Source: Cupriavidus oxalaticus (GTDB lineage: Bacteria; Pseudomonadota; Gammaproteobacteria; Burkholderiales; Burkholderiaceae). From it: DNA of 64,000 nt. The stretch spans positions 682,001 to 746,000 of the forward strand of contig NZ_CP038636.1 in NCBI RefSeq assembly GCF_004768545.1, given 5' to 3'. Below are positions 1 through 64,000 of the stretch, piece by piece. The number at the start of each line of letters is the position of its first letter. Position 1 is the stretch's first letter. Both the position numbers and the translations under genes were made by a program. The notes under the pieces were generated by a model. The model was not told the origin of the DNA. It ran no database searches and saw only the letters and a list, made by a program, of their open reading frames with translations.

Positions 1-150
1 TCTCTCTGGGGCGGCACAACGGGAATGTCCCTATGACGCGTGACGTCCTCGTTCCGTCTGATTGATGGATCTCTCTGGGGCGGCACAACGCGCATGTCCC
101 GATGACGCGTGACGTCCTCGTTCCTTCTGATCAATGGTTCTCTCTGGGTC
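1..150. repeat. 69-bp tandem direct repeat (coding)
   Basis: Two nearly identical 69-bp units start at 1 and 70 and a third begins at 139 before diverging. Each contains TCTCTCTGGG-CGGC at its start and GACGCGTGACGTCCTCGTTCC further in. Because 69 is divisible by three they encode 23-residue repeats (motif RRNEDVTRHRD...VVPPQR) in the minus-strand gene. More units may lie to the left of the window. Confidence 0.9.
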
Positions 151-1910
151 GGCAGTTTGATGCCAACTTCAAAGTCCTGCTGGATCTCGGAGAGCCTACG
201 GGGAGGCGGCTTCTTGCCCAAGTGACGAACAACCTTGGGCCAAGTCGCACGGCATACCCCGGCAGCGGTTTCTAGCGGGTGCACAGCATCGAGGGCGCGC
301 TCACAAGCGAGCCAGTGCGCGGTATCGCGGAAAGTGAACTTGCCACCGCAGCTGTCATCTAGCGGATTGCCCGGCGCAGGCACCTGAATCCTCAGGTCTC
401 GCGCGCATTCCTTCTTGAAGTCCTCGATCTCCTTGGCTACAAACGACGATCGGCTCGAAAGCCCCTGGCAAGCTTCCTTTCCGGCATAGGTAATTGAGTT
501 GGTTATCGAGCCGGCGAAGGTGCGCGCGTACTTTGCGGCCGCTTCGTCCAGTCCCCTTGCGACTTGGCCGACGTGCATGTTAAACATCTTCCGCTGAGGG
601 TTGCACAGACCGTCGAAGCGATTTGAGAAGTAGCATCTGTCGTAGTATTCGCGGCACTCGTGGTTGATGGTGGCGGTCATCGCATCTAGACCACGAGGAT
701 TGGTCATCATCAATTTGGCGCCTCGGTGATAGCAACGCGCGTAGGTCTCTGCGTAGTAGACCGCGGGGCTATCGCAGGAATTGGACTTACCCGACGCCAA
801 CTCCCGTCCGCGCTGGGTCGCGTCCCAAAGTGTCCAAGGGATGTTGAGCGGCCGCTCGATCAAGCGCTCAGCCAACTCAGCCACGTCACTCCCGGCCTTC
901 GCCACGCCCTTGATGATCTTGCCAGCGGTGCCGCACATGGTCTCGCGCATGTCGTCTGGCATCGGCAGAGCGCAAGCCACCTCTATATGCATGACCAGGT
1001 AAAACTCGACCACAGCCTCAGTGGCAGCGCGATGATCAGTATGCTTCACAGCCTTTACTACTCGCGCAAAGAGATCAGCGCGATGCTGGATGATGTCATC
1101 GGCGATGGGACCTATGAGCGGCTGAAAAGCCGGCGTGAGAATGATGTTCAGGACAATCTTCGCAGCCACCTTGTACACCTCGACGCCGCCATAGTAGCTG
1201 ACCGATATCCAGTCGTCGTCGCGAATGCCGTTTGCAACTTGAATGATGTTGCGGATGGTGGCGGTCTGGCCATCACCGAGGTTGGTTCGGTTGTCCGCCT
1301 TAAGCTTGTCAACGAGCTCGAGTGCCAGGCGGTACTTGGCGCCCGAGGGCACTTGCGTGACACACCGTCCGAAGTCCGGACGCGTCGCCAAGCAGCTCGC
1401 CATCGCCTTCGTGACACCGCGCGCCTCTACCGGAAGTCGATCTAGCATCGCCTCCGCAGTACATGCATCGACAGTCTTGCCCCCGAGCATGCACGCTACC
1501 AGCGGTTGCGCTTCAGGCGGCATGCGCTTGACGACCTCACCTCGAGCGCATACGTCCAGCCCAAGTTTTTTTCCGTCCAGGCTTTTGCCAACACATCGCA
1601 CGACGGTTTTGACGATGTCCTTCTCGGTGTCGTTGAGTGTGACGCCGACGCTGCTTCCAGCGATCGCAAACGCGTCCACTGCGGTGTCGACTGCGTCGCC
1701 GGCACGCGCAGCGGTCACACAACAAACACTGAGCGCCAATGCAATAGCAGCCCGTAAGAAGGCACTGCCAGTCTCGCGTGAAGATGTGACAAGGCAATCA
1801 ATGACACGGCTCCAGGTTGACTGGCTGAGATCGCCACCGCACTCAGTGGCATAGCTGTTCGATTCAGCGCGCCTGCATACCCCTACACCGCATCGATCGT
1901 ACTTCATCAT
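1..1910 (-). CDS. Large exported Cys-containing protein, C-terminus beyond window
   Basis: The minus strand is open without a stop from about 1910 to base 1, so this is a gene of more than 630 codons whose 3' end lies outside the window. A hydrophobic stretch with a signal-peptide look (LRAAIALALSVCCVTAARA, AxA-type cleavage) falls at about 1764-1708, followed by a mature region with many scattered cysteines and then a basic proline-rich C-terminus of 23-residue repeats. The start is uncertain. The only in-frame ATG pair is at 1910/1907, which leaves about 50 residues before the hydrophobic stretch; an ATT at 1802 would give a textbook signal peptide but is a rare start. I do not recognise the family. 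Good coding character on this strand makes the shorter overlapping plus-strand frames shadows. Function unknown; an envelope or secreted role is inferred from the signal sequence and the neighbouring secreted proteins. Confidence 0.72.
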   Translation of the reverse strand, partial: MMKYDRCGVGVCRRAESNSYATECGGDLSQSTWSRVIDCLVTSSRETGSAFLRAAIALALSVCCVTAARAGDAVDTAVDAFAIAGSSVGVTLNDTEKDIVKTVVRCVGKSLDGKKLGLDVCARGEVVKRMPPEAQPLVACMLGGKTVDACTAEAMLDRLPVEARGVTKAMASCLATRPDFGRCVTQVPSGAKYRLALELVDKLKADNRTNLGDGQTATIRNIIQVANGIRDDDWISVSYYGGVEVYKVAAKIVLNIILTPAFQPLIGPIADDIIQHRADLFARVVKAVKHTDHRAATEAVVEFYLVMHIEVACALPMPDDMRETMCGTAGKIIKGVAKAGSDVAELAERLIERPLNIPWTLWDATQRGRELASGKSNSCDSPAVYYAETYARCYHRGAKLMMTNPRGLDAMTATINHECREYYDRCYFSNRFDGLCNPQRKMFNMHVGQVARGLDEAAAKYARTFAGSITNSITYAGKEACQGLSSRSSFVAKEIEDFKKECARDLRIQVPAPGNPLDDSCGGKFTFRDTAHWLACERALDAVHPLETAAGVCRATWPKVVRHLGKKPPPRRLSEIQQDFEVGIKLPTQREPLIRRNEDVTRHRDMRVVPPQRDPSIRRNEDVTRHRDIPVVPPQR

Positions 1911-2562
1911 GTGGCACCCACATTCGATAATCGACCCTTATCGGCATGGCGTTTATGCGCCCTGCACAGGTAGCGGCGTTGGTCGTTCTTAGCGTGACGG
2001 TGCCACGAGTTGACAAAAGGGTTATAGGCGATCAAATCCGCGGCTGCTATGCCTTGCCGCCAAGAATCAAGGTTAGGCTCCCCCTCGTCCTGGTCGGCAC
2101 CGCCTTCTATCCAATTGGTGTCCCTCGACTCGCAGCTTCGCTTTACGCTTCCTCCGCACGATCGGTCTCTCTTTCGCATCTCCGCTCCGCCTTCGTTCGC
2201 TGTGATCAACTTGCGGTGGGTCTTGCTCCCATAAGAGTGCGCCCATGCTGGGGTGCACATCAACCCGTTTCGCCCAGCCAGGCAGGACCGTGCGCTGGGG
2301 ATCCGGCACGTTCCCTTCAAGTATCGCCCGGACATTGTCCCGCGGCCACGAGGGCGCTCGGCAGTTTGCGAAGAACTGCGGTTGCATCGCAGGGCAATTT
2401 TCCTTTGCGAAGGCAGGCAACGTTAGCAGTGCCCAACGTACAGTCGACGTCTTATTGTGAATACCGATATCCCACCCTGTACCTCTATTTTCAGATTCGT
2501 GATTGAATGGTTGCTCAAGGCCTCAACGTCAATCCATTCCTTAGATACCCCGAATGCATGGC
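1911..2562. other. Gene-free interval
   Basis: No reading frame here looks like a genuine protein: overlapping frames on both strands of 60-186 codons are compositionally odd and lack convincing ribosome sites. It contains TCGGCATGGCGTTT at 1941-1954, which recurs at 4220-4233. It probably holds upstream regulatory sequence for the left-hand gene plus decayed DNA. Confidence 0.4.
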
Positions 2563-2916
2563 TCAATCTTCCTTTGCGATGCCCAACTCCTTCAACGTTT
2601 CCTTGTCAGGCTTCCCCGTCTGCTGAAGATTCATGTCCTTCTGGAATTTCATAACAGCGCTTCGGGTTCTTTTCCCCATGATTCCGTCGATCTGACCAGT
2701 ATCGTAGCCCTTCTCCGATAGAGTTTTTTGCATTGCTTCAACGTCGGGGGAGCGAGCAATGCCGCATGGGTTGGTGCAGGTTGAATCGAGGCTTCCCAGA
2801 GCGCTCTTGAAGCACCTTCCCTGCTGTGACCTGTAACACCTCTGACTGAATGCAGACTCGGACACAAGCGTGAATCCAATGACGAGCAGCATGCCAAGTA
2901 CAGTTTTACTTACCAT
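2563..2916 (-). CDS. Small exported peptidoglycan-binding-domain protein
   Basis: 117 residues. An N-terminal signal peptide (about residues 1-25, ending in SAFSQ) is followed by a short cysteine-containing linker (C...C...C...C, about residues 27-55). A C-terminal PG_binding_1-like fold then follows: MQKTLSEKGYDTGQIDG...KRTRSAVMKFQKD, the usual pattern of short helices with G-Y-x-x-G-x-I-D-G. The start was set at the ATG preceded by GAGGAGG, nine residues inside a longer open frame. The domain family binds murein and is usually attached to hydrolases or regulators; here it stands alone, so a periplasmic peptidoglycan-binding or adaptor role is an inference. It is divergent from the secreted protein at 3283. 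Confidence 0.8.
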   Translation of the reverse strand: MVSKTVLGMLLVIGFTLVSESAFSQRCYRSQQGRCFKSALGSLDSTCTNPCGIARSPDVEAMQKTLSEKGYDTGQIDGIMGKRTRSAVMKFQKDMNLQQTGKPDKETLKELGIAKED

Positions 2917-3282
2917 TTGTGCCTCCTCGATTTCGAACACATGCCATGGCTGGTGTCACTTTTACTGCAGACTAGAGGATCGCTCAACATCTTGCCAAAA
3001 TTCTGCAAAAGCAAGCTCTTAAAGTGTCCAAAGAGGAAAGTGGAGATCCATGGGTTCTGTAAGCGCAACCAGCGCCTGCGCGCCTCAGCAGGGACGACCA
3101 ACGTAAACTAATGCAAATTGCGACAGCCAGGCACCGAGGCAAGTTTGGAACATGCAGTTGCCAATGCACCCGACCTAATTTGGAGCGGAACTTTTTAGGG
3201 GAATTTCCAGGAGTGGGTAATCCGTGCGGCCAGCCTCCACTGGCTTGGTCTAAGCTTTTCGAACCAAGGAGTTTAAGAGGAG
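2917..3282. promoter_or_regulatory. Divergent intergenic region
   Basis: A 366-bp stretch between divergent secreted-protein genes, so it must carry both promoters. It contains CTAAGCTTTTCGAACC at 3250-3265, almost identical to CTAAGCTTTTCGTACC at 3782-3797 in the same position ahead of the next gene. No confident -35/-10 pair was assigned. Confidence 0.4.
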
Positions 3283-3720
3283 ATGATGATGCCCGTTCGT
3301 TGCGCAACCCATCTAGCAGTGATCTTGATTACCGCCATCTCAATTTTTACGCCCGCATCCGCCCAGCAAGTGCAAGGATTGAAAGAGTTGGAACATTGCC
3401 TTCGACTCTTTGGCGGGGCGACCGTACCCAATGGCGCGGCATTTTCCGTTAAGAACATTTGTGACGAATGCATAAAGTTCGATCCGAAGGTGAAGCATTC
3501 GATCGGAGGAATTACCCATATGTCGAACGCCATGGCAATGGGTCAGCCACTCCACAATGCCAGCCTACAACCAAACGCTCAGATGCGGCTTTCGTATGGC
3601 AGAAATTTAGGGGACGTCGGTACGTACACGCCAATCCTGACTGACGTACGCACTGCAAATAGGCTAAACACAACAGTCGACTGCTTACGGGGATATGCCC
3701 GGGACGGCGTAGGCCACTGA
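3283..3720 (+). CDS. Small secreted protein of unknown function
   Basis: 145 residues. The first ATG of an ATGATGATG run is preceded by AGAGGAG. A Sec signal peptide (about residues 1-27, THLAVILITAISIF...ASAQ) is followed by a soluble domain with four cysteines (C39, C60, C63 and one near the end), including the motif NICDECIKFD. No family recognised. The Phe-x-x-Asn-x-Cys-x-x-Cys-Ile pattern is echoed in the next protein (SFRNSCYDCID), and the two genes share a conserved 16-bp leader element, so they may be diverged duplicates or co-regulated. A stem-loop follows the stop. Confidence 0.7.
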   Translation: MMMPVRCATHLAVILITAISIFTPASAQQVQGLKELEHCLRLFGGATVPNGAAFSVKNICDECIKFDPKVKHSIGGITHMSNAMAMGQPLHNASLQPNAQMRLSYGRNLGDVGTYTPILTDVRTANRLNTTVDCLRGYARDGVGH

Positions 3721-3740
3721 CTGTCCTAGTCGGCCATAAA

Positions 3741-3763
3741 GCCTCCCCCCAAACGGGGGAGGC
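3741..3763 (+). terminator. GC-rich stem-loop after secreted-protein gene
   Basis: GCCTCCCCC / CAAAC / GGGGGAGGC forms a perfect 9-bp stem 20 bp after the stop. No U-tract follows, so it may be a weak terminator or an mRNA-stabilising hairpin. Confidence 0.5.
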
Positions 3764-3815
3764 GATGTAGGCGGACGTTGCCTAAGCTTTTCGTACCGGG
3801 CGAAAGGGGACGGCG

Positions 3816-4154
3816 ATGACATTGCAATACGTTGCACTTTCTATGCTCGTCTTTTTCTGTTGCTCCGAAACCGCCATGGCCGAGCAGCGGTCCCGTCAGC
3901 TGCCAGAGGCTGTCGGAGCCGTGGTCGCACAAGGCAGGGGTGCCTGTAACAGAGACACCGCCGCAGGAAGTTTTCGGAATTCTTGCTACGATTGCATCGA
4001 CGACCAACAGCGCACAGTGCATTGGTACCTGTACTGCAAGTGCAACCGGCCGGGGAAGTCATCGAACGGTACCTCCATCATGACATCGCCGCTGGTGTGT
4101 CCTGAATGCAAGTTCCGGAACGATGAGGGCACCTTAAAGTGTGACGTCTATTGA
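3816..4154 (+). CDS. Small secreted Cys-rich protein, possible CVNH (cyanovirin-like) domain
   Basis: 112 residues. It has a signal peptide of about 22 residues (LSMLVFFCCSETAMA) and a compact mature part with about eight cysteines. The order AGSFRNSC ... LYCKC ... TSIMTSPLVC ... NDEGTLKC resembles the CyanoVirin-N homology fold, in which G-x-F-x-x-S-C, an A-x-C strand, a T-S-L-x-L strand and a closing G-x-L-x-C recur. That family binds sugars; carbohydrate binding here is an inference from a loose motif match. A ribosome site is weak (AAAGGGGACGGCG). A strong terminator follows. Confidence 0.65.
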   Translation: MTLQYVALSMLVFFCCSETAMAEQRSRQLPEAVGAVVAQGRGACNRDTAAGSFRNSCYDCIDDQQRTVHWYLYCKCNRPGKSSNGTSIMTSPLVCPECKFRNDEGTLKCDVY

Positions 4155-4161
4155 CAGAATG

Positions 4162-4185
4162 AAGCCGCCCTTCGGGCGGCTTTTT
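4162..4185 (+). terminator. Rho-independent terminator
   Basis: GCCGCCC-TTC-GGGCGGC stem-loop directly followed by TTTTT, 10 bp after the stop of the secreted-protein gene. Textbook form. Confidence 0.88.
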
Positions 4186-4712
4186 CGTCGGTAACGTCCT
4201 TGCCGATAACTAACACTTGTCGGCATGGCGTTTGTCTGTCGGGCGAGGCGGCGCACTATGATCAGTCGATGCCGAGCGCTCCGCAATAGGTAGGGAACGT
4301 ACGAGGGAACGTCTGCATCGGATTCGTGAGCAACACCCAGCCGGCCTCGCCGCCTGACTCGTCTGCGGTCGGCCCGGCCAGCGGCGACTAGTAAGACCGG
4401 ATTGGTTGGGGGCGCGTCGTAGCGCAGCCTCCCGGCAAGGGTGCCGAAGTCTGACGCACGCCTGGCGTGTAACTACCTGATTCCTAAAGCATCTGCCTCT
4501 GGCGTGAATGGCAAAGCTCTGGGATGAAATGGCAAACGACACGGTCGACCTGCGCTTTGTGCGGGACAACTTTTGACATAGCTGTCGACGACGAGCGGCT
4601 ACCTGCACAGCGAGGAGGAAGCGCGTCATGAAGCCCCCAGGGGGCGCCACCGGATCAGTCAGAAAAAAAGCGGACCCGGAGATGCGGCAATTCAGCCGCG
4701 CCGGAGAACACC
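4186..4712. other. Gene-free interval with decayed DNA
   Basis: No supported gene. The long minus-strand frame across it has arginine/serine-rich, shadow-like composition. It contains the second TCGGCATGGCGTTT copy (4220-4233), next to an inverted TGCCGATA at 4201, and could be the worn end of a mobile element. Confidence 0.35.
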
Positions 4713-4775
4713 ATGGCACAGCAACCTCAATCAGGACAAGGCCAGCAACAACAAGGCGGACAAGGACGCCCGTAA
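4713..4775 (+). CDS. Gln/Gly-rich 20-residue ORF, possibly the start of a truncated small stress protein
   Basis: ATG preceded by CCGGAGAACACC encodes MAQQPQSGQGQQQQGGQGRP and then stops. The composition resembles the N-terminus of small KGG-type hydrophilic stress proteins, but the K-K-G-G repeat part is absent, so this would be a fragment. The neighbouring groEL and integrase remnants suggest decay. It could also be an accidental frame. Confidence 0.25.
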   Translation: MAQQPQSGQGQQQQGGQGRP

Positions 4776-4873
4776 TGCCAAGGTCCTGACGAAGGGGGCT
4801 TGGCAAGGTGAGTGCGAGGCCAGGGCATGGTGTTCTATCGGGAACGGGCGTCTGGCTTCAGCGGACATTGGCT

Positions 4874-5135
4874 ACCGGGACGCCACTTTGGCCATCGCAT
4901 CAGCGATGATCTTGCCGATCGCCTCATCGGCGTTGGCGGAGATTGCGCCGATCTGGCCGATTTCCTTGCCTGTGGTGCAGGGCCGCTTCAGCTTGCGCAG
5001 CGCCTCGACGACCGCGCTCACGGCTAGGCCCATGCCGCGCTTCAGATCGATCGGATTCAGGCCCGCCACCACTTCCTTCATGCCCTCTGAACCATCGCCT
5101 GGGCCAGCACGGTGGCGGTCGTGGTGCCGGGGTGC
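4874..5135 (-). pseudogene. groEL: groEL fragment
   Basis: Minus-strand reading gives [13 protein letters not shown], then after a frame shift near 5095 [16 protein letters not shown]...[20 protein letters not shown]. This is the GroEL segment corresponding to roughly residues 86-165 of the ~545-residue chaperonin ([31 protein letters not shown]). The rest of the gene is missing at both ends and the frame is broken, so it is non-functional. It is fused at its 5' side to an integrase remnant. Being next to the small heat-shock genes, it looks like a relic of a larger heat-tolerance island. Confidence 0.82.
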
Positions 5136-5700
5136 GGAAAACGAATCTGCTCCCAGGGCACGACTGGCTCGGGCGGTGCCGCCGTGACCAGAGTGCGCGC
5201 CCGTTCGGTGAGCTTCGGGTGGGCCGCGAAGAAGGCCTCCACCCGGCGCGCGCTGCCAGTGCCCAGGCCGGCAATGGCGGCCCACCAGCGCCGCCGGCGC
5301 GGCACCCGCACCGTCAGGTCGGCCAGCGTGCCGATGCCGTGGGCATGCAGCGCGGTGACCGCGCGGGCGGGCAGCCACCAGACGATCGGATCGCTGATCT
5401 GCGGTTCGGGGATGATGGCAGCATGCGCAACGTTTCCAGCGCGCGGGTGACCGCCTTGGCGTGGCTGGCCCGACCTGCCGCGTCACAGCTGAACAGTGCA
5501 GCAAGATCCTCACGCCGGCGCTGCCGCGCGAACTCGGCAGGCTGACGGCGAATCGCTCCCAACACGCCGCGCGCAGACCTGCCCGCCCCAAGCGCCTCCG
5601 GGCAATACCGCTCGACGGCCTGGCGCGACCACGCGCCGGCGTACCAGGCGCGCAGGGCGGCCAGCGGGGCGGTGTCGGGAAAGTCATCCGTGATCAAGGA
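5136..5700 (-). pseudogene. Site-specific integrase remnant
   Basis: Minus-strand pieces in two frames read [40 protein letters not shown], then (after a shift near 5400) [39 protein letters not shown] and [12 protein letters not shown]. These match the N-terminal half of the long tyrosine recombinases found in Burkholderiaceae genomic islands (recalled family pattern: ALRAWYEGL, QSARGVLGRIRR, WW...IG.G.A). The catalytic C-terminal domain is absent, replaced by groEL sequence. Reads as an inactive island integrase. Confidence 0.6.
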
Positions 5701-6096
5701 ATTCCACATGGGATGCACAGCAAGTGATGAGAAGTTGGCTCGCCACCCGGACCCAGCGCAATTCCGCCGGATACCAGTTTGCTCAAGAAACGCCGCTATA
5801 TCGCTAACAGGGGCTATCGGTATGGCTCGCCTTTGCGACCGCTGCGTCGACCCGATGCATCGGGGAAGGCGGTCGGTTCTGGCCCTTTCCACGCGTGGCA
5901 CACCGGTACCAGCTGGCGACCGTCAAGGACAGCACGCAACCCTTGAAATCGTCCTGCCCAGATACTATTTTATTTTCGCTCAGGCAGTCGCGACGATTCG
6001 CGCTGCGTGTTTCTGTTTGTTTGCCAGCAGCTTGGCAGGTGGATGGGAGCGCGTAGATCCCTTCGCCTCCTTGCTGCATCCAAGGAGGATACGACC
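5701..6096 (+). promoter_or_regulatory. Upstream region of the hsp20 operon with candidate promoter
   Basis: No gene is visible in this 396-bp stretch. TTGAAA at 5943-5948 followed 18 bp later by TATTTT at 5967-5972 is a plausible sigma-70 promoter. CTTGAAA also fits the sigma-32 -35 box, but no CCCCAT-type -10 lies at the right distance. The first hsp20 gene has an AAGGAGG ribosome site at 6082-6088. Confidence 0.4.
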
Positions 6097-6537
6097 ATGA
6101 GTGACCTTTTCTTGGGAACCGATCTCTTCGGCGAACTCGATCGCATGCAAAGGCAGATGGCGAGTTTGTTCGGCGGCTTCCCGTCCAGCCTTCGCTCCGG
6201 CCGCTTCGGGGCATTTCCCCCCGTCAATATCGGCGCCACGGACGATTCCATCGAGATTGTCGCGTTTGCTCCGGGCATCAAGCAAGACAAGTTCGAGGTG
6301 TCGATCGACAAGGGTCTGCTGACCATCAGCGGCGAGCGCGAAGCCGCGCACGCGGTGAATGATCCCGAGGCCAGGTTGTACACGCAAGAGCGATTTGCCG
6401 GCACGTTCCGCCGCGTGGTCGAACTACCGCAGAGCGCCGACCCCGACAAAGTCCAGGCGTGCTATGTCAATGGCTGCCTGTCGATCAGTGTTGGCAAGCG
6501 GGAAGCGTCAAAGCCTCGGGCGATCACGGTCCAGTAA
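6097..6537 (+). CDS. hsp20: Small heat-shock protein (Hsp20/alpha-crystallin)
   Basis: 146 residues. An N-terminal arm (LFGELDRMQRQMASLFGGFP) is followed by an alpha-crystallin domain of about residues 45-135: INIGATDDSIEIVAFAPGI, KGLLTISGERE, the RFAGTFRRVVELP strand and the closing A-x-x-x-N-G-x-L (YVNGCLSI). Family role: ATP-independent cytosolic holdase that keeps unfolding proteins soluble and oligomerises. Start chosen after AAGGAGGATACGACC. It is the first of three tandem hsp20 paralogs, with only 15 bp to the next. Confidence 0.95.
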   Translation: MSDLFLGTDLFGELDRMQRQMASLFGGFPSSLRSGRFGAFPPVNIGATDDSIEIVAFAPGIKQDKFEVSIDKGLLTISGEREAAHAVNDPEARLYTQERFAGTFRRVVELPQSADPDKVQACYVNGCLSISVGKREASKPRAITVQ

Positions 6538-6552
6538 TGCGAGGAGAATGCC

Positions 6553-6960
6553 ATGACCGATACTACCCAAATGGTTGAACGCGACCAGAGCGCGGTGACG
6601 AAAAGTCAGGAGGACAGGTCGACGCCGACCATGACTCTGCTGCCGGCGGTCGACATCGTCGAGGACAGCAACGGCGTCACCATTTGGGCCGACCTACCGG
6701 GTGTGACCAAGGACAAGCTCGAGGTGAATGTCCACGACGGCAACCTGCATATCGAGGCGGAAGCGGTCGTGCCCACTCCCCAAGGCCTGCGGGTGCAACA
6801 CGCGGAAATTCGGCAGCCGCACTTCGCCCGCGCTTTCTCATTGAGTGCAGACCTTGACGCGTCGAAGATTGAGGCGAACCTGCAGGACGGCGTGCTCAAG
6901 CTGACCATTCCGCGTCGCGACGAAGCCCGACCACGCCGCATCGCTGTCACCGTGGAGTAA
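6553..6960 (+). CDS. hsp20: Small heat-shock protein (Hsp20), second paralog
   Basis: 135 residues, short N-terminal arm (VERDQSAVTKSQED) and alpha-crystallin domain (VDIVEDSNGVTIWADLPGV, VNVHDGNLHIEAEA, FARAFSLSADLDASKIEA, LQDGVLKLTIPR). The A/N-x-D-G-V-L-x-L signature is intact. Ribosome site GAGGAG precedes the ATG. Lies 15 bp after the first hsp20, so co-transcription is likely. The sequence differs considerably from its neighbour, so this is old paralogy rather than a recent duplication; mixed oligomers are possible but not shown. Confidence 0.95.
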   Translation: MTDTTQMVERDQSAVTKSQEDRSTPTMTLLPAVDIVEDSNGVTIWADLPGVTKDKLEVNVHDGNLHIEAEAVVPTPQGLRVQHAEIRQPHFARAFSLSADLDASKIEANLQDGVLKLTIPRRDEARPRRIAVTVE

Positions 6961-7063
6961 GTGTCCGCTGGCTCGGCGGCGGCGCCCGCAGGGCACGCTG
7001 CCGCCGCCGTGCCCTCGGGGTCGGCTGGGCATCCATCGGAGTGGATGAACTTGACAGGAGGAC

Positions 7064-7633
7064 ATGATGAAGACGGATCTGGGCAAGTGGAACCCGTTCA
7101 AGTTCCTGCGGCGGACAGCGCCGGACAAGCCATCCGCAGAGGAGTCATCCAACGTCCCGGCGCCCCGGCACAGGGCGCCAGATTGGCCGGATGTTTCGCG
7201 GCTATTTTCCGGCGACCCCTGGCGATCGATGAGCGAATTTCTGCATGAGCCGTTCGCGGGCTTCAGCGGTCTGGATCGGTGGTTCGGCGACTTCAGTTCG
7301 TCGCGCTTCCAGCCGAGGATCGACGTGGTCGACGATGGGGCAGCGCTGAGGATCACTGCCGAATTGCCAGGGATGGAACGCGAGGATGTGCACACCACCA
7401 TCGAAGATGGCGCACTGGTGCTGCGAGGCGAGAAGAAGCAGGATATTCAAAGCGAAGAAAACGGGTGTTACCGACTGGAACGCGCGTATGGCGCATTCAT
7501 GCGCAGCATCCCGCTGCCGGATGGTCTCGACCTGGATCACGTCGAGGCTCGATTTGAACGCGGCCTATTGACACTGCGCTTGCCCAAGTCGGGCTCGCCG
7601 CCGGCTGCGATCAGGAGGATCGAGGTAAAGTGA
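7064..7633 (+). CDS. hsp20: Small heat-shock protein (Hsp20), third paralog with long N-terminal arm
   Basis: 189 residues. A longer and more variable N-terminal region (about residues 1-75, basic and proline-containing, ending in the WRSMSEFLHEPFAGFSGLDRW segment) precedes the alpha-crystallin domain (PRIDVVDDGAALRITAELPG, TTIEDGALVLRGEKK, AFMRSIPLPDGLDLDHVEA, FERGLLTLRLPK). The start is the first of two ATGs after ACAGGAGGAC. It follows the second hsp20 after 103 bp. Long N-terminal arms in this family usually govern oligomer size and substrate binding. Confidence 0.94.
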   Translation: MMKTDLGKWNPFKFLRRTAPDKPSAEESSNVPAPRHRAPDWPDVSRLFSGDPWRSMSEFLHEPFAGFSGLDRWFGDFSSSRFQPRIDVVDDGAALRITAELPGMEREDVHTTIEDGALVLRGEKKQDIQSEENGCYRLERAYGAFMRSIPLPDGLDLDHVEARFERGLLTLRLPKSGSPPAAIRRIEVK

Positions 7634-7801
7634 GCCGGGCTAGATGATTGGGTCAGGAAATTGCTGGCGACAGCGGCGCGCAGCAGTCTTGCACGCCGCT
7701 GTCCTGCAGCGGCGGCTGATCCCGCCTAGTGGGGCGAACGAAGTAGTTACTGGCATTCGCCTGGCATGAATTCGTTGTATCTACTTACAAGGGAGCAATC
7801 G

Positions 7802-8185
7802 ATGGAATTTGATTCCGAATGGCTAACGCTGGGCAAGCATCGGGTGCGGCTGAGGTGCGCGCGCGGCTTCCCCACGGAGAGGACGCGGAGTGTCGCGGAA
7901 CTGGCCAGGATTGCCATCGAAAGCAACCTGAGCGCGGCGGCCAGGCTGGTTGAGGTAATGGCAGAAGGCGAGAAAGCCTACACGATCAGCGTCGGCACAA
8001 CGTTCGCCAAGGATCGCGAAGCGGCGCCGCATCTCGAGTTGGCATTGGCCTCGATGTTTGGCCTGGCGGCTCGCCAGGTCAACGTGGAGGTCGTGGTGGT
8101 CAGCCAGACGGAGGTGGACAAGCACTTTGGCGTCTATGAGCGGATGCTGGCAGAAAAGCTAGGCGTTGTGCCGCCCATACAGTGA
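7802..8185 (+). CDS. Conserved-looking 127-aa protein of heat-stress locus, function unknown
   Basis: 127 residues, no signal peptide or membrane helix, alpha/beta composition. Start at the ATG after AAGGGAGCAATCG rather than the earlier in-frame ATG at 7766. The middle reads SVAELARIAIESNLSAAARLVEVMAEGEKAYTIS, the C-terminal half LELALASMFGLAARQVNVEVVVVS. I do not recognise a family. Its position between the hsp20 trio and a ribosome-hibernation gene suggests a stress role by association only. Confidence 0.7.
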   Translation: MEFDSEWLTLGKHRVRLRCARGFPTERTRSVAELARIAIESNLSAAARLVEVMAEGEKAYTISVGTTFAKDREAAPHLELALASMFGLAARQVNVEVVVVSQTEVDKHFGVYERMLAEKLGVVPPIQ

Positions 8186-8345
8186 GGTGCGGACCCAGTG
8201 ACAAGCGTGCCTTTCTCGCGATGCCGTGTCTGGCGTTGTGAGCCTTACGGTAAGGCGATGGTGTAGAGGAAACAGGTAAGGTTGCTTCGTGGCGAAACCA
8301 AAAGTGGGTTGACGAGCGGCGCGAGTCAGATCGAGTGAAAAGCGT

Positions 8346-8441
8346 ATGGACCCGAACCGCGATGCGGGTCATCCAAGCGGCTACCGGCCGAACGATGCCC
8401 CCACAAGGCGGCCACACAACCACTTTGCGGGGTCATCATGA
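8346..8441 (+). CDS. Possible 31-residue leader ORF overlapping hpf start
   Basis: ATG at 8346 opens a hydrophilic 31-codon frame (MDPNRDAGHPSGYRPND...) whose TGA overlaps the hpf start codon in an ATGA arrangement, hinting at translational coupling. No clear ribosome site other than GAGTGAAAAGCGT. Could be chance. Confidence 0.25.
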   Translation: MDPNRDAGHPSGYRPNDAPTRRPHNHFAGSS

Positions 8442-8658
8442 GAACGATGATCAGTTACCGGAACATTTCCGAGCGTTCCCATTCGGACCTGGAAGGCCTG
8501 ATCGGTAAGCTCGCCACTCGGCACCTCCGCCGGCATCTGACTCGGTGCCCCGCGGAGCTTATCCGGTTGCGTGCGACCTTGGATCGGAGTCGCCATCGCA
8601 GTCTCTACCGAGCCAGTCTCCGACTGGGGTTGCCAAGCACCATGCTTGCCGCTGACTG
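8438..8658 (+). pseudogene. hpf: Truncated ribosome-hibernation factor (HPF/RaiA, S30AE-like)
   Basis: The first 74 codons read MRTMISYRNISERSHSDLEG...LATRHLRRHLTRCPAELIRL...LDRSRHRSLYRASLRLGLPSTMLAA. This is the beta-alpha-beta-beta pattern of the S30AE domain, in which proteins bind the 30S decoding centre and dimerise ribosomes in stress. After LAADCQ the frame runs into the inverted 3' edge of a broken Tn3 transposase (from 8659), so the last third is lost. Assigned from the domain pattern and the stress-locus context; a 20-30 residue match is convincing but not decisive. Confidence 0.6.
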
Positions 8659-10455
8659 TCAGTTCGACAGCAGTTCGCCCACGGATTTCGCCCGGTGCCC
8701 GAGCAGCACCTCGCTAAAATTGGTCGAGGCGTCGACCTCCAGCAATAGGTCTGGGAACTGCACTTCGCCGATTGTCTTGTAGATCAAGTCGCGCGTGCGG
8801 CGCGGCTCATCGTCCTGCTCCAGCGCCACAATCGCCGGCAGGTGAAGCATGCCGTCGTCTCCAATTTCGATCTTGCCCTTAGCGGAGGCCTCGGCCACCG
8901 CAGCCACACCAGCACGAAGCGTATCCAGTAGCTGTTCGATGAAGGTATCAGCCGCGGCCGGCAGGCCCAATAGCCCGAGATACTTGACACGGTCACGCTC
9001 CCACTCCTTGGCAGGGATGAGCATTTGGTCGGCATCACGAAAGCGCATCGAGTGGTCAATCCATACGCTACCCCGACGCAGGCTATTTCGTAGCGACATC
9101 ATCGTGCAGGCAGAGAAGGCCTGATAGCCGCGCTTTGGGTCAGGATCATGGACGAGGTCATGCCACGCCGTGCCAACGCCGGTCTCCGTAAAGTCTTCTG
9201 GCAGAGCATTGAGCTTCCGTGTCTGCAGGTCGCGCCACGTCTTGAGGTTCGCAAAGCCGGGATCGTCTTCCCTGCCGCCGAATTCCAGGCCTTCCAGGCC
9301 CGACAGCAGAGCGTGAATCCGCTGATGGTCACCGGTCAACGCCGCGCGCACGTGTGACGCAAAGCTCGAATGCGCCGCGTCGGTGACGACGGCCAGATGC
9401 TCCAGGGCTTCATCCACTCGCTGCTCGGTCGACTTGCTCTTGTCTTGCAGGACGGCCTTGGCCCTGAGCGCCTGCTGCCTGTCTTCCACGGCGGAGCGGG
9501 TGTGCGTCAACTGCGCCGTGCTGGCCGCGCGTCGGAATAGATCCTGGCTGCGTCGGCTGGTCTGGTGCATCGCGATATCGGTGAGTTCCAGCAAACTCAT
9601 CCGTAGAAAGCACACCAGTTCAAGCGCCTGGGTGCTCTCCTTCAGTGTTTTGGTCTTGGCCGGGCGCCTTGCTTGCACCTTCTGTGCATAGGCACGCAGT
9701 TTAGGCAAAGCGATGTCATCCAGATTCCACTCATGCACAGCGAGGGACTTCAGGTAGCGGATCTTGTCCAGCGTTTCAGCGAGGTTCTTGGGGCCGTTGC
9801 GTCTGGAAGGCGCCTTGATCCACTCGAGGTGCGTTGCAGAGCCGTCAGCCCGTGGACTGCGGACGGATTCCATGCATTGCTGCAGCGTGGCCGCCGACAC
9901 TGCGCGGTTGACCGCTGCGAGCATTTGCGCCTCGTAGCTGGAAAATGCATGCCGTGCCAAGTTGGTGATCTGGCGCTGGCCGGGAATGAGGCGGCAGCGA
10001 TCGTATAGCCATCGCTGAGCGGTGGTGACAAGCTCATCCACGTCTGCCGCAGCGGCAGCTTGTACGCGGAGCATCTCTTGCAAAGCGGTCTGGCTGGTGA
10101 CATCGAACGGCTTGATGCCAAGGTGCTCCTTGACCCATTGCTGATGCTCGTACAACGTCGGACGTCGTTGGTACAGTGACTTCAGGCTGGCAATCGACAG
10201 CAACGGCGCGGAGAAAGCTTCGCACACGTACTGAAGGAGATTGCGCGGAACGACAGCAAACCGGTCCAACGGCCGACCGAAGGCCCGGAGGCAAACGAGC
10301 TGCAGGCCGACCGCGGCGAATCTGTCGGCCCGAAACCGCTCCCGTATTGCCGCGATGTCAGCACTGGTGAGCTGAAAGAACTGCTGCAGGTCAAATTCTG
10401 TCAAGCGGGCAGGCAACTCTTCCCTGCCAACGTAGCGATATGCAAATGCCGACAT
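8659..10455 (-). pseudogene. tnpA: Tn3-family transposase TnpA, C-terminal part missing
   Basis: About 598 codons remain of a protein that normally has about 980. The order matches the complete TnpA at 39,246 (YRYVGREELPARLTEFDLQQFFQLT, RRPTLYEHQQWVKEHLG, KTKTLKESTQALELVCFLR, LRRGSVWIDHSMRFRDADQMLIP, RTRDLIYKTIGEVQFPDLLLEVD). It stops at GELLSN, exactly where the intact relative continues with SLYGALMAHG; the catalytic DDE domain is gone. ATG at 10455 chosen. Truncation abuts the hpf fragment. The matching terminal repeat is at 10,571-10,608. Confidence 0.93.
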
Positions 10456-10570
10456 CTGCACTTTTTGGGGTGTCGTTCGGGTCAAAACTGTACGACAAGT
10501 GCTCGGATGGCCGCAATAACGTCAATGAATGGCTGCAACGCCACGCCAACAAGGGTCGGGGCTGATTGGG

Positions 10571-10608
10571 ATAACCGTATCAATCGGCAGGAAAAGGACG
10601 ATTACCCC
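10571..10608 (-). repeat. Tn3-family terminal inverted repeat (right end)
   Basis: Read inward from 10608 on the minus strand it begins GGGGTAATCGTCCTTTTCCT, closely matching the 38-bp ends of the transposon at 38,767-42,339 (GGGGTAATCGTACTTTCCGT). It lies 115 bp upstream of the truncated tnpA start, the expected place. The opposite end is not in the window. Confidence 0.8.
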
Positions 10609-10755
10609 AAGCAGGGGCCGCATGCCACTGCAACACGCGAGCCGAGCGTTTGCGCGGATCGCGACTACGAGGATCACGCCGACACGATCGAAGCTCACCG
10701 CGTAGCCGCCCTGCGGAGAGTCGGTTGCTCTTTACCAGCTAAATAGCAGGTGCTT

Positions 10756-11652
10756 TTACACGATCACGCCTTCAGGCAGATGATGGCCCCGCCGCTCCAG
10801 GTAGCTGCGGAAGTGTGCGCCGGTTTCCTGATGCTTAAGTGCATACTCGACGGTTGCCTTCAGGTAGCCGAGCTTGCTGCCGCAGTCGTAGCGCGTGCCC
10901 TGATAGCGATAGGCCAGCACCTGCTCCTGGCTCAGCAGCGACTGGATCGCGTCGGTCAGTTGGAACTCGCCGCCGGCGCCCGGCTTCAGCTCACGCAGGT
11001 GGTCGAAGATGCGCGGCGTCATGATGTAGCGGCCGACCACGCCGAGGTTGGACGGGGCCTCTTCCGGCGCGGGTTTCTCGACAATGCCCGACACCTTGAT
11101 CACACCTTCGGCCCACTCGCGGCCATCGACCACGCCGTACGAACGGCTCTGCTCCGGCGTGATTTCCTCCACGCCGAGCACCGAGCAGTTGTAGTGGTTG
11201 TATGTGTCCACCATCTGCTTCATCACCGGCGGGTTGCCGTCGATCAGGTCATCGGCCAGCATGATCGCGAACGGCGTGTCGCCAACCAGCTTGGCCGCGC
11301 ACAGCACGGCGTGGCCCAGACCGAGCGCTTCAGACTGGCGGACGTAGTAGCACTCGACGTTGACCGGCTTGATCGAGCGCACTACCTCCAGCAGTGCCCG
11401 CTTGTTCTTGGCTTCGAGTTCCACCTCCAGTTCGAACGCCTTGTCGAAATGGTCTTCGATAGCGCGCTTGGAGCGACCGGTGACGAAGATCATCTCGGTA
11501 ATGCCGGCGGCCATCGCCTCTTCCACGGCGTACTGGATCAGCGGCTTGTCCACTACCGGCAGCATTTCCTTCGGGCTGGCCTTGGTGGCGGGCAGGAAGC
11601 GGGTTCCCAGGCCCGCGACGGGGAAGACAACTTTGCTAACGCGACTCGTCAT
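10756..11652 (-). CDS. galU: UTP-glucose-1-phosphate uridylyltransferase
   Basis: 298 residues, full length. Catalyses UTP + glucose-1-phosphate to UDP-glucose + PPi in the cytoplasm, supplying sugar donor for the adjacent EPS locus. Diagnostic sequence: nucleotide-binding [17 protein letters not shown] (residues 9-25) with [25 protein letters not shown], the [10 protein letters not shown] segment and [10 protein letters not shown] near the C-terminus. Ribosome site AAGGGAG before the ATG. It is the last gene of the minus-strand EPS block, separated from the polymerase gene by 153 bp that carries a stem-loop, so it may also have its own promoter. Confidence 0.97.
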
Positions 11653-11705
11653 TTCAATTGCTCCCTTCTAAAGTTTGATAACGCTGAGACGGCCTTAGAA
11701 GATCA

Positions 11706-11728
11706 AACACCCCGGCAGTGCGGGTGTT
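11706..11728 (-). terminator. Stem-loop between wzy and galU
   Basis: AACACCC / CGGCAGTGC / GGGTGTT, a 7-bp stem between the end of the polymerase gene and galU. The following tract is only weakly U-rich, so attenuation rather than full termination is possible. Confidence 0.45.
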
Positions 11729-11805
11729 CATTCTTAGCTTTGACGCTGAGGTATTCCCCCCTCCGAGCCATTCAGTCTTGCGGAGTCAAAAACTTCATGA
11801 GTGGG

Positions 11806-12927
11806 TCAGTACCTTGGGTGGATGGGCCGAAACTCCGCTGGGCCGGGATTCATCTCCCAACTACCTTCCTCTCGTCGGGATGCCAGGCAGCAGTACAGGA
11901 TCAGTGGCGAAATCGACGTCAGATGGCGAAGAAAGGAACCGTAATCCGGTTCGAAGATTGCCTGCACACAAAGGAAACTGATCACGAACGACAACATTTG
12001 CCGGTGCTCGGCCGAACAGCGTGAGGGCATCCGCAGGATTCTGCGCCAGGAAGTGGCGAGCAAGCAGAAAGTCAGGAACAATCCTACGCCACCGGCAGCC
12101 TGCACCGGATTGCCCGACGTCAGCAGCGGAACTGGCACGACGAACGTAGCCAGAATGATGACGACATTCACGATATCAAAGACAAAGCCGCGCTGCGGTA
12201 GCGGCGACTCAATAAGCGACGCCACTTCCGTAGCCGATCTCCACTCGTTGCCCACTTCCCTCCCCAACGTTAGCCCACCGCCGAGATGCTTCTCGAATAG
12301 TACGGAAAGCAGCGCGTACGCCAGCAGAATCAACACCACCAGCCTGATCGGCCGCAGCGCCTTTTCCCCCAGCATATACAGCGCCAGCCATCCGGAAATG
12401 ATCAGCACCCAGTAGCCGCGGAAATAAAGCGCGAAGATGGCAGCCAGAATGGCCAGCATGGCGACGCGGGGCATTCCCGGTCTGCAGCAAAGCGCAAGGG
12501 CGACCATAACCAACACCACGATTTCTTTCGACGGCAACCCCGCATAGACGATCGATATCGCCATCCAGAACGACAACACCATCCATTCCAGGACCTTCAA
12601 CTCGCGAATCTGAGATGCCCTAATTGCAAGAAAGCACGCCGAAATCGCGGCAAACCAGCCCACGACGGAGAGCGACCACGCATCCAGCCCCGCCGCGTTG
12701 TAAAGCCAGGCATAGTTATCAAAGGAATCACCGAACATGGTCGGCGACTGGTCCTTTTCCATCCGCCTGAGCAGCTCGGTCTTGTCAAGCATGAAGCGTG
12801 CAGGCAGCAGGGATTCATGCCATAGCGCGGCAACCAAAAGCAATCCGGAGGACAGCAGCCATAGACCCAGGGACATGCCCGCACTGAGTTTCCTGCGGCT
12901 GCCAATCATGAATTTCACCACTCGCAT
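11806..12927 (-). CDS. wzy: Exopolysaccharide polymerase-like multi-pass membrane protein (Wzy-type)
   Basis: 373 residues with about nine to ten hydrophobic helices (LWLLSSGLLLVAALW, VGWFAAISACFLAIRA, MVLSFWMAISIVY, EIVVLVMVALALCC, MLAILAAIFALYF, LVVLILLAYALLSVLF, and more) and a larger soluble loop around residues 225-265. Wzy proteins have little sequence conservation; the call rests on topology, size and position next to wzx and wzc. It would polymerise undecaprenyl-linked repeat units in the periplasm. Start at the ATG following GGGTGAGCATCCG; a second in-frame ATG six codons in is an alternative. Short gap to the flippase gene suggests one operon. Confidence 0.75.
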   Translation of the reverse strand: MRVVKFMIGSRRKLSAGMSLGLWLLSSGLLLVAALWHESLLPARFMLDKTELLRRMEKDQSPTMFGDSFDNYAWLYNAAGLDAWSLSVVGWFAAISACFLAIRASQIRELKVLEWMVLSFWMAISIVYAGLPSKEIVVLVMVALALCCRPGMPRVAMLAILAAIFALYFRGYWVLIISGWLALYMLGEKALRPIRLVVLILLAYALLSVLFEKHLGGGLTLGREVGNEWRSATEVASLIESPLPQRGFVFDIVNVVIILATFVVPVPLLTSGNPVQAAGGVGLFLTFCLLATSWRRILRMPSRCSAEHRQMLSFVISFLCVQAIFEPDYGSFLRHLTSISPLILYCCLASRREEGSWEMNPGPAEFRPIHPRY

Positions 12928-12979
12928 CGGATGCTCACCCTACAAGTCATGACATCCACGGCCGAGGCGTGCCTTACCA

Positions 12980-14245
12980 TCAGCTTGTGCCCGGCTGCCT
13001 CTTCGCCAGCCGGAGCGCGGCCAGCACCCCCAGAGCAGCAAACACAGTCGTTGACAAACTCAACAGGGACGCGGCCACCTTTGGCTGCAAACTTCCCTGC
13101 CATGCCCAGGTGAATATGAGCAATATTGCCACCGCCGAGCCAAACTGCAACAGCAATTCCTGGCGCTGATCCCTGAATACGATAAAGATCTGCGAGATTG
13201 GCCCAAAGATAATGGAAGCCATAAACGACGGCGCGAGGATCGTAAAAAACGGAACCACGTCCCTCCATTTTCCGTCCAGCCCCTTCGCCACCAGCACATC
13301 GATGCCGACATAGGTCGCCACGGTGGAAAACAATGCAACCAGAGCCACCACCACCAGGTATTCGCCCGCTGTCCTGAACGCCGTCTTCGCACCTTTGCTA
13401 TCCAGCATATCGCGGCGCAAGACCGCCCCGATGCTTTGCGTGAACAACGCCACCGGGAACATTCCGACCCGATAAGCCAAAGCGAGCACGCCGGCTATCT
13501 CCTTGCCATAGAGCATGGGGATGAAAATCGGCACCGCATAGATGATGCAGGAATTCAATAGTATCGTGGGAAAACCATAGCGCGCAAAGGAATGATTCAC
13601 CCTGAAGAACCCGAACCCCAGGCGGACTCCCCTGGATTCAGGATACGAAACCGACAAGGGAATCAACCCAACCGTAATCAACACCGCCATAACCGCATGC
13701 CATTCAAAAACATTGGCCTGGAAGCGTTCATGAACCCCGAAGGAGATTGCGACTATCAGGAACAACAGGAACACCAGGTTCGGCACCAATCGCAAGACTG
13801 CCATCCGAACGTAGCGTTCATTGGTATTCAGCAAGTAGCCCAGCGCATTCTGCAAGAATACCGAGAACGCCATTGCAACCACTGCGAGCGAGACCTTCCC
13901 ATAAACAGGCAGGGCAATGGCGATCAAGATGACGGATAGCCCAGCCGCCAACGCACAGGCATGAACGAATGCCATCATGGCCGTTTCCGACTCGCGCGCT
14001 ACGCATGCCAGCTCATAGCGAAGCCCGATGCCGGCGCCGATGAACATTGCGATGGCCATCAGGAAACTGTACTGCCCGAGGTTAGCAGGTCCGAAAAACT
14101 TACCAATCAAGAACATCACCCCAAAATTCGCGCACTGACCTCCAACCACACCCGCCATGGCGATCAGCGAATTGCGGACTCTCGGCGCCTTTTTCTCGAA
14201 CCCCATTACCTGGGTTGCCCCCGCGCCAAGTCTTGACATGGCCAT
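12980..14245 (-). CDS. wzx: Polysaccharide repeat-unit flippase (Wzx/MOP family)
   Basis: 421 residues, twelve to fourteen predicted membrane helices, e.g. LIAMAGVVGGQCANFGVMFLIG, LGQYSFLMAIAMFIGAGIGLRYELA, SVILIAIALPVYG, FTQSIGAVLRRDML. The N-terminal FGPANLGQYSF resembles the opening of lipopolysaccharide flippases. Role: moves undecaprenyl-PP-linked repeat units across the inner membrane. Start set at ATG 14245, one base after the stop of the kinase gene, with GGAAGG upstream, rather than the longer open frame that would overlap it by about 100 bp. Translational coupling to wzc is likely. Confidence 0.88.
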   Translation of the reverse strand: MAMSRLGAGATQVMGFEKKAPRVRNSLIAMAGVVGGQCANFGVMFLIGKFFGPANLGQYSFLMAIAMFIGAGIGLRYELACVARESETAMMAFVHACALAAGLSVILIAIALPVYGKVSLAVVAMAFSVFLQNALGYLLNTNERYVRMAVLRLVPNLVFLLFLIVAISFGVHERFQANVFEWHAVMAVLITVGLIPLSVSYPESRGVRLGFGFFRVNHSFARYGFPTILLNSCIIYAVPIFIPMLYGKEIAGVLALAYRVGMFPVALFTQSIGAVLRRDMLDSKGAKTAFRTAGEYLVVVALVALFSTVATYVGIDVLVAKGLDGKWRDVVPFFTILAPSFMASIIFGPISQIFIVFRDQRQELLLQFGSAVAILLIFTWAWQGSLQPKVAASLLSLSTTVFAALGVLAALRLAKRQPGTS

Positions 14246-14246
14246 G

Positions 14247-16502
14247 TTATTTGTGCCTTCCGGCGGTTTCGGCAGTGCCGTAGGACACGTAGCGATAGCG
14301 TCTATACCTGGCACCATAGCTATACCGGAACGCCTTCGGATCGAGCCCATTGAAGATCACGCCCTTGATCGCCACCTTGGCATGGCGCAACTCATTTTCA
14401 GCCTCGGCGATTTCGTCTATCGTTGTCTTCCCAAACCGGGCGACCAGCAGGACAGTGCCGCACTGCGCTGCCAGGATTGCTGTATCGGTAACCGCCAGCA
14501 CCGGGGGCGTATCGATCAGCACAAGGTCGTAGCAACTACTGAGCGTATCCATCAGCTGCCCAACGCGCTTGCTCAGCAAGAGCTCGGCCGGATTCGGCGG
14601 TATGGTGCCGGTGGCAATCAGGTCCAGCCCTTCCGCCACCTCCCGATGAATAGCCTGCTCCAACTCAGCAGACCCCGTCAACACATCCGACAAGCCAGGC
14701 TCCCGGGCCTTGCCAAAATGCCGGTTGAGATGGCCCTTACGCGTATCGGCATCCACCAGCAGCACCCGCTTTCCGCCCGACGCGATAACCGCCGCCAGGT
14801 TGGCGGAAACAAACGATTTGCCCACCCCCTGAGTCGGGCCGCTAATGAGGACGCGGTTGTTGTCAGCATCGAGCGTGGCAAATTGCAGCGCGGTACGCAG
14901 GCTGCGCAAGCCTTCTATGGCCGGATCGTTGGGGTGCCGACGGGCCAGGAGGTGGTTCTCGCGCTTGCCGGAATCGCGCCTGCGGGAGTCGCGCTCGTCG
15001 ATGAGCGCCTCCTGCGCTGACGACAGCACCACATTGGCGTAGACATTCAGCCCCGTATGCTGCTCGATGACCTTCGAATCCGTGATGCCACCACGGAGTG
15101 CATTGCGGACGAAGGCCGCCACCACGCCTAAGACCACCCCAAGGAATGCTGCTGCGGCGAGAACTTTCAGCTTGCCCGGCTTGACCGGCTCTTCCGGCAC
15201 GGGCGCACTATCGACAAGGCGCACGTTACCGACCTTGCCCGCCTTTACCAACCTGAGCTGCTGCATATTGTTGAGCAAGCTCACATACAGCTCGTTGTTG
15301 ACCTTCACGTCGCGCATCAGGCGCAGGGTGTCCTGTTCGACGTTAGGCAAGGCCTTGATGCGATCGGTGACGCCGCCGACCTTGGCGCTGAGCGCAGCAA
15401 TCTGCTGACCTATCACGACGAGCACGGGGTGGCTCGGCGTGAAACGGTGCTCCAGTTCGGTTCGCCGTTGCTTGAGCTCCTGCAATCGCGTTTCCACCGC
15501 CACGCTTTCCTGCAGATAGGCCTTACCTTCTTCACTCAGGTCGAACGTACCGCGCTTGTTGCGCATGGCGTTATAGCTGGCTTCGGACCGCTCCAGTTCA
15601 TTCTTGAGTTGCGGCAGCAGGTCAGTCAGAAACAACAGCGATTTCTCGGCCTCGGCGGCCTTGCGCCTGACGTTTTGTGCCACATACTCGTCACCGATCT
15701 CGTTAAGTATGCGTGCAGTCAGGACAGGATTCTTGCCCTCAAGCGATGCGCCGATGACACCGCTTTGCTTGCCGCGCTCCGCGATACTGAGTTGGCGCCG
15801 CAACTCCTGCAGGGTCTTGAACTTAGACTTGCGCACGAGAGTGAACGCCGCGCCCGGTTTGGCCTTGAGCTCCGTCACCTCCAGCTGGATGACGCCAACC
15901 GACTGGGTAACCTTCAACGCTTCGCCGACGCGGCCTTCGATCGGCTTGTCGAGGTCCTTCTGCTCGACACGGAAGCCGCCATCGGCGAGCGCCACCAGGG
16001 TGAAGGTCTCCCCTTCCAATTCGACAGGGACTTCGAAGGTGGCGACGTGAATAGCCTCGCCGCCCCACACGTAACCACCGAACCCGCTAAGGCCTGGCTC
16101 GGAAAGACGCTTGTTCTTGCTTGCCAGAAACCTGCCGATCAAGGGAAAGTACTTTGGCTGCGCCTCGATATAGAGTTGCAAGTTCTCCACCGCCTTGCCA
16201 ACTACCATGCGCGATTGCAGGATCTCAATCTCGGCCGCAGCGTCAGCTTTGACATCGAACAGATTGGAGACATCGCCCAGCAAGCTCTTTGCATTGTTGG
16301 GACTGTCTTCGACCTGTATCAGGATGTCGGCCTGATAGACCGGCCGGGAAACAAAGGCGTATGCGGCACCGAGCGCAAGCACCACCACGACGACGCAGAA
16401 GATCAGCCAGCGATGCGCGACCACGACGTCCAGGTATCGGACGAGATTGATCTCATCGTCCTTCGACTGCGCAATGGAGAGATAGGAAGGGGTCCTGTTC
16501 AT
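14247..16502 (-). CDS. wzc: Polysaccharide co-polymerase / BY-kinase (Wzc/EpsB)
   Basis: 751 residues. An N-terminal Wzz domain with TM1 (about residues 33-53, WLIFCVVVVVLALGAAYAFV) precedes a periplasmic coiled-coil stretch (about 240-400, ELERSEASYN...RTELEHRF), a proline-rich P-x-x-P-x-x-P segment with TM2 (about 420-455), then a cytoplasmic tyrosine kinase. The kinase has Walker A GPTQGVGKS (~557), Walker A' VLLVDADTR (~582), Walker B LVLIDTPP (~660) and a tyrosine cluster at the C-terminus (YSYGARYRRYRYVSYG). It controls chain length and export through autophosphorylation, reversed by the neighbouring phosphatase. ATG 16502 was preferred to a TTG six codons upstream, although neither has a strong ribosome site. 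Confidence 0.96.
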   Translation of the reverse strand: MNRTPSYLSIAQSKDDEINLVRYLDVVVAHRWLIFCVVVVVLALGAAYAFVSRPVYQADILIQVEDSPNNAKSLLGDVSNLFDVKADAAAEIEILQSRMVVGKAVENLQLYIEAQPKYFPLIGRFLASKNKRLSEPGLSGFGGYVWGGEAIHVATFEVPVELEGETFTLVALADGGFRVEQKDLDKPIEGRVGEALKVTQSVGVIQLEVTELKAKPGAAFTLVRKSKFKTLQELRRQLSIAERGKQSGVIGASLEGKNPVLTARILNEIGDEYVAQNVRRKAAEAEKSLLFLTDLLPQLKNELERSEASYNAMRNKRGTFDLSEEGKAYLQESVAVETRLQELKQRRTELEHRFTPSHPVLVVIGQQIAALSAKVGGVTDRIKALPNVEQDTLRLMRDVKVNNELYVSLLNNMQQLRLVKAGKVGNVRLVDSAPVPEEPVKPGKLKVLAAAAFLGVVLGVVAAFVRNALRGGITDSKVIEQHTGLNVYANVVLSSAQEALIDERDSRRRDSGKRENHLLARRHPNDPAIEGLRSLRTALQFATLDADNNRVLISGPTQGVGKSFVSANLAAVIASGGKRVLLVDADTRKGHLNRHFGKAREPGLSDVLTGSAELEQAIHREVAEGLDLIATGTIPPNPAELLLSKRVGQLMDTLSSCYDLVLIDTPPVLAVTDTAILAAQCGTVLLVARFGKTTIDEIAEAENELRHAKVAIKGVIFNGLDPKAFRYSYGARYRRYRYVSYGTAETAGRHK

Positions 16503-16530
16503 AGCGGTACCGCGATGCAAGCAATACGGT

Positions 16531-16968
16531 TTAGCCGAGAGCCCTGAGGCGATTCACCCAGGCGCCAATGCCCTGCTGGATCAACTCGAACACCTGCTCG
16601 AAAGCCTGGCGCGGTTTGAAATAAGGATCCGGAATATCAACGTTGCCTGCCTCGCCGAGCCGGAACACCTTGCCAGATACTTGCGGGTACTGACGTTGGA
16701 CATCGGCCTTCTGGTCGCTGTCCATGACAAGGATGAGGTCAGCTTGGTCGGCGAGGAAGATGGTCAATTGCTGCGCCCGATGTGCGGAGATATTGACGCC
16801 TCGTTCTGCAAGCAAGCCCACGGCGATGGGATCCGCCGGCTCGCCAATCAAGGCGCCCAGACCAGCCGATTGAACGGACCAGCCTGGCAAGGCCTCGCGC
16901 AGGAGCCCTTCTGCCATGGGACTACGGCAGATATTGCCCTGGCAGATGACCAGTACCGAGCGAATCAT
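16531..16968 (-). CDS. wzb: Low-molecular-weight protein-tyrosine phosphatase (Wzb/EpsP)
   Basis: 145 residues. P-loop C9-QGNIC-R15-S (CX5R) and the general-acid motif DIPDPYF near residue 113 are intact. In EPS loci this cytosolic enzyme dephosphorylates the C-terminal tyrosine cluster of the partner Wzc kinase, allowing export cycling. It lies 28 bp upstream of the kinase gene on the same strand. Transcription probably begins in the 285-bp gap to the glycosyltransferase gene or upstream of that gene. No outer-membrane Wza gene is found beside it in this window, which is unusual for this arrangement. Confidence 0.96.
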   Translation of the reverse strand: MIRSVLVICQGNICRSPMAEGLLREALPGWSVQSAGLGALIGEPADPIAVGLLAERGVNISAHRAQQLTIFLADQADLILVMDSDQKADVQRQYPQVSGKVFRLGEAGNVDIPDPYFKPRQAFEQVFELIQQGIGAWVNRLRALG

Positions 16969-17253
16969 TTCAGGAGTCCCTCATACCAAGCGCCGGTTGT
17001 GCGCTGTGGTTCATTGGATTTGCCACGATTTTCTGCCTGTGCAGCCGGCAGCGTTGCACCAACTGGCTGGACACCGTGCGAACAGCACGCACAGCGTTCG
17101 AGCCTTCTCCGTGGAGCCTAGCAACCAGCCTGATGCACGGCCACCACGCTCCGTGTGATCTCCAACACTCGTTCCCGATGACACGCAGGCCCAGATCGAA
17201 TCGGCAGTACTGGCGTACCGCATAGCTAACGGCAATGCCGTCGATGCGCCCGG

Positions 17254-18657
17254 TCAGAACGCACCAGGTCCCACCCAGCCGTGCACGGCGGTGCGCAGGA
17301 TAATGTTCAGGTCCAGCTGGAACGACCAGTTGCGGATGTAATAGATGTCGAACTCAAGCCGTTTGCGCATCTTGTCGACGGTATCGGTCTGGCCACGCAG
17401 CCCATTGATCTGCGCCCAACCGGTAATGCCTGGCTTAACGCGATGGCGCAGCATATAGCGGTCAATCAGCTCCGTGTAGTGTTCATTGTGCTCGATCGCA
17501 TGGGGACGCGGCCCCACCACCGACATTTCGCCTCGCAGCACGTTTATGAACTGTGGCAGTTCGTCGAGGCTGGTGCGGCGCAAGAAGGCGCCAATGCGGG
17601 TGATACGCCGGTCTCCGCGCACGGCCTGCGTGACACCGTGGTCCTGGTGGACCACCATCGTACGGAATTTGTACACATTGAAGGGCTGGCCATCCATGCC
17701 GAGCCGCGCCTGCCGGAACAAGACGGGCCCGGGTGATGACAACTTGACCAGGGCCGCGATCACCAGCAGCAATGGCGCCAGGCCAACCAGGACGCAGGTG
17801 GCAAAGATCCGGTCGAAGCTCGCCTTCAGCAGACCCGTGACGCCAGACACCGGCGGGCTGTTGAGATCGATCATCGGCAGGCCGAGAAACTCGCTGAAGC
17901 GGTGTCCGAGCAGCTCGATCGACATGATGTCTGGCACCCAGCGAATGTCGATCAGGTCATTGCGGAACTGGTGCACCACGCTCTGGAGGTCGCGGCAGGC
18001 GGCCATTGGCAACGTAAGCCAGATCTCGCGTACACCTTGGCTGCGTACGAAGGCGCATACCTCGGGGATCGACCGCAGCGAACGCACTTCCACAGGCAGC
18101 GCCTCCGGCTCATCGTGATAGATGCCCACCACCTCATAGCCAGCGTCCCGGATATGCTCGACGCGCTGGTACATCTCCTGGCCAAGCGGTCCATAGCCGA
18201 AGAGCACCACCCGCTTGGCGTCGATCCCCTTCTGCCGCACATGGCCCAGCACGCGGTAGATCGCGATGCGGAAGCCGACCAGCGCGAGACCGGCCAGCAG
18301 GAAGCTGCCGGTCGCCCACAGCCGCGACACCGCGCCGATCTGGTGCATCAGGAAAGCGGCCATCAGGCCCATGACGCTGACTAGGCCCCACGCGAGCAGC
18401 GTGCGCATGGCGAGCATCGCCCGGCTGCGGCCGCGCCACGACCCATACAGGCCCAGTGCGGGAAAGACCAGTAGCAACGCCGTGGCCCATAGCGCGGTGA
18501 GAAAGCCATGCACGGGCGGTGCGCCGTACAGTCCATCAACGAACAGGACGGTGCCCATGAGGCTGCCGCATGCGCCCACGATGACCGCGTCCGCACCGCG
18601 GTAAAGGTATTGCAAAGCGGCCTCGCGCTCGACTGCAAAGGCACGATTCGTTGCCAT
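17254..18657 (-). CDS. wcaJ: Undecaprenyl-phosphate glucose phosphotransferase (WcaJ-type initiator)
   Basis: 467 residues, the usual length. Four N-terminal membrane helices (about residues 15-135) precede a Rossmann-like CoA-binding region (VVLFGYGPLGQEMYQ, ~155), a fifth hydrophobic segment (FATCVLVGLAPLLLVIAALVKLSSPGP, ~285), and the bacterial sugar transferase domain with FRQARLGMDGQPF, YKFRTM, RRTSLDELPQ, GEMSVVGPRP and KPGITGWAQINGLRG. It transfers sugar-1-phosphate from UDP-sugar (UDP-glucose fits the neighbouring galU) to undecaprenyl phosphate, starting EPS synthesis. ATG 18657 follows GGGAGGACGGGCC; the frame is open about 97 codons upstream but without coding character. Confidence 0.95.
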   Translation of the reverse strand: MATNRAFAVEREAALQYLYRGADAVIVGACGSLMGTVLFVDGLYGAPPVHGFLTALWATALLLVFPALGLYGSWRGRSRAMLAMRTLLAWGLVSVMGLMAAFLMHQIGAVSRLWATGSFLLAGLALVGFRIAIYRVLGHVRQKGIDAKRVVLFGYGPLGQEMYQRVEHIRDAGYEVVGIYHDEPEALPVEVRSLRSIPEVCAFVRSQGVREIWLTLPMAACRDLQSVVHQFRNDLIDIRWVPDIMSIELLGHRFSEFLGLPMIDLNSPPVSGVTGLLKASFDRIFATCVLVGLAPLLLVIAALVKLSSPGPVLFRQARLGMDGQPFNVYKFRTMVVHQDHGVTQAVRGDRRITRIGAFLRRTSLDELPQFINVLRGEMSVVGPRPHAIEHNEHYTELIDRYMLRHRVKPGITGWAQINGLRGQTDTVDKMRKRLEFDIYYIRNWSFQLDLNIILRTAVHGWVGPGAF

Positions 18658-19103
18658 GGCCCGTCCTCCCGCACACCGTGCTGATCGCCTCGCTGGCGAT
18701 CTTGGACGCTCATCTTTACGGAGGGCGATGACACGGTCTGTGGGGCAGCGCACAGTGGTCACAATCATGCCGAGCAATGACTGTCCGATTGCGACAGCGG
18801 CCGTCAGCAACGAAAGCCCCGGGGTCATTCCCACATCGAGAGGACCGGATGCAAAGCGCGCAGCGCGCAAAATGCAAGCCATGCGAGCGAGGTGGCATGC
18901 GTTGTGCGAGCTCACACACAAGGCATTTATTGCGAGACATTCGGCCAAAACCTATGATTAGTCAGCCGTGCCGATTTGTGCGAATCCCGTGCGAACTATC
19001 AAGCGGGACCGACGAGGCCTGACTACCGTCGTGCGGTGCCCGCGCCCCGTGCCATCGGGCCGGCCCAGATGACTCGGAAAACATTGGTCAGAGGTGTATT
19101 GGC
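18658..19103. promoter_or_regulatory. Divergent promoter region between EPS block and sco module
   Basis: A 446-bp interval between wcaJ (leftward) and the sco gene (rightward). No gene seen; must hold both promoters. I could not assign -35/-10 boxes with confidence. Confidence 0.45.
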
Positions 19104-19688
19104 ATGAGATGGAACCGGCGTGCATGGCTTCGGGGTATTTCCGGAAGCATCCTGGCGATTGCGTCGCGCGACATGTATGCGCACGTTGGTATCGGCCCGG
19201 TCAATCCGCCACTAGCTATTCCCGACACCTTGGTCATCGACGATGGCGGTCAAAAGCGCCGCCTCGTGAAAGTCCTATCCGGTGGCGTTTCGGCGGTGCA
19301 GACAATGTTCACCGGCTGCAGTTCGGTTTGTCCGCTGCAGGGCGCACTGTTTTCCGCGGTCCAGGAGGCTATCCCGCGACTGCGCTCGCGCTATCCGGTC
19401 CGATTGCTGTCCGTGAGCATTGATCCGCTCGCCGATACACCGGACGCGTTGCGCTCATGGCTCAAGCGATACGACGCCGGCCCGGCGTGGCATGCCGTGA
19501 CGCCGCGCATCGGGGATGTCGAGGCAATCAGAACCGCCCTCGCCGGCCGCGCCCCATCGCCGGACCTGGATCGCCACGCCACGCAAGTCTATTTCTTCGA
19601 CAAGGCTGCCCGGCTTTGCTGGCGTAGCACCACCTTGCCGCCGTCCGAGGAAGTCCTCCGTGTTCTAGAGCACCTGGCGAAAGCGTGA
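19104..19688 (+). CDS. SCO1/SenC-family copper chaperone
   Basis: 194 residues. A basic N-terminus with RR followed by a hydrophobic run (WLRGISGSILAIASRDMYA) suggests export and possible membrane anchoring. The thioredoxin-like domain carries the copper motif C72-SSV-C76-P (FTGCSSVCPLQ) and the third ligand H158 (DRHATQVYFFD), the three residues that bind Cu in SCO proteins. SCO proteins deliver copper to oxidases. Here the gene is immediately upstream of a galactose-oxidase-like copper enzyme and a cytochrome c, so metallation of that enzyme is the natural inference rather than the CuA site of cytochrome oxidase. Confidence 0.9.
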   Translation: MRWNRRAWLRGISGSILAIASRDMYAHVGIGPVNPPLAIPDTLVIDDGGQKRRLVKVLSGGVSAVQTMFTGCSSVCPLQGALFSAVQEAIPRLRSRYPVRLLSVSIDPLADTPDALRSWLKRYDAGPAWHAVTPRIGDVEAIRTALAGRAPSPDLDRHATQVYFFDKAARLCWRSTTLPPSEEVLRVLEHLAKA

Positions 19689-19768
19689 CCGCGCGCACCC
19701 CGAGCAAGACATTACCGCAACTACTCACTGCCATGACTCCTACTTCCCAGCGATACGGTGGATTCAAA

Positions 19769-21691
19769 ATGGCACACCCGCCCAGATGGGCTGGCGCCGT
19801 TTGCATTGCCATTGCCATGACACTATCGGGTGCAGCGGCCGCACAACCCGCTGCCACGGTCAGCACGCTGAGCATGAGCGGCTTGTGTATCGACGTCGCA
19901 GGGATCTCGCTGGACGACGGCGCGAACGTGCTTGTCTGGACGTGCAATGGGCAGGCAAACCAAAAGTGGCAGCTCACTCAAGCCGGCACCCAGTACCAGC
20001 TCATTGCCGAGCACAGTGGCAAGTGCATGGATATCGCCGGCATTAGCCAGACCCCGGGTGCTTCTGCGGTGCAGTGGCCCTGCAACGGGCAAGCGAACCA
20101 GCAGTTCGGGCTGCACCGGCAGGGAACCGGGTACTCGATCATCGCCGCGCATAGTGGCATGTGCCTCGCCCCCCAGGGTGGCGCGAGCCCGCAGGCAGGC
20201 CAGGCAGTCGTGCAGATGCCGTGCGATGGCAGCGCCAGCCAGACTTGGGCCATCGATGGCGTATCCCTGCAGCCTGCCACCCTGCCATCAAAGTGGACGG
20301 CGCCCCGGACGCTTCCAATCGTGCCGGTGGCGGCGGCGAACATGCCCAACGGCAAGATACTGACATGGTCCTCCTATGACCGCTTCAATTTCGGCGGCGA
20401 CGGCGGCCAGACTTATACCGCCATCTTTGACCCGGCGACTGGATCGTCCACCGAAACGCTCGTCACGAATACCGGCCACGACATGTTCTGTCCAGGCATT
20501 GCGAATCTCCCCGACGGGCGGATCTTCGTCAACGGCGGCTCCAGCGATACCAAGACCAGCATCTTCAACCCCGGCAACGGCACGTGGTCCGCGGGCCCGC
20601 CGATGAACATCGGGCGCGGGTACCAGGGTAGCGTCACGCTGAGCAATGGTGGCGTATTTACCATCGGCGGGTCCTGGGCCACCGTCAGGGGAGGCAAGGA
20701 TGGCGAGACCTGGCTCCCGACTTCTGGCTGGCAGCGCAACACTGCAGTGCTGGCCTCCTATTTCCTTACCAATGATGCCGCCGGCATCTGGCGATCGGAT
20801 AACCATACCTGGTTGTTCTCCGTTGCCAATGGCCGCGTGTTCCACGCAGGCCCAAGCCAGCGCATGAACTGGGTCGATACCGCCGGCAACGGCAGCGTTA
20901 CCTGGGCCGGCCAGCGTGGCACGGACACCGATGCCATGAACGGCAACGCCGTCATGTTCGACATTGGCAAGATTCTCACCATTGGTGGCGCGCCGAATTA
21001 CGATAACACTTGGGCAACCGGGAATGCCCATCTTATTGATCTCAACGGAGGAAATGCCACGGTGCGCCAGATCGGCGCCATGGCCTACCCACGGGCGTTC
21101 CACAATAGTGTGGTACTGCCAAACGGCCAGGTTGTGGTGATCGGTGGCCAGACCTATGCGCAGCCGTTCTCTGATGACCGTGCCGTGCTGGTCGCGGAGT
21201 TGTGGGATCCCGCCACCGAGAAGTTCCGCATGCTCGCGCCCATGGCTACGCCGCGCACGTACCACAGCGTGGCCCTGCTCCTGCCTGATGGACGCGTGCT
21301 GAGCGGCGGCGGCGGTCTGTGCGGCAACTGTTCCACCAATCATCCGACGGTCGAGATCCTGACGCCGCCTTACCTGCTGAATGCGGACGGTTCGGCAGCA
21401 GTGCGGCCCGCTATCAATTCGGCACCGGCGGAGGCCATCCTGGGTACTGCCATCGCCGTGACCACCGACAGCACAGTGACCAGCTTCGCTGCCGTCCGCC
21501 TGTCATCGGCCACGCACTCCGTCAACAACGAGCAGCGCCGAATTCCACTGAGCTTCACCAGAGGCACGGCGGGCGAGTACCTGCTCAATATCCCATCCGA
21601 CCCAGGCGTTGCCGTCCCGGGCTATTACATGCTGTTTGCGCTAAATGACAAGGGCGTGCCGAGCCTCGCAAAGACGGTGCGTATTCGCTGA
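19769..21691 (+). CDS. Galactose-oxidase-like copper-radical oxidase with ricin-type lectin domain
   Basis: About 640 residues. Signal peptide (~1-27, AGAVCIAIAMTLSGAAAAQ), then a ricin B-type trefoil (~30-165) with three GLCIDV/GKCMDI/GMCLAP repeats and QW/QKW motifs, a Kelch propeller (~185-530) and a C-terminal all-beta domain. Key residues of copper-radical oxidases are all present: Cys in TGHDMFCPG (~241) for the Tyr-Cys crosslink, its Tyr in GRGYQG (~284), the Tyr-His pair in RTYHSV (~497) followed by LSGGGGLCG, and His in SATHSVNNEQRRIPL (~582). Family reaction: primary alcohol + O2 to aldehyde + H2O2. ATG 19769 preferred (GGTGG upstream, clean signal peptide) over starts that overlap sco. 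Glycan oxidation of the EPS is inferred from context. Confidence 0.93.
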   Translation: MAHPPRWAGAVCIAIAMTLSGAAAAQPAATVSTLSMSGLCIDVAGISLDDGANVLVWTCNGQANQKWQLTQAGTQYQLIAEHSGKCMDIAGISQTPGASAVQWPCNGQANQQFGLHRQGTGYSIIAAHSGMCLAPQGGASPQAGQAVVQMPCDGSASQTWAIDGVSLQPATLPSKWTAPRTLPIVPVAAANMPNGKILTWSSYDRFNFGGDGGQTYTAIFDPATGSSTETLVTNTGHDMFCPGIANLPDGRIFVNGGSSDTKTSIFNPGNGTWSAGPPMNIGRGYQGSVTLSNGGVFTIGGSWATVRGGKDGETWLPTSGWQRNTAVLASYFLTNDAAGIWRSDNHTWLFSVANGRVFHAGPSQRMNWVDTAGNGSVTWAGQRGTDTDAMNGNAVMFDIGKILTIGGAPNYDNTWATGNAHLIDLNGGNATVRQIGAMAYPRAFHNSVVLPNGQVVVIGGQTYAQPFSDDRAVLVAELWDPATEKFRMLAPMATPRTYHSVALLLPDGRVLSGGGGLCGNCSTNHPTVEILTPPYLLNADGSAAVRPAINSAPAEAILGTAIAVTTDSTVTSFAAVRLSSATHSVNNEQRRIPLSFTRGTAGEYLLNIPSDPGVAVPGYYMLFALNDKGVPSLAKTVRIR

Positions 21692-22110
21692 TGAACGGAC
21701 ATAGCTGGTTTGCGATCCTCTGCCTGGCGCTGACCACTGCCAGCTCGGTGGCTGCACCTGCCGGCGAGGCAGCCGAGCGCGGTCGTGCGATCTACCAGGG
21801 TGAGGTCGCGCTTACCGCGCACCTGCGGGGTGAGACCCGCCGGCTACCGGCGTTCACGGTACGGTGCGGAAATTGCCATACGCAGTCGGGCAGGGCAACG
21901 GCGTTTGCCCCGCCGCTGTCGGCAGGCTATCTGCGCGAAGCGACTTCACGTCGGCAAGCACCGCCCTCGCAGTATGACCTGGGCGCATTCTGCAAGGTGC
22001 TCGCCACCGGCATCGATCCCGCAGCAGTGATGCTGGCGAGTTCGATGCCGCTGTACGTATTGTCAGACGACGAGTGCACGGCCTTGTGGACCTATCTCCT
22101 GACCCAGTGA
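21691..22110 (+). CDS. Exported cytochrome c-type monoheme protein
   Basis: 139 residues with a signal peptide (~1-23) and one heme-attachment site C59-GN-C62-H63; M118 in SSMPLY is the probable axial ligand. The start overlaps the oxidase stop as TGATG, so the two are translationally coupled. Periplasmic c-type cytochromes accept or pass electrons; here it could reoxidise the copper-radical enzyme or take part in its activation, an inference from the sco-oxidase-cytochrome order. A GC palindrome CCGCTTGCAAGCGG lies about 35 bp after the stop. Confidence 0.9.
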   Translation: MNGHSWFAILCLALTTASSVAAPAGEAAERGRAIYQGEVALTAHLRGETRRLPAFTVRCGNCHTQSGRATAFAPPLSAGYLREATSRRQAPPSQYDLGAFCKVLATGIDPAAVMLASSMPLYVLSDDECTALWTYLLTQ

Positions 22111-22280
22111 CGAGTGCGCCTACCCACATAACGCGCCTTACTGCCGCTTGCAAGCGGGAGGCAGTCCTCCAAAAATGAATGGGAAGATTGTCGCGCCAGT
22201 CGTGGCCACGCGCGTTCGTGGCATATCGAATCGCTGGTGGCGTTCCGTTCAACTGCACTTGATCAGTCCTTTCCTTCCCC

Positions 22281-23375
22281 ATGAAGATCACGCACTTGAT
22301 TGAGTCAACGGCTACAGGAACGCTGGCGATGGTTTGCCTTGCCGCCAATCACTTTGCGGGCCGTGGGCACAAGGTAACTGTCGTCTATTCCCGCCGGCCG
22401 GAGACTCCCTCCAACTTGGCCGAGTTGTTCCATCGCGATGTCGCGCTCCACGTATTACCGATGGGTCCCAAAGACCTGCCACTCGGCCTGATTGAAGTTC
22501 GCCGCAAGCTGAGGGATCTCGACCCGGATGTGCTGCACATGCATTCGTCATTTGCCGGATTCGTCGGCCGCATGGCCACGATCGGTTGGCGATCAGACCT
22601 GAGAGCACTGTACAGCCCGCATTGCATCTCTTTCATGAGAACCGACATTTCGCACACCAAGAGGCGAATCTTCACCTTGCTCGAGGCTGCTGCGGCGCGG
22701 AGCCGGGCCAGCTACGTGGCTTGCTCGCGCAGCGAGGCACAAGCGATTCATCGCTCACTGGGACGCTCCGCCATCCTGCTCGAGAATGCGGTGGACGTGG
22801 ACTTCTTCGCCCGCTCCCAATGGAAGGCAACAGTTGGCGCTCAGGGGCCCCGCGCACGCTTTGCAGTCGTGACTGCCGGCGGCATCCGACGGCAGAAGGG
22901 CTTTGAACTGTTCGCGGAGATCGCCCGGCGCCTGTCAGGCCAGGGGTTCGAGTTCCTGTGGATTGGCGACGGCGACACCACCAGCAAGGCCGTCCTTACC
23001 GCTGCCGGCGTACGCGTGTCAGGGTGGCGTAGCCGCGAGGAGGTACGTAACATCCTCCACGATGCAGACACCTATCTCTCGACCGCCGCATGGGAAGGCA
23101 TGCCCATCTCCGTGATCGAAGCCATGGCCGCTAGCCTCCCCGTCCTGGCCAGTCGCTGCGCCGGCAACATCGATGTCATTGACGATGGCATCAATGGCCT
23201 GCTGTTCTCAGCGGCCGACGAGGCTGTGAACTGTCTTGAACGCTTGCGTGGGGATCCTTCACTGCACGCCCGGCTAGCGACCGATGGTCATCACGCAGCC
23301 CGGCGGCGCTTTGCGCAGGGCAGGTTTCTTCATGAGCTTGAGCAGATCTATATCCGATCTGACAGGTACGACTAG
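22281..23375 (+). CDS. Glycosyltransferase family 4 protein
   Basis: 364 residues, GT-B fold. The N-terminal half starts MKITHLIESTATGTLAMVCLA and shows the donor/acceptor cleft pattern GHKVTVVY, VLHMHSSFAGFVGR. The C-terminal half has TAGGIRRQKGFELF, WIGDGD and the E-x7-E signature EGMPISVIEAMAASLPVLAS that holds the nucleotide sugar. No membrane helix. Predicted to add a sugar to the growing lipid-linked EPS repeat unit on the cytoplasmic face. First gene of a three-gene plus-strand set (transferase, epimerase, transferase) facing away from the main EPS block. Confidence 0.93.
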   Translation: MKITHLIESTATGTLAMVCLAANHFAGRGHKVTVVYSRRPETPSNLAELFHRDVALHVLPMGPKDLPLGLIEVRRKLRDLDPDVLHMHSSFAGFVGRMATIGWRSDLRALYSPHCISFMRTDISHTKRRIFTLLEAAAARSRASYVACSRSEAQAIHRSLGRSAILLENAVDVDFFARSQWKATVGAQGPRARFAVVTAGGIRRQKGFELFAEIARRLSGQGFEFLWIGDGDTTSKAVLTAAGVRVSGWRSREEVRNILHDADTYLSTAAWEGMPISVIEAMAASLPVLASRCAGNIDVIDDGINGLLFSAADEAVNCLERLRGDPSLHARLATDGHHAARRRFAQGRFLHELEQIYIRSDRYD

Positions 23376-23515
23376 TGCCCCGCATCGCAGCCTGACTCAC
23401 CAGTCTCGCCTGCCACTTATTTTCTCTCACCACCTCGTCGCGTTGCATGCCTTCCATGCAACGCGACGCCGTTGATGCAATGAACTTACGATTCACGACA
23501 CCAGGATGGGGATTC

Positions 23516-24556
23516 ATGATGGGCGAAATCTCGAACGGAAATTGCGCGGTCATCTTCGGCGGCAATGGCTTCATCGGTGCATTCCTGGCGGCAAGCCTCG
23601 GGCAGAGCGGACGATATCGCAAGGTCTATCTTTTCGACAGGGAGCCCATCGAGGCCAAGCATAACCGATTCCGGCTCGCCATGGTCCGGTCCATCCCAGG
23701 GGTGACGGAAGTGCTTGGCGATGTGCGCCAGCCGATCGACTGGATGCCGCAGGAAGCCGTCGAGTTTGTTGCCAATCTCGCCTCCGTGCATCGCGAACCC
23801 GGGCACGAGGTCCACGAGTATTACGAGACGAACATTCTCGGCGCGGAGCACGTCTGCGAATGGGCGAAGCGCGCCAATGTCAGGAACATTGTCTTCACCA
23901 GCTCGATCGCAATGTATGGATTTAGCGATGAGAAGCGCGACGAGAACTCGCTGCCGGTTCCCACGTCGCCATACGGCGGTTCCAAGCTGGTCGCTGAGAA
24001 AATTCATCTCTCCTGGCTCAATGAAGACCGGGCCCGACGTGTGCTGACCATCGTGCGTCCTGGCGTCGTCTTTGGCCCGGGCGAAGGCGGAAATGTATCC
24101 CGACTGATCCAGGCAGTCACGCGCCGATACTTCTTCTATATGGGCAACAAGAACACGCGCAAGGCAGGCGTCTATGTCAGGGAGTTGGTCGATGCGATCC
24201 TCTGGGTGCACCAGCAGCAGATCGAGAAGCAAGATTCCTACGCCCTGTTCAATATGTCAATGGAGCCGGCCCCGGCTATTCGCGACTACGTCGACGCAGT
24301 CTGCGATACAGCCGGCATCAAGCGCTACGTGCCGGAAGTCCCCTTCTCCCTGCTGCTGATCGCGTCGCATGGCATCAGCCTAGTTGCCGGCCTGGTAGGA
24401 CTGAAGCAGCCATTCAGCCCGGTCCGGGTACGCAAGCTGGTGCGGCCAAACCATATCGTCCCCGGTTATCTCCTGTCCTCGGAGTACACCTTCAAATACA
24501 ACCTCAACAGCGCATTTCGCGACTGGCGGACGCTGTGTCCGGACGACTGGAAATGA
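23516..24556 (+). CDS. NAD-dependent epimerase/dehydratase (extended SDR)
   Basis: 346 residues. Rossmann motif GGNGFIG (~15-21), catalytic S-Y-K set (FTSSIAMYG, then YGGSK) and the PGVVFGPGEGG loop. Family members interconvert or modify nucleotide sugars; the C-terminal part (SPVRVRKLVRPNHIVPGY) resembles epimerases of surface-polysaccharide loci. Exact substrate cannot be read from the sequence. The first of two ATGs (23516/23519) after AGGATGGGGATTC was chosen. Probably makes an activated sugar for the flanking glycosyltransferases. Confidence 0.9.
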   Translation: MMGEISNGNCAVIFGGNGFIGAFLAASLGQSGRYRKVYLFDREPIEAKHNRFRLAMVRSIPGVTEVLGDVRQPIDWMPQEAVEFVANLASVHREPGHEVHEYYETNILGAEHVCEWAKRANVRNIVFTSSIAMYGFSDEKRDENSLPVPTSPYGGSKLVAEKIHLSWLNEDRARRVLTIVRPGVVFGPGEGGNVSRLIQAVTRRYFFYMGNKNTRKAGVYVRELVDAILWVHQQQIEKQDSYALFNMSMEPAPAIRDYVDAVCDTAGIKRYVPEVPFSLLLIASHGISLVAGLVGLKQPFSPVRVRKLVRPNHIVPGYLLSSEYTFKYNLNSAFRDWRTLCPDDWK

Positions 24557-24659
24557 CTGTTATCGTAATGCGAATCGCCAGTGGACCTGTACTCCCGTTT
24601 CCTGCCGTTCCCAGCCAGGAAGCCGCCACTTCAACCAGACTTAGCTCCTCCTTTCGACC

Positions 24660-25586
24660 ATGACGAGATCCGTATTCATCTTGCACCCCGGAAAGGCAAA
24701 CTACCCTGAGGTCCCCGCCTATTCCAGTCACCTCGCGGAATGGGGCTTCCGTGTCGCCTCAGGCACCCTGGAGGACTTCGAACGCCTGCCAGACCGACCC
24801 GACACCATCCTCTGGGCCATCATGGGCTTCTACCGCCAGGACATGCCAGCGGCCTATGTCATCCATGACTATCGTTCGCTTTCGGTGGGCCGGCTCGTCC
24901 AACTCAAGGATCTTGCCAAGCGCTATCTCAACGCAAAACCGAACTTGCGCATTTTTCAGAACGATCGACAACGACAATTAATGCGCTTCAATGATGGAAT
25001 TCCTTCAATCCTGCTGCCGATGGGAATTCCGGACTGGATCTTCAAGCCCGAATTTTCAGCACCGAAGGTCGGGGATCCCATAGCCGATTTCTGCTATATA
25101 GGGGATATGAGTCGGGAGCGGCATTTCGATATGGTTTTGAAGGCGTTTGAGCGAAGCTTCGCCAATAGCGGGTACAAGCTGATGCTGATAGGCCAGCCGG
25201 AACCACAGATTCATGCAAAGTTCGGGTCAGTACCTGGCATTCACTTTGCCGGCAGATTTCCTCAGCAAGATGCCTTGAGGCTCGTTGCCAGATCACGCGC
25301 GGCGATCTGCTACTTCCCCTATCACCGTCCGCACTGCTACCAGACACCGACCAAACTATTGGAGTATGCTGCACTCGGAAAACCGATCATCTGCAACGAT
25401 GCTCCTGCCAATCTTGAGTGCTGCAAACAGCTGAACATAGAAAGCATTGTCACAGGCGCGGATATCTTTGGCTCGCTCACCGGCGAACAGCTAGCTCTCG
25501 CTAAGCCGAATGACCGTGAGCGCTTCAAAGAACTGACCTGGCAGACAGTGATCAATCGATCCGGAATCCAAGCCTTTCTTCGGTGA
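24660..25586 (+). CDS. Glycosyltransferase (GT-B, family 4-like)
   Basis: 308 residues, shorter than typical GT4. Late motifs FCYIGDMSRERHFDMVLKAF, LMLIGQPEP, HFAGRFPQQDALRLVARSRAAICYFPYHRPHCYQTPTKLLEYAALGKPII give a UDP-glycosyltransferase C-terminal Rossmann domain, with the acidic motif as TKLLEYAALGKP. The N-terminal acceptor domain is compact. Separated by 103 bp from the epimerase. Converges with the beta-helix gene, whose stop is only 2 bp away. Confidence 0.85.
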   Translation: MTRSVFILHPGKANYPEVPAYSSHLAEWGFRVASGTLEDFERLPDRPDTILWAIMGFYRQDMPAAYVIHDYRSLSVGRLVQLKDLAKRYLNAKPNLRIFQNDRQRQLMRFNDGIPSILLPMGIPDWIFKPEFSAPKVGDPIADFCYIGDMSRERHFDMVLKAFERSFANSGYKLMLIGQPEPQIHAKFGSVPGIHFAGRFPQQDALRLVARSRAAICYFPYHRPHCYQTPTKLLEYAALGKPIICNDAPANLECCKQLNIESIVTGADIFGSLTGEQLALAKPNDRERFKELTWQTVINRSGIQAFLR

Positions 25587-25588
25587 AG

Positions 25589-27385
25589 TTATTTATGGAT
25601 ATTGTTCGCCAACATCATGCCGGCACTGTTGCCGCCGCTGTAGTGCCTGGTGCAACCGGCAGAGCTGTTGCCAGTCACCGACATGCTGGTGGTCCCAAAC
25701 AGGTCAATATCGGTGGTGCAACCCCTCACGAAGTTGCCGGAGATCACGCCCCCGCTGCGATTGAATGCCGCGATCCCACAGGACCGCGGCGCGCTGAACC
25801 CTGCCACCACGTTGCCGACGACAACCGCCGCCGTGCCGCTTGCCTCCAGGTAAATGCCACTCCCGGTGCCATTCTGGCCGTTCAGGGTGTTGCCATTGAT
25901 GACCGGCTCGCTGGTGCCATAGGCATAGATGCCGTGCTTGCCCACGCCGCGCATGTTGTTGCTGTTGATTGCCGGGCAATCCTGGTACAGCACCTCGATG
26001 CCGTCTGCTTCGTTGGTGGCATTGCAGAACAGGCTGTTACCCGTCACCTGGTTGCCCTGGCCGCGGTCATTCGCCGTGAAGGAGAGCACCGGCTTGCCCG
26101 CGGCGATGCCGTTACTGGCCACCAGCACGGTACCGGCCATGCTCACCACATAAGTCGATGGTGGCACCCCGGCGCCGGTGATGATCTGCCCCACCTGAAT
26201 CATCGGATTGGCGGCCGCCATTGCCACGTTGGCGGTGCCATTGGTGGAAGATGCCTGCGTGGCCTGCGCCACTGTGTCACTTGCCAGCCCTTGCAGGCAG
26301 ACGGCAGTCACGGCATAGCCACGTGATAGATCCACGCTATTTCCTGACACCACGCATTGGACGCAGCCCCCATACAGCATGATGCCGGCATAGACAGGTT
26401 TCCAGGCTGCGCCGCTCTGGTCGGTGCGTGCCCGATTGTACAGCACCGTATTGGCCACCACGGTGTTCGAATGGGACCGTATCACCGCGATGCCCCACCA
26501 CGTTGCCCCTTGGCAGGTGTTGCCGGTGATGGTCGCATTGCTGACCTGCTCGCTGACAATGCTGCGGCGGAACGGGCCGCGCACCACGTTGCCGCTGATG
26601 GTGCACAGGTTGTCCTGCAGCGGAAAGCTGTCGGCGTGGTAGTTCGCCAGGCCTTCCACATGAATGCCGACCCGGCAATCCTGGCCCGCCATGGCGGTGA
26701 CCAGGTTACCCACGATGGTCGCGGCGCAGCCCCAGATGGTAATGCCATCGCCACGGTCCTCTCCGTTGTCGCCGGGATTGGCGTGGCCGCCCCCCGCGCC
26801 GATGCAATCCAGTATCTTGTTGTCGGCGATCACATAATCGTGAAACTCGCCGTTCGACTCGGCCTGCACGCCGTTCTGGAAATACTGTATGGTCGAGCGC
26901 GTCACCGTGCCCAGGTTGGCCATGAAGCAGATGCCGACATTCCTGCCGCCGGTCTGGGATTGCAGCCGGTTGCGGTTGGTGAGATAGATCCCATCAAACT
27001 CGCAGCCGTCCTTCCTGACCGTGATGGCGGCCGCGCTGGCGATGCCGGCGGTAAAGCGCAACTCACCGTTGCCGACCAGACGGATCTTGTGCCGGACTGT
27101 CAGTGGGGCGGTCAGTCTGAATACCGCCCGGCCCGGCACGGTAAGCACGGCTACCCCACTATCCAGGGCTGCCTGCACCGCAGCGGTGTGATCCATTGCC
27201 GCCTTGCCGGTCAATGCATCCTCGCGCATGCCGTCGGGCATGAAATCAAGCAGGCTGAGCGCCTCGGGCGTCCTGGGCTCGGGCGTGCTGGCCTTTGCAT
27301 CGGCCAGAGGGAGCATATAACCCGCCTGTGCAGCGCCGGCGGTGGCCACCAGCCGGGCAAGGAAACTACGCCTACGTTCGCTCAT
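25589..27385 (-). CDS. Exported right-handed parallel beta-helix protein
   Basis: 598 residues. N-terminal twin-arginine-like signal (SERRRSFLARLVATAGAAQAG), then LDFMPDGMRED...AAVQAALDSG, the usual entry to pectate-lyase-like folds. Many turns follow with repeating N-x-V/I-x-G-N and I-x-G-N-T units (ISGNVVRG, ITGNTCQG, VSGNSVDL, VTGNSLFC, INGNTLNG, ISGNFVRG, VTGNSSAG). A stretch at about residues 390-460 looks like an inserted beta domain. Such proteins in EPS loci are often polysaccharide lyases, epimerases or tailspike-like binders; I cannot see specific catalytic residues. ATG 27385 chosen to give the signal peptide; the frame is open 40 codons further. Confidence 0.85.
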   Translation of the reverse strand: MSERRRSFLARLVATAGAAQAGYMLPLADAKASTPEPRTPEALSLLDFMPDGMREDALTGKAAMDHTAAVQAALDSGVAVLTVPGRAVFRLTAPLTVRHKIRLVGNGELRFTAGIASAAAITVRKDGCEFDGIYLTNRNRLQSQTGGRNVGICFMANLGTVTRSTIQYFQNGVQAESNGEFHDYVIADNKILDCIGAGGGHANPGDNGEDRGDGITIWGCAATIVGNLVTAMAGQDCRVGIHVEGLANYHADSFPLQDNLCTISGNVVRGPFRRSIVSEQVSNATITGNTCQGATWWGIAVIRSHSNTVVANTVLYNRARTDQSGAAWKPVYAGIMLYGGCVQCVVSGNSVDLSRGYAVTAVCLQGLASDTVAQATQASSTNGTANVAMAAANPMIQVGQIITGAGVPPSTYVVSMAGTVLVASNGIAAGKPVLSFTANDRGQGNQVTGNSLFCNATNEADGIEVLYQDCPAINSNNMRGVGKHGIYAYGTSEPVINGNTLNGQNGTGSGIYLEASGTAAVVVGNVVAGFSAPRSCGIAAFNRSGGVISGNFVRGCTTDIDLFGTTSMSVTGNSSAGCTRHYSGGNSAGMMLANNIHK

Positions 27386-27517
27386 GTCTTCAGCACCCGA
27401 ACCAGAGCGCCCCGGACCGCATGCCAGGCTGCGCCGAGCGCGCCGAATCCCATGATCGGCGTCACCCGGATGCCGCGCGATAACCGTAGCGCGAGTTAAC
27501 TTCAAAAGCCGCGACGC

Positions 27518-27924
27518 TTACGGTGACACGATTTGAATCCCCCATCCATCAGCCATAAGCATGGCCCAAGGGCGGAGGCTTACGCCATTTCGTGAGACCG
27601 CGCCAAGTCGAGGGCTGACTACGCCGACAAGGCGGTGGTTTACTTCTCTGGAGATGGACGGATACCATCGCTCAACGTGCGATCGCAACTGGTCATTGAG
27701 CACCACCGTCCGGATTTGTAGCAGGTTGTGGGCGTGCCGAGGCCGCCAGGCCATCTGCTGACGTTTGACGAATCGCTTGCTCACCACCTGGTTGACAGCC
27801 GACTCCACGAACCCCGCAATGGGCTCCTCGTGCCGATAGCGGTCACCGTAGTTCACGATGAATTGCCGGTTGTTATCCAGGTAGACGATGAACTCCTCGA
27901 GCTTGCCGCGGAGTTTGGCCTTCT
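27518..27924 (-). pseudogene. Transposase C-terminal fragment (ISKra4-like)
   Basis: Minus-strand reading KLRGKLEEFIVYLDNNRQFIVNYGDRYRHEEPIAGFVESAVNQVVSKRFVKRQQMAWRP...LLQIRTVVLNDQL resembles the C-terminus of ISKra4-type transposases (ESxVNxxxxKRxxKxQQM). No N-terminal part is present upstream, so it is a remnant. Family assigned from memory of the motif. Confidence 0.5.
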
Positions 27925-28430
27925 ACTATGAGCAGTACCTTGTCAAGGGCTTTTACGAGTTGACTCTGGTTCACGAATCATCGGTCAGGTCCCCTTTCTC
28001 CGTGAGGAAGGGCTGCAGCTGGGTCAAGGGCAGGCGAAGCCTGGCGCAGCGGACCCTTGACACTGCGAAGGCCCGATATGCTGGCATATGGTGGCGAGCG
28101 CGATAGCTCGCCACCATATGAGCGGACTCTGGCCGCAAATTCCGTTTCACCGTCGTCAACCATTGCTGCCGATCCTTTTTCGTCTCGCGGGTCTGAAGCC
28201 GATCATCGCGCGCGTAAGACTCCAACGTCTCACTACCTTCTATCCGCTGGCGCCTGGCCAGCCTCATCCTGCATGCGCGTTGCGCCGGAATCGTGTCCAG
28301 GAACACGCCCCATCTCTAAGAGTCGGTTGCTTTGGCAACCCGCCAAACTCACGGGCATGTTCACCCCAGACCGTATGTGCTGCGTACTGGCCTGACGTCA
28401 CGTTACCGCTTCGCTGCTGAACTGGATAAC
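27925..28430. other. Gene-free interval in IS graveyard
   Basis: No credible coding frame. Apart from the perfect palindrome at 28,085-28,120 I see nothing to annotate. Confidence 0.4.
28085..28120. repeat. Perfect 15-bp inverted repeat
   Basis: CATATGGTGGCGAGC, a 6-base loop GCGATA, then GCTCGCCACCATATG: no mismatch over 15 bp. It could be a hairpin, an operator-like site or an IS end; no neighbour explains it. Confidence 0.85.
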
Positions 28431-28982
28431 CTAAGCCGGTTTCAGGTGTGCTCCTTCGGGAATCACGCCGTCCTTCAGATAGCGCCACAGCGCAATCGCG
28501 AGGCGCCGTGCGACCGCGACGATCGCGATGCGCCGCGCGCGGCGATTCGGTCCCGTGCCCTGCGTGCGCTGATTGAACCACTGCGCCAGCGCGCTGTCCG
28601 GCTGGTAGCGCAGCCAGGACCACGCCATCTCGACCAGTAACGAGCGCACCCGTCGGTTGCCTTGTTTACTGATGCCCTGATCTACCTTGCTCTCGCCGCT
28701 GTCGTAGGGCTGTGGTACCAGACCAACGCATGCGCCGATTTCGCGCCGGTTGTGGAATTCTCGCCAGAATAGCTCTAGCGCGAGGCGTGACGCGCCCACT
28801 TCGCCAATCCCCTTCAGACGCGCTAGGTCATCGCTTCGCTTGCGCGCGGCTGCCGGCAGGCTCGCCTGCCGCGTCTTCTCCAGCGCCGCGAGTTGCTGCT
28901 CGGCCAGGGCCAACCGTTCGCATTCGCGCAGTAGCCGCTCACGCAGCTCAGGCGGCAGCGGCGCGCCGTCGTGGCACCTCAC
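28431..28982 (-). pseudogene. IS110-family transposase, C-terminal half
   Basis: About 180 codons with the Transposase_20 signature LKGIGEVGASRLALELF...FHNRREIGACVGLVPQPYDSGESKVDQGISKQGNRRVRSLLVEMAW. The N-terminal DEDD domain is not in this frame or strand; a matching N-terminal piece sits on the opposite strand just to the right (29,030-29,244). So the gene was split by an inversion. Confidence 0.85.
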
Positions 28983-29029
28983 CTCGTCACGCGCGAGCCG
29001 GCCAGCGAACGCCTTGCGGTCGACGTCAT

Positions 29030-29244
29030 CCCAGCTATCGTGCGCTGCACACGCGCGGCGTCGAGTGCTACGTCGTCGATCCGGCCAGCATCCCGGTCGA
29101 GCGCCACAAGCGACGCGCGAAGACCGGCCGGCTCGATGTCATCAAACTGGTGATCAACCTGCGTGCATGGCTGCGCGGCGAGCGCGACCGCATGCACGTA
29201 GTTCACGTGCCGTCGCTCCAGGACGAAGCATCACGCCAGGGCTT
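29030..29244 (+). pseudogene. IS110-family transposase, N-terminal fragment (inverted)
   Basis: The plus strand reads LHTRGVECYVVDPASIPVERHKRRAKTGRLDVIKLVINLRAWLRGERDRMHVVHVPS, the DEDD-domain piece of IS110-type transposases (VDPASI...RRAKTDRLDA). It ends where Tn3 tnpA sequence starts at about 29,245. Confidence 0.75.
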
Positions 29245-29447
29245 GTACGCGGAACATCTCTTGCAAAGCGGTCTGGCTGGTGACATCAAACGGCTTGATG
29301 CCGGGGTGCTCCTTGACCCATTGCTGATGCTCGTACAACGTCGGACGTCGTTGGTACAGTGCCTTCAGGCTGGCAATCGACAGCAACGGCGCGGAGAAAG
29401 CATTTTCCAGCTACGAGGCGCAAATGCTCGCAGTGGTCAACCGCTGG
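29245..29447. pseudogene. Chimeric Tn3 tnpA scrap, two pieces in opposite orientation
   Basis: Bases 29,245-29,400 nearly repeat 10,063-10,211 of the truncated tnpA in the same orientation (about 96% by eye). At GCGGAGAAAGC the match jumps and 29,400-29,447 matches the reverse complement of about 9,918-9,965. Two halves of one gene in opposite orientation mark an inversion breakpoint. Confidence 0.8.
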
Positions 29448-30366
29448 CATCAGGAACGGCCGAGCGCCGCCCCGACGTGTTTTGTGCCACGTGAGGCGTC
29501 ACCTTCACCTCCAGGCAAGCCTCAATGAACTCGTGCGCGTCGTAGCCCTTGTCGGCGCCCACGGTGACTTCCACATCCAGGTCTTCTGTCACCTGCCTGG
29601 CATCGTTGAGCATGACCTTTGCCGCCTCACGTTCGGCGTGTCCGTCCGCATTGGTCACCATGGCGCTCACCACCAGGCCGTGGCGGTTGTCGCTCAGGGT
29701 ATGACCCATGTAGCGCAGTTCGCTCGCTGTTTTGCCCTTGCGGTAGAGCTTGGCATCGGGATCGGTCTTGGACTCGTGCGTCTCGTTGCTGCGCTTGCGC
29801 CCCTTGAAGTTGCCGCCGTCGTTGTCGTCCTTGTCGCCGCCATCCTTGCGCACGAAGCTCTTGTGGCCTGCCCACGCCTGAATCAGCGTGCCGTCGACGC
29901 TGAAGTGCTCACCCGACAGCCAGTTCTTCTTCTGCGCGATGGCCAGCACTTCGTTGAAGAACTGGATCACCCCATCATGCTTGATCAGCCGTTCGCGGTT
30001 CTTGGGGAAGACCGTAGGCACCCAGACTATGTCGTCCATCGACAGCCCGATGAACCAGCGAAACAGTAGGTTGTATTGCGTCTGCTCCATGAGCTGGCGT
30101 TCGGAGCGAATGCTGTAGAGCACTTGCAGTAGCATAGCCCGCAGCAACTTCTCCGGCGCGATGCTGGGCCGGCCGCCCTTAATATCCGCCTCGTACATCT
30201 GCGCGAACAGCCGATCCATCTTGACCAGCACCTGGTCGACCATGGCGCGGATCGAGCGCAGCGGGTGGGACTTTGGCACGAAGTCATCCAGCCTCTGCAT
30301 CGTGAACAAGCTTTCTGTGAAGGTGTCTGCGCCGCGCATGAAGGTAGCGTTGGAAGGGATCCTCAA
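29437..30366 (-). pseudogene. IS5-family transposase, C-terminus lost
   Basis: The frame encodes MQRLDDFVPKSHPLRSIRAMVD, GGRPSIAPEKLLRAMLLQVLYSIRSERQLMEQ (DUF772), WLSGEHFSVDGTLIQAWAGHKSF (first catalytic Asp) and VGADKGYDAHEF (second). The sequence stops after SGRRSAVPD, losing the final third with the catalytic Glu, where it meets the tnpA scrap at about 29,447. The likely start is the ATG at 30339. Confidence 0.85.
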
Positions 30367-30399
30367 ATTAACGCTTCAGTCAGTCGTCGCGCTGACGTC

Positions 30400-30801
30400 C
30401 GCTGGATGCTAGGGGAAGCGACGCGCATTCAGAAAGGCGTGCGGGACAGCCTGAAGTTGCATCAACAGGTTCGGGAACTCAAGGAAGAACTGCGGAAAGC
30501 TTACTCAGAACTGGACCGCTACCGCCAGACACACGCCCGCGCAGTGACCAACGTGCGCCAGTTCGAACGCGAGACGACGGCGCAGGCCAGCATGCAGCAA
30601 GCACAGATTGAAAGTCTGCTGCTTCGCTATCGCATCTACAAGCTGATGACCGAGCACTATGCGCTGACGGCATTGCGCTTGGACCCGGCAACGCTGGTCA
30701 CGCATCGTGATAGGGTGGCACAGCATGTCCTTTTTCGGAGAAAGAAGGGCGTGTCGGTTCCTGGAATCGGCTTGGGTGACTTGGGCCTCGAATTGCTGTA
30801 G
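30400..30801 (+). pseudogene. 3' remnant of a coiled-coil protein gene
   Basis: An open frame continuing out of the IS5 end reads IQKGVRDSLKLHQQVRELKEELRKAYSELDRYRQTHARAVTNVRQFERETTAQ, a long heptad-like helix, then LLLRYRIYKLMTEHYALTALRL. There is no start of its own after the IS boundary, so I read it as the 3' part of a gene cut by the IS5 element. Family unknown. Confidence 0.5.
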
Positions 30802-31033
30802 TGCTGGCCGCCGCGCATGACAGCGGTAGCCTTCCCCGGTCCGGGGGCACCCATTTTTTCCTGTTTAAGCACCCCTCATACCGCCTCAAATGCTGTGGGT
30901 GCAGTCGCACAGAATGTCACACCCACATGCCTTACAAGGGATGGTAGGGGTCGCATTACTTGACTGCGGTGTCAGCCTGGGGACCGCATACACGTCGAAT
31001 GCCGACCCGTCCAGCCATAGGAAAGGGGGCACC

Positions 31034-31234
31034 GTGAGTGACAACCTGAAGTTGGGCTTAGTGGTGCTGGCCGGGCTGGCCGGCGTGATCTATGCCGAAG
31101 CCCAGTCCATGAACATGAGCATGTTCGATACGGTGCGGCAACTAGGCGCAGATCTGTTGAATCAGACCAAGTGTCTATTCATATTGCACCCCACTCAGGG
31201 TGAATGTCTGCTTTATGCCTATGCATGGGAATGA
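31034..31234 (+). CDS. Small membrane-associated protein, unknown
   Basis: 66 residues from a GTG preceded by AAAGGGGG. One N-terminal hydrophobic helix (LKLGLVVLAGLAGVIYAEA, residues ~5-23), then a soluble tail. No family recognised. Isolated between IS remnants and the methyltransferase gene. Confidence 0.45.
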   Translation: MSDNLKLGLVVLAGLAGVIYAEAQSMNMSMFDTVRQLGADLLNQTKCLFILHPTQGECLLYAYAWE

Positions 31235-31413
31235 CAGCTATTGGCCGAACTTGGGCTCACGTCAAGACGGTGCTGGCGCATCGCTTACTCCGCTCCGGGA
31301 TTAGCCGCGCGTTCTGAGGCTTTCCGCACAAACGTCATCAATCTTTGGGATGAAGCGCCTCATGCTTGTTACTAATCTAGATCATCCGAAGCAGTCCCTA
31401 GACAGGAGACAAT

Positions 31414-32202
31414 ATGACTACGGCAGCCACTCCCACAGGTTCCGTGCTGGCGCAACGATTCAAGCAACGCTTGAAGCCATTCATGCCGGCGTGGCTGCTG
31501 AAATTCCGCCGCGACGGTGTGATACGCAGGGAAGGCTCATTGTACGAAGGCAAGTCGCTGGGCGAAATCTTCACCCATGTGTACGAAACCGGCGCCTGGG
31601 GCGTGGCCGAGGACCAGTCGGGGTTCTATAGCGGCAGCAGTTCCCACGACCCGAAGATCGTCGAACCCTATGTCGAGGCGGTGACTGCGTACCTGACGGC
31701 AATGCCGGAGCGGCCGTCCGTCGTCGACATGGGCTGCGGCGACTTCAATGTCGGCAAACGCCTGCGCGCCGTGTGCGGACGCTATATCGGCTGCGACGTG
31801 GTGGACGCGGCGATCCAGTCGAACCGCACGAGGTTCGCCGATCTTGACGTCGACTTCCGCTGCGTCGACATCACGACCGACCTGCTGCCTCCTGGCGACA
31901 TCGTGTTCCTGCGCCAGGTGCTGGACCATCTGGACAATGCGCGCATCGCCACCGTGCTGTCGAAGCTGGGGCCGTACAAGGTCCTGATCCTGACCGAGTA
32001 CCTGCCACAAAGCGCAAACTTCACGCCCAATCTCGACAAGACGATCGGCTCGCACCTGCGCCTGTTCGGGGCGCAACCGAGCGGGCTCGTGCTGACCGCG
32101 CCGCCGTTCAATCTGAAGGTGCTGTCCGCGCGGATTCTCTGCGAAGTTCCCGACAGCGGTGGTGTCATCCGCACCATCGCGTACGAATTGCCGGGACGCT
32201 GA
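31414..32202 (+). CDS. Class I SAM-dependent methyltransferase
   Basis: 262 residues. Motif I VVDMGCGDFN (~103-112) and the following IGCDVV, then a VDFRCVDIT acidic step and LRQVLDHLDN give a Rossmann methyltransferase core. The N-terminal GSLYEGKSLGEIFTHVYETGAWG resembles sugar- or small-molecule methyltransferases of surface-polysaccharide loci. There is no N-P-P-Y motif, so it is not a DNA adenine methylase. Ribosome site ACAGGAGAC before the ATG. Stands alone between IS debris; may once have belonged to the EPS locus. Confidence 0.85.
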   Translation: MTTAATPTGSVLAQRFKQRLKPFMPAWLLKFRRDGVIRREGSLYEGKSLGEIFTHVYETGAWGVAEDQSGFYSGSSSHDPKIVEPYVEAVTAYLTAMPERPSVVDMGCGDFNVGKRLRAVCGRYIGCDVVDAAIQSNRTRFADLDVDFRCVDITTDLLPPGDIVFLRQVLDHLDNARIATVLSKLGPYKVLILTEYLPQSANFTPNLDKTIGSHLRLFGAQPSGLVLTAPPFNLKVLSARILCEVPDSGGVIRTIAYELPGR

Positions 32203-32246
32203 GCCCTGTCGATCAAGGCGATTGTCAACGTAGTTGTCACGTCACC

Positions 32247-32863
32247 TCACGCAACCTGCTTTAGTTCTGCTGGCTCAATCCGTTCCGGATTGAGCCAGAC
32301 TTCGTCTGCCAAACTCCAGTTCCGTGTCGGCCCGGACCAACGCTCGGGAGTTCTGGCCTTAGCATCAGCATAGACTGCTTCACGGTGCGCCAGCACCGCC
32401 GCGGCTACGCCACCGTGGCGCTGCGCCGGTGTCACGAATTTCAGCCCACTATGCTTGTGCTCGTGGTTGTACCAACGCACAAATCGCTGCGTCCATGCAC
32501 GCGCCTCGTCCACGCTGCCGAATGCTTGGCGCGGGTAGTCCGGCCGATACTTGCAGGTCCGGAACAGCGACTCGGCGTAGGGGTTGTCATTGCTCACGCG
32601 CGGCCGGCTGAACGAAGCGACCACCCCCAGGTTTTCCAGGGTGGCGAGCATCGTCGCGCCCCTCATTGGACTGCCGTTATCCGAGTGCAGAACCAGGGGA
32701 CGTCCAGCCAGACCTTCGGCCAAACTGGCTCGCCGCATGAGCAACGCCGCCAACTCCGCCGACTCCGCCCGATGCACTTCATGACCGACGATCTTGCGGC
32801 TGAACACGTCCAGCATCATGTACCAGTAGTAATACTGGCCCTTGATTGCTGCCGGCATCCAGG
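32247..32863 (-). pseudogene. IS3-type OrfB transposase, 3' exon
   Basis: C-terminal part of an rve-core integrase: MMLDVFSRKIVGHEVH, LHSDNGSPMRGATM and NPYAESLFRTCKYRP give the D-D-E set. The 5' part lies at 34,699-35,149, beyond a group II intron. Joining the two pieces gives an uninterrupted 356-codon frame including the stop (reading across as WDI-T-WMPAAIKG). Confidence 0.85.
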
Positions 32864-32903
32864 GGTGAGTAGGCCGGGGGAGTTTCACCCCCAGCCTCTC
32901 GCA

Positions 32904-32937
32904 GAACCGGACGTGAGCCTCTCGACTCATCCGGCTC
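32904..32937 (-). ncRNA. Group II intron domain V
   Basis: 34-nt hairpin read on the minus strand from GAGCCGGATGAGTC through to CACGTCCGGTTC, with the AGC of the catalytic triad near the start and the bulged middle. This is the most conserved part of the ribozyme. Confidence 0.88.
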
Positions 32938-32940
32938 CCA

Positions 32941-34182
32941 TCATCCAACCGCAGGTAGACATCCCATTCTCCAGTGCACAAAGGCAGCGGGGAATCGACG
33001 CGCAAGCCGCCCGAGGGCATATCTCGCCCGCGTTTTACGACGAGCGAGAGGCTTATACTTGCGCATCATCCAGCGCACCAAGTAGTCATTCATGTGTTTC
33101 CAGATCACCGACATTGCTGAGCCATGGAAGCGGCCGTAGTATTGCTGCCACCCCCTTAGAATCGGATTGAACATGGCCGCCAGATCGCCCAATTCGCGGT
33201 CGCACATCAGTTGCAGATGCCATCCCCGAATAGTCTGCCGCATCGCCTTGAGAGCGTCACGGCTGACTGCCGGGGCGAAGTTCACGTAGACCCGCTGATA
33301 CTTGTCCACCGCTTTGCGCGGCCGAAACGTATACCCCAGGAAGGTGAACTGGACATCAGGATGTGCTTCCCGACGATTGACGTCCTGACAGTAGACGATC
33401 CTCGTCTTGCCCGGATGCAATTCGAGCCCGCACTCGCGGAACCGCTCGCCGATCCTGCCTAACGCCAGCTTGGCCTGAGCCAAGCTCTTGCAATGGACCA
33501 CCCCATCATCGGCGTAACGGCAGAACCGTACGCTTCTGAGGTTACGGGCGACCCACATGTCAAAGGCATAATGCAGGAATAGGTTGGCCAGCAACGGACT
33601 CACGACGCCGCCTTGTGGCGTGCCGCGTGTCCGCTCCTTGAGTTCCCCGTCTGCGGTCTGCATAGGCGCTTTCAGCCAGCGTTCCACATACAAGAGAACC
33701 CATGGGGTCTGGCAGTGCTTCTTGAGCGCTTTCATCAGTAGGTCATGGTCGATATTGTCGAATAGTCCTTTAATATCGAATTCCACAACCCAGTCGTACT
33801 CCCAGCTTCGCCGCCTCACCATTGCAATCGCGTCATGGGCAGAGCGCCCAGGTCGATAGCCATAGGAGTTCGGATGGAACATCGGGTCGATCTGCGGCTC
33901 CAGCAGGAGCTTGACCGCCGTCTGCGCCACCCGGTCAGCAATCGTGGGCACGCCCAACATGCGAACACCGCCTGTCTTCTTCGGAATCGGGACCCCTTTG
34001 ACCGGCGGCGGGAAGTAGCTGCCGGAACAGAGTCGATTCCATAGCTTGTACAGGTTGTCGCCCAAGCGACTTTCGAATTGCTCGATCGATTCACGGTCGA
34101 CGCCTGCGGCGCCACCGTTCGCTTTGACACATTGGAATGCTTTCCAGATTAACGCTTTAGGAATGTCAAACGGTTTGGTCAT
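32941..34182 (-). CDS. ltrA: Group II intron reverse transcriptase/maturase
   Basis: 413 residues. RT palm motifs: GVRMLGVPTIADRVAQTAV, NSYGYRPGRSAHDAI, VVEFDIKGLFDNIDHDLL, GTPQGGVVSPLLANLFLHYAFD and the active site FCRYADDGVVHC (~223). The maturase X region follows (FTFLGYTFRPRKA...NPILRGWQQYYGRFH). There is no endonuclease (HNH) domain at the C-terminus. It assists splicing and copies the intron into new sites. The stop lies just before domain V, which is common when the ORF sits in domain IV. Confidence 0.95.
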   Translation of the reverse strand: MTKPFDIPKALIWKAFQCVKANGGAAGVDRESIEQFESRLGDNLYKLWNRLCSGSYFPPPVKGVPIPKKTGGVRMLGVPTIADRVAQTAVKLLLEPQIDPMFHPNSYGYRPGRSAHDAIAMVRRRSWEYDWVVEFDIKGLFDNIDHDLLMKALKKHCQTPWVLLYVERWLKAPMQTADGELKERTRGTPQGGVVSPLLANLFLHYAFDMWVARNLRSVRFCRYADDGVVHCKSLAQAKLALGRIGERFRECGLELHPGKTRIVYCQDVNRREAHPDVQFTFLGYTFRPRKAVDKYQRVYVNFAPAVSRDALKAMRQTIRGWHLQLMCDRELGDLAAMFNPILRGWQQYYGRFHGSAMSVIWKHMNDYLVRWMMRKYKPLARRKTRARYALGRLARRFPAAFVHWRMGCLPAVG

Positions 34183-34698
34183 GCAGCCGTGCTCCTCCTG
34201 CTCACGCAGTTGACACGACTACAGACCGGGATGATGCAGCCCCTTCGCTCCACCACCATTACAGCGGCTTCAACACTACTACGAGCTGCTCCGCCCCTTG
34301 GTGGCGCATCGCTACTTTCGGCCTCGCCTTTCGAGCTTGTGCCTTTCGCTTGGCATCGCCACCGAAGGTTCCCGCAGTTCAACGTAAGAGCCCGAATCAG
34401 GCTGACGCTGCCTCTATGCCGGACACCGCCTGGCCCGTAAGCAGGTAACGGCCAGGCTGATCGCGGGGCAACATCACTCCCCGGTTTTGATGTCATCTGA
34501 ACTGTTTCGACACTTGAACGGCAGTTCACGGTTGTTCGTCTTCCTTGATTCATACCTGACGCCTTCACGACGCCTTTTCCATGACGCTCACGACCAGGGC
34601 TTTTGACCCAAGCCGCTCATGGTGGTTTGCCACCTGCTCCTGCAAGCCGATGGCGAGGGGCCATACCCTCATCTCCTACGCCGCTTGCTGCGGCACAC

Positions 34699-35149
34699 TA
34701 ATGTCCCAGCTCCAGACCTGATTGGGTCCGGTGGCGCAATGGCTCGTCACCACCCGCGCCGAGGGCTTGCGCGCACGACCGCGGTGATGCAGCTGCGACG
34801 CGCTACGCAAGACACGATAGAAGCTCGACTCCGAGGCCACGTACTGGCCGCGGTCCGCCAGCGTCGGTACGATCTGGCTGGGCGGCATACTGGCAAACTC
34901 CACGCTGTTGGCCACCGCAAAAATCTGTTGGCGTTCCGCCTCGCTTAGCTTGTTGGCTGGCGCTGGCCGCACAGTGGTGGTGCGAGCATCTGCGACCACC
35001 TCGTCGCCTTCTCGAACCCAGCGCTGGAAGGTGCGCAAGCTCAGACCCAACTCGTCGCAAGCCTGTGCCAGTCGGCAGCCAGAGCGTTCTGCCTCACGAA
35101 TCAACGATATACACAACCGGCGATCTGGGACGCTGATCAGTAGCGTCAC
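34699..35149 (-). pseudogene. IS3-type OrfB transposase, 5' exon
   Basis: N-terminal part with helix-turn-helix (ACDELGLSLRTFQRWVREGD), PAPANKLSEAERQQIF, YVASESSFYRVLRSA and the WSWDI start of the catalytic core. The group II intron enters directly after the WDI codons. No separate OrfA was found to the right, so the IS is probably incomplete at that end. Confidence 0.82.
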
Positions 35150-35284
35150 TCAAGAATTGGCGCCGACCTGCTTGCCGGTAGTCGTCACGAACTACATCAG
35201 TATGCGTCTGTGATTGCCCGGCATCACCACGAGCGCTTTGACGGGAGCGGATACCCCGACCACCTGGTTGGCCAGAACGTCCTG

Positions 35285-36817
35285 CTAGACCGGCAGGCGA
35301 GCCGTCTTGAAGCGCTTCCAGAGACGACGCAGCGCCTGCTTGTCGGCATCCACCCGACCTGCCAGATAGCCGCGTGCATAGCCTGAGCCCAAGGCCAGGT
35401 CATGGTTCTCGGCGCCAAGGCTGCGCAACAGGCCATCTGCAACGGCCATGTCGTTGCGCCATCCCAAGTCATCCTGCAACTCCGACAGGTGGTTGCGAAA
35501 GCGCCGCAGCTTGGCCGCGGGAAACAGCGACTCGAAGAACTCGGTCGCATAGCGCAGTTTCTTGGCAGCAATACGCGCGCGATGACGTTGCTGCTCATCA
35601 AGCTTCGCCATGCGTCGACCACGTTTTAGCAGCCTGCGATGACGGTCGTGCAGGGTCTTCAGCGCAAACTCCCGGGCGGGTCTGGCGAGTGCGGCGCGCT
35701 GCGTGTCGTCAAGCTCGCTGCGCCAGCCGGCGGTGCCCAGCCAGTGGCTGAATGCCAGCATGAGCCGCGTGTAGCGTTCGGAGTTCACCGCCTGGGCCGC
35801 GCGTTGCCGGGCTCCGGTTGCAATCCCGCTGGCCGCGGATAGCACTGCGTCCGCGCCAACGTCGGTCGGGGCCCCGTCAAAGGCTTCGCGCAACGTGGCA
35901 TGGATAAGCACCTCCCAATCCCGCGACGGCCCCAGTTCGCCTGCAATCCATTTGATGTCATCCTGGAGTCCCGAAGGACAGGCAATCAGCGATCGGTAGA
36001 TATCCAGCGCAGAACGCAGGCGCCGAAGGCCAATTCGCATCTGGTGCACGCTCTCCGGGTTGGTGCTGTTGACCACGCCGTCTTCGTTCCCTGCAACTTG
36101 TACTAGGCAACCTTGGATAATGCATAGGAAAACGGCTTCGGCAGAAGCGTCATCATCGAGCCTGAGTGCCTCGGCACGAACTACCCCGGCGGATTGGCCG
36201 GCAACCAATGCGTAGCCCCGGTCGCCCTTGCTGGCACGACTGATACGCATCGGCACTTCGTCAAGCAACTGCAAGGCAAAGGCAGCTAGATGGGCCGGCT
36301 CCCCCGCCTGGATCTCCATTTCCAGCTCGCGAACCGGTATTGTCGTGTCCCCTGCCCGGATCACCCCGCGATCGAGCGCCAACTCTATTTCATCGCCTTG
36401 TGGCAAGCGTAGCAATGCAACCTTGCGTCGAATCTCCGTGACGAAGAGCGGCTTCAGGCGCTCGGCGAAGTCGCCCTGGCGAATCAGTTCGGCCAAGGCC
36501 GTGTCCTGCGGCACCTTTTCCCGCAGTGCAGCAGGATCAGGGGTCGGACTGGGTATCGCGGCCTCGAACTCCTCCCGTTCATAAAGCCCTCCAGACCGTT
36601 TGCCGTAGGTCTTCAGCGTCAGCACATAGTGCCCGCCCGCCTGGCGCACGCGCAGCGAGGCACGATGGTGGCGCAAGGAGCAGTCTGGCGTATCGAAATA
36701 CGTGCTCACGAGCAAGTCCTCGTGAGGTGGTTCCACGCAGCAGGCAGCAAGCAGCGGCAGGCCGATCAGGCGATCGACATCGTCCTGCAGCAGTTCCAGC
36801 TTGAGTTCGCGTTCCAT
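35285..36817 (-). CDS. CYTH-CHAD domain protein (polyphosphate/triphosphate-associated)
   Basis: 510 residues. N-terminal CYTH domain begins with the E-x-E-x-K motif (MERELKLEL) and keeps the tunnel pattern (STYFDTPDCSLRHHRASLRVR, LTLKTYG, IELALDRGVI, ELEMEIQAG), known to bind triphosphate with Mg/Mn. C-terminal CHAD domain (~230-500) is helical with conserved histidines and basic residues (VHQMRIGLRRLRSALDIYR, HRARIAAKKLRYATEFFESLF), a polyphosphate-binding module. Family enzymes hydrolyse inorganic triphosphate or bind polyphosphate granules. ATG directly follows the stop of the small upstream gene. A ppx fragment nearby fits a polyphosphate theme. Confidence 0.94.
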   Translation of the reverse strand: MERELKLELLQDDVDRLIGLPLLAACCVEPPHEDLLVSTYFDTPDCSLRHHRASLRVRQAGGHYVLTLKTYGKRSGGLYEREEFEAAIPSPTPDPAALREKVPQDTALAELIRQGDFAERLKPLFVTEIRRKVALLRLPQGDEIELALDRGVIRAGDTTIPVRELEMEIQAGEPAHLAAFALQLLDEVPMRISRASKGDRGYALVAGQSAGVVRAEALRLDDDASAEAVFLCIIQGCLVQVAGNEDGVVNSTNPESVHQMRIGLRRLRSALDIYRSLIACPSGLQDDIKWIAGELGPSRDWEVLIHATLREAFDGAPTDVGADAVLSAASGIATGARQRAAQAVNSERYTRLMLAFSHWLGTAGWRSELDDTQRAALARPAREFALKTLHDRHRRLLKRGRRMAKLDEQQRHRARIAAKKLRYATEFFESLFPAAKLRRFRNHLSELQDDLGWRNDMAVADGLLRSLGAENHDLALGSGYARGYLAGRVDADKQALRRLWKRFKTARLPV

Positions 36818-37048
36818 CTACCCAAATTCTTCCGAATTCTCAAACTTGGCGAACACACGCGCCTGAACTGCGTCCATGACTTCCAGGACCTGCGTATCGG
36901 CAGGGCCACTGGCCGTGACGCCGGTGGCGTTCTTAGGCTTCGCGCCCAGTGGATAAAAGACAAAAACCGTGTCGAACTTACCCCCCGACTCCTTCTTCAG
37001 TTTCCGGTTGAGCGCTTTCAGGTACTGCTTCTTGATGGCCTTGGACAT
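36818..37048 (-). CDS. Small basic protein upstream of CYTH-CHAD gene
   Basis: 76 residues, very basic N-terminus (MSKAIKKQYLKALNRKLKKESGGKFD), then TVFVFYPLGAKP and an acidic tail. Its TAG is immediately followed by the CYTH-CHAD ATG, so the pair is co-translated. Unknown family. A GTG three codons upstream sits too close to GGGAG to be preferred. Confidence 0.6.
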   Translation of the reverse strand: MSKAIKKQYLKALNRKLKKESGGKFDTVFVFYPLGAKPKNATGVTASGPADTQVLEVMDAVQARVFAKFENSEEFG

Positions 37049-37346
37049 GGGCTTCACGGCTCCCTGCTTGTTTTAGCTTACGACCGTTTGATTCACATTA
37101 ATCCGGGGACGTCGCATTGGGCAAGCGTGTGTGCCAAGCATGTACCTCGTTGCCCTGGCTTCTTCCGCGCATTGTGCATGGCCCGCGATGAGCTCGATGG
37201 CCGATGCCAGGCGAAAGGCGCGCGAAATCGTAGCTCCAGGGCTGCGCCTGCATTCCTGCGTGGTGGCGACCTGTGCAACGATTGTAAACATCTCGACTGC
37301 TCGCAATTGGTGCAGGAGTCCGGGCACGGCCGTATGGCGGCGTTCG

Positions 37347-37604
37347 TCAGCCAGGTGGAACCGGCGTTGCCTTGGGCAGCCGGCCACTGCCGATCAGAAC
37401 GATAAGGTCGTCGACGCGTGCTTCGGCCAAGGCAAAGGCATCCGCTTCCGCCATCGATGGCCGACCCGCACGAAAGACTGACTGCTGCATTCCCACCAAC
37501 GTATGTTGACGGACAAGCACGAATCCTTGGTGCTTGCCGTTGCTTATTGGCTGGGTATAAGCCTTGAACTCATAGTAGCCGGCGCGCCTGTGACTTTCCA
37601 TCAT
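37347..37604 (-). CDS. Small hypothetical protein
   Basis: 85 residues, starting at ATGATG after AGGACGAGTC. Sequence YYEFKAYTQPISNGKHQGFVLVRQH...ADAFALAEARVDDLIVLIGSG has a beta-rich first half and a helical second half typical of small DUF proteins. No signal peptide, no recognised family. Confidence 0.55.
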   Translation of the reverse strand: MMESHRRAGYYEFKAYTQPISNGKHQGFVLVRQHTLVGMQQSVFRAGRPSMAEADAFALAEARVDDLIVLIGSGRLPKATPVPPG

Positions 37605-38463
37605 GACTCGTCCTGCTGGCGCGAATAGAGTTCGCCAGCACGCGGGGCGAACATCGGCGCAGCATTCGTTCTTGGGACTAATCAATAGCCTGAGGGAGCG
37701 CCCAGGACAGGCATGCGTGACGAGGGCAGGTCGCTGTCCGGTACTCCCTGCGGCCATTGTAAAGTTAAAAGTTAGCATACTGTGGCCAAGGGAGGCGGTT
37801 CTCGAAGTAGTCAGTTGCTGTGCGACTCGTTCCGCGCGCCGTGCGGGTTGCCTGGCTCTCAAGGAGGGATGTCACGTGGACAGTTGTTCTAGTCGAACCT
37901 AATATTCCGCCTATGCAAGCCATCCGTCGGGTTCCCAACGCTGTCTTGCCAGAGGAATGTAGCCGTGTCATTGCCCTCGGGCTGGCGGCTGCATGTTGTT
38001 TCCTGCCAGAACGTGGAACGGTGCTGCCCTGCAGCAACTGGGCAGCGAGGAGCCGAGAATGCAAAGAGCTCACCCCGCGAGGCGGACGTCTGCCCTCACA
38101 GGCCGACTGGCCTCCCCCTTCCTCCACCAGATTGACCAAAGCGAGTCGAGTGTGCACCCAGGCCACGAATCCGTGCCTCGAAGTCCGGGCACCAGCGCGC
38201 CTCAGACCAAGCGGGATTTCTCCGATACCGGTCCGAGAAGGTACCGAATCTTCTGGTAGCCAGACCCTGCCAGGTTCAGCGCCCCCTTCGCCCACAAATC
38301 AGGTCTCTAACAGAGAGGCGGCAGCCATTCACCACTTGATGATGTGCGCAAGCACCGACGTGCTTGCCTGTCATCAATTTGTCGCAATTCGCGGGGCATC
38401 ATCGCGGATCTTCACAGATCGGGCTGGCGCAAGCGCCTTGCTTGGACTGCCTCCCCGTTCCGT
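37605..38463. other. Gene-free interval upstream of ppx
   Basis: Overlapping frames on both strands exist but none has a coherent protein-like composition or a ribosome site. Should contain promoters for the 85-aa gene and for ppx; none assigned. Confidence 0.4.
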
Positions 38464-38766
38464 ATGACAACCCCGTTCTTTGCCGCAGTAGACCTTGGTT
38501 CCAATGCGTTTCGCCTGATGATCGGCCACCGGGCGTCGATAGGCGTTAGCCACGTCATCAAAGAAGTCGCCTCCTTCCGCGAGCCGGTCCGCCTCTCGCA
38601 TGGCCTGCACGGCTCGACGCTGGACGATTCCTCGCTCGAGCGAGGCTGGCGGGCGCTGGAGCGCTTCGGCAAACGGTTGCAGGGCTTCGAGCCCAGCCGC
38701 GTAAGGGCGGTGGCCACCAATACCGTGCGCGTCGCGAGCAACGCCACCGTGTTCCTCGCCAAAGCA
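38464..38766 (+). pseudogene. ppx: Exopolyphosphatase (Ppx/GppA) N-terminal fragment
   Basis: 101 codons: FFAAVDLGSNAFRLMIGH is the actin-fold phosphate-1 loop, followed by FREPVRLSHGLHG, LERFGKRLQGFEPSRVRAVATNTVRVASNA and FLAKAG, matching the Ppx/GppA N-terminus. At 38,767 it runs into the inverted repeat of a Tn3-family transposon, and the remaining ~400 codons are absent from the window. The family cleaves polyphosphate or pppGpp. Loss would leave polyphosphate turnover to other enzymes. Confidence 0.92.
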
Positions 38767-38804
38767 GGGGTAATCGTACTTTCCGTGCAAAATCTGGCGG
38801 TAAG
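38767..38804 (+). repeat. Tn3 left terminal inverted repeat
   Basis: 38 bp from GGGGTAATCGTACTTTCC to ATCTGGCGGTAAG. Part of it, TGCAAAATCTGGCG, is repeated in direct orientation at 38,872-38,885. Confidence 0.92.
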
Positions 38805-38986
38805 AAACGAATTACCTTTACAAATCAAAGCGTTAGGAAATCATCAAGTTCACCTGCTTGCTGCCTTTCGATGCAAAATCTGGCGCCTGCCTTGCCGGCA
38901 AACGCAGCCCGAGAGCCCTTGGACAATGCAGAAAGGCGCGCTGAAAGTTTGTGCACCATAGAGCATATGTTCCTGCTAACCACTTG

Positions 38987-39220
38987 CTAGTCGCCAGCGC
39001 GGACGAAGTATTTCGTGAACATCCGCTCGGCCTCGCCGAGGCCCTCGTCGGTTAGCCACACCGACTTCGCCCGGTTCACCGGATCCCCGATGAGCCCTTT
39101 GTCGTGCAAGCGATTCAGCGCGTCCCAGTCAAAACTTTTCCAGGCGCGATTCTCGCCGCATAAATTGAGGTAGAGCAGCGCGAGGACGACCTCGTCGACT
39201 GCGTCGGTATTGATGTCCAT
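38987..39220 (-). CDS. Small Tn3 passenger protein (DUF6429-like)
   Basis: 77 residues: MDINTDAVDEVVLALLYLNLC...FDWDALNRLHDKGLIGDP...AKSVWLTDEGLGEAERMFTKYF, a small winged-helix-like alpha protein. From memory it resembles DUF6429 proteins that accompany Tn3 and other transposons; function unknown. Start follows GAGGAGGAGGCAAG. The longer open frame overlapping tnpA is not used. Lies 25 bp downstream of tnpA, same strand. Confidence 0.8.
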   Translation of the reverse strand: MDINTDAVDEVVLALLYLNLCGENRAWKSFDWDALNRLHDKGLIGDPVNRAKSVWLTDEGLGEAERMFTKYFVRAGD

Positions 39221-39245
39221 CTTGCCTCCTCCTCGAAGGTGGCCC

Positions 39246-42179
39246 TCACGATCCTGCCGCACGCTGCCAGGGCGCCGCTTCGAGCAGCATGTCCTGGTAC
39301 TGCTCAAGGGGAAATCGCAACATTCCCCGAAAGTTCACATGCGCCGAATGCGCCGGCCCCATTCGACGCAGCCAATCGTCGTCGACTCGCTGTCCCTTGC
39401 CGCGCCACGCGTCGACTGTTGCTTGCATGCGCTGCGTGTTCCAGGCAATCACCAGGTTCGTCAGAAGGGTCAAGGAGCCAGAAATCGCGATCATTTCGTC
39501 ACGACGACGGCCGCGCTCCGGCGTGACCTTTCCCGTATAGATCGTACGTTGGAGCTCGTGTACCGACTCACCGCGACTGAGTAGTGCATGCAGTTCTCGG
39601 CGAAACTCGACGTTGCTGAAATAGTCGCACAGGAACAGGGTGCGCAGCAGCTTGCCAAGTTGTTCCGCCGCCCGATAAATCGGATCTCCTTGGGCTGCGC
39701 TGCCGAATCGCTGCAACGCGACGACAGCGCTGACACGCCCTGACTTGATTGATGCAACAAGCCGCAGCAGCCCGTCCCAGCCGTCGCGAATAGCCTTCAG
39801 GGAGATACCATGATCCACGATGGGAGCAAGATCTTCGGCTATCTCCATACCCCGCGGCAGATAGAGCTTGCGCTCCAACAAATTGCGCAGCCGTGGGCAT
39901 AGATCGAAGCCGAGCAGCTTCGATACGGCCATCCCCACATTCGTATATCCATGCGTATCAACGGCGAGCGCGAGGAGGCCGCCATCTTCGCGCGTGTCGC
40001 TGTGGCGCACTGCCCCTTCAATTGCGACCCCCGCCTGGCGCTCGTTAAGGACGATCGGCTGGTTGTACACGATGCCATGCTGGTCCAGGACATGCGTGTA
40101 GATACCGACTGCATGCGTGCGCCTACGCGGATCGACACGAGCGTAAAACAGATGAGGTGAAGTATCCAGGCTCATCGAGTCGCTCGAGGCTCGCTGCCCG
40201 CGTCCCCACAACTCTGTGATGGGGTGCGTACGTTGAAACTCAACCACGCGCGAGTTGGCTCGCGACAGCCGTCCCGACATCTCAAGCACACGCATTGTGT
40301 TCGAAATCGCCGCAGCATCGACTTGCTGAATCATAGCGGCAACGCCTTTCGCGTCGATCTCGGTGCCGTGCGCCATCAGTGCACCGTAGAGCGAGACAAG
40401 TTCGTTGGCATCGCGTGCCTTCCGTGCCAGTAGTACTTCGCTAAAGCCCGTGTGGACATCCACTTCCATCATCAGATCCGCAAACTGAGCTGTGCCGATC
40501 GCCTTGAACAGCAGGTCGCGTGTGCGCCTCGGTACCCCGTCCGTCGGTAGCGCCTCAAGTGCCGAGAGGTGCAGAGCGCCATCCTTGCCGATTGTCACGC
40601 GGCCGGCTTCGCGAGCTTCCTCCAGCGCCGCGAGGCCGGCCTTCAGGTTTTCAGTCAATCGCTCGAGAAAGGGATCCGCTGTAGCTGGTAGACCCAATAA
40701 CGATAGGTGTCGGCCTCGCTCGGACTCCCAATCTGACGGCGGAATCAGCATCTGGTCACGTTCACGAAAGGACAGACTGTGGTTGATCCACACCGATCCG
40801 CGGCGCAGATCTTTGCGCAAGCTCGTGATCGCGGCGGCTTCCAAAGCGCGCAGTGCACGTTTACGATCGTCGCAGTCGACCATGGCGCGCCAGTTGGCGC
40901 TAATCGGCACTCTGTGGTCAATGGGCAACTCCGTCGCGCCGCTATCGCGCAGCCTGGCAATAAGCTCGAGTTGCTGCAGGCTTGGTTCTGCGTCTCGGCC
41001 CGATAATTCCAGTTCACATAGGGGTGCAAGGAGACTACGGATGCGCCGGTTATCATCAGTCAGCGTTTCGCGCACGCTGGCTGCATGGCTGGCGGGAGGC
41101 TTGTCCTGTAGTTCTCCAAGCAGTGCTTCAATCTCTGCAAGTCGGGCTTCCGCCGGGCGCGTATTGTCACGAACGAGCGCTTTGATCGCAACCAGTTGTT
41201 GTCGGTATTCAACTGCCGAGCGAGCCTGTTTCGTTGTGGTCTTGTTGTAAGCGTGCCGAACCAGATCGGAAACGCGACGTCCGATTTGATAGAGCAGCGA
41301 ATCGGTCAACTCGAGCAGCGTCACGCGTAGGAAAAACACCACCTCAAGCGTGCGCGTCGACACCTTGAGCTCGCGGGTCTTCACCGGACGGCGCGCCTGA
41401 ATCCGCTGTGCCCAGGCACGCTGCTTATCGATCGGCACGGTGTCCAGCGTCCACGTGTGTACCCCGATCTCCTTGAGATACTGAATCTTCTCCACGGTTT
41501 CCGTGAGCGTCGTCGGACTGTGCCGGGCCGGCGGCGTCTTGAGCCACTCGAGAACGGTCATGCCTGCGGGCTCGCGTTGGCTCGATAGTTCTGCATCGGC
41601 GCGCACCAGTTGCGTCTCAGGAATGGTCGCTCCGACCAGGGCGAGCATGTCGCGCTCGATCTCCGCCCAGATCGATCGTCCAAGATCCCGCAGGGTTCGG
41701 TCGGCGGGAATCAGAATCTTGCGCTCGTACAGCCAGTAGTGCGCGTGTTGAAGCAGTTCGTCGAGCGTGAGCGATTCTTTGGCATCCTGGCGCATCCATG
41801 CTTCGAGCTCCGCCCACTGGTCCGGGCTGATCGACTTCAAGCCCAGATACCCGCAGGCCCAGATCAGGTGGTCATAGAGCGTCTTGTACCGGCGATATAG
41901 AGTCCGAAGCGATGCGATCGTCGGCGTCGGTAGGCCGAGCCGCTGGCCGACATAGTGAAGCAACTGGCGCGGCAGCGTACTTACCTGGCCCAGGCTATGC
42001 CCACTTGCGCGCAGAAATACCAGTTGGATGGCCGCGCCAGCGCGCCGATCGGTCCGAAAGCGCTCATTGAGCACTGCGACGTCACTGTCGGTCAATGCAA
42101 AGTACCGCTCGACATCGAATTCCGACAGCCGCATCGGCAGCCGGTCACTTCCCACATAGCGAAATCCCAAGCCCGGCAT
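39246..42179 (-). CDS. tnpA: Tn3-family transposase TnpA, full length
   Basis: 977 residues. N-terminal IR-binding region (FRYVGSDRLPMRLSEFDVERYF...), middle helical part, and the complete catalytic half: EVDVHTGFSEVL, GALMAHGTEIDAKGVAAM, VDTHGYTNVGMAVSKLLGFDLCPRLRNL, GSAAQGDPIYRAAEQLGKLLRTLFLCDYF, RRELHALLSRGESVHELQRTIY, ISGSLTLLTNLVIAWNTQRMQ. Performs replicative transposition using the 38-bp ends. About 60% like the truncated copy at 8.7 kb by eye, so they are different transposons of one lineage. Confidence 0.97.
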   Translation of the reverse strand: MPGLGFRYVGSDRLPMRLSEFDVERYFALTDSDVAVLNERFRTDRRAGAAIQLVFLRASGHSLGQVSTLPRQLLHYVGQRLGLPTPTIASLRTLYRRYKTLYDHLIWACGYLGLKSISPDQWAELEAWMRQDAKESLTLDELLQHAHYWLYERKILIPADRTLRDLGRSIWAEIERDMLALVGATIPETQLVRADAELSSQREPAGMTVLEWLKTPPARHSPTTLTETVEKIQYLKEIGVHTWTLDTVPIDKQRAWAQRIQARRPVKTRELKVSTRTLEVVFFLRVTLLELTDSLLYQIGRRVSDLVRHAYNKTTTKQARSAVEYRQQLVAIKALVRDNTRPAEARLAEIEALLGELQDKPPASHAASVRETLTDDNRRIRSLLAPLCELELSGRDAEPSLQQLELIARLRDSGATELPIDHRVPISANWRAMVDCDDRKRALRALEAAAITSLRKDLRRGSVWINHSLSFRERDQMLIPPSDWESERGRHLSLLGLPATADPFLERLTENLKAGLAALEEAREAGRVTIGKDGALHLSALEALPTDGVPRRTRDLLFKAIGTAQFADLMMEVDVHTGFSEVLLARKARDANELVSLYGALMAHGTEIDAKGVAAMIQQVDAAAISNTMRVLEMSGRLSRANSRVVEFQRTHPITELWGRGQRASSDSMSLDTSPHLFYARVDPRRRTHAVGIYTHVLDQHGIVYNQPIVLNERQAGVAIEGAVRHSDTREDGGLLALAVDTHGYTNVGMAVSKLLGFDLCPRLRNLLERKLYLPRGMEIAEDLAPIVDHGISLKAIRDGWDGLLRLVASIKSGRVSAVVALQRFGSAAQGDPIYRAAEQLGKLLRTLFLCDYFSNVEFRRELHALLSRGESVHELQRTIYTGKVTPERGRRRDEMIAISGSLTLLTNLVIAWNTQRMQATVDAWRGKGQRVDDDWLRRMGPAHSAHVNFRGMLRFPLEQYQDMLLEAAPWQRAAGS

Positions 42180-42301
42180 CTCTTGCCCCTATCGAGATGG
42201 CGCGATCCGAATCGCGGGCGGATATGTTACGCCCTCCCCGCATTCGCAGCGGCTAACGAGTGTGGGCTTGTCGGAAAGCCTTGTCGACAAAGGCTTTCAG
42301 G

Positions 42302-42339
42302 GAAACCGCCAGATTTTGCACGAAAAGTACGATTACCCC
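42302..42339 (-). repeat. Tn3 right terminal inverted repeat
   Basis: Inward from 42,339 on the minus strand: GGGGTAATCGTACTTTTCGT...AAAATCTGGCGG, then TTTCC where the left end has TAAG. Confidence 0.9.
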
Positions 42340-42489
42340 ATCGCCCCCGCCCTGGATGGCATACAGCAGACATGCCGGCACTGCGATGAAAGGATGAAAA
42401 CTCAGCAACTTGGGGATCTACGGCAAACGGCAATCCAGCGATATTTGGCACAGGCTGCATTACTGGATGCACGCCTGAGCCAGGTCTAA
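42340..42489 (+). pseudogene. Unidentified 3' gene fragment next to Tn3
   Basis: The frame emerging from the transposon end reads ALDGIQQTCRHCDERMKTQQL, then RQTAIQRYLAQAALLDARLSQV, then stops: helical and plausible as the C-terminus of a truncated gene, but not of ppx. Bases 42,490-42,770 carry no gene that I can support. Confidence 0.3.
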
Positions 42490-42770
42490 CGTCCTGGCGG
42501 GCAGGATAACCTGTGGAAGCCAGCATGTCCCCGGGAGTTCGTTATCCGGTTAGCGCTGGAGCTACCACCACTATGAACACGAATTCGGACCGGGCCACAA
42601 TATTGCCCTGTGGCTCGGGGGGAAAGGCTCCCAGGCTTTTAGGGCCGCAGCAATATTCACCGAGCAGGGCTAAGTCCCAGCGGTTACACCGACTGCAGTT
42701 CCATGGTCGAAGGATTGAATCGCGCTGCTTACCCTGTTCTCATCGAACTGCGCCTGATCGAGAAGCTTCC

Positions 42771-43742
42771 TCAAATTTTCGTGACAAACGCCCCTAGTGG
42801 CACGAGCGGTGTTCCAGCGTTGATGAGTTCGGTTACCTTGCCGGATTGCTTGATTAGGGAAGCCAAACTCTGACAGTGGACGTCCGTGAAGGGCAAGCCG
42901 GCCACGTCCTTCAATTTGTAGCACATCTTCAGCTCCATAAGCTCGCCTCGATTCAAGGCTTGCTCCCTTTTTTTGCTATGGGTAAATAAGACCTCATAAG
43001 CGCCCTTGACCATTATCCGCCCCCTCGTTCCTACGTAGACCGGGATCACCGTTTGTCCGACCTTGATTTCGTCCCAATCTTCAAAGATGTCCCAGTCCGT
43101 GGTGTCGTTGGCCGGCGACACACCCTCGTGTTGCTCCAACACAAGTGTCGACTCGGATTGAGCCTCAGGCGAAGGACCGCCTCGCCATAGCGCCACGAAG
43201 ATGTTCCGTCCTTCGAGTTCCGCAGGTGTCATCGACAGTACGGACTCGTGATTGCTTGACATCGGTACGCGGTTGGCACAGCGTTTAGCCCAGTTTCCCC
43301 GCGCCTGTTCCATGATTCGTGGCGTTATCTTGCTTCCACGCTTCCACTGGATCTCAAACCACTCCCGCATCTGCTGCAGGTCTGCGGTCTTGTCAGTCGC
43401 ATAACCAGCTTCCTGCCACCCGTCAAACTCATTGCCTTGGATGTTTAGGCCGTTCGTAGAGAAGTTTGCGGACCCGACAATTGCCACCTTATCACCCACC
43501 ACGACCTTAGCGTGCAGATCCTCAAGATGGAGGACGTCGTGCTTGTCTGCTAGCAGCGCTTCAATCTCCATGGGATTGGTCCCGCCAGAAGTTAGATTGC
43601 AAAGAATGCGGAAGCGCTTGCCTGGGCCGGTCAAGAGCTTCGAGGCACCTTCTCCCCAGAAGGCAACAGCAATATCGATGGCTTCGCTTTGGCTGACGAG
43701 TGAGACAATGTGCGCTTTGTAGTCGGTAGAAGATATAAACAT
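42771..43742 (-). CDS. PLD-family nuclease/phosphodiesterase-like protein
   Basis: 323 residues. One HKD half-site: H77-A-K79-x4-D84 in LHAKVVVGD, then GSANFSTNGL (90-99), typical of PLD nucleases that dimerise to build one active site (Nuc/BfiI type). The C-terminal half (~200-320) is unrelated to PLD and may recognise substrate (VYVGTRGRIMVKGAYEVLF, KMCYKLKDVAGLPF). ATG 43742 fits the family start; the frame is open upstream but non-coding in character. Separated by 264 bp from the MBL gene, so it may be its own transcript. It belongs to a defence-type nuclease cluster. Confidence 0.85.
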   Translation of the reverse strand: MFISSTDYKAHIVSLVSQSEAIDIAVAFWGEGASKLLTGPGKRFRILCNLTSGGTNPMEIEALLADKHDVLHLEDLHAKVVVGDKVAIVGSANFSTNGLNIQGNEFDGWQEAGYATDKTADLQQMREWFEIQWKRGSKITPRIMEQARGNWAKRCANRVPMSSNHESVLSMTPAELEGRNIFVALWRGGPSPEAQSESTLVLEQHEGVSPANDTTDWDIFEDWDEIKVGQTVIPVYVGTRGRIMVKGAYEVLFTHSKKREQALNRGELMELKMCYKLKDVAGLPFTDVHCQSLASLIKQSGKVTELINAGTPLVPLGAFVTKI

Positions 43743-44006
43743 GGCTTCGCGTGAGCGTTGTTGATGATGCGTGGGGGGTGGATGTGGCTGCCGTGTTCGG
43801 CGAGCCGTGAAATTGCTAAGGACAGGATGCGCGATCTCATGGAGGCTGCGGGCGTGCTTCGGCAGGCGCCTATCGGGCCCGGATACATGCATGCAGGCCA
43901 TTTCGACATCACGAACAAGAAGCTTGCAAAAGGCGTCGGGTCCATACATGCACGGAAAGATGACCCCTTCATCGTAAATCTGGTCGTTTACTAATAGATA
44001 GCGTGG

Positions 44007-45254
44007 TCATGCAAGCCATAACGGCTCACCGTCGGATAGCCGCGTCAGCGGCGGGAACCCGTCTGTATCGGTGTCCCATGCCAAACCATGGATCGGTACG
44101 ATCGCCTTCGCACGCATGCTTGCAGCAAATGCCCGCAGGTCAGCCGGAGACGCATGTCCACTTGAATGAACGTGAGTCGCCGGCGTGCCACTTGCCTCGA
44201 ACCAGCCTTGGATGCGCGCCCCATCGCCTTCCTTAAGATACCCTGACCACATCGACCAACTCCACGCGTCATCCGGGGTGGGCATGACGCCTGACCGCTC
44301 GTAGTCTCGTATTAGCGACGGCCGTACCATGGTGACCCATTGGCTCGGCTCTTCCACGAGGCGGCGCGCCGCAATCCCATGGCGTGCCATCTCGTTGACA
44401 AAGCCCGCATTGCCTTTGGCGCGATACATCGCTGCGAATGCGCTGGTGATGACGACTTTTATTCTTTCCCACTCCGGCTGGGGTATGTGCCCATGGGCTG
44501 CCAGCGTACGCAGCACATGGGCGCAGTACAAATCGACGACGAGCGTACGTCCAGTACGACGACACGCGCGATAGAGCGTCACGGTACGGTCAATGTTCTG
44601 AGACGACCAACAGACAAAAACACGTCCGCGGGTACGTCTAAACAGCGACACGAAATCATTCTCGAGGCTGTCTTCGGGTCTGGCTAGCTTGTCGCTACCG
44701 AGATTGGTTCCTTCAATCAGAAGCACATCGAGGGCCGGGGGCGGATTGTCCATCAGCCATCGGACTAGCTTGCCCTTGCGCCCATGCGTGCGGAAGTCCC
44801 CTGTATAAAGGATGCGCCTGTCTACCGTCTCGATGAGCAGCATGTAGGCATCGAAAGCCGAGTGGTCAGTCAGGTACGGTGTTATCCGGAACGGCCCCAA
44901 GGTCATCGGTTGTCCGCTCTTCCAATGGCCGATCGTACGATCGAACGAGGTACCGGCGACTTCAAAGGTGAGGCGAATCAACCCTGCTGCTGCTGCTCCA
45001 CTGTAAATGGGCCATGTCGCTGGCAGAGCGCCGATCAGGCCGTAGTGATCCTGGTGCGGATGCGAGATGAGAACGCCTTGACAAGGTGCTGCCAGATCGA
45101 GCGTCGCTGGAACAAGTCTTTCCGCGTTCTCCGGTGCAGCGAGCGGCCGCCCTGCATCGAGAATGAGCCTCGAGCCGTCCGAGGCGGAGATTTCGACACA
45201 GTTACCGCCAATCTGCCGTGTCGCGCGATGAACCGTCAGACGCACCTCAGCCAT
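44007..45254 (-). CDS. Beta-CASP metallo-beta-lactamase hydrolase
   Basis: 415 residues. Zn motif H65-P-H67-Q-D69-H70 and the acidic ligand D153 in YTGDFRTHG, with DVLLIEGTNLG marking the beta-CASP insertion. Late His motifs THVHSSGHAS (~370) and VPIHG (~393) complete an RNase J/CPSF73-like active site. Family members cut RNA or DNA. The N-terminal Q-I-G-G-N-C-V-E and LILDAG agree. Its start overlaps the end of the upstream nuclease gene by 8 bp, so the two are one transcriptional unit. Confidence 0.9.
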   Translation of the reverse strand: MAEVRLTVHRATRQIGGNCVEISASDGSRLILDAGRPLAAPENAERLVPATLDLAAPCQGVLISHPHQDHYGLIGALPATWPIYSGAAAAGLIRLTFEVAGTSFDRTIGHWKSGQPMTLGPFRITPYLTDHSAFDAYMLLIETVDRRILYTGDFRTHGRKGKLVRWLMDNPPPALDVLLIEGTNLGSDKLARPEDSLENDFVSLFRRTRGRVFVCWSSQNIDRTVTLYRACRRTGRTLVVDLYCAHVLRTLAAHGHIPQPEWERIKVVITSAFAAMYRAKGNAGFVNEMARHGIAARRLVEEPSQWVTMVRPSLIRDYERSGVMPTPDDAWSWSMWSGYLKEGDGARIQGWFEASGTPATHVHSSGHASPADLRAFAASMRAKAIVPIHGLAWDTDTDGFPPLTRLSDGEPLWLA

Positions 45255-46200
45255 CTACCGCCTCCGGCTGGCATAGCTTGATTGCCGCGTCACTCTGGAC
45301 CATGACTATCGGCACAGGTGCGCCAAACTCGGTGCTTCTGAGCCTCTCCAAATGAAGACGGCGTGCGCCGCTGGTTGATCCGTCATCGAGGATGAGAAGT
45401 CGAGGTACCGGGTCAATATCGAGGATAGCCGGGTCCCTGGCGACCTCAATGACCATTGGGTCCGGCGCGCGCACAGAGAGGCCAAGGCGCTGTGCCATGT
45501 CATGAAACCTCAGTGTCTGTGCACAGGTGTTGGCGTAGGCGTCGGCTACTTGCTTGCGGCGCTGACTGTCCGCCATATACTGCTTATAATCTTCGAGCTG
45601 GGTCAGCACCTCAGGCCTTCCCCGGGCGACTAGGCGAGAATCCTTAACGAGCTTCGCCTCCCAGAACACAACCTTGATGCGATCAGCGCATTGCTCTAGT
45701 GCAACGAGGTCGATTCGGGGTGCGCGACGCCGGTCGTCGAATGCGGGCAGCGCCATTTCCAGGTCGATGACCGATGCATTCTTTGCAACGACGCGCTCGA
45801 CAAAGCGCTTCTCTTCTCCAGCCTTGCCCGCAGCCCTTTCAACCCATTGAATCAGGGTCGACATGCCTTCATAACTGTGCGCGACTCCAGTGCCCGGATG
45901 CACGAAGCGATTGCCTGACAGGCGAACGTATTTTGCGAGTTGTTCTTTGTCGAACGCATACTTCGCATGTGTTTCGACGTAAGGCACGCCGCCATGGTCG
46001 AAGCCGACCCTGCCAACGGACTGTCCGCACAGATAGAAGTTCATATAGTTCCTGCGCAGAGCCAGCCGAAGGCCATTTTCGGAGCCGCTTGGCTGCCAGC
46101 GCGTCAGGAAATCCTTCCACCAGTGCTCTGCCGGACTGTCAATAATCGCTGCGAGTGTGTGCTGAGCGCCATCTTCGAGATATCTGCCGAACCCGTACAT
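45247..46200 (-). CDS. Predicted PD-(D/E)XK nuclease protein
   Basis: 317 residues, no signal or membrane segment. In the middle E148...PRI-D164-LVAL...VVFW-E181-A-K183 matches the PD-(D/E)XK pattern (an upstream Glu, then D and E-x-K on adjacent strands). The N-terminal ~110 residues (GFGRYLEDGAQHTLAAIID...HYLCGQSVGRVGF-like) and the C-terminal ~90 are unfamiliar. A restriction-like nuclease activity is inferred from the motif alone. Overlaps the MBL gene by 8 bp. Confidence 0.7.
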   Translation of the reverse strand: MYGFGRYLEDGAQHTLAAIIDSPAEHWWKDFLTRWQPSGSENGLRLALRRNYMNFYLCGQSVGRVGFDHGGVPYVETHAKYAFDKEQLAKYVRLSGNRFVHPGTGVAHSYEGMSTLIQWVERAAGKAGEEKRFVERVVAKNASVIDLEMALPAFDDRRRAPRIDLVALEQCADRIKVVFWEAKLVKDSRLVARGRPEVLTQLEDYKQYMADSQRRKQVADAYANTCAQTLRFHDMAQRLGLSVRAPDPMVIEVARDPAILDIDPVPRLLILDDGSTSGARRLHLERLRSTEFGAPVPIVMVQSDAAIKLCQPEAVDG

Positions 46201-46271
46201 AATTCCCCTTGAAACTCTTCTTGTAGAAAATCTAGTTATTGAGAATCGCCGATACTAGACCGTAAGCCTTG

Positions 46272-46652
46272 TTAAAACTGGCATGGGGACCCATTTCCCA
46301 GCCCGATTGACAGCGCCCAAAACCTCATCTTTGACAGCCGGAGCGTGCCGTCCGGGTTCTCCAGAAAGTGTTCCAGCTTCAGATAGACGGGATCTTCACG
46401 ATCGTACGCGGTGTCGATGTAAATCGAGCCGCGATAGCCCATGACCATCCAGTCGTCACTGGCAATCTCCCCGCATTTCTTCCAAGCGTACCCGTTTGCA
46501 TCCAGGCAGCCGACTACCTCTTTACGGGATGCGTTCTCCTCCCAGTCGGCACGGACCGAAACCTCCGCCGAATCCTCAAAGAAAGTCAGATACAGGACGT
46601 CCCGCCCCACTTGGCGTGCAATCGCATCGATATGTTCGACGAGTTGAGGCAT
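46272..46652 (-). CDS. Small acidic protein of unknown function in nuclease cluster
   Basis: 126 residues starting MPQLVEHIDAIARQVGRDVLYLTFFED after a good CAGGAGACTGCC ribosome site (26 codons inside a longer frame). Reads as one alpha/beta domain with WYL-like aromatic patches (DDWMVMGYRGSIYID). No family recognised. It lies 72 bp upstream of the PD-(D/E)XK gene and about 100 bp from the divergent regulator, suggesting it is the first gene of the operon and possibly an immunity or accessory protein. Confidence 0.65.
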   Translation of the reverse strand: MPQLVEHIDAIARQVGRDVLYLTFFEDSAEVSVRADWEENASRKEVVGCLDANGYAWKKCGEIASDDWMVMGYRGSIYIDTAYDREDPVYLKLEHFLENPDGTLRLSKMRFWALSIGLGNGSPCQF

Positions 46653-46750
46653 GGCAGTCTCCTGAGATGCGCAAAAACGATCATATCCGGGAATCTGGTC
46701 ACATCGTGTCCAGATTGTTAAGATGTCAGCCGGATCCAACACATAGCGCC

Positions 46751-47836
46751 ATGAACAAGAACAACAATGACCGCAGCCAGCTCAGTGAGTTGGCAACCGC
46801 CACCCTTGAGTTGATGGCAACCCGCCCCGAAGGATTCCCGTCCAGTGAATTGCAGGCGGCCCTCGGAATGCACGGCGATGTACGAACGATCCGGCGCGCA
46901 TTACGGGAACTCGAGGAAAAGGAGTTCGCTCGACCTACCGGCGCCACGAAAGGGCGCGTCTGGAAGGCTATCAAGCCAATACCATCTTCCCGCCGGCCCA
47001 CCGTCAATGAGTCCATCGCCTTACTCACCCTCCGGCATCTGGCCTACCGCCACCTCCCTTCGAGTGTTGTCAGATCGCTTGAGCCCGACTTCGCAGCAGC
47101 GGAGGGCGTACTGCAAGCGCACCCCACCGCCTCGAACCTAGCCGCCGCCCGCCTCTGGATGGACAAGACTGCCAGGCTGCATGGCCGCTACCCACTCATT
47201 GCGCCGTCAATACGAGAAGACTTTTTCGAGATTGTTGGCCACGCGCTGTACAACGACGAGTCCTTAGACATTACCTACCGGACCTCGCTTGAAGCCGAAC
47301 CCAAGCAATACCGGGCAATGCCGCACGCATTGATAGAGAAAGGACCTCTCTGGTACCTCGTGGTCAAAAACAGGCGAAACTCAGGGAAACCCGCTACGCC
47401 GATCCCTCTGCGCATGGACCGGATCGTCGACGTGAAGCCGGCCGGCATTGACCTGCCCCGAGATAAGTCGTTTAGCCTGGACAAGTTCATTCGGCAGGAC
47501 CGGAGCATGGAATTCTTCCCCGGTGACCCGGTCCAGATCCGGCTTCGCGTCAGGGAAATCATCGAGGATGGGCAGCGGGTCGAACACGCTTTCCGCTCGT
47601 TGAAACTCAGCCCCGATCAGACCATTGAAGACCTCGAAGGCGGGTTCATGCTGACGGCCACCATCGTGCCCTCCGTTCCCCTGACGAACTTGTTGCTCGA
47701 GAAAAGCACCACTGTCGATGTCATATCGCCGCTTAGCATGCGGCAGGACATGATCAGCCGACTGAAGCGAGCCCTGGCCCAATACGAAGAGCCTTTGGAG
47801 GTCCTAGATGTTTCTGGACGTCAGCCGTCCAGTTAG
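46751..47836 (+). CDS. WYL-domain transcriptional regulator
   Basis: 361 residues. N-terminal winged helix (~10-70: ELMATRPEGFPSSELQAALGM, TIRRALRELEEKEF) and central WYL domain (~150-235: YNDESLDITYRT, YRAMPHALIEKGPLWYLVVKN, PLRMDRIVDV), with a C-terminal WCX-like extension (VQIRLRVREIIEDGQ). WYL regulators bind nucleotide ligands or single-stranded DNA and are frequent repressors of defence operons. It faces away from the nuclease cluster across a 98-bp gap, the normal geometry for autoregulation of both directions. Confidence 0.92.
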   Translation: MNKNNNDRSQLSELATATLELMATRPEGFPSSELQAALGMHGDVRTIRRALRELEEKEFARPTGATKGRVWKAIKPIPSSRRPTVNESIALLTLRHLAYRHLPSSVVRSLEPDFAAAEGVLQAHPTASNLAAARLWMDKTARLHGRYPLIAPSIREDFFEIVGHALYNDESLDITYRTSLEAEPKQYRAMPHALIEKGPLWYLVVKNRRNSGKPATPIPLRMDRIVDVKPAGIDLPRDKSFSLDKFIRQDRSMEFFPGDPVQIRLRVREIIEDGQRVEHAFRSLKLSPDQTIEDLEGGFMLTATIVPSVPLTNLLLEKSTTVDVISPLSMRQDMISRLKRALAQYEEPLEVLDVSGRQPSS

Positions 47837-48189
47837 CTTCCTACTATTCGGATCGTTCTCACTTATCGGAGCATGTCATGCCCCTCGAAACGATCCGCGA
47901 TGACATAACCACATGATGGGCTATATCGCCATGCTACCGCGCCTCAGACTGAGGCATGGCCATGTGGCTCCCCTCTCACGACGTCTTCGACGCGATCTAC
48001 GCAGGCACGCCGGGCGTCAGCTCCGGAGCTGGGCCGGCCTCACATGCTGAGGCTCGCGGTTCCCCGTCGAAAATCTAAAGCGCAGCTGCAGTTGCCAGCC
48101 AAAACGGACCCACCGCGAGAATCAGCTTGACATCGCTATTAGTCGAGTTGATGCGAATGGGACGGAAACTTGCTTTGGCGGCCCCTGAA
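47837..48189. other. Gene-free interval
   Basis: No coding frame of substance between the WYL gene and the membrane-protein gene, and no clear repeat or terminator. Confidence 0.4.
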
Positions 48190-48651
48190 TCAACTCCGCC
48201 AACAGTACATCACAGTCCCACAAAGTAGAGACTGATTCAGAATAATGCCAAGTAAAACAAGTCCTAGCCCGATGAGAAAGGTCTCAAAATTCCGTTTTGG
48301 ACGAACGAAGGTCCAGCACATTGCGATGATTGCCCCAATGGCGCCTCCCGGTAGGGAAAACACATAGCCAAGCCAAGCCATACTGTCCGGATGCGCGCTG
48401 GAGAATACCCACCAGCCAAACGCTGCCAGATATAGCGCAAGCGCCAGCCCAACTCCACCAGTCAGTGCTGGCGGCGCACGATACAGACACATCAGGCCTA
48501 AGATACCTCCATGAGGCAACCAGTAGAAACGGAAGTTTTCCCAAAAGTAGGGCGCTATCGACGCCAGAGCCGCTGAAACAATGAGCCCGGAAATGCCGCC
48601 CACGACCAATAGACGTAGCTTCGTAATGTGGTCACCCCAATTAGAAACCAT
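48190..48651 (-). CDS. Four-helix integral membrane protein, unknown
   Basis: 153 residues with four hydrophobic helices (LLVVGGISGLIVSAALASIA, GLALALYLAAFGWWVF, LGYVFSLPGGAIGAIIAMCW, FLIGLGLVLLGIIL). Start at the ATG preceded by AAAGGGTACCGTC. No family recognised. Could be a membrane effector of the adjacent defence genes, but it is separated from them by about 350 bp and an opposite-strand gene. Confidence 0.6.
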   Translation of the reverse strand: MVSNWGDHITKLRLLVVGGISGLIVSAALASIAPYFWENFRFYWLPHGGILGLMCLYRAPPALTGGVGLALALYLAAFGWWVFSSAHPDSMAWLGYVFSLPGGAIGAIIAMCWTFVRPKRNFETFLIGLGLVLLGIILNQSLLCGTVMYCWRS

Positions 48652-49184
48652 GACGGTACCCTTTCCGAACAACTCCTCAATGACGATACGTTTCTGACTC
48701 TCCTAGCTTCCCCGAGCGACGAGCACGTATCTGTTCGCTATCTCACAGTCGACAGCTACCATCAGGGAGCCACTCCTCGCCTAGTAGAGCGATTTCGCTA
48801 TTTTGTTTTGGCGCTTTCTAACCCCAACTTCGCTTCGCCTAGATGATCGCCAGGGGTATGGTTGCCTGCATAACCTCCTGCGCTCACCACCGCAGCCTCT
48901 TGGGTGTCCACCATGGGTCGGCAAGAAACGACCGTTGAATATCCGCGGGATCCATCGTCACAACCCAATACTTTCACCATCGTGAAACTATTGATTGGGA
49001 ATCCGGAACTGAGGACCAGCGCGCTGACGGCCGACTTGAGCTGGTGGCCGCGCGGACAGGCATCTGCCCTTCCCCCAATAACGTAAGCTACCCAAAACCC
49101 GGACAGGAGAGAGAGAGTAAAAATCGCTCTTCGGGCGTTATGTCAAATCCAAAAAAAAGATCAGGCGACTTGCTTGACGTCGGC
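48652..49184. other. Gene-free interval before repeat array
   Basis: Short frames only; a 60-codon plus-strand frame at 48,904-49,086 lacks a ribosome site. I see nothing else. Confidence 0.35.
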
Positions 49185-49940
49185 GTCGGTTTGCACAAAC
49201 TTGTTCCCGGTTTTTTGCAGAATTTTGTTCCTGGCCCCATGGGCCAGACCAAAGAGCGTCGCGGGAAGGAGGCCTGACCCGTGACGGCCGCCCTTCCAGC
49301 CTCACCGGCGTGCCGCCGGCTTGGCACCGTGAGCGCGCGGGGCGCGCACGGGGCCCCTGACGGCGCGCGTCCGCGTCTTCGCAAGCCGCAGCGGGCCAGG
49401 CAGCGACTGACCGATCCGTTGGGAAAAGGAACAAAATTACGCAAAACGTCGCCTGGAGGAACAATATTCTGCAAAGTTTCTTTGCAAAAAATTGTTCCCG
49501 GTGCCTCGGAAACGGCCAACTGGCGGGCGACCAGCAGGAACAAAATTATGCAAACGGACGACGTCGGTTTGCACAAACTTGTTCCCGGTTTTTGCAGAAT
49601 TTTGTTCCCGACCCCCATGGGCAGGCGTGCTGGCGCGCTGGAGTGCGCGCACATGCGGCAGGCGTGGCTCCCCGGCGCGACTCGGCTAGCGTGCGCGGCA
49701 CGACTGACGGCGAACGTCATCGCTTTGCGCAGCTGAATCCCGTCTATCGGATCGCCCCGCGCCGTCGGCAGGGTGAAGGCTGACGACGGATCGATGCGTT
49801 GGGGGAAGGTACAAAATTGCTTCAAGTGTCGGCCGGAGGAATAATTTCTTGCAGCGTTTCTCGACGCAATATTGTTACCATTGCCCTGCGATCGGCTTGC
49901 TGGCGTGCGACTGGCGGGGAACAAATTTGTGCAAACCGAC
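49185..49940. repeat. Array of twelve 18-bp motifs in two tandem ~380-bp units
   Basis: Motif GGAACAAAATTNTGCAAA (F) or its reverse complement (R). R at 49190, 49214; F at 49428, 49458; R at 49481; F at 49537; R at 49568, 49591; then degenerate F at 49808, 49838; R at 49862; F at 49918 (start positions). The order R-R-spacer(~200 bp, GC-rich)-F-F-R-F occurs twice. Each unit begins GTCGG plus an R and ends with an F plus C(C/G)GAC, so each looks like a mini-element with ~23-bp inverted ends and inner subterminal copies. The second unit is more diverged. The array ends 7 bp before the drmC stop codon. AT-rich sites in GC-rich DNA suggest protein binding, e.g. transposase or recombinase. Confidence 0.85.
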
Positions 49941-49947
49941 GCTACAC

Positions 49948-50748
49948 TTACCAAGGAACGCAGATGGTTTCAACCGTACGCGCCCAAACCGAGAATTGAT
50001 TTGCAATTTCACCATCAACCAAGACCCCTGCTTCGAGGCCGTGATCTAAACCTGATTTGGTGAAGTTAGCACTTCCAATATAGGCCTTTACCCCATCGCC
50101 GATGACCACTTTGGCATGCAAGATGGGCGTGAAACCCTCATGCTGCTCAGGCGCCAGGACGCTAACCTTAGCACCCGCCTCCCTTAAGGTCTTGATAAAG
50201 TAATTTAGTCCCTCCTTGTCCTCTTCCTGCATCATTGCCTTGGGCTGGGTAAATATGAGTACCTGAATATCAGGGTAACTCCGCCGTCCTGCCGCTGCCA
50301 GCAAGGCTTGGACGCCCTTGGCGCGCCAATAGGGTGCGAAAACAACTAAGTTGTGATTCACCCCTTCCAGGATCTTGCCAATGGCAACAAGTAGACTACC
50401 GCCCCAGACCTTTGAGAAGACAGGCTGGGTCGCCAAAGTGGCATCAATATGCTGGGGGGCGCTGCAAAGAGCTTGCGTGCCGAGGGAGATGGCCTGTCCA
50501 CCATACGTCCCGTAAGCGTACGAATACGCTTCCCAAGGAATTCCGACGGTCAACTCGTTCCACGTTTCTTTTGGAAAAAAGGGCACATGAATAGTGGCTT
50601 CCGTTCCATGCGAAGCTTGCGCCTTGGCTACATGGGCGCTGACTGCCACGGTAATCTCGTGCGCCAACGCCCGCGACTGCGCAATCGACAGACTTTTCAT
50701 GTAGGTGGCAAGTCCTTGAATGAGTAACGCTCGCAACGTCATACTCAT
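49948..50748 (-). CDS. drmC: DISARM protein DrmC (PLD domain)
   Basis: 266 residues. PLD half-site H211-A-K213-x4-D218 (ILHAKVVIGDG) and GSANFTKSGL (225-234) in the C-terminal third, the usual position in DrmC. ATG 50748 overlaps the drmB stop as ATGA; an upstream GTG would overlap by 31 bp and is not preferred. In DISARM, drmC is the third core gene; published work on the family describes it as largely dispensable in some settings. Last gene of this operon: 13 bp downstream the repeat array begins. Confidence 0.9.
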   Translation of the reverse strand: MSMTLRALLIQGLATYMKSLSIAQSRALAHEITVAVSAHVAKAQASHGTEATIHVPFFPKETWNELTVGIPWEAYSYAYGTYGGQAISLGTQALCSAPQHIDATLATQPVFSKVWGGSLLVAIGKILEGVNHNLVVFAPYWRAKGVQALLAAAGRRSYPDIQVLIFTQPKAMMQEEDKEGLNYFIKTLREAGAKVSVLAPEQHEGFTPILHAKVVIGDGVKAYIGSANFTKSGLDHGLEAGVLVDGEIANQFSVWARTVETICVPW

Positions 50749-52820
50749 GCCTGCCAAAACCCCTTGGGAATCCACAGCGCCTGTCCTTTATCGGCAAAGC
50801 CTCCGTGCAGGTAGGAACGGGAGACTCCAGCGTTAAAGGTTTCGCAACCGCGCGAAATCTGGATGCAACCAGGACAAGCCGAACCTACGTCTGAACAGAT
50901 TGGGTCGAAAGCGCAGTTGTACGCGTGCAGCGACGCGTCCTCAAACCAGCGTCGTAAGTAGTGCTGGAACAGCGTCAAAAGACCCCCTGCCGTGTAGTTT
51001 TGCACGGAGGTGACGTAAATTAGCAAACTCAGGTCCATTGGCAGAAGGTACTCAGTCAGTGTCTGACTGTCATAGCCGCTGTGGCGCCTTGCAGTTAGCA
51101 TGAGCGAATGGCTAATGGTGTGCAGTAGATGAAACGGACTAGCCATCTGCGAACCCAAAGTCTTGGTGAGTTCCGCTGCCTGTCCTGGCGGCTGAGTGAG
51201 TATTGGGCTGTTTTGCAGCAGGTAGGCATGCGCCGCAGCCCGTGACGCTAGGGCTTCAGGCGGAGGCGTCTCCCATCCCGCGCTTTGAGCACACCAGTTC
51301 AAAATCTTCAACGGGTCGAGCCGAATCCATAGGGCCTCTGTTTGGGCACTTAAAGCGTACAGCACCGACTTACCCTTAGCCGAGGAGCGAACCCGGTCTT
51401 CGAATGGATTGAGTTTAACTGACACCTCGTCGGGGTTGCGCTCGGGTTCGCGCTTTTCACGCGTGAAGCCGACCGCCGACAAGACCACCTTGAGGTCCGG
51501 AATGTGAGCGATGTCTTGAACTCCAAAGGTGTCTTGCACGTCCTGCCAGTCCTGAGCGCGGCTTGCCTTGATGATCCGGTCGATCGTGGCGTCGATAGAC
51601 TGCTGAATGCCTTCGCGACCGACATCATGGCGAAGCAACACCGCTTCCATCGTACGACGCTGCCTGATAAGGTTTAGCAAAACGTCGTCGCGATCAATAA
51701 GCTGGCGCACGGATAGGAAGGTCCCTTCCGAAGCGCCTGATTTGCTTATGAGCTTTGACAGTTTCTCCTTGGAAATGTCTAGAATCGACCCAAGATCGGT
51801 ACCAGTCGCAATAAGTGCCTCAAGCTTGGAAATATCCTGCTCAAGCTTCTTGCGTTCCGCCTGGATCTGCGCAAGCTCCTCTGGGGTGGCGGAGCCAACT
51901 TCGAGGATCTGCATGAGCTGCGACTGCAAGGCTAAGCTATCAATAGAGCCCAAAAGGCCATGAGCGACACCTTCCGCCAAATCCTTAGCGCGGCCTATAA
52001 GCGCAGCCCCGTCGCCAAATTGAGCGAGCTCAGACTGTACGCTCGATATGAGTTCGCCGGGCACTTTGGACAGTGCCACAAACTGTAACACCTGAGGAAA
52101 AAACGCATCCCCTCCCCCAACCGGCGTGCCCTTTTGCAGCGGCGGGGCATTCTTGCCACTATTGGCGCTACTAACCGAGCATGTCATGCACAAATCAGCG
52201 GTAGCGCCAGCAACGTTTTCGTCAGTGTTCATGTCGAAGAACATGTTCTGGCGATACATACCCGTGTTGGCCCGCAGTCCCAGGGCCATGTAGCCGCGCG
52301 CTGTCGGCGGCACCGTCATGGCAGTCATATGGCCACAGCGGTGCACCAAGACATAGGGAACCTGGTGCATTAGCCCGTTGCAACTTCTTCGGATGCAGCG
52401 AATTCGCATGTTTCCGCCGCTGCCGGTTGTACGTCCTTGGGCGCTAGCAAGTACGAGTTCTTGTGCCCGCTTAGGTTTGTCGTGGTTTTCTAGCGCACCG
52501 CATTTGATGCATCGCAGCACCAATGGGAAGGGCGTGACGTAAATTTCGCTTGGAGCCTGAACCCTAAAATCGTTACGTTCGGCGGCCTCTTCCAAGAGGG
52601 CATCGACCGAGCCTCCATTACTTTTCCAGTCGAGTAGGAACTTTCGAACCGCGTCGATGAGCTGATTACGGTCGAGTCCTTCCAAGGCGTCCTCCTTGTA
52701 CCCGACACCGACGACTTGAGCAAGCGACTGGTTGCGCAAACGCGTTACAGCACCTGGAAGGTAATTTTCGTAGAAGATCCGACTATTTTGGATGAGTTCT
52801 TGTTCAATACTGTCAGCCAT
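50745..52820 (-). CDS. drmB: DISARM protein DrmB (DUF1998)
   Basis: 691 residues. N-terminal Cys pairs (LRCIKCGALENH, IRCIRRSCNG, VHRCGHM, LCMTC) suggest zinc binding. Residues ~290-400 contain a helical stretch (EELAQIQAERKKLEQDISKLE). The C-terminus is the DUF1998 signature: HTISHSLMLTARRHSGYDSQTL, LLIYVTSVQNYTAGGLLTLFQ, CAFDPICSD and ACPGCIQISRGCETFN. DrmB forms a complex with the DrmA helicase that loads on phage DNA. Starts 5 bp after the drmA stop, so the two are tightly coupled. Confidence 0.92.
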   Translation of the reverse strand: MADSIEQELIQNSRIFYENYLPGAVTRLRNQSLAQVVGVGYKEDALEGLDRNQLIDAVRKFLLDWKSNGGSVDALLEEAAERNDFRVQAPSEIYVTPFPLVLRCIKCGALENHDKPKRAQELVLASAQGRTTGSGGNMRIRCIRRSCNGLMHQVPYVLVHRCGHMTAMTVPPTARGYMALGLRANTGMYRQNMFFDMNTDENVAGATADLCMTCSVSSANSGKNAPPLQKGTPVGGGDAFFPQVLQFVALSKVPGELISSVQSELAQFGDGAALIGRAKDLAEGVAHGLLGSIDSLALQSQLMQILEVGSATPEELAQIQAERKKLEQDISKLEALIATGTDLGSILDISKEKLSKLISKSGASEGTFLSVRQLIDRDDVLLNLIRQRRTMEAVLLRHDVGREGIQQSIDATIDRIIKASRAQDWQDVQDTFGVQDIAHIPDLKVVLSAVGFTREKREPERNPDEVSVKLNPFEDRVRSSAKGKSVLYALSAQTEALWIRLDPLKILNWCAQSAGWETPPPEALASRAAAHAYLLQNSPILTQPPGQAAELTKTLGSQMASPFHLLHTISHSLMLTARRHSGYDSQTLTEYLLPMDLSLLIYVTSVQNYTAGGLLTLFQHYLRRWFEDASLHAYNCAFDPICSDVGSACPGCIQISRGCETFNAGVSRSYLHGGFADKGQALWIPKGFWQA

Positions 52821-52825
52821 AGCGA

Positions 52826-53662
52826 TTACCTACCAAGAGCGTGAAGTACATGCGCCGACTTCGAATCCAACGGAGAGATCTCGACCTGATTTTCGATATC
52901 GCGGAACGATCTCATGGGACCGAATTGGTAAATAGACTCCAAAGCTGTACCTAAATCCTTGTCCGCATTGGCCGCGCTGAGGTTTTGCAGTCGATGTAGG
53001 CCGCGATTGACTTCTTCGTCCAACTGCTTGCGAAATGCACCCAATACCCGAATGTCGAAACGCGATTGCACTATCGGTGGCACATCCAACGCCTCAATCA
53101 GCATGCCGCGCAGTTTCTGACGCGCAATGCCTGTGGCATCGTTGAGCGCCTTGTGCAACTGGCTGGCACTCCGGTTGAGGCCGTCTCCCCAGCCATGCTG
53201 GAACTTTGCCCAGTTGTAGACCACCGCGGTGAACACACCAGGCAAGGTACGCTGTAGGACATTGGGCGCAAAACGGTTGATTGGGACGGAATCGACCAGC
53301 TTGTCTAGGAAGAAGTGGTAGTCACCAAAGTTAAGAAATACCCCAGACTCGAAGAGTTTGCCCGCACTTAGGATCGACATGACGATGCCCGGCTGCGTGC
53401 GCCCACTGCGCGCCGAGGACTGAATATACTCTGCCGTTGAAGCCGGCCAGCCGTCGAGCACCATGAAGTTGAGTTCGGAGATATCGACCCCATGTGAGAC
53501 GACACTCGTGGCAACGATATGACGCATCGGGTCGCAGGGCGCCTTGTTCTCTACGTGGTGGATTGCACCAAGAATATCGTCCAGCGGTGTCTGGCCATCC
53601 AACAACACATGGGTTCGCGGCTGAGCATGGTTCGAATTGATATTCTCCAGATGCTCCCGAAT
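52826..53662 (-). pseudogene. drmA: DrmA helicase, C-terminal part (separated by IS)
   Basis: 278 codons carrying the RecA2 half of the helicase: HIVATSVVSHGVDISELNFMVLDGWPAS (motif V) and EYIQSSARSGRTQPGIV (motif VI). The adjoining N-terminal part lies at 54,934-57,639 beyond an IS3 element. Removing the IS plus one GAT duplication joins ...RKRQTTI to IREHLENINSNH...VLLDGQTP with no frame change (1180 codons in total). As it stands the fragment has no start of its own other than an internal GTG at 53608. Confidence 0.9.
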
Positions 53663-53665
53663 GAT
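53663..53665. repeat. Left GAT target-site duplication
   Basis: GAT directly left of the IS3 end; the matching GAT is at 54,934-54,936. 3-bp duplications are normal for IS3-family insertion. Confidence 0.85.
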
Positions 53666-53734
53666 TGAGGTAGCCTGATCGAGGCGGACACGCTTGGTCC
53701 TTAGATTAAGATCGTGGATCAGGAGTGTGCACAG

Positions 53735-54046
53735 ATGAGCAAGGCAAGACAGACGTACGGGGAAGAGTTTCAGGCAGAGGCCGTGAGACTGGTGCTGGAA
53801 CAGGGACTGACGCTGCAGTCGGCCGCGCAGCGTCTGGGGATTCCGAAGGGCACGTTGACGAATTGGGTGTCGAAAGCCAAGGCGCCTGGAACAGCAGCGG
53901 CACCAGGGGGCGTGACAGTGGCAGAGTTGGCGGCGGAGAATGCGAGGCTGCGCAAGGAGCTGGCCGAGGCGAGGCTGGAGCGCGATATTGTAAAAAAAGC
54001 CGCGGCGTACTTCGCCAGGGAATCACTGCCCGGTACGCGTTCGTGA
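53735..54046 (+). CDS. IS3 OrfA
   Basis: 103 residues: SKARQTYGEEFQAEAVRLVLEQG, a helix-turn-helix (TLQSAAQRLGIPKGTLTNWVSK) and a leucine-zipper-like C-terminus (ELAAENARLRKELAEARLERDI). Binds the element ends and regulates the transposase. The run of seven A at 53,992-53,998 allows a -1 shift into orfB to make the fused OrfAB. Confidence 0.95.
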   Translation: MSKARQTYGEEFQAEAVRLVLEQGLTLQSAAQRLGIPKGTLTNWVSKAKAPGTAAAPGGVTVAELAAENARLRKELAEARLERDIVKKAAAYFARESLPGTRS

Positions 54047-54900
54047 GTCAATGGCGAGAAGTGTATCCGGTGAAGTTGATGTGCCGGGTATTGGGGGTCT
54101 CGCGCAGTGGCTACTACGACTGGACACACAGACCTTACGGGCTCAGTCCGGAACAGGAGCGGCTGCGTCTGGCGATCCGGGCAGCCCACAAGCGCACGCG
54201 TCAGACGTACGGTACGCGGCGCCTGCAGCGCGAGCTGGCTGGCGATGGATTCGTGGTCGGCCGTGATCGGCTGGCCAGACTGCGCAACGAGATGGGGATT
54301 CGGTGTCGGCAAAAGCGTCGATTCGTAGCGACAACTCGCTCGGCTCATAATCTGCCAGTGGCGCCCAACCTACTGGAGCAGAAATTTGAAGCCGACAGGC
54401 CAAATGCCGCGTGGGTGACAGACATCACGTATATCGCGACCGATGAGGGTTGGTTGTACCTGGCAGGAATCAAGGACCTGTACACGTGCGAGATCGTGGG
54501 CTACGCGATGGGGCCCAGAATGACACAGGAATTGGTGGGCGAGGCGCTGTTCCGGGCGGTGCGCAGCAAGCGGCCACGGCCCGGCCTGATTCATCATTCA
54601 GACCGGGGCAGCCAATACTGTGCTCACGGCTATCGCAGGTTGCTAGCGCAGTTCGGCATGCTGGCTTCGATGTCACGCAAGGGAAACTGCTACGACAATG
54701 CGCCCATGGAAAGCTTCTGGGGCAGCCTGAAAGCAGAGTTGGTGTACCACCATCGGTATGCCACCCGGCTGGAAGCCATGGCCTCTGTCCGTGAGTACAT
54801 TGAGATTTTTTACAATCGCCAACGGCGCCATTCGAAGTTGGGGTACCGAACGCCAGGCGAAGTCGCTGCAAGCTACCTCAGTCGACTAGCTGCAGCATGA
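54043..54900 (+). CDS. IS3 OrfB transposase (rve core)
   Basis: 285 residues from a GTG that overlaps the orfA stop; naturally made as an OrfAB fusion through the -1 slippery site upstream. Catalytic set visible: WVTDITYIATDEG (Asp), LIHHSDRGSQYC (Asp), NAPMESFWGSLKAEL (Glu), then the R-R-H-S-K-L-G-Y-R-T-P ending typical of IS3 integrases. Appears active. Confidence 0.96.
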   Translation: MSQWREVYPVKLMCRVLGVSRSGYYDWTHRPYGLSPEQERLRLAIRAAHKRTRQTYGTRRLQRELAGDGFVVGRDRLARLRNEMGIRCRQKRRFVATTRSAHNLPVAPNLLEQKFEADRPNAAWVTDITYIATDEGWLYLAGIKDLYTCEIVGYAMGPRMTQELVGEALFRAVRSKRPRPGLIHHSDRGSQYCAHGYRRLLAQFGMLASMSRKGNCYDNAPMESFWGSLKAELVYHHRYATRLEAMASVREYIEIFYNRQRRHSKLGYRTPGEVAASYLSRLAAA

Positions 54901-54933
54901 ACCAGACGTGTCCGCGCTGGACAGAACACCTCA

Positions 54934-57639
54934 GATCGTGGTTTGGCGCTTGCGTATCGCGTAAATCAGGTCGGTGTTGAGGTACTTGCCGATGTACTCG
55001 ACAAGTTCGGGTACCAGAGTCGCAGGTAAGCAAAATTGTCGGATGACCTGGGGATCCATGGCCGCCAAGCCTCTGAGCCAGTCGTCGATTAGATCTAGGT
55101 AGCGTGACGCGACCTCAGCAGCCGCTCGCTCTGTGCCGCCGCGAGTGAAACTTAGTGGCATGACGCCAGCGAACCAGCGTCGAATCAACGGCTGATCGCC
55201 GTCCCAACTGATGCGGGCATAGAAGGACTCGCCCTTCTTGGTCCCAGGGGATGGGAAGCGCCTGCCTGGTCGCATATAGAGGTGCAGGATGTGGCTCTCG
55301 AAGTCTTTGATGGTGGCCGTCGCCGCAAGCACCTTCGAAACTTGGCCGCCATGGCCGACTTGCAAAGTCTGCAACAACGTTTCATAGTGAGCGTCGAAGT
55401 TGCCCAATGACTCGCGCAATAAGTGCAGCTCGTCCTGAATGAGAAAGGAAAAACCCGGATCGAGCATGGGCTCGAGTTGTAGCGTGCGCACCTTGCTTGT
55501 GCGGGAGTTGTTCCCGCACGCAATGGACTCGTATTCGCCATGGACGTTTAATACGATACGCTGATGCCTGCATTTTGCGTCCGCTGTGAAGCCGTGCTCT
55601 GGACAAAAATGCCGAAAAGCTCCGAAGTATCCCGCGAAACGTTCGTTATGAGCGATGACAGCGAGCTTGTCGACCGTCCCGACTAGAACGGTGGGTAAAT
55701 AGCGGTAGCACTCTTCGTCGCTGACGTAGATGCCCACCTCACCCGCGATGCCCTCGCCGTGAGCACCCGAGCCAGCTTTCGTGTTGCTCCAGCAATCCGG
55801 GTTGTCGCAATGGTGCAGCATACGCGAACGCGCTATGTCCGTCGTCATGCCTACTGACCCTGCTTTGCCGCAATATGGACAGTCAGTGATGAACTTAAAA
55901 CGCTGCAGTTGCTCAGGAGTTTGGTCGGCCAACCATATCGATGACCCCTTGGCTTCGGATCGGCTGATGCTGCCCGGAGTACCGCTGCCCGTGTAGTAGC
56001 CCACCGTGAAGGGGTGCCCATTGATAGACTCGCGGCACCGCAACATCTCTGCTTGAGCCACGACGTACGACAGGCGCTGAAACTGCTGCGCCGACAGCAT
56101 TCGCAGTGGGAAACGCATCCAAGCCGTAGTGCCGTACAAGCGGCCTCTCACTCGAGCATAGAGCATTGTAAAGGCGATGATGCCTAGGTAGGCCTCGGTC
56201 TTACCGCCGCCAGTAGCAAACCACAGCACATCTACAGTGTCTGCCACATTCTGGCGTTCGTGAACAATGCAATGGCGCTCGTAGACCGCTCTTATCTGCG
56301 TGAGAATAAAGCCCAGCTGGAATAGATGCCAGCCATCGAAAGATTTACCTTGCATGGCGATGGCCCGCCCCATGACCTCGTTCATCCAGGCGAAACATCG
56401 CTGCAGGTCCTCATGCTTGCGCAGCAGATCGACCCCATCGCTGATCAGCGCCACCTCACGGTTGTAAGCCGCTCGATCGCTTTGAACCTCTTTCAGCTCT
56501 GCAGCTTTGCCCGCTACCTTGAGCTCGGCCTCCACCTCATCCCAAACGTCGTGATACCTTTTGAGAGCATCAAGGAAGCCATCGAGTACCTCGATAGGCT
56601 TCTCCTGGAGCAACGCAAAGCTTGCCGGCAGCGCCATATTGACATCCTTCGGCGTCGGCGCATCCACCCTCGACTGCGCGAAAACTGGCATCGAGTCTGT
56701 CCGGAATCGCTTCGGCGCCACCTTGCTTACGGCGCAAGTCACACCATAGCCTGCGACCCCGTCTTCGGGTTGATAGCGGTAGTCTTCGGGCTGCAGACGG
56801 TGTGGTACATCGATTTGGTGTCCCGTGGAGATGTGTGTCTCGAACTCGACGTCCAGTAGGCAAGGTTTGTTGAGACAGTATTGCCGCCCGCTCGCCGAAT
56901 CGCTGTTGTTTTGCAAGTACACTTCGAGCAGATAGCGTTTCCCTTTGCCCGCAAAATTAGGGGGAGGCTGGCGCAACCGAGTGCGAAGTACCACGTCATG
57001 CTCCAGGATCTGGTCGCCCTTGAACAAGCTCTCGGTGACTAAGTCAGCCAACTCCTCGTCGGTGACGCAATGTTTGTGTCCCCAGGGAATGATTTGGCTA
57101 GCCCAGCCCTTGTCGTTGACCTCGCAAATTCTGAAGATGCGAGGATCCCTCTTCCAGATCTCCTGCAGTGGCCCCAATACCGACTCGAGCTTTTGCTCCT
57201 TCCAGACGTTCATCTCACTGTCCTGGAGATTGAAAGCGATGTCCGAGAAAGTAACGGTAAAACGCTTGTAGCAATCCGGTATCCTCTGACGGCTCTTGTC
57301 GCCGTCAGGTCCCACCTGAATGTGCGCTAGCATCAATTGAAGCGAGGGGATATAGCGGTGGGTGAGATCGAATCGCCCTTGCAGATTAATGACCACGCGT
57401 CCCTCGTCATCAGGCTCGACCATGAGCACCATGCCCATGGCGCTGGGAGCTTGCTCACGGTGATAATCCGGATCAGGTCGCGGCGCTAGACCGCCAATCA
57501 GTGAGACTTCAGCAGGATCCTCGTCTGTGATGACCCCTTCCTGCGGCAAGACCGCCTGCGGCTTTCCGGCCAGGCGCAAGCGCATCGCCTCGAGCAGCTG
57601 CCGCGAGATGCTCATCTTGTCCTTGTAGCTCAATGCCAT
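54934..57639 (-). pseudogene. drmA: DrmA helicase, N-terminal part (truncated by IS)
   Basis: 902 codons, then TGA supplied by the IS end at 54,931-54,933. Residues ~450-790 hold the RecA1 half: Walker A WFATGGGKTEAYLG (~475), the Cys pairs CPYCGKAG and CDNPDCW, DEAH-box-like IQDELHLLRE (~736) and motif III ATATIKDF (~773). The large N-terminal region (~1-440) is specific to DrmA. DrmA is the ATP-driven motor of DISARM that recognises single-stranded phage DNA ends with DrmB. The interruption separates motifs V-VI from the rest, so the encoded product should be inactive. Confidence 0.93.
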
Positions 57640-57667
57640 GGTGTCCTTCCAGGATCTTGGTTCGGTT

Positions 57668-60469
57668 CTAATTTCTCAACGTTGGCAGGTGTTCCCCTGC
57701 ATGGTGAACGACGACCTTCGCACGAAGCTCGTCCCAATGAAAGTGGAGACGCAGTGTATAGCGTGGGTTGAACGCGCGTCCGAGTTTGATGTGTCGCGAT
57801 ATGTCCACCTTCTCGCCCTCATAGATGCGGAAGTAGTGCTGCTCGTGCTTGCCCTTTGTGATTTCCGACATGCCGCCTGCGTAGGATGCAGGAATTGGGG
57901 CGAGCATGGCCTCTACGTCTTTAAGTGACTTGCTGTGGTCTGCAAGCATGGGATAGAAGCCATCGACTAGAACTTGCAAAATTTTGCCAAAGGCTGCCAC
58001 GTCGCCAAAGGTCGAATTCCGCATTACACGCTCGCAGCCTGAGGTAAAGAGCAACTTGGTGCCATGGCGCATGGCAAATTCCATGGCGACATCCTTGATA
58101 GTCGCCGGGCTTGTTGGCCCTTGCTCCAATGCGGGGCGTTCCATGCGAACGACTTTGACGATTCTCACCATGGCATCAAACACATCGCGTGAGAACCGCC
58201 TCGTCCCAATCTGCACCGCTGAGATATCTCGGTTACGAGAGACAGTGATCGCGCGGCGCAAATCTGTTCCAATACGTCGGTGCTCGTGACGCACTTCGCT
58301 GATAGCGTTGGCCACCATACCCGCCATCAAGTCAGCATTCGCGACTTGAGCAAGGTTCGCGAGCAAACGGATAGCTGTCGGATCTTGCGGCCCAATGACT
58401 CCGCCATGCGCCCAGTTTTGCACGGTGCTATTGTGTACGATGAATCGCTTGGATTTAAGATAAATGTTAAGCTCGACCGCCGTCTTGAACTTCGTCATGC
58501 CTGTGTCGACGTATTCCTGCCACTTCTCAGCAATTCGCAAGGTCTGAGCAAGCCCATAGTTGTCTTGCACAAACATGTCGAAGAGATCCTTCTGTGTAGC
58601 CACCCGCTCCTCACTACTGGCCAGAATCATTAGTTCGTTGCGAACCGAGATATCCTTGGCAGGACACGCCTCCAGTTCCTCACCTTGCAGTCGCATCATT
58701 TGTTGATTGATACCTACGCGTATCGGCTCTGCCTGCCCCTCCAAGTGCAGAACGACAACATCGCGCGTGTGCTCTTGCGCAAGTTCCTCATCGCGCTGGA
58801 CCGGTATGGGCTCGGTCAACAGTACATTGAGCCAATCATCGAAGCCTCGAAACGTTTCGAGTTGTGCGACCCGCAGCTTGAGGGGGTATTCGCCATCGAT
58901 GTCTGACAACGTGAACGAGACGGCGCTATTGGCGAGACTATCGCCGTCGACAAGGGAATCTTGCAAATAACGATTCGCCGGCCATTGCAAGGACCACAAG
59001 CGCTGTTTGTCACCTTCCGGCGCGCTGGGCAGCGCGTGACTTTTCCACCAGGCCTGCGCCGTGGCACACACGCGTTCTCGTTCGAACGGATGGCACACAA
59101 TAATTTTCTTGCTGGCATGCAGTCCCAGCCAATGGATGCGAGATGGGTACAGAACCCCTGCATAGATCGCTAGATCTGTCGCTGGTGGCGCAATGGCGGA
59201 TGCCCCGTCCATCTGTGAAACTGCTACTAAACGGACGGCTTCGAGACCGAGGCGCTCTTCAAGATAATTCTGGAGGATTTGCGCATCACGCCGTCCGCCC
59301 ACCAAGACGCTCACACGCTGGCTTCGAGATATCGCATCCCGGCAAAGCTCCACGATAAGCTCGACCCGCCCCGGTTTAGCCTCGGACAGATCTTTGATCA
59401 TATGCCGCACCGTAGCCATGATCTGGGAATGAAGTTCCTGGATATCGCCGCGGCGTCCCTTCAGGCGCGAGGCGATGTCAAGCCAGGACTCGATCGTGCG
59501 GATCGGGTAGCGCCCCCCCCGAACATGGCGTAAGGTTCCCTGCTCGTGCACAGGCAAAGGGACATTGAGACCGCGTAAAGCACGATCCACAGCCATCATG
59601 GCCGAGAGCTCCTGGGATAAACCGCCCGTCTCCTCCATCTTGCGCTTTAGGTTCCATGCCATGAAGCCTAGCTTCTTGACAAATGCGTCCATCGTAGGAT
59701 CACGCGCGGCAATAACCTCGATCTGTGAGGAGCAGTCAATAGGGGCTCCTGAGTCGCGGCGCAACGCCGCAACATCTCCCAGACGGGTGTTCCAGGTATG
59801 CATCGGCAACGGTTCAACCAAGGCCTGCCCAGTGTAGCCGAGCGCGACGATTGGTACGTTCGGGAAGAACTCGCGTGACACTTTGATTAGGCTGAGCGAA
59901 TTCTCGTCGCAACCCTGCGGCGTGATTTGCACCACAAGAGCAAAGGGCTTAGCCTTGGAACTGAGCAGCGAAAGGACGTCCATCAAATTGTCCTGTCCGC
60001 TCACGAGGAGAGTTCGTTGGAACTCGGAAGCATCTAGCGGCTGGTTAGCGTTCACCACGCGAGGACGCATGACCACCGATGTACTGAAGTCGCGCCACAT
60101 GCGCCGTGGGCGCCCAAAAACAATTAAGTCGGTGCGAAGCGCTATCGAAATCGGGTTGAGCCAGGTTGACCGTAATAGCCCGCCAGCGGCATCGAGACGT
60201 AGACGATGGAGGTAGAAAGCTAGCCGAGCCAGAGTAGCCTCCCGCCCAATCGGCAGACTCAAGTGCACCGATTGTCCAAACCTCAGAAGCCTTCCTACGG
60301 CTGCCATGGCCACCGCCTCTTCCTCAGGTGGTACAGCCAGCCCTTCTTGCGCCCAGATCTCTGCACCGCCACGCAGCAGTTCGGAGGCAGTCACCGCGGG
60401 CCATGATTGTTCAATTTGACTGCGCCAGCCGATGAGCTTGGGCGCCGCTGCAGTTGCGGCGGATTTCAT
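57668..60469 (-). CDS. Large DISARM-associated protein, possible DrmE-like
   Basis: 933 residues, soluble. Sits 28 bp upstream of drmA in the place where class 2 DISARM carries drmE. The middle shows a helicase-C-like strand pattern (RVSVLVGGRRDAQILQNYLEERLG, ATDLAIYAGVLYPSRIHWLGLH, KKIIVCHPFERERVCAT). The C-terminal domain (NSTFGDVAAFGKILQVLVDGFYPML, YFRIYEGEKVDISRHIKLGRAFNPRYTLRLHFHWD) resembles the end of DrmE as I remember it, but I cannot verify. No intact Walker A seen. Stop overlaps nothing; start overlaps the end of the ATPase gene as ATGA. Confidence 0.6.
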   Translation of the reverse strand: MKSAATAAAPKLIGWRSQIEQSWPAVTASELLRGGAEIWAQEGLAVPPEEEAVAMAAVGRLLRFGQSVHLSLPIGREATLARLAFYLHRLRLDAAGGLLRSTWLNPISIALRTDLIVFGRPRRMWRDFSTSVVMRPRVVNANQPLDASEFQRTLLVSGQDNLMDVLSLLSSKAKPFALVVQITPQGCDENSLSLIKVSREFFPNVPIVALGYTGQALVEPLPMHTWNTRLGDVAALRRDSGAPIDCSSQIEVIAARDPTMDAFVKKLGFMAWNLKRKMEETGGLSQELSAMMAVDRALRGLNVPLPVHEQGTLRHVRGGRYPIRTIESWLDIASRLKGRRGDIQELHSQIMATVRHMIKDLSEAKPGRVELIVELCRDAISRSQRVSVLVGGRRDAQILQNYLEERLGLEAVRLVAVSQMDGASAIAPPATDLAIYAGVLYPSRIHWLGLHASKKIIVCHPFERERVCATAQAWWKSHALPSAPEGDKQRLWSLQWPANRYLQDSLVDGDSLANSAVSFTLSDIDGEYPLKLRVAQLETFRGFDDWLNVLLTEPIPVQRDEELAQEHTRDVVVLHLEGQAEPIRVGINQQMMRLQGEELEACPAKDISVRNELMILASSEERVATQKDLFDMFVQDNYGLAQTLRIAEKWQEYVDTGMTKFKTAVELNIYLKSKRFIVHNSTVQNWAHGGVIGPQDPTAIRLLANLAQVANADLMAGMVANAISEVRHEHRRIGTDLRRAITVSRNRDISAVQIGTRRFSRDVFDAMVRIVKVVRMERPALEQGPTSPATIKDVAMEFAMRHGTKLLFTSGCERVMRNSTFGDVAAFGKILQVLVDGFYPMLADHSKSLKDVEAMLAPIPASYAGGMSEITKGKHEQHYFRIYEGEKVDISRHIKLGRAFNPRYTLRLHFHWDELRAKVVVHHAGEHLPTLRN

Positions 60470-63400
60470 GCTCTCACGTCCTTGGGACTAGTCACTATCG
60501 GCTGACATTCAGTGATGGCGCGCTGAATCGACGGGACAAAACTGTAAGTGATTTTTCCCTCACGGTCAGCGTCCTTGGACTGCTGCTTGGTGTTGACCTC
60601 GATCACCCTTAAAGCGGCCCACCAACGCACGACTGCGTCTGCTTGTTCAGGTGCAATTGCGAACTCGGATTCCTCGTCGCACATAAACTCAATCGCGGTC
60701 TGCAGATCGCCGCTCGAGAAACTCGAGAGCATCTCGAACTCCTTGAGCTTGGCCCCCAAAGGCAACGACCACGGTAGGCTATTCATGCCCGACATGGTCA
60801 CGAACTTCTCAAAGTCCTTGCCCTGCAGTTGTTCCAGCGAGATGAATGTCTTTGACAGATCTGCGAAGCTGGAAGCGGACTTTTTCCTCTTGCGCGCCTC
60901 GATGAATTTCGTCAGATGATCGTACCAGCCCTCAGTGGCTGAGCGCAGCAGCTCGCCTTGCTTTTGGGTTGACAGCATGTCCTGCTGCTCGAGCAGGCTC
61001 TCGCACGCATGGTGCGTCCAGCGGTTGAGGTCGACTTGGCCTCCGATCTCGTCGGGTGCCATCGTGAGCCATGAGTGGGCATGCCAACTCCACATAGCCT
61101 TAGCGCCCAAAAGGAAGACCAGACGCAACGGGTGCTTGAGCCGTGGCGCCTTCGATGCCATCTCGTTGGCGACGCTAATCAAATCCATGATCCGGTCTAT
61201 CGAAGAGCATTCCTCTAGCGAGATCAGCACAACAGCCGGCTTAGCCGTGGCCCAGTTATCGATAGCAGTGTTTATACGCTCGGAGAACCTTTTGAGATCA
61301 ATCGTCGCCGCGTCCCTGATAACCTGCGTTTCATATGTGGACATCGAAGATCCGGACTGGAACTCGTTGATCGCGTTGAAGCCTTCTTGCATGGCTTCAA
61401 TGGTTAGTCCCAGGGCAGGTGTGCCCATAATCAAGGAAACGGAATACTTGGGGGCCCCCTCTGGCGGCTTCGCTGATAGGATCATTCGCTCGTCTTGTAG
61501 GGAGAGCGGCGACGGGATCTTGTTGGAGCCCAAGCCGGTAGCATGGCAGGTCAATACGTCCTGCTCATGCTCCTTCAGGCCCTTGATGGCCTGCTGCAGC
61601 TTGTGCTCGATATCATCCATCGAGCCAATAAGTTGCAGAATGGACTGGTTGCGCAAGGCATACTGGCGCTTTGCTTTATCGTCCACCCGCAACACTCCGA
61701 GGCCAACGAGCTCTTGTAGGATGCTCTCAAAGCCCGACTCGCTCATCTGCTCGAACTCTTCGGGCACCCAGGTACGGGCCACTTCCAAAGCCTTGCCGAC
61801 TGTGAACTTGCCGATGCCTTTGTCGTAGGCCGCGATCAATCCGTAGATCGCAACGGTGTAACGCTTATCCAGGTTGAGCGTCATATCAAAGCGCTCACCT
61901 GAGAGCCGACGCACGTCAGAGTTGTTCTCGATGTTCTCAATGTCGGTCTGACGGATCGGGCGGACGCCGTCAGTTCGCGAGCGATCCCGCCCCAACTGCT
62001 CCACCAACGCGCTGCAGAAGATATGCAGCAAGCTAGGATGGCGGTTGGTAAACGCCATGATGCGATCTACCAATTCAGGTTCTTCAAATCGGTAGCCCAG
62101 AGCAGTCAAAGGCTGCAGAATTAGACTGCGAGCATCTTGGGCAGACAGGATGCCAACTTCGAGCGGGCTGCCCAACTGCTCTAGGGGAACGTTCGGGTAG
62201 GTACGGAACCGATTAACGTTGTTCAGACCGGCAAATACAACCCGGAAGCGATTATGGGGATCATTGACCAAAGCCTTGAGCGAACGCACCAGTTCGAAGT
62301 TGGCCGAGGCATCCTTGTTAAGTACGGAATCAATTTCATCGAGACAGAAGAGGACTTTGGTGGTTCCCGGGCGCAAGAACTCCTGGCGCAGCCTGTCCTC
62401 CGGATCCATCTGAGCACTGCCCGGGTTGTTGGACAGAACCTTGTCATCTACGAGCTTACGCACCAACATCTCGAATAGGCGTGACTTGACGTTGATGCCA
62501 CGCTCAACCACGTGCTGGAAGATGCCATCCATCGGCATGTAGTAGGCGTGGTTGTGCAGCGGGTCCCGCTTTTTGAACTCCTGCACAGCAGCATTGAGAA
62601 GCGTGGTCTTACCAAGCTGGCGGCCGCCGTAAACCAGAGCCGCACCTCGCGGCTCTACCAGTGAGGCAATGTCGTTCTCACGACCGAAGCGCATCTCGGG
62701 CGGCGCCGGTAGACGGGCATCCCCCTTGGTGTAGGGGTTGTAGAACGTCCAAGCTGCGCTCACCCGCAGGAAAGTCTCGAACATCACCTGCTGATGACGC
62801 GCCGTCGCAATAAAGGAAAGGATAACTGGGTCCAAAAGGAAGATACTGCACTTACGGTCACGGCAGAATGCCGCGAAGGACTTGCGCTCTTCCGGACTTA
62901 GGGGGTGCCCCACCATGAGGATGGAGCGGTCAGGTTGGCCATGGCGCTCGATAAGGTCAATTAAGCCGGCCTGGCTCCAATCCCCTTGCACAAAGATGAT
63001 ATTCAGGGGCTGCGGCGTTCCGATGTCGCCCTCGAACAGCGGAAAGCCCTTGGGCAGGGTCGGTCGAGAGATCCGAACCTTTAGGCGCCGGAAATCGCCA
63101 GTCGGGGTGTACTCACAGTTGTTGAGCACATCTTCTTTGCCGATCTTCTGCGCGACATCGAGCCCGAGAAACTGCAACACCGATACGATGCCTTCATAGG
63201 TGGATTTCTCGAGCTTAGGTTTCTTGTTTCGACCTTTGCTACGCCACTCCAGGAGGGTGGCAATGGCGCTCCTAAATTCTGCCTTGCGGACTGAATAATC
63301 TAGCTCGCCCGGCGCCTCTTGGATGACACGCTCACCTGCTTCTCGCGGATTCAAATGCTCGTACAATAGAGCCGATAGCGGCGTTTCAACCTGAAGAAAT

Positions 63401-63999
63401 GCGCCCAGTTCGACATTGTCCAACAGCCACGTTTCTATCAAGCGCGCGTTGCGTTCACTGTGCTCCTTAAGCTGGTTGATGAGCTCGCGCACCAGTGAAA
63501 GGTTGTGCTTGCCCAAGGTATGACGGGCGCGGACATCCCACCCTTCCGGCACTGCATCCTGACCGAGTTTGACTCGGATACTCAAAAGTTCGCGGTTTAG
63601 CTCCTCCTCGAGCAGCGTGGCACTGCTGTTAAGTAGCTTCTCCATGGACCGAACCCTTTGCTGGACTTCGGAGTCGATGTCAGAAACGTCCACATAGGGT
63701 CTGCGGTCCGACAGTTCGTCTAGCCACGAGTTGACGAGGTCTGCGTTTGCGAGGTGATCGCTTTCGCTGATAATGTCCACCGACATCGCTTGCAGCGAGA
63801 GATTGCGGAACTGCTCTATTGCCTTCTTGAGGTCGGCCCGGACCCCAGCGATGTCATTGCTCACGCTGTCGATATCGGCCGCACGCGGACAGTCATCCGA
63901 CTCCATCTGGCGTAGAAGTAGCAAGCGCACCCAATGCGCATGTTGACGCTGCGCCAGCGCCAGCATGTCGGCAAGCCAACTCGGCGACGTCAGCCGCAT
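60466..63999 (-). CDS. Large AAA/STAND-type ATPase, possibly continuing past window
   Basis: 1177 residues from an ATG three bases from the window edge, so the true start may be further right. An N-terminal ~430 residues of helical and alpha/beta sequence precede an ORC/STAND-like ATPase: RENDIASLVEPRGAALVYGGRQLGKTTLLNAA (Walker A ~455), VLFCLDEIDSVLN (Walker B ~551), VVFAGLNNVNRF (sensor 1) and NRHPSLLHIFCSALVEQL (winged-helix entry). The C-terminal ~400 residues contain another P-loop-free nucleotide-fold-like region (AKPAVVLISLEECSSIDRIMDL) and a helical tail. Overlaps the next gene as ATGA. Operon partner of DISARM genes; probable sensor or loader of the system, by inference. Confidence 0.8.
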   Translation of the reverse strand: MRLTSPSWLADMLALAQRQHAHWVRLLLLRQMESDDCPRAADIDSVSNDIAGVRADLKKAIEQFRNLSLQAMSVDIISESDHLANADLVNSWLDELSDRRPYVDVSDIDSEVQQRVRSMEKLLNSSATLLEEELNRELLSIRVKLGQDAVPEGWDVRARHTLGKHNLSLVRELINQLKEHSERNARLIETWLLDNVELGAFLQVETPLSALLYEHLNPREAGERVIQEAPGELDYSVRKAEFRSAIATLLEWRSKGRNKKPKLEKSTYEGIVSVLQFLGLDVAQKIGKEDVLNNCEYTPTGDFRRLKVRISRPTLPKGFPLFEGDIGTPQPLNIIFVQGDWSQAGLIDLIERHGQPDRSILMVGHPLSPEERKSFAAFCRDRKCSIFLLDPVILSFIATARHQQVMFETFLRVSAAWTFYNPYTKGDARLPAPPEMRFGRENDIASLVEPRGAALVYGGRQLGKTTLLNAAVQEFKKRDPLHNHAYYMPMDGIFQHVVERGINVKSRLFEMLVRKLVDDKVLSNNPGSAQMDPEDRLRQEFLRPGTTKVLFCLDEIDSVLNKDASANFELVRSLKALVNDPHNRFRVVFAGLNNVNRFRTYPNVPLEQLGSPLEVGILSAQDARSLILQPLTALGYRFEEPELVDRIMAFTNRHPSLLHIFCSALVEQLGRDRSRTDGVRPIRQTDIENIENNSDVRRLSGERFDMTLNLDKRYTVAIYGLIAAYDKGIGKFTVGKALEVARTWVPEEFEQMSESGFESILQELVGLGVLRVDDKAKRQYALRNQSILQLIGSMDDIEHKLQQAIKGLKEHEQDVLTCHATGLGSNKIPSPLSLQDERMILSAKPPEGAPKYSVSLIMGTPALGLTIEAMQEGFNAINEFQSGSSMSTYETQVIRDAATIDLKRFSERINTAIDNWATAKPAVVLISLEECSSIDRIMDLISVANEMASKAPRLKHPLRLVFLLGAKAMWSWHAHSWLTMAPDEIGGQVDLNRWTHHACESLLEQQDMLSTQKQGELLRSATEGWYDHLTKFIEARKRKKSASSFADLSKTFISLEQLQGKDFEKFVTMSGMNSLPWSLPLGAKLKEFEMLSSFSSGDLQTAIEFMCDEESEFAIAPEQADAVVRWWAALRVIEVNTKQQSKDADREGKITYSFVPSIQRAITECQPIVTSPKDVRA

Positions 64000-64000
64000 T

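Follow-up and report, generated by a model that had tools for sequence, protein, structure and literature searches.

The window, a stretch of 64,000 nucleotides from Cupriavidus oxalaticus that corresponds to positions 682001-746000 of contig C3 (1.19 Mb) in a genome of 7.97 Mb and 7 contigs, carries towards its right edge a five-gene operon, which spans positions 49948-67323 (window coordinates) of the minus strand, with 3.3 kb lying past the window edge. All genes share a single orientation and are read in the order ATPase, DrmE-like protein, DrmA, DrmB and DrmC. The ATPase and DrmE-like genes are joined by an ATGA overlap, gaps of 28 bp and 5 bp separate drmE from drmA and drmA from drmB, respectively, while drmB and drmC overlap; the overlapping or near-overlapping upstream frames that an earlier note had described from the sequence alone are thereby borne out. 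This anatomy, with respect to gene content as well as gene order, is established with high confidence, and comprises the following features.

60466-64000, minus strand: ATPase gene, C-terminal part in the window; the gene extends to window-equivalent position 67248 (2260 aa) or 67323 (2285 aa)
62605-62628, minus strand: Walker A motif, GGRQLGKT, residues 458-465 of the 1177-aa piece (alignment; position by arithmetic from the ORF)
62335-62340, minus strand: Walker B Asp-Glu (D554 and E555 in the numbering of the 1177-aa piece), unchanged across 45 sequences; coordinates calculated from the ORF
57668-60469, minus strand: DrmE-like protein, 933 aa (PADLOC, Pfam DrmE_C, NCBIfam, predicted fold)
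54931-57639, minus strand: N-terminal piece of drmA, 902 aa, helicase RecA1 part (PADLOC DrmA, E 4e-85; NCBIfam DISARM_DrmAS, E 8e-80, below cut-off)
54934-54936, no strand: GAT, right copy of a 3-bp target-site duplication (sequence comparison)
53666-54933, plus strand: IS3-like insertion sequence, 1268 bp, with imperfect terminal inverted repeats, interrupting drmA
53714-54046 and 53725-54900, strand opposite to drmA: transposase-like ORFs of the element (ORF list)
53663-53665, no strand: GAT, left copy of the 3-bp target-site duplication (sequence comparison)
52826-53608, minus strand: C-terminal piece of drmA, 260 aa, helicase RecA2 part (PADLOC DrmA, E 8e-25; Pfam Helicase_C)
50745-52820, minus strand: drmB, 691 aa (PADLOC DrmB, E 3e-25)
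49948-50775, minus strand: drmC, 275 aa, PLD-type nuclease (Pfam PLDc_2, E 1e-11; PADLOC DrmC)

Past the ATPase, the scanned ORFs include those of an HNH-like protein and a DUF4236 protein, followed about 6 kb on by a defence-associated reverse transcriptase, Drt5 (L003:12694-14190, window-equivalent about 73693-75189, beyond the edge; PADLOC E 3e-218). Because of this nearby drt5 gene, the operon probably lies within a defence island. A region of a 315-aa protein (L003:7685-8632, window-equivalent about 68684-69631) resembles SAVED-HNH and CBASS endonuclease effectors according to PADLOC and has no Pfam match. Left of drmC, at window positions 44007-47836, Pfam identifies a metallo-beta-lactamase-fold protein and a WYL regulator, accompanied by two unannotated ORFs; the annotations of Azospirillum, Bradyrhizobium, Microvirga and Agrobacterium likewise place WYL genes close to the ATPase, and B. 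arboris contains a WYL domain.

The interrupted drmA and the DISARM-like core

The element within drmA is IS3-like by its general features. Its internal 1,251 bp occur in full length at eight sites of the genome, counting the one in drmA, with identity listed as 100%; the four others that share its orientation deviate from the drmA copy by 0 or 1 mismatch. When aligned with the 1180-aa DrmA of Paraburkholderia hiiakae, the 902-aa piece corresponds to residues 1-902 with 75% identity, and the 260-aa piece to residues 921-1180 with 88% identity. Since the element separates the two helicase lobes of DrmA, the C. oxalaticus copy of the operon is probably inactive. Hence, the view that the core drmA-drmB-drmC is clear holds for drmB and drmC (by PADLOC, and for drmC also by Pfam), but has to be amended for drmA, which the insertion sequence has split into 902 and 260 aa.

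With regard to class membership, both DrmA pieces are assigned to the DISARM DrmA helicase by PADLOC, the protein being broken in C. oxalaticus and of full length in P. hiiakae. DrmB is recognised by PADLOC and matches the NCBIfam model DrmB_fam with E 1.5e-18 (67 bits against a cut-off of 240), while Pfam gives no match; DrmC exceeds the Pfam cut-off for PLDc_2, is named by PADLOC and reaches 50.7 of the 133 bits set by NCBIfam. Their identities to the P. hiiakae counterparts amount to 77% (drmB) and 50% (drmC). Every NCBIfam DISARM score falls under the NCBI cut-off. Of the partners that define class 1, DrmD has no match among the operon proteins and, as regards DrmMI, the methylase family PF07669 has none in the genome; no DrmMII of class 2 was found in the operon either, matches to PF00145 being confined to contig C4. 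No operon protein matches Druantia in PADLOC either, which sets the locus apart from Druantia III with its DruE and DruH. According to the available text of PMC9252829, the PADLOC class definitions demand DrmMI or DrmMII. Strict DISARM membership therefore fails, because a methylase is missing and the scores lie below the cut-offs, and DISARM-like variant is the fitting label.

A methylation-sensing residue has been proposed for Serratia DrmA, V1296, and the alignment to the solved chain ends at residue 1203. In a nearby conserved RDx motif of DrmA, which may or may not correspond to V1296, Ile is found in 11 of 11 sequences of the ATPase type and its close sisters, but also in 2 of 5 of the methylase type.

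The giant ATPase, the DrmE-like protein and their distribution

The first gene of the operon lacks an in-frame stop before the window edge and encodes 2285 aa when counted from the first ATG in the genome, or 2260 aa in the database copy. A complete ATPase of 1177 aa is ruled out, since the ORF continues for 3.3 kb beyond the window; the length given in the earlier note was thus cut by the window edge, whereas its assignment to AAA/STAND proteins is upheld by Pfam (nSTAND1 and AAA_22, both just above cut-off for the 1177-aa piece) and by the fold. Membership of the STAND/Orc-type AAA ATPases is indicated by a P-loop with Walker A and Walker B motifs in a STAND/Orc-like core, and G458, G459, R460, G463 and K464 (numbering of the 1177-aa piece) are invariant across 45 aligned sequences. 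In a fold comparison restricted to named regions, the N-terminal half lying outside the folded set, the predicted core resembles Orc2, archaeal AAA ATPases and CED-4/NLR proteins. The N-terminal half is large and includes two variable stretches. Neither the ATPase nor the DrmE-like family matches a solved structure by sequence.

The 933-aa protein represents a divergent DrmE that bears an HEC-07-type tail and for which a degenerate SF2-helicase fold is predicted. Its N part (about residues 22-523) is predicted to be SF2-helicase-like with degenerate motifs, and is followed by a DrmE_C domain (595-742) and an HEC-07-type C-terminal domain (782-930). The designation DrmE-like, already proposed in the earlier note, is supported by a Pfam DrmE_C score of 48 bits, above the cut-off of 27; the NCBIfam models DrmE_fam and DISARM_DrmE yield 56 and 24 bits against cut-offs of 80 and 250, respectively. 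By hmmsearch, the profile of this family matches 2 of 10 candidate genes in the DrmE position of related loci, those of Haloplanus and Streptomyces. The name HEC-07 is absent from the literature searched. A stand-alone HEC-07 protein of 531 aa is encoded on a viral contig (L034:8612-10207), and its C-terminal part also matches NsnC.

The DrmE-like/ATPase family is rare but recurrent. The DrmE-like gene occurs in 3 of 398 genomes of the window's family (its own included), in 2 of 144 genomes of the genus of G300, and at order and class level in 1 of 399 and 1 of 369 genomes, each time the window's own, while the ATPase is found in 3 of 398 genomes at phylum level. P. hiiakae contains all five genes in full length and in the order ATPase-drmE-drmA-drmB-drmC, so that the search for other genomes with the same gene order, suggested in the earlier note, has one intact example. 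A second Paraburkholderia locus (G136, probably P. gardini) retains the first four genes, with no DrmC match. Following drmB, in the place where one might look for drmC, this locus encodes a SIR2-type argonaute (L021:16144-19422) on the opposite strand. In B. arboris (33 kb) and a Methylobacter metagenome-assembled genome (20 kb), the fetched stretches show the ATPase and the DrmE-like protein with no match to DrmA, DrmB or DrmC. The Methylobacter ATPase ORF (L016:613-7408) is split into 1259 and 1008 aa, by a frameshift or an assembly error.

Co-occurrence was assessed on protein clusters, encompassing all 80 DrmE-like clusters, the 71 close ones of 105 ATPase clusters and 59 of the 120 DrmA clusters listed out of 1,545. 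As one contig, the longest, is visible per cluster, the shared contigs are lower bounds: at least 31 DrmE-ATPase, 24 DrmE-DrmA and 22 ATPase-DrmA pairs, with all three proteins on 12 contigs. None of the 61 lower-scoring DrmA clusters listed shares a contig, three of them being fragments of close relatives on short contigs. Neither the DrmE-like protein nor the sister DrmA was detected in 50,697 phage records. At class level, the sister DrmA was detected in 6 of 262 genomes; besides the window's own, these are five genomes that match at 30-37% identity.

More distant relatives of the ATPase were collected from 23 plasmid records with a match, 16 of which were opened (B. arboris included), and supplemented by one viral locus, two loci from further genomes and three weak viral ones (L036-L038, 23-25% identity). 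The bait test covered 25 loci, four of the close family and 21 others, among which L053 shows no core match; G1279, retrieved with E 5e-13 in the ATPase search, yields no match to the core at 1e-4 within the stretch fetched. Several baits were drawn from the distant loci themselves, and recurrence accordingly denotes repeats only. In 3 of the 21 distant loci (Azospirillum, Bradyrhizobium and Microvirga) the core resides within the same annotated protein of 3,100-3,394 aa as pPIWI-RE, and a DruE-type helicase is present in three more, namely in Methylocystis (L025, together with DruH), at a viral locus (L035) and at L052, where the genes overlap. One further locus contains an E2/ThiF/JAB gene and one a PLD-Snf2 helicase; 13 of the 21 lack all helicase, PIWI and conjugation baits. 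An MBL-like gene is found close to the ATPase in both Agrobacterium (L030:16271-21399) and B. arboris (L020:18984-22581), together with a gene for ubiquitin-like conjugation of the E2/E1/JAB type.

A partner gene follows the ATPase at 8 of the 21 distant loci; seven aligned partner proteins share an invariant R...AH motif, in the form RNxxAH in six of the seven. The motif is presumably HEPN-like and the partner possibly a HEPN RNase. The partner genes (among others L023:16778-18355, L024:16268-17422, L029:16412-17545 and L035:12211-13209) encode the R...AH motif C-terminally, sometimes with an AAA_33 kinase-like tail. HEC-07 was rejected as the usual ATPase partner elsewhere, since seven proteins encoded by following genes do not match it, and profile comparison of the partners with the DrmE-like family was not significant (probability 1.8%).

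Methylase genes at ATPase-type and sister loci

Right of the window edge, the next 3.3 kb belong to the same ATPase gene. Across 37 kb (L003 and L004, reaching about 34 kb past the edge), no ORF of at least 150 aa contains an [NDS]PP[YFW] motif, Pfam gives no methylase on six ORFs beyond the ATPase, and none of the families PF00145 (E up to 1e-5), PF07669, PF02384 and PF01555 (E up to 1e-3) is found on contig C3. A methylase directly outside the window is thus ruled out for this contig by four Pfam families and the motif scan, and the earlier note, which had named drmMI or drmMII just past the edge as the finding that would overturn its idea, is not contradicted there. Elsewhere in the C. oxalaticus genome, PF00145 matches contig C4 only and PF02384 only C4 and C6, and in each of three ATPase-type genomes a single PF01555 methylase of about 190-197 bits is encoded far from the locus. 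At the P. hiiakae locus, neither about 14 kb upstream nor 3.5 kb downstream contains an N-6 motif in ORFs of at least 150 aa, a bait match or, by Pfam on four flanking ORFs, a methylase; the PF01555 match closest to the operon is located on the same contig at a distance of about 260 kb.

Nine methylases of sister loci, used as baits, found nothing around ATPase loci; as to their reach, the 5mC baits found each other, and the N-6 baits only their own source, the Polaromonas methylase missing that of Afipia. The N-6 motif scan returned nothing in seven stretches around three ATPase-type loci (window, P. hiiakae and G136, where the contig starts 0.66 kb upstream of the ATPase and the scan covers mainly the downstream side), whereas in the control loci its only hits were the methylases of Polaromonas, Afipia, Streptomyces and Rubrobacter. 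A 5mC motif scan, successful in one of two controls, was also negative at the ATPase-type loci. The central idea of the earlier note, an ATPase-bearing DISARM variant without a methylase of its own, accordingly stands, its gene order being intact in P. hiiakae.

For comparison, ten plasmid records with a match to P. hiiakae DrmA were opened, chosen from 40 listed of 85. A methylase gene lies in or adjoins the operon in seven of them (Rubrobacter, Roseomonas, Streptomyces cellulosae, Halobacterium, Polaromonas, Allocoleopsis and Afipia), separated from it by a transposase gene in Allocoleopsis and assigned by PADLOC, with none given by Pfam, in Rubrobacter; in Halomicrobium it follows about 6 kb downstream. 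The fetched stretch contains the ATPase core in none of the ten. The operons of Polaromonas, Afipia and Rubrobacter begin with the methylase gene, which immediately precedes the gene in the DrmE position. The DrmE-position proteins of these three do not individually match the DrmE-like family profile; seven sister second genes, when pooled, match it with a probability of 93.6% that is confined to the DrmE_C region. DrmE precedes DrmA in four loci devoid of the ATPase (Streptomyces, Haloplanus, Halobacterium and Halomicrobium). Haloplanus (L044) and Haladaptatus (L056), for which the gene tables are incomplete, show no annotated methylase, no bait match and no ATPase. These two rule out that methylase absence is exclusive to the ATPase type, and methylase loss is therefore not tied to the ATPase.

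Possible role of the ATPase

Taken together, we consider the locus, with a probability of roughly 0.5, to be a DISARM-like defence operon in which a giant ATPase occupies the place of the co-encoded methylase and may act as a trigger. Among the readings weighed, this trigger model has the best support, although it is inferred from where the gene sits, from the fold and by analogy with Druantia III. As in DISARM, DrmA-DrmB would constitute a DNA translocase or helicase and DrmC a PLD nuclease, while DrmE, with its predicted helicase fold minus ATP-binding motifs, may bind DNA or serve as an adaptor without catalytic activity of its own. The ATPase, with its Orc/Cdc6- and NLR-like STAND core, would sense infection or load onto invader DNA and subsequently switch DrmAB on, whereby the discrimination between self and non-self would arise from the trigger rather than from methyl marks, giving the system a putatively methylation-free character. 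For DISARM itself, this discrimination has been proposed in a structural study to depend on the structure of DNA ends as well as on methylation (PMC9142583, part of the text). More tentatively, the ATPase could be a portable trigger module that was acquired independently by DrmAB, DruE and pPIWI-RE machines, the DISARM-like case being the one in which the role of the methylase was replaced by triggering upon infection.

The operon shares features with several known systems. Like DISARM class 2 (as presented in the available text of PMC9252829), it combines a DrmE-DrmA-DrmB-DrmC set with helicase and PLD nuclease, and of the two DrmA models of NCBI the short type (DrmAS), as in class 2, fits the N-terminal piece best; unlike class 2, it has no drmMII in or near the operon, begins with the ATPase, features a DrmE with an extra HEC-07-type domain and scores below the cut-offs. 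The operons of Polaromonas (L057) and Afipia (L059) follow the same order of a first gene, a DrmE-position gene, DrmA, DrmB and a PLD protein, but their first gene is annotated as an N-6 DNA methylase, in contrast to the giant ATPase of C. oxalaticus, and homology of the second genes relies on one pooled profile (93.6%, DrmE_C only). The DISARM-like ShdA/RmuC operons of Pseudomonas, compared by their description in the accessible part of PMC10270631, also possess an extra non-canonical component, though it is an RmuC-domain protein and not an ATPase. Druantia III resembles the operon in that a large, dedicated sensor accompanies a helicase effector of the YprA type (PMC13192584, in the portion available), and relatives of the ATPase stand beside DruE at L025 and L035 or overlap a DruE-like gene at L052; the C. 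oxalaticus operon proteins, however, match neither DruH nor DruE. Finally, the three-gene pPIWI-RE systems (PMC3702460, in part) are linked to it through fusions of the core with pPIWI-RE in Azospirillum, Bradyrhizobium and Microvirga, whereas no operon protein has a PIWI match; the words 'ATPase' and 'AAA' are absent from the main text of that 2013 paper, as far as the text was available. In the literature searched, which mostly comprised papers outside subscription, an ATPase-bearing DISARM variant is undescribed.

It would be rather unlikely that the operon performs methylation-dependent, DISARM-like restriction with a methylase acting in trans, for instance a housekeeping enzyme, and with the ATPase as an accessory. 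Candidates exist in the single PF01555 methylase of each of three genomes and in the PF00145 and PF02384 matches on other C. oxalaticus contigs, and the ATPase activity of DrmAB is reportedly reduced on methylated DNA (PMC9142583, part of the text); yet seven of the ten related loci carry a methylase in or beside the operon, the ATPase is the first gene in P. hiiakae as well as in G136, and a mobile operon that depends on a host enzyme would presumably be less portable. Nor do we expect, at a slightly lower likelihood still, that an abortive-type ATPase-DrmE system and a DrmABC cassette are mere neighbours working independently. The ATPase-DrmE pair without a DrmABC match in the B. arboris and Methylobacter stretches speaks against the trigger model, as the pair may be a separate system joined to DrmABC, and a different R...AH partner takes the place beside the ATPase in 8 of 21 distant loci. 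On the other hand, DrmE precedes DrmA in four ATPase-free loci, which implies that DrmE belongs with DrmAB, the genes form one tight operon, and there are contigs common to all three large proteins. That the operon is a decaying remnant, inactive everywhere and deprived of its methylase by gene loss, is very improbable: drmA is split here, the Methylobacter ATPase ORF is split as well and G136 has no drmC match, but dozens of clusters comprise full-length conserved proteins, all five P. hiiakae genes are of full length and the ATPase motifs are invariant.

With this DISARM-like operon, a natural variant is at hand that has the same helicase core, in which no co-encoded methylase was found and the ATPase sits in the methylase's position, which makes the question of self/non-self discrimination testable. 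If the ATPase does act as the trigger, one would expect from its relatives next to DruE, and from those fused to pPIWI-RE, that defence systems now studied separately share a switch.
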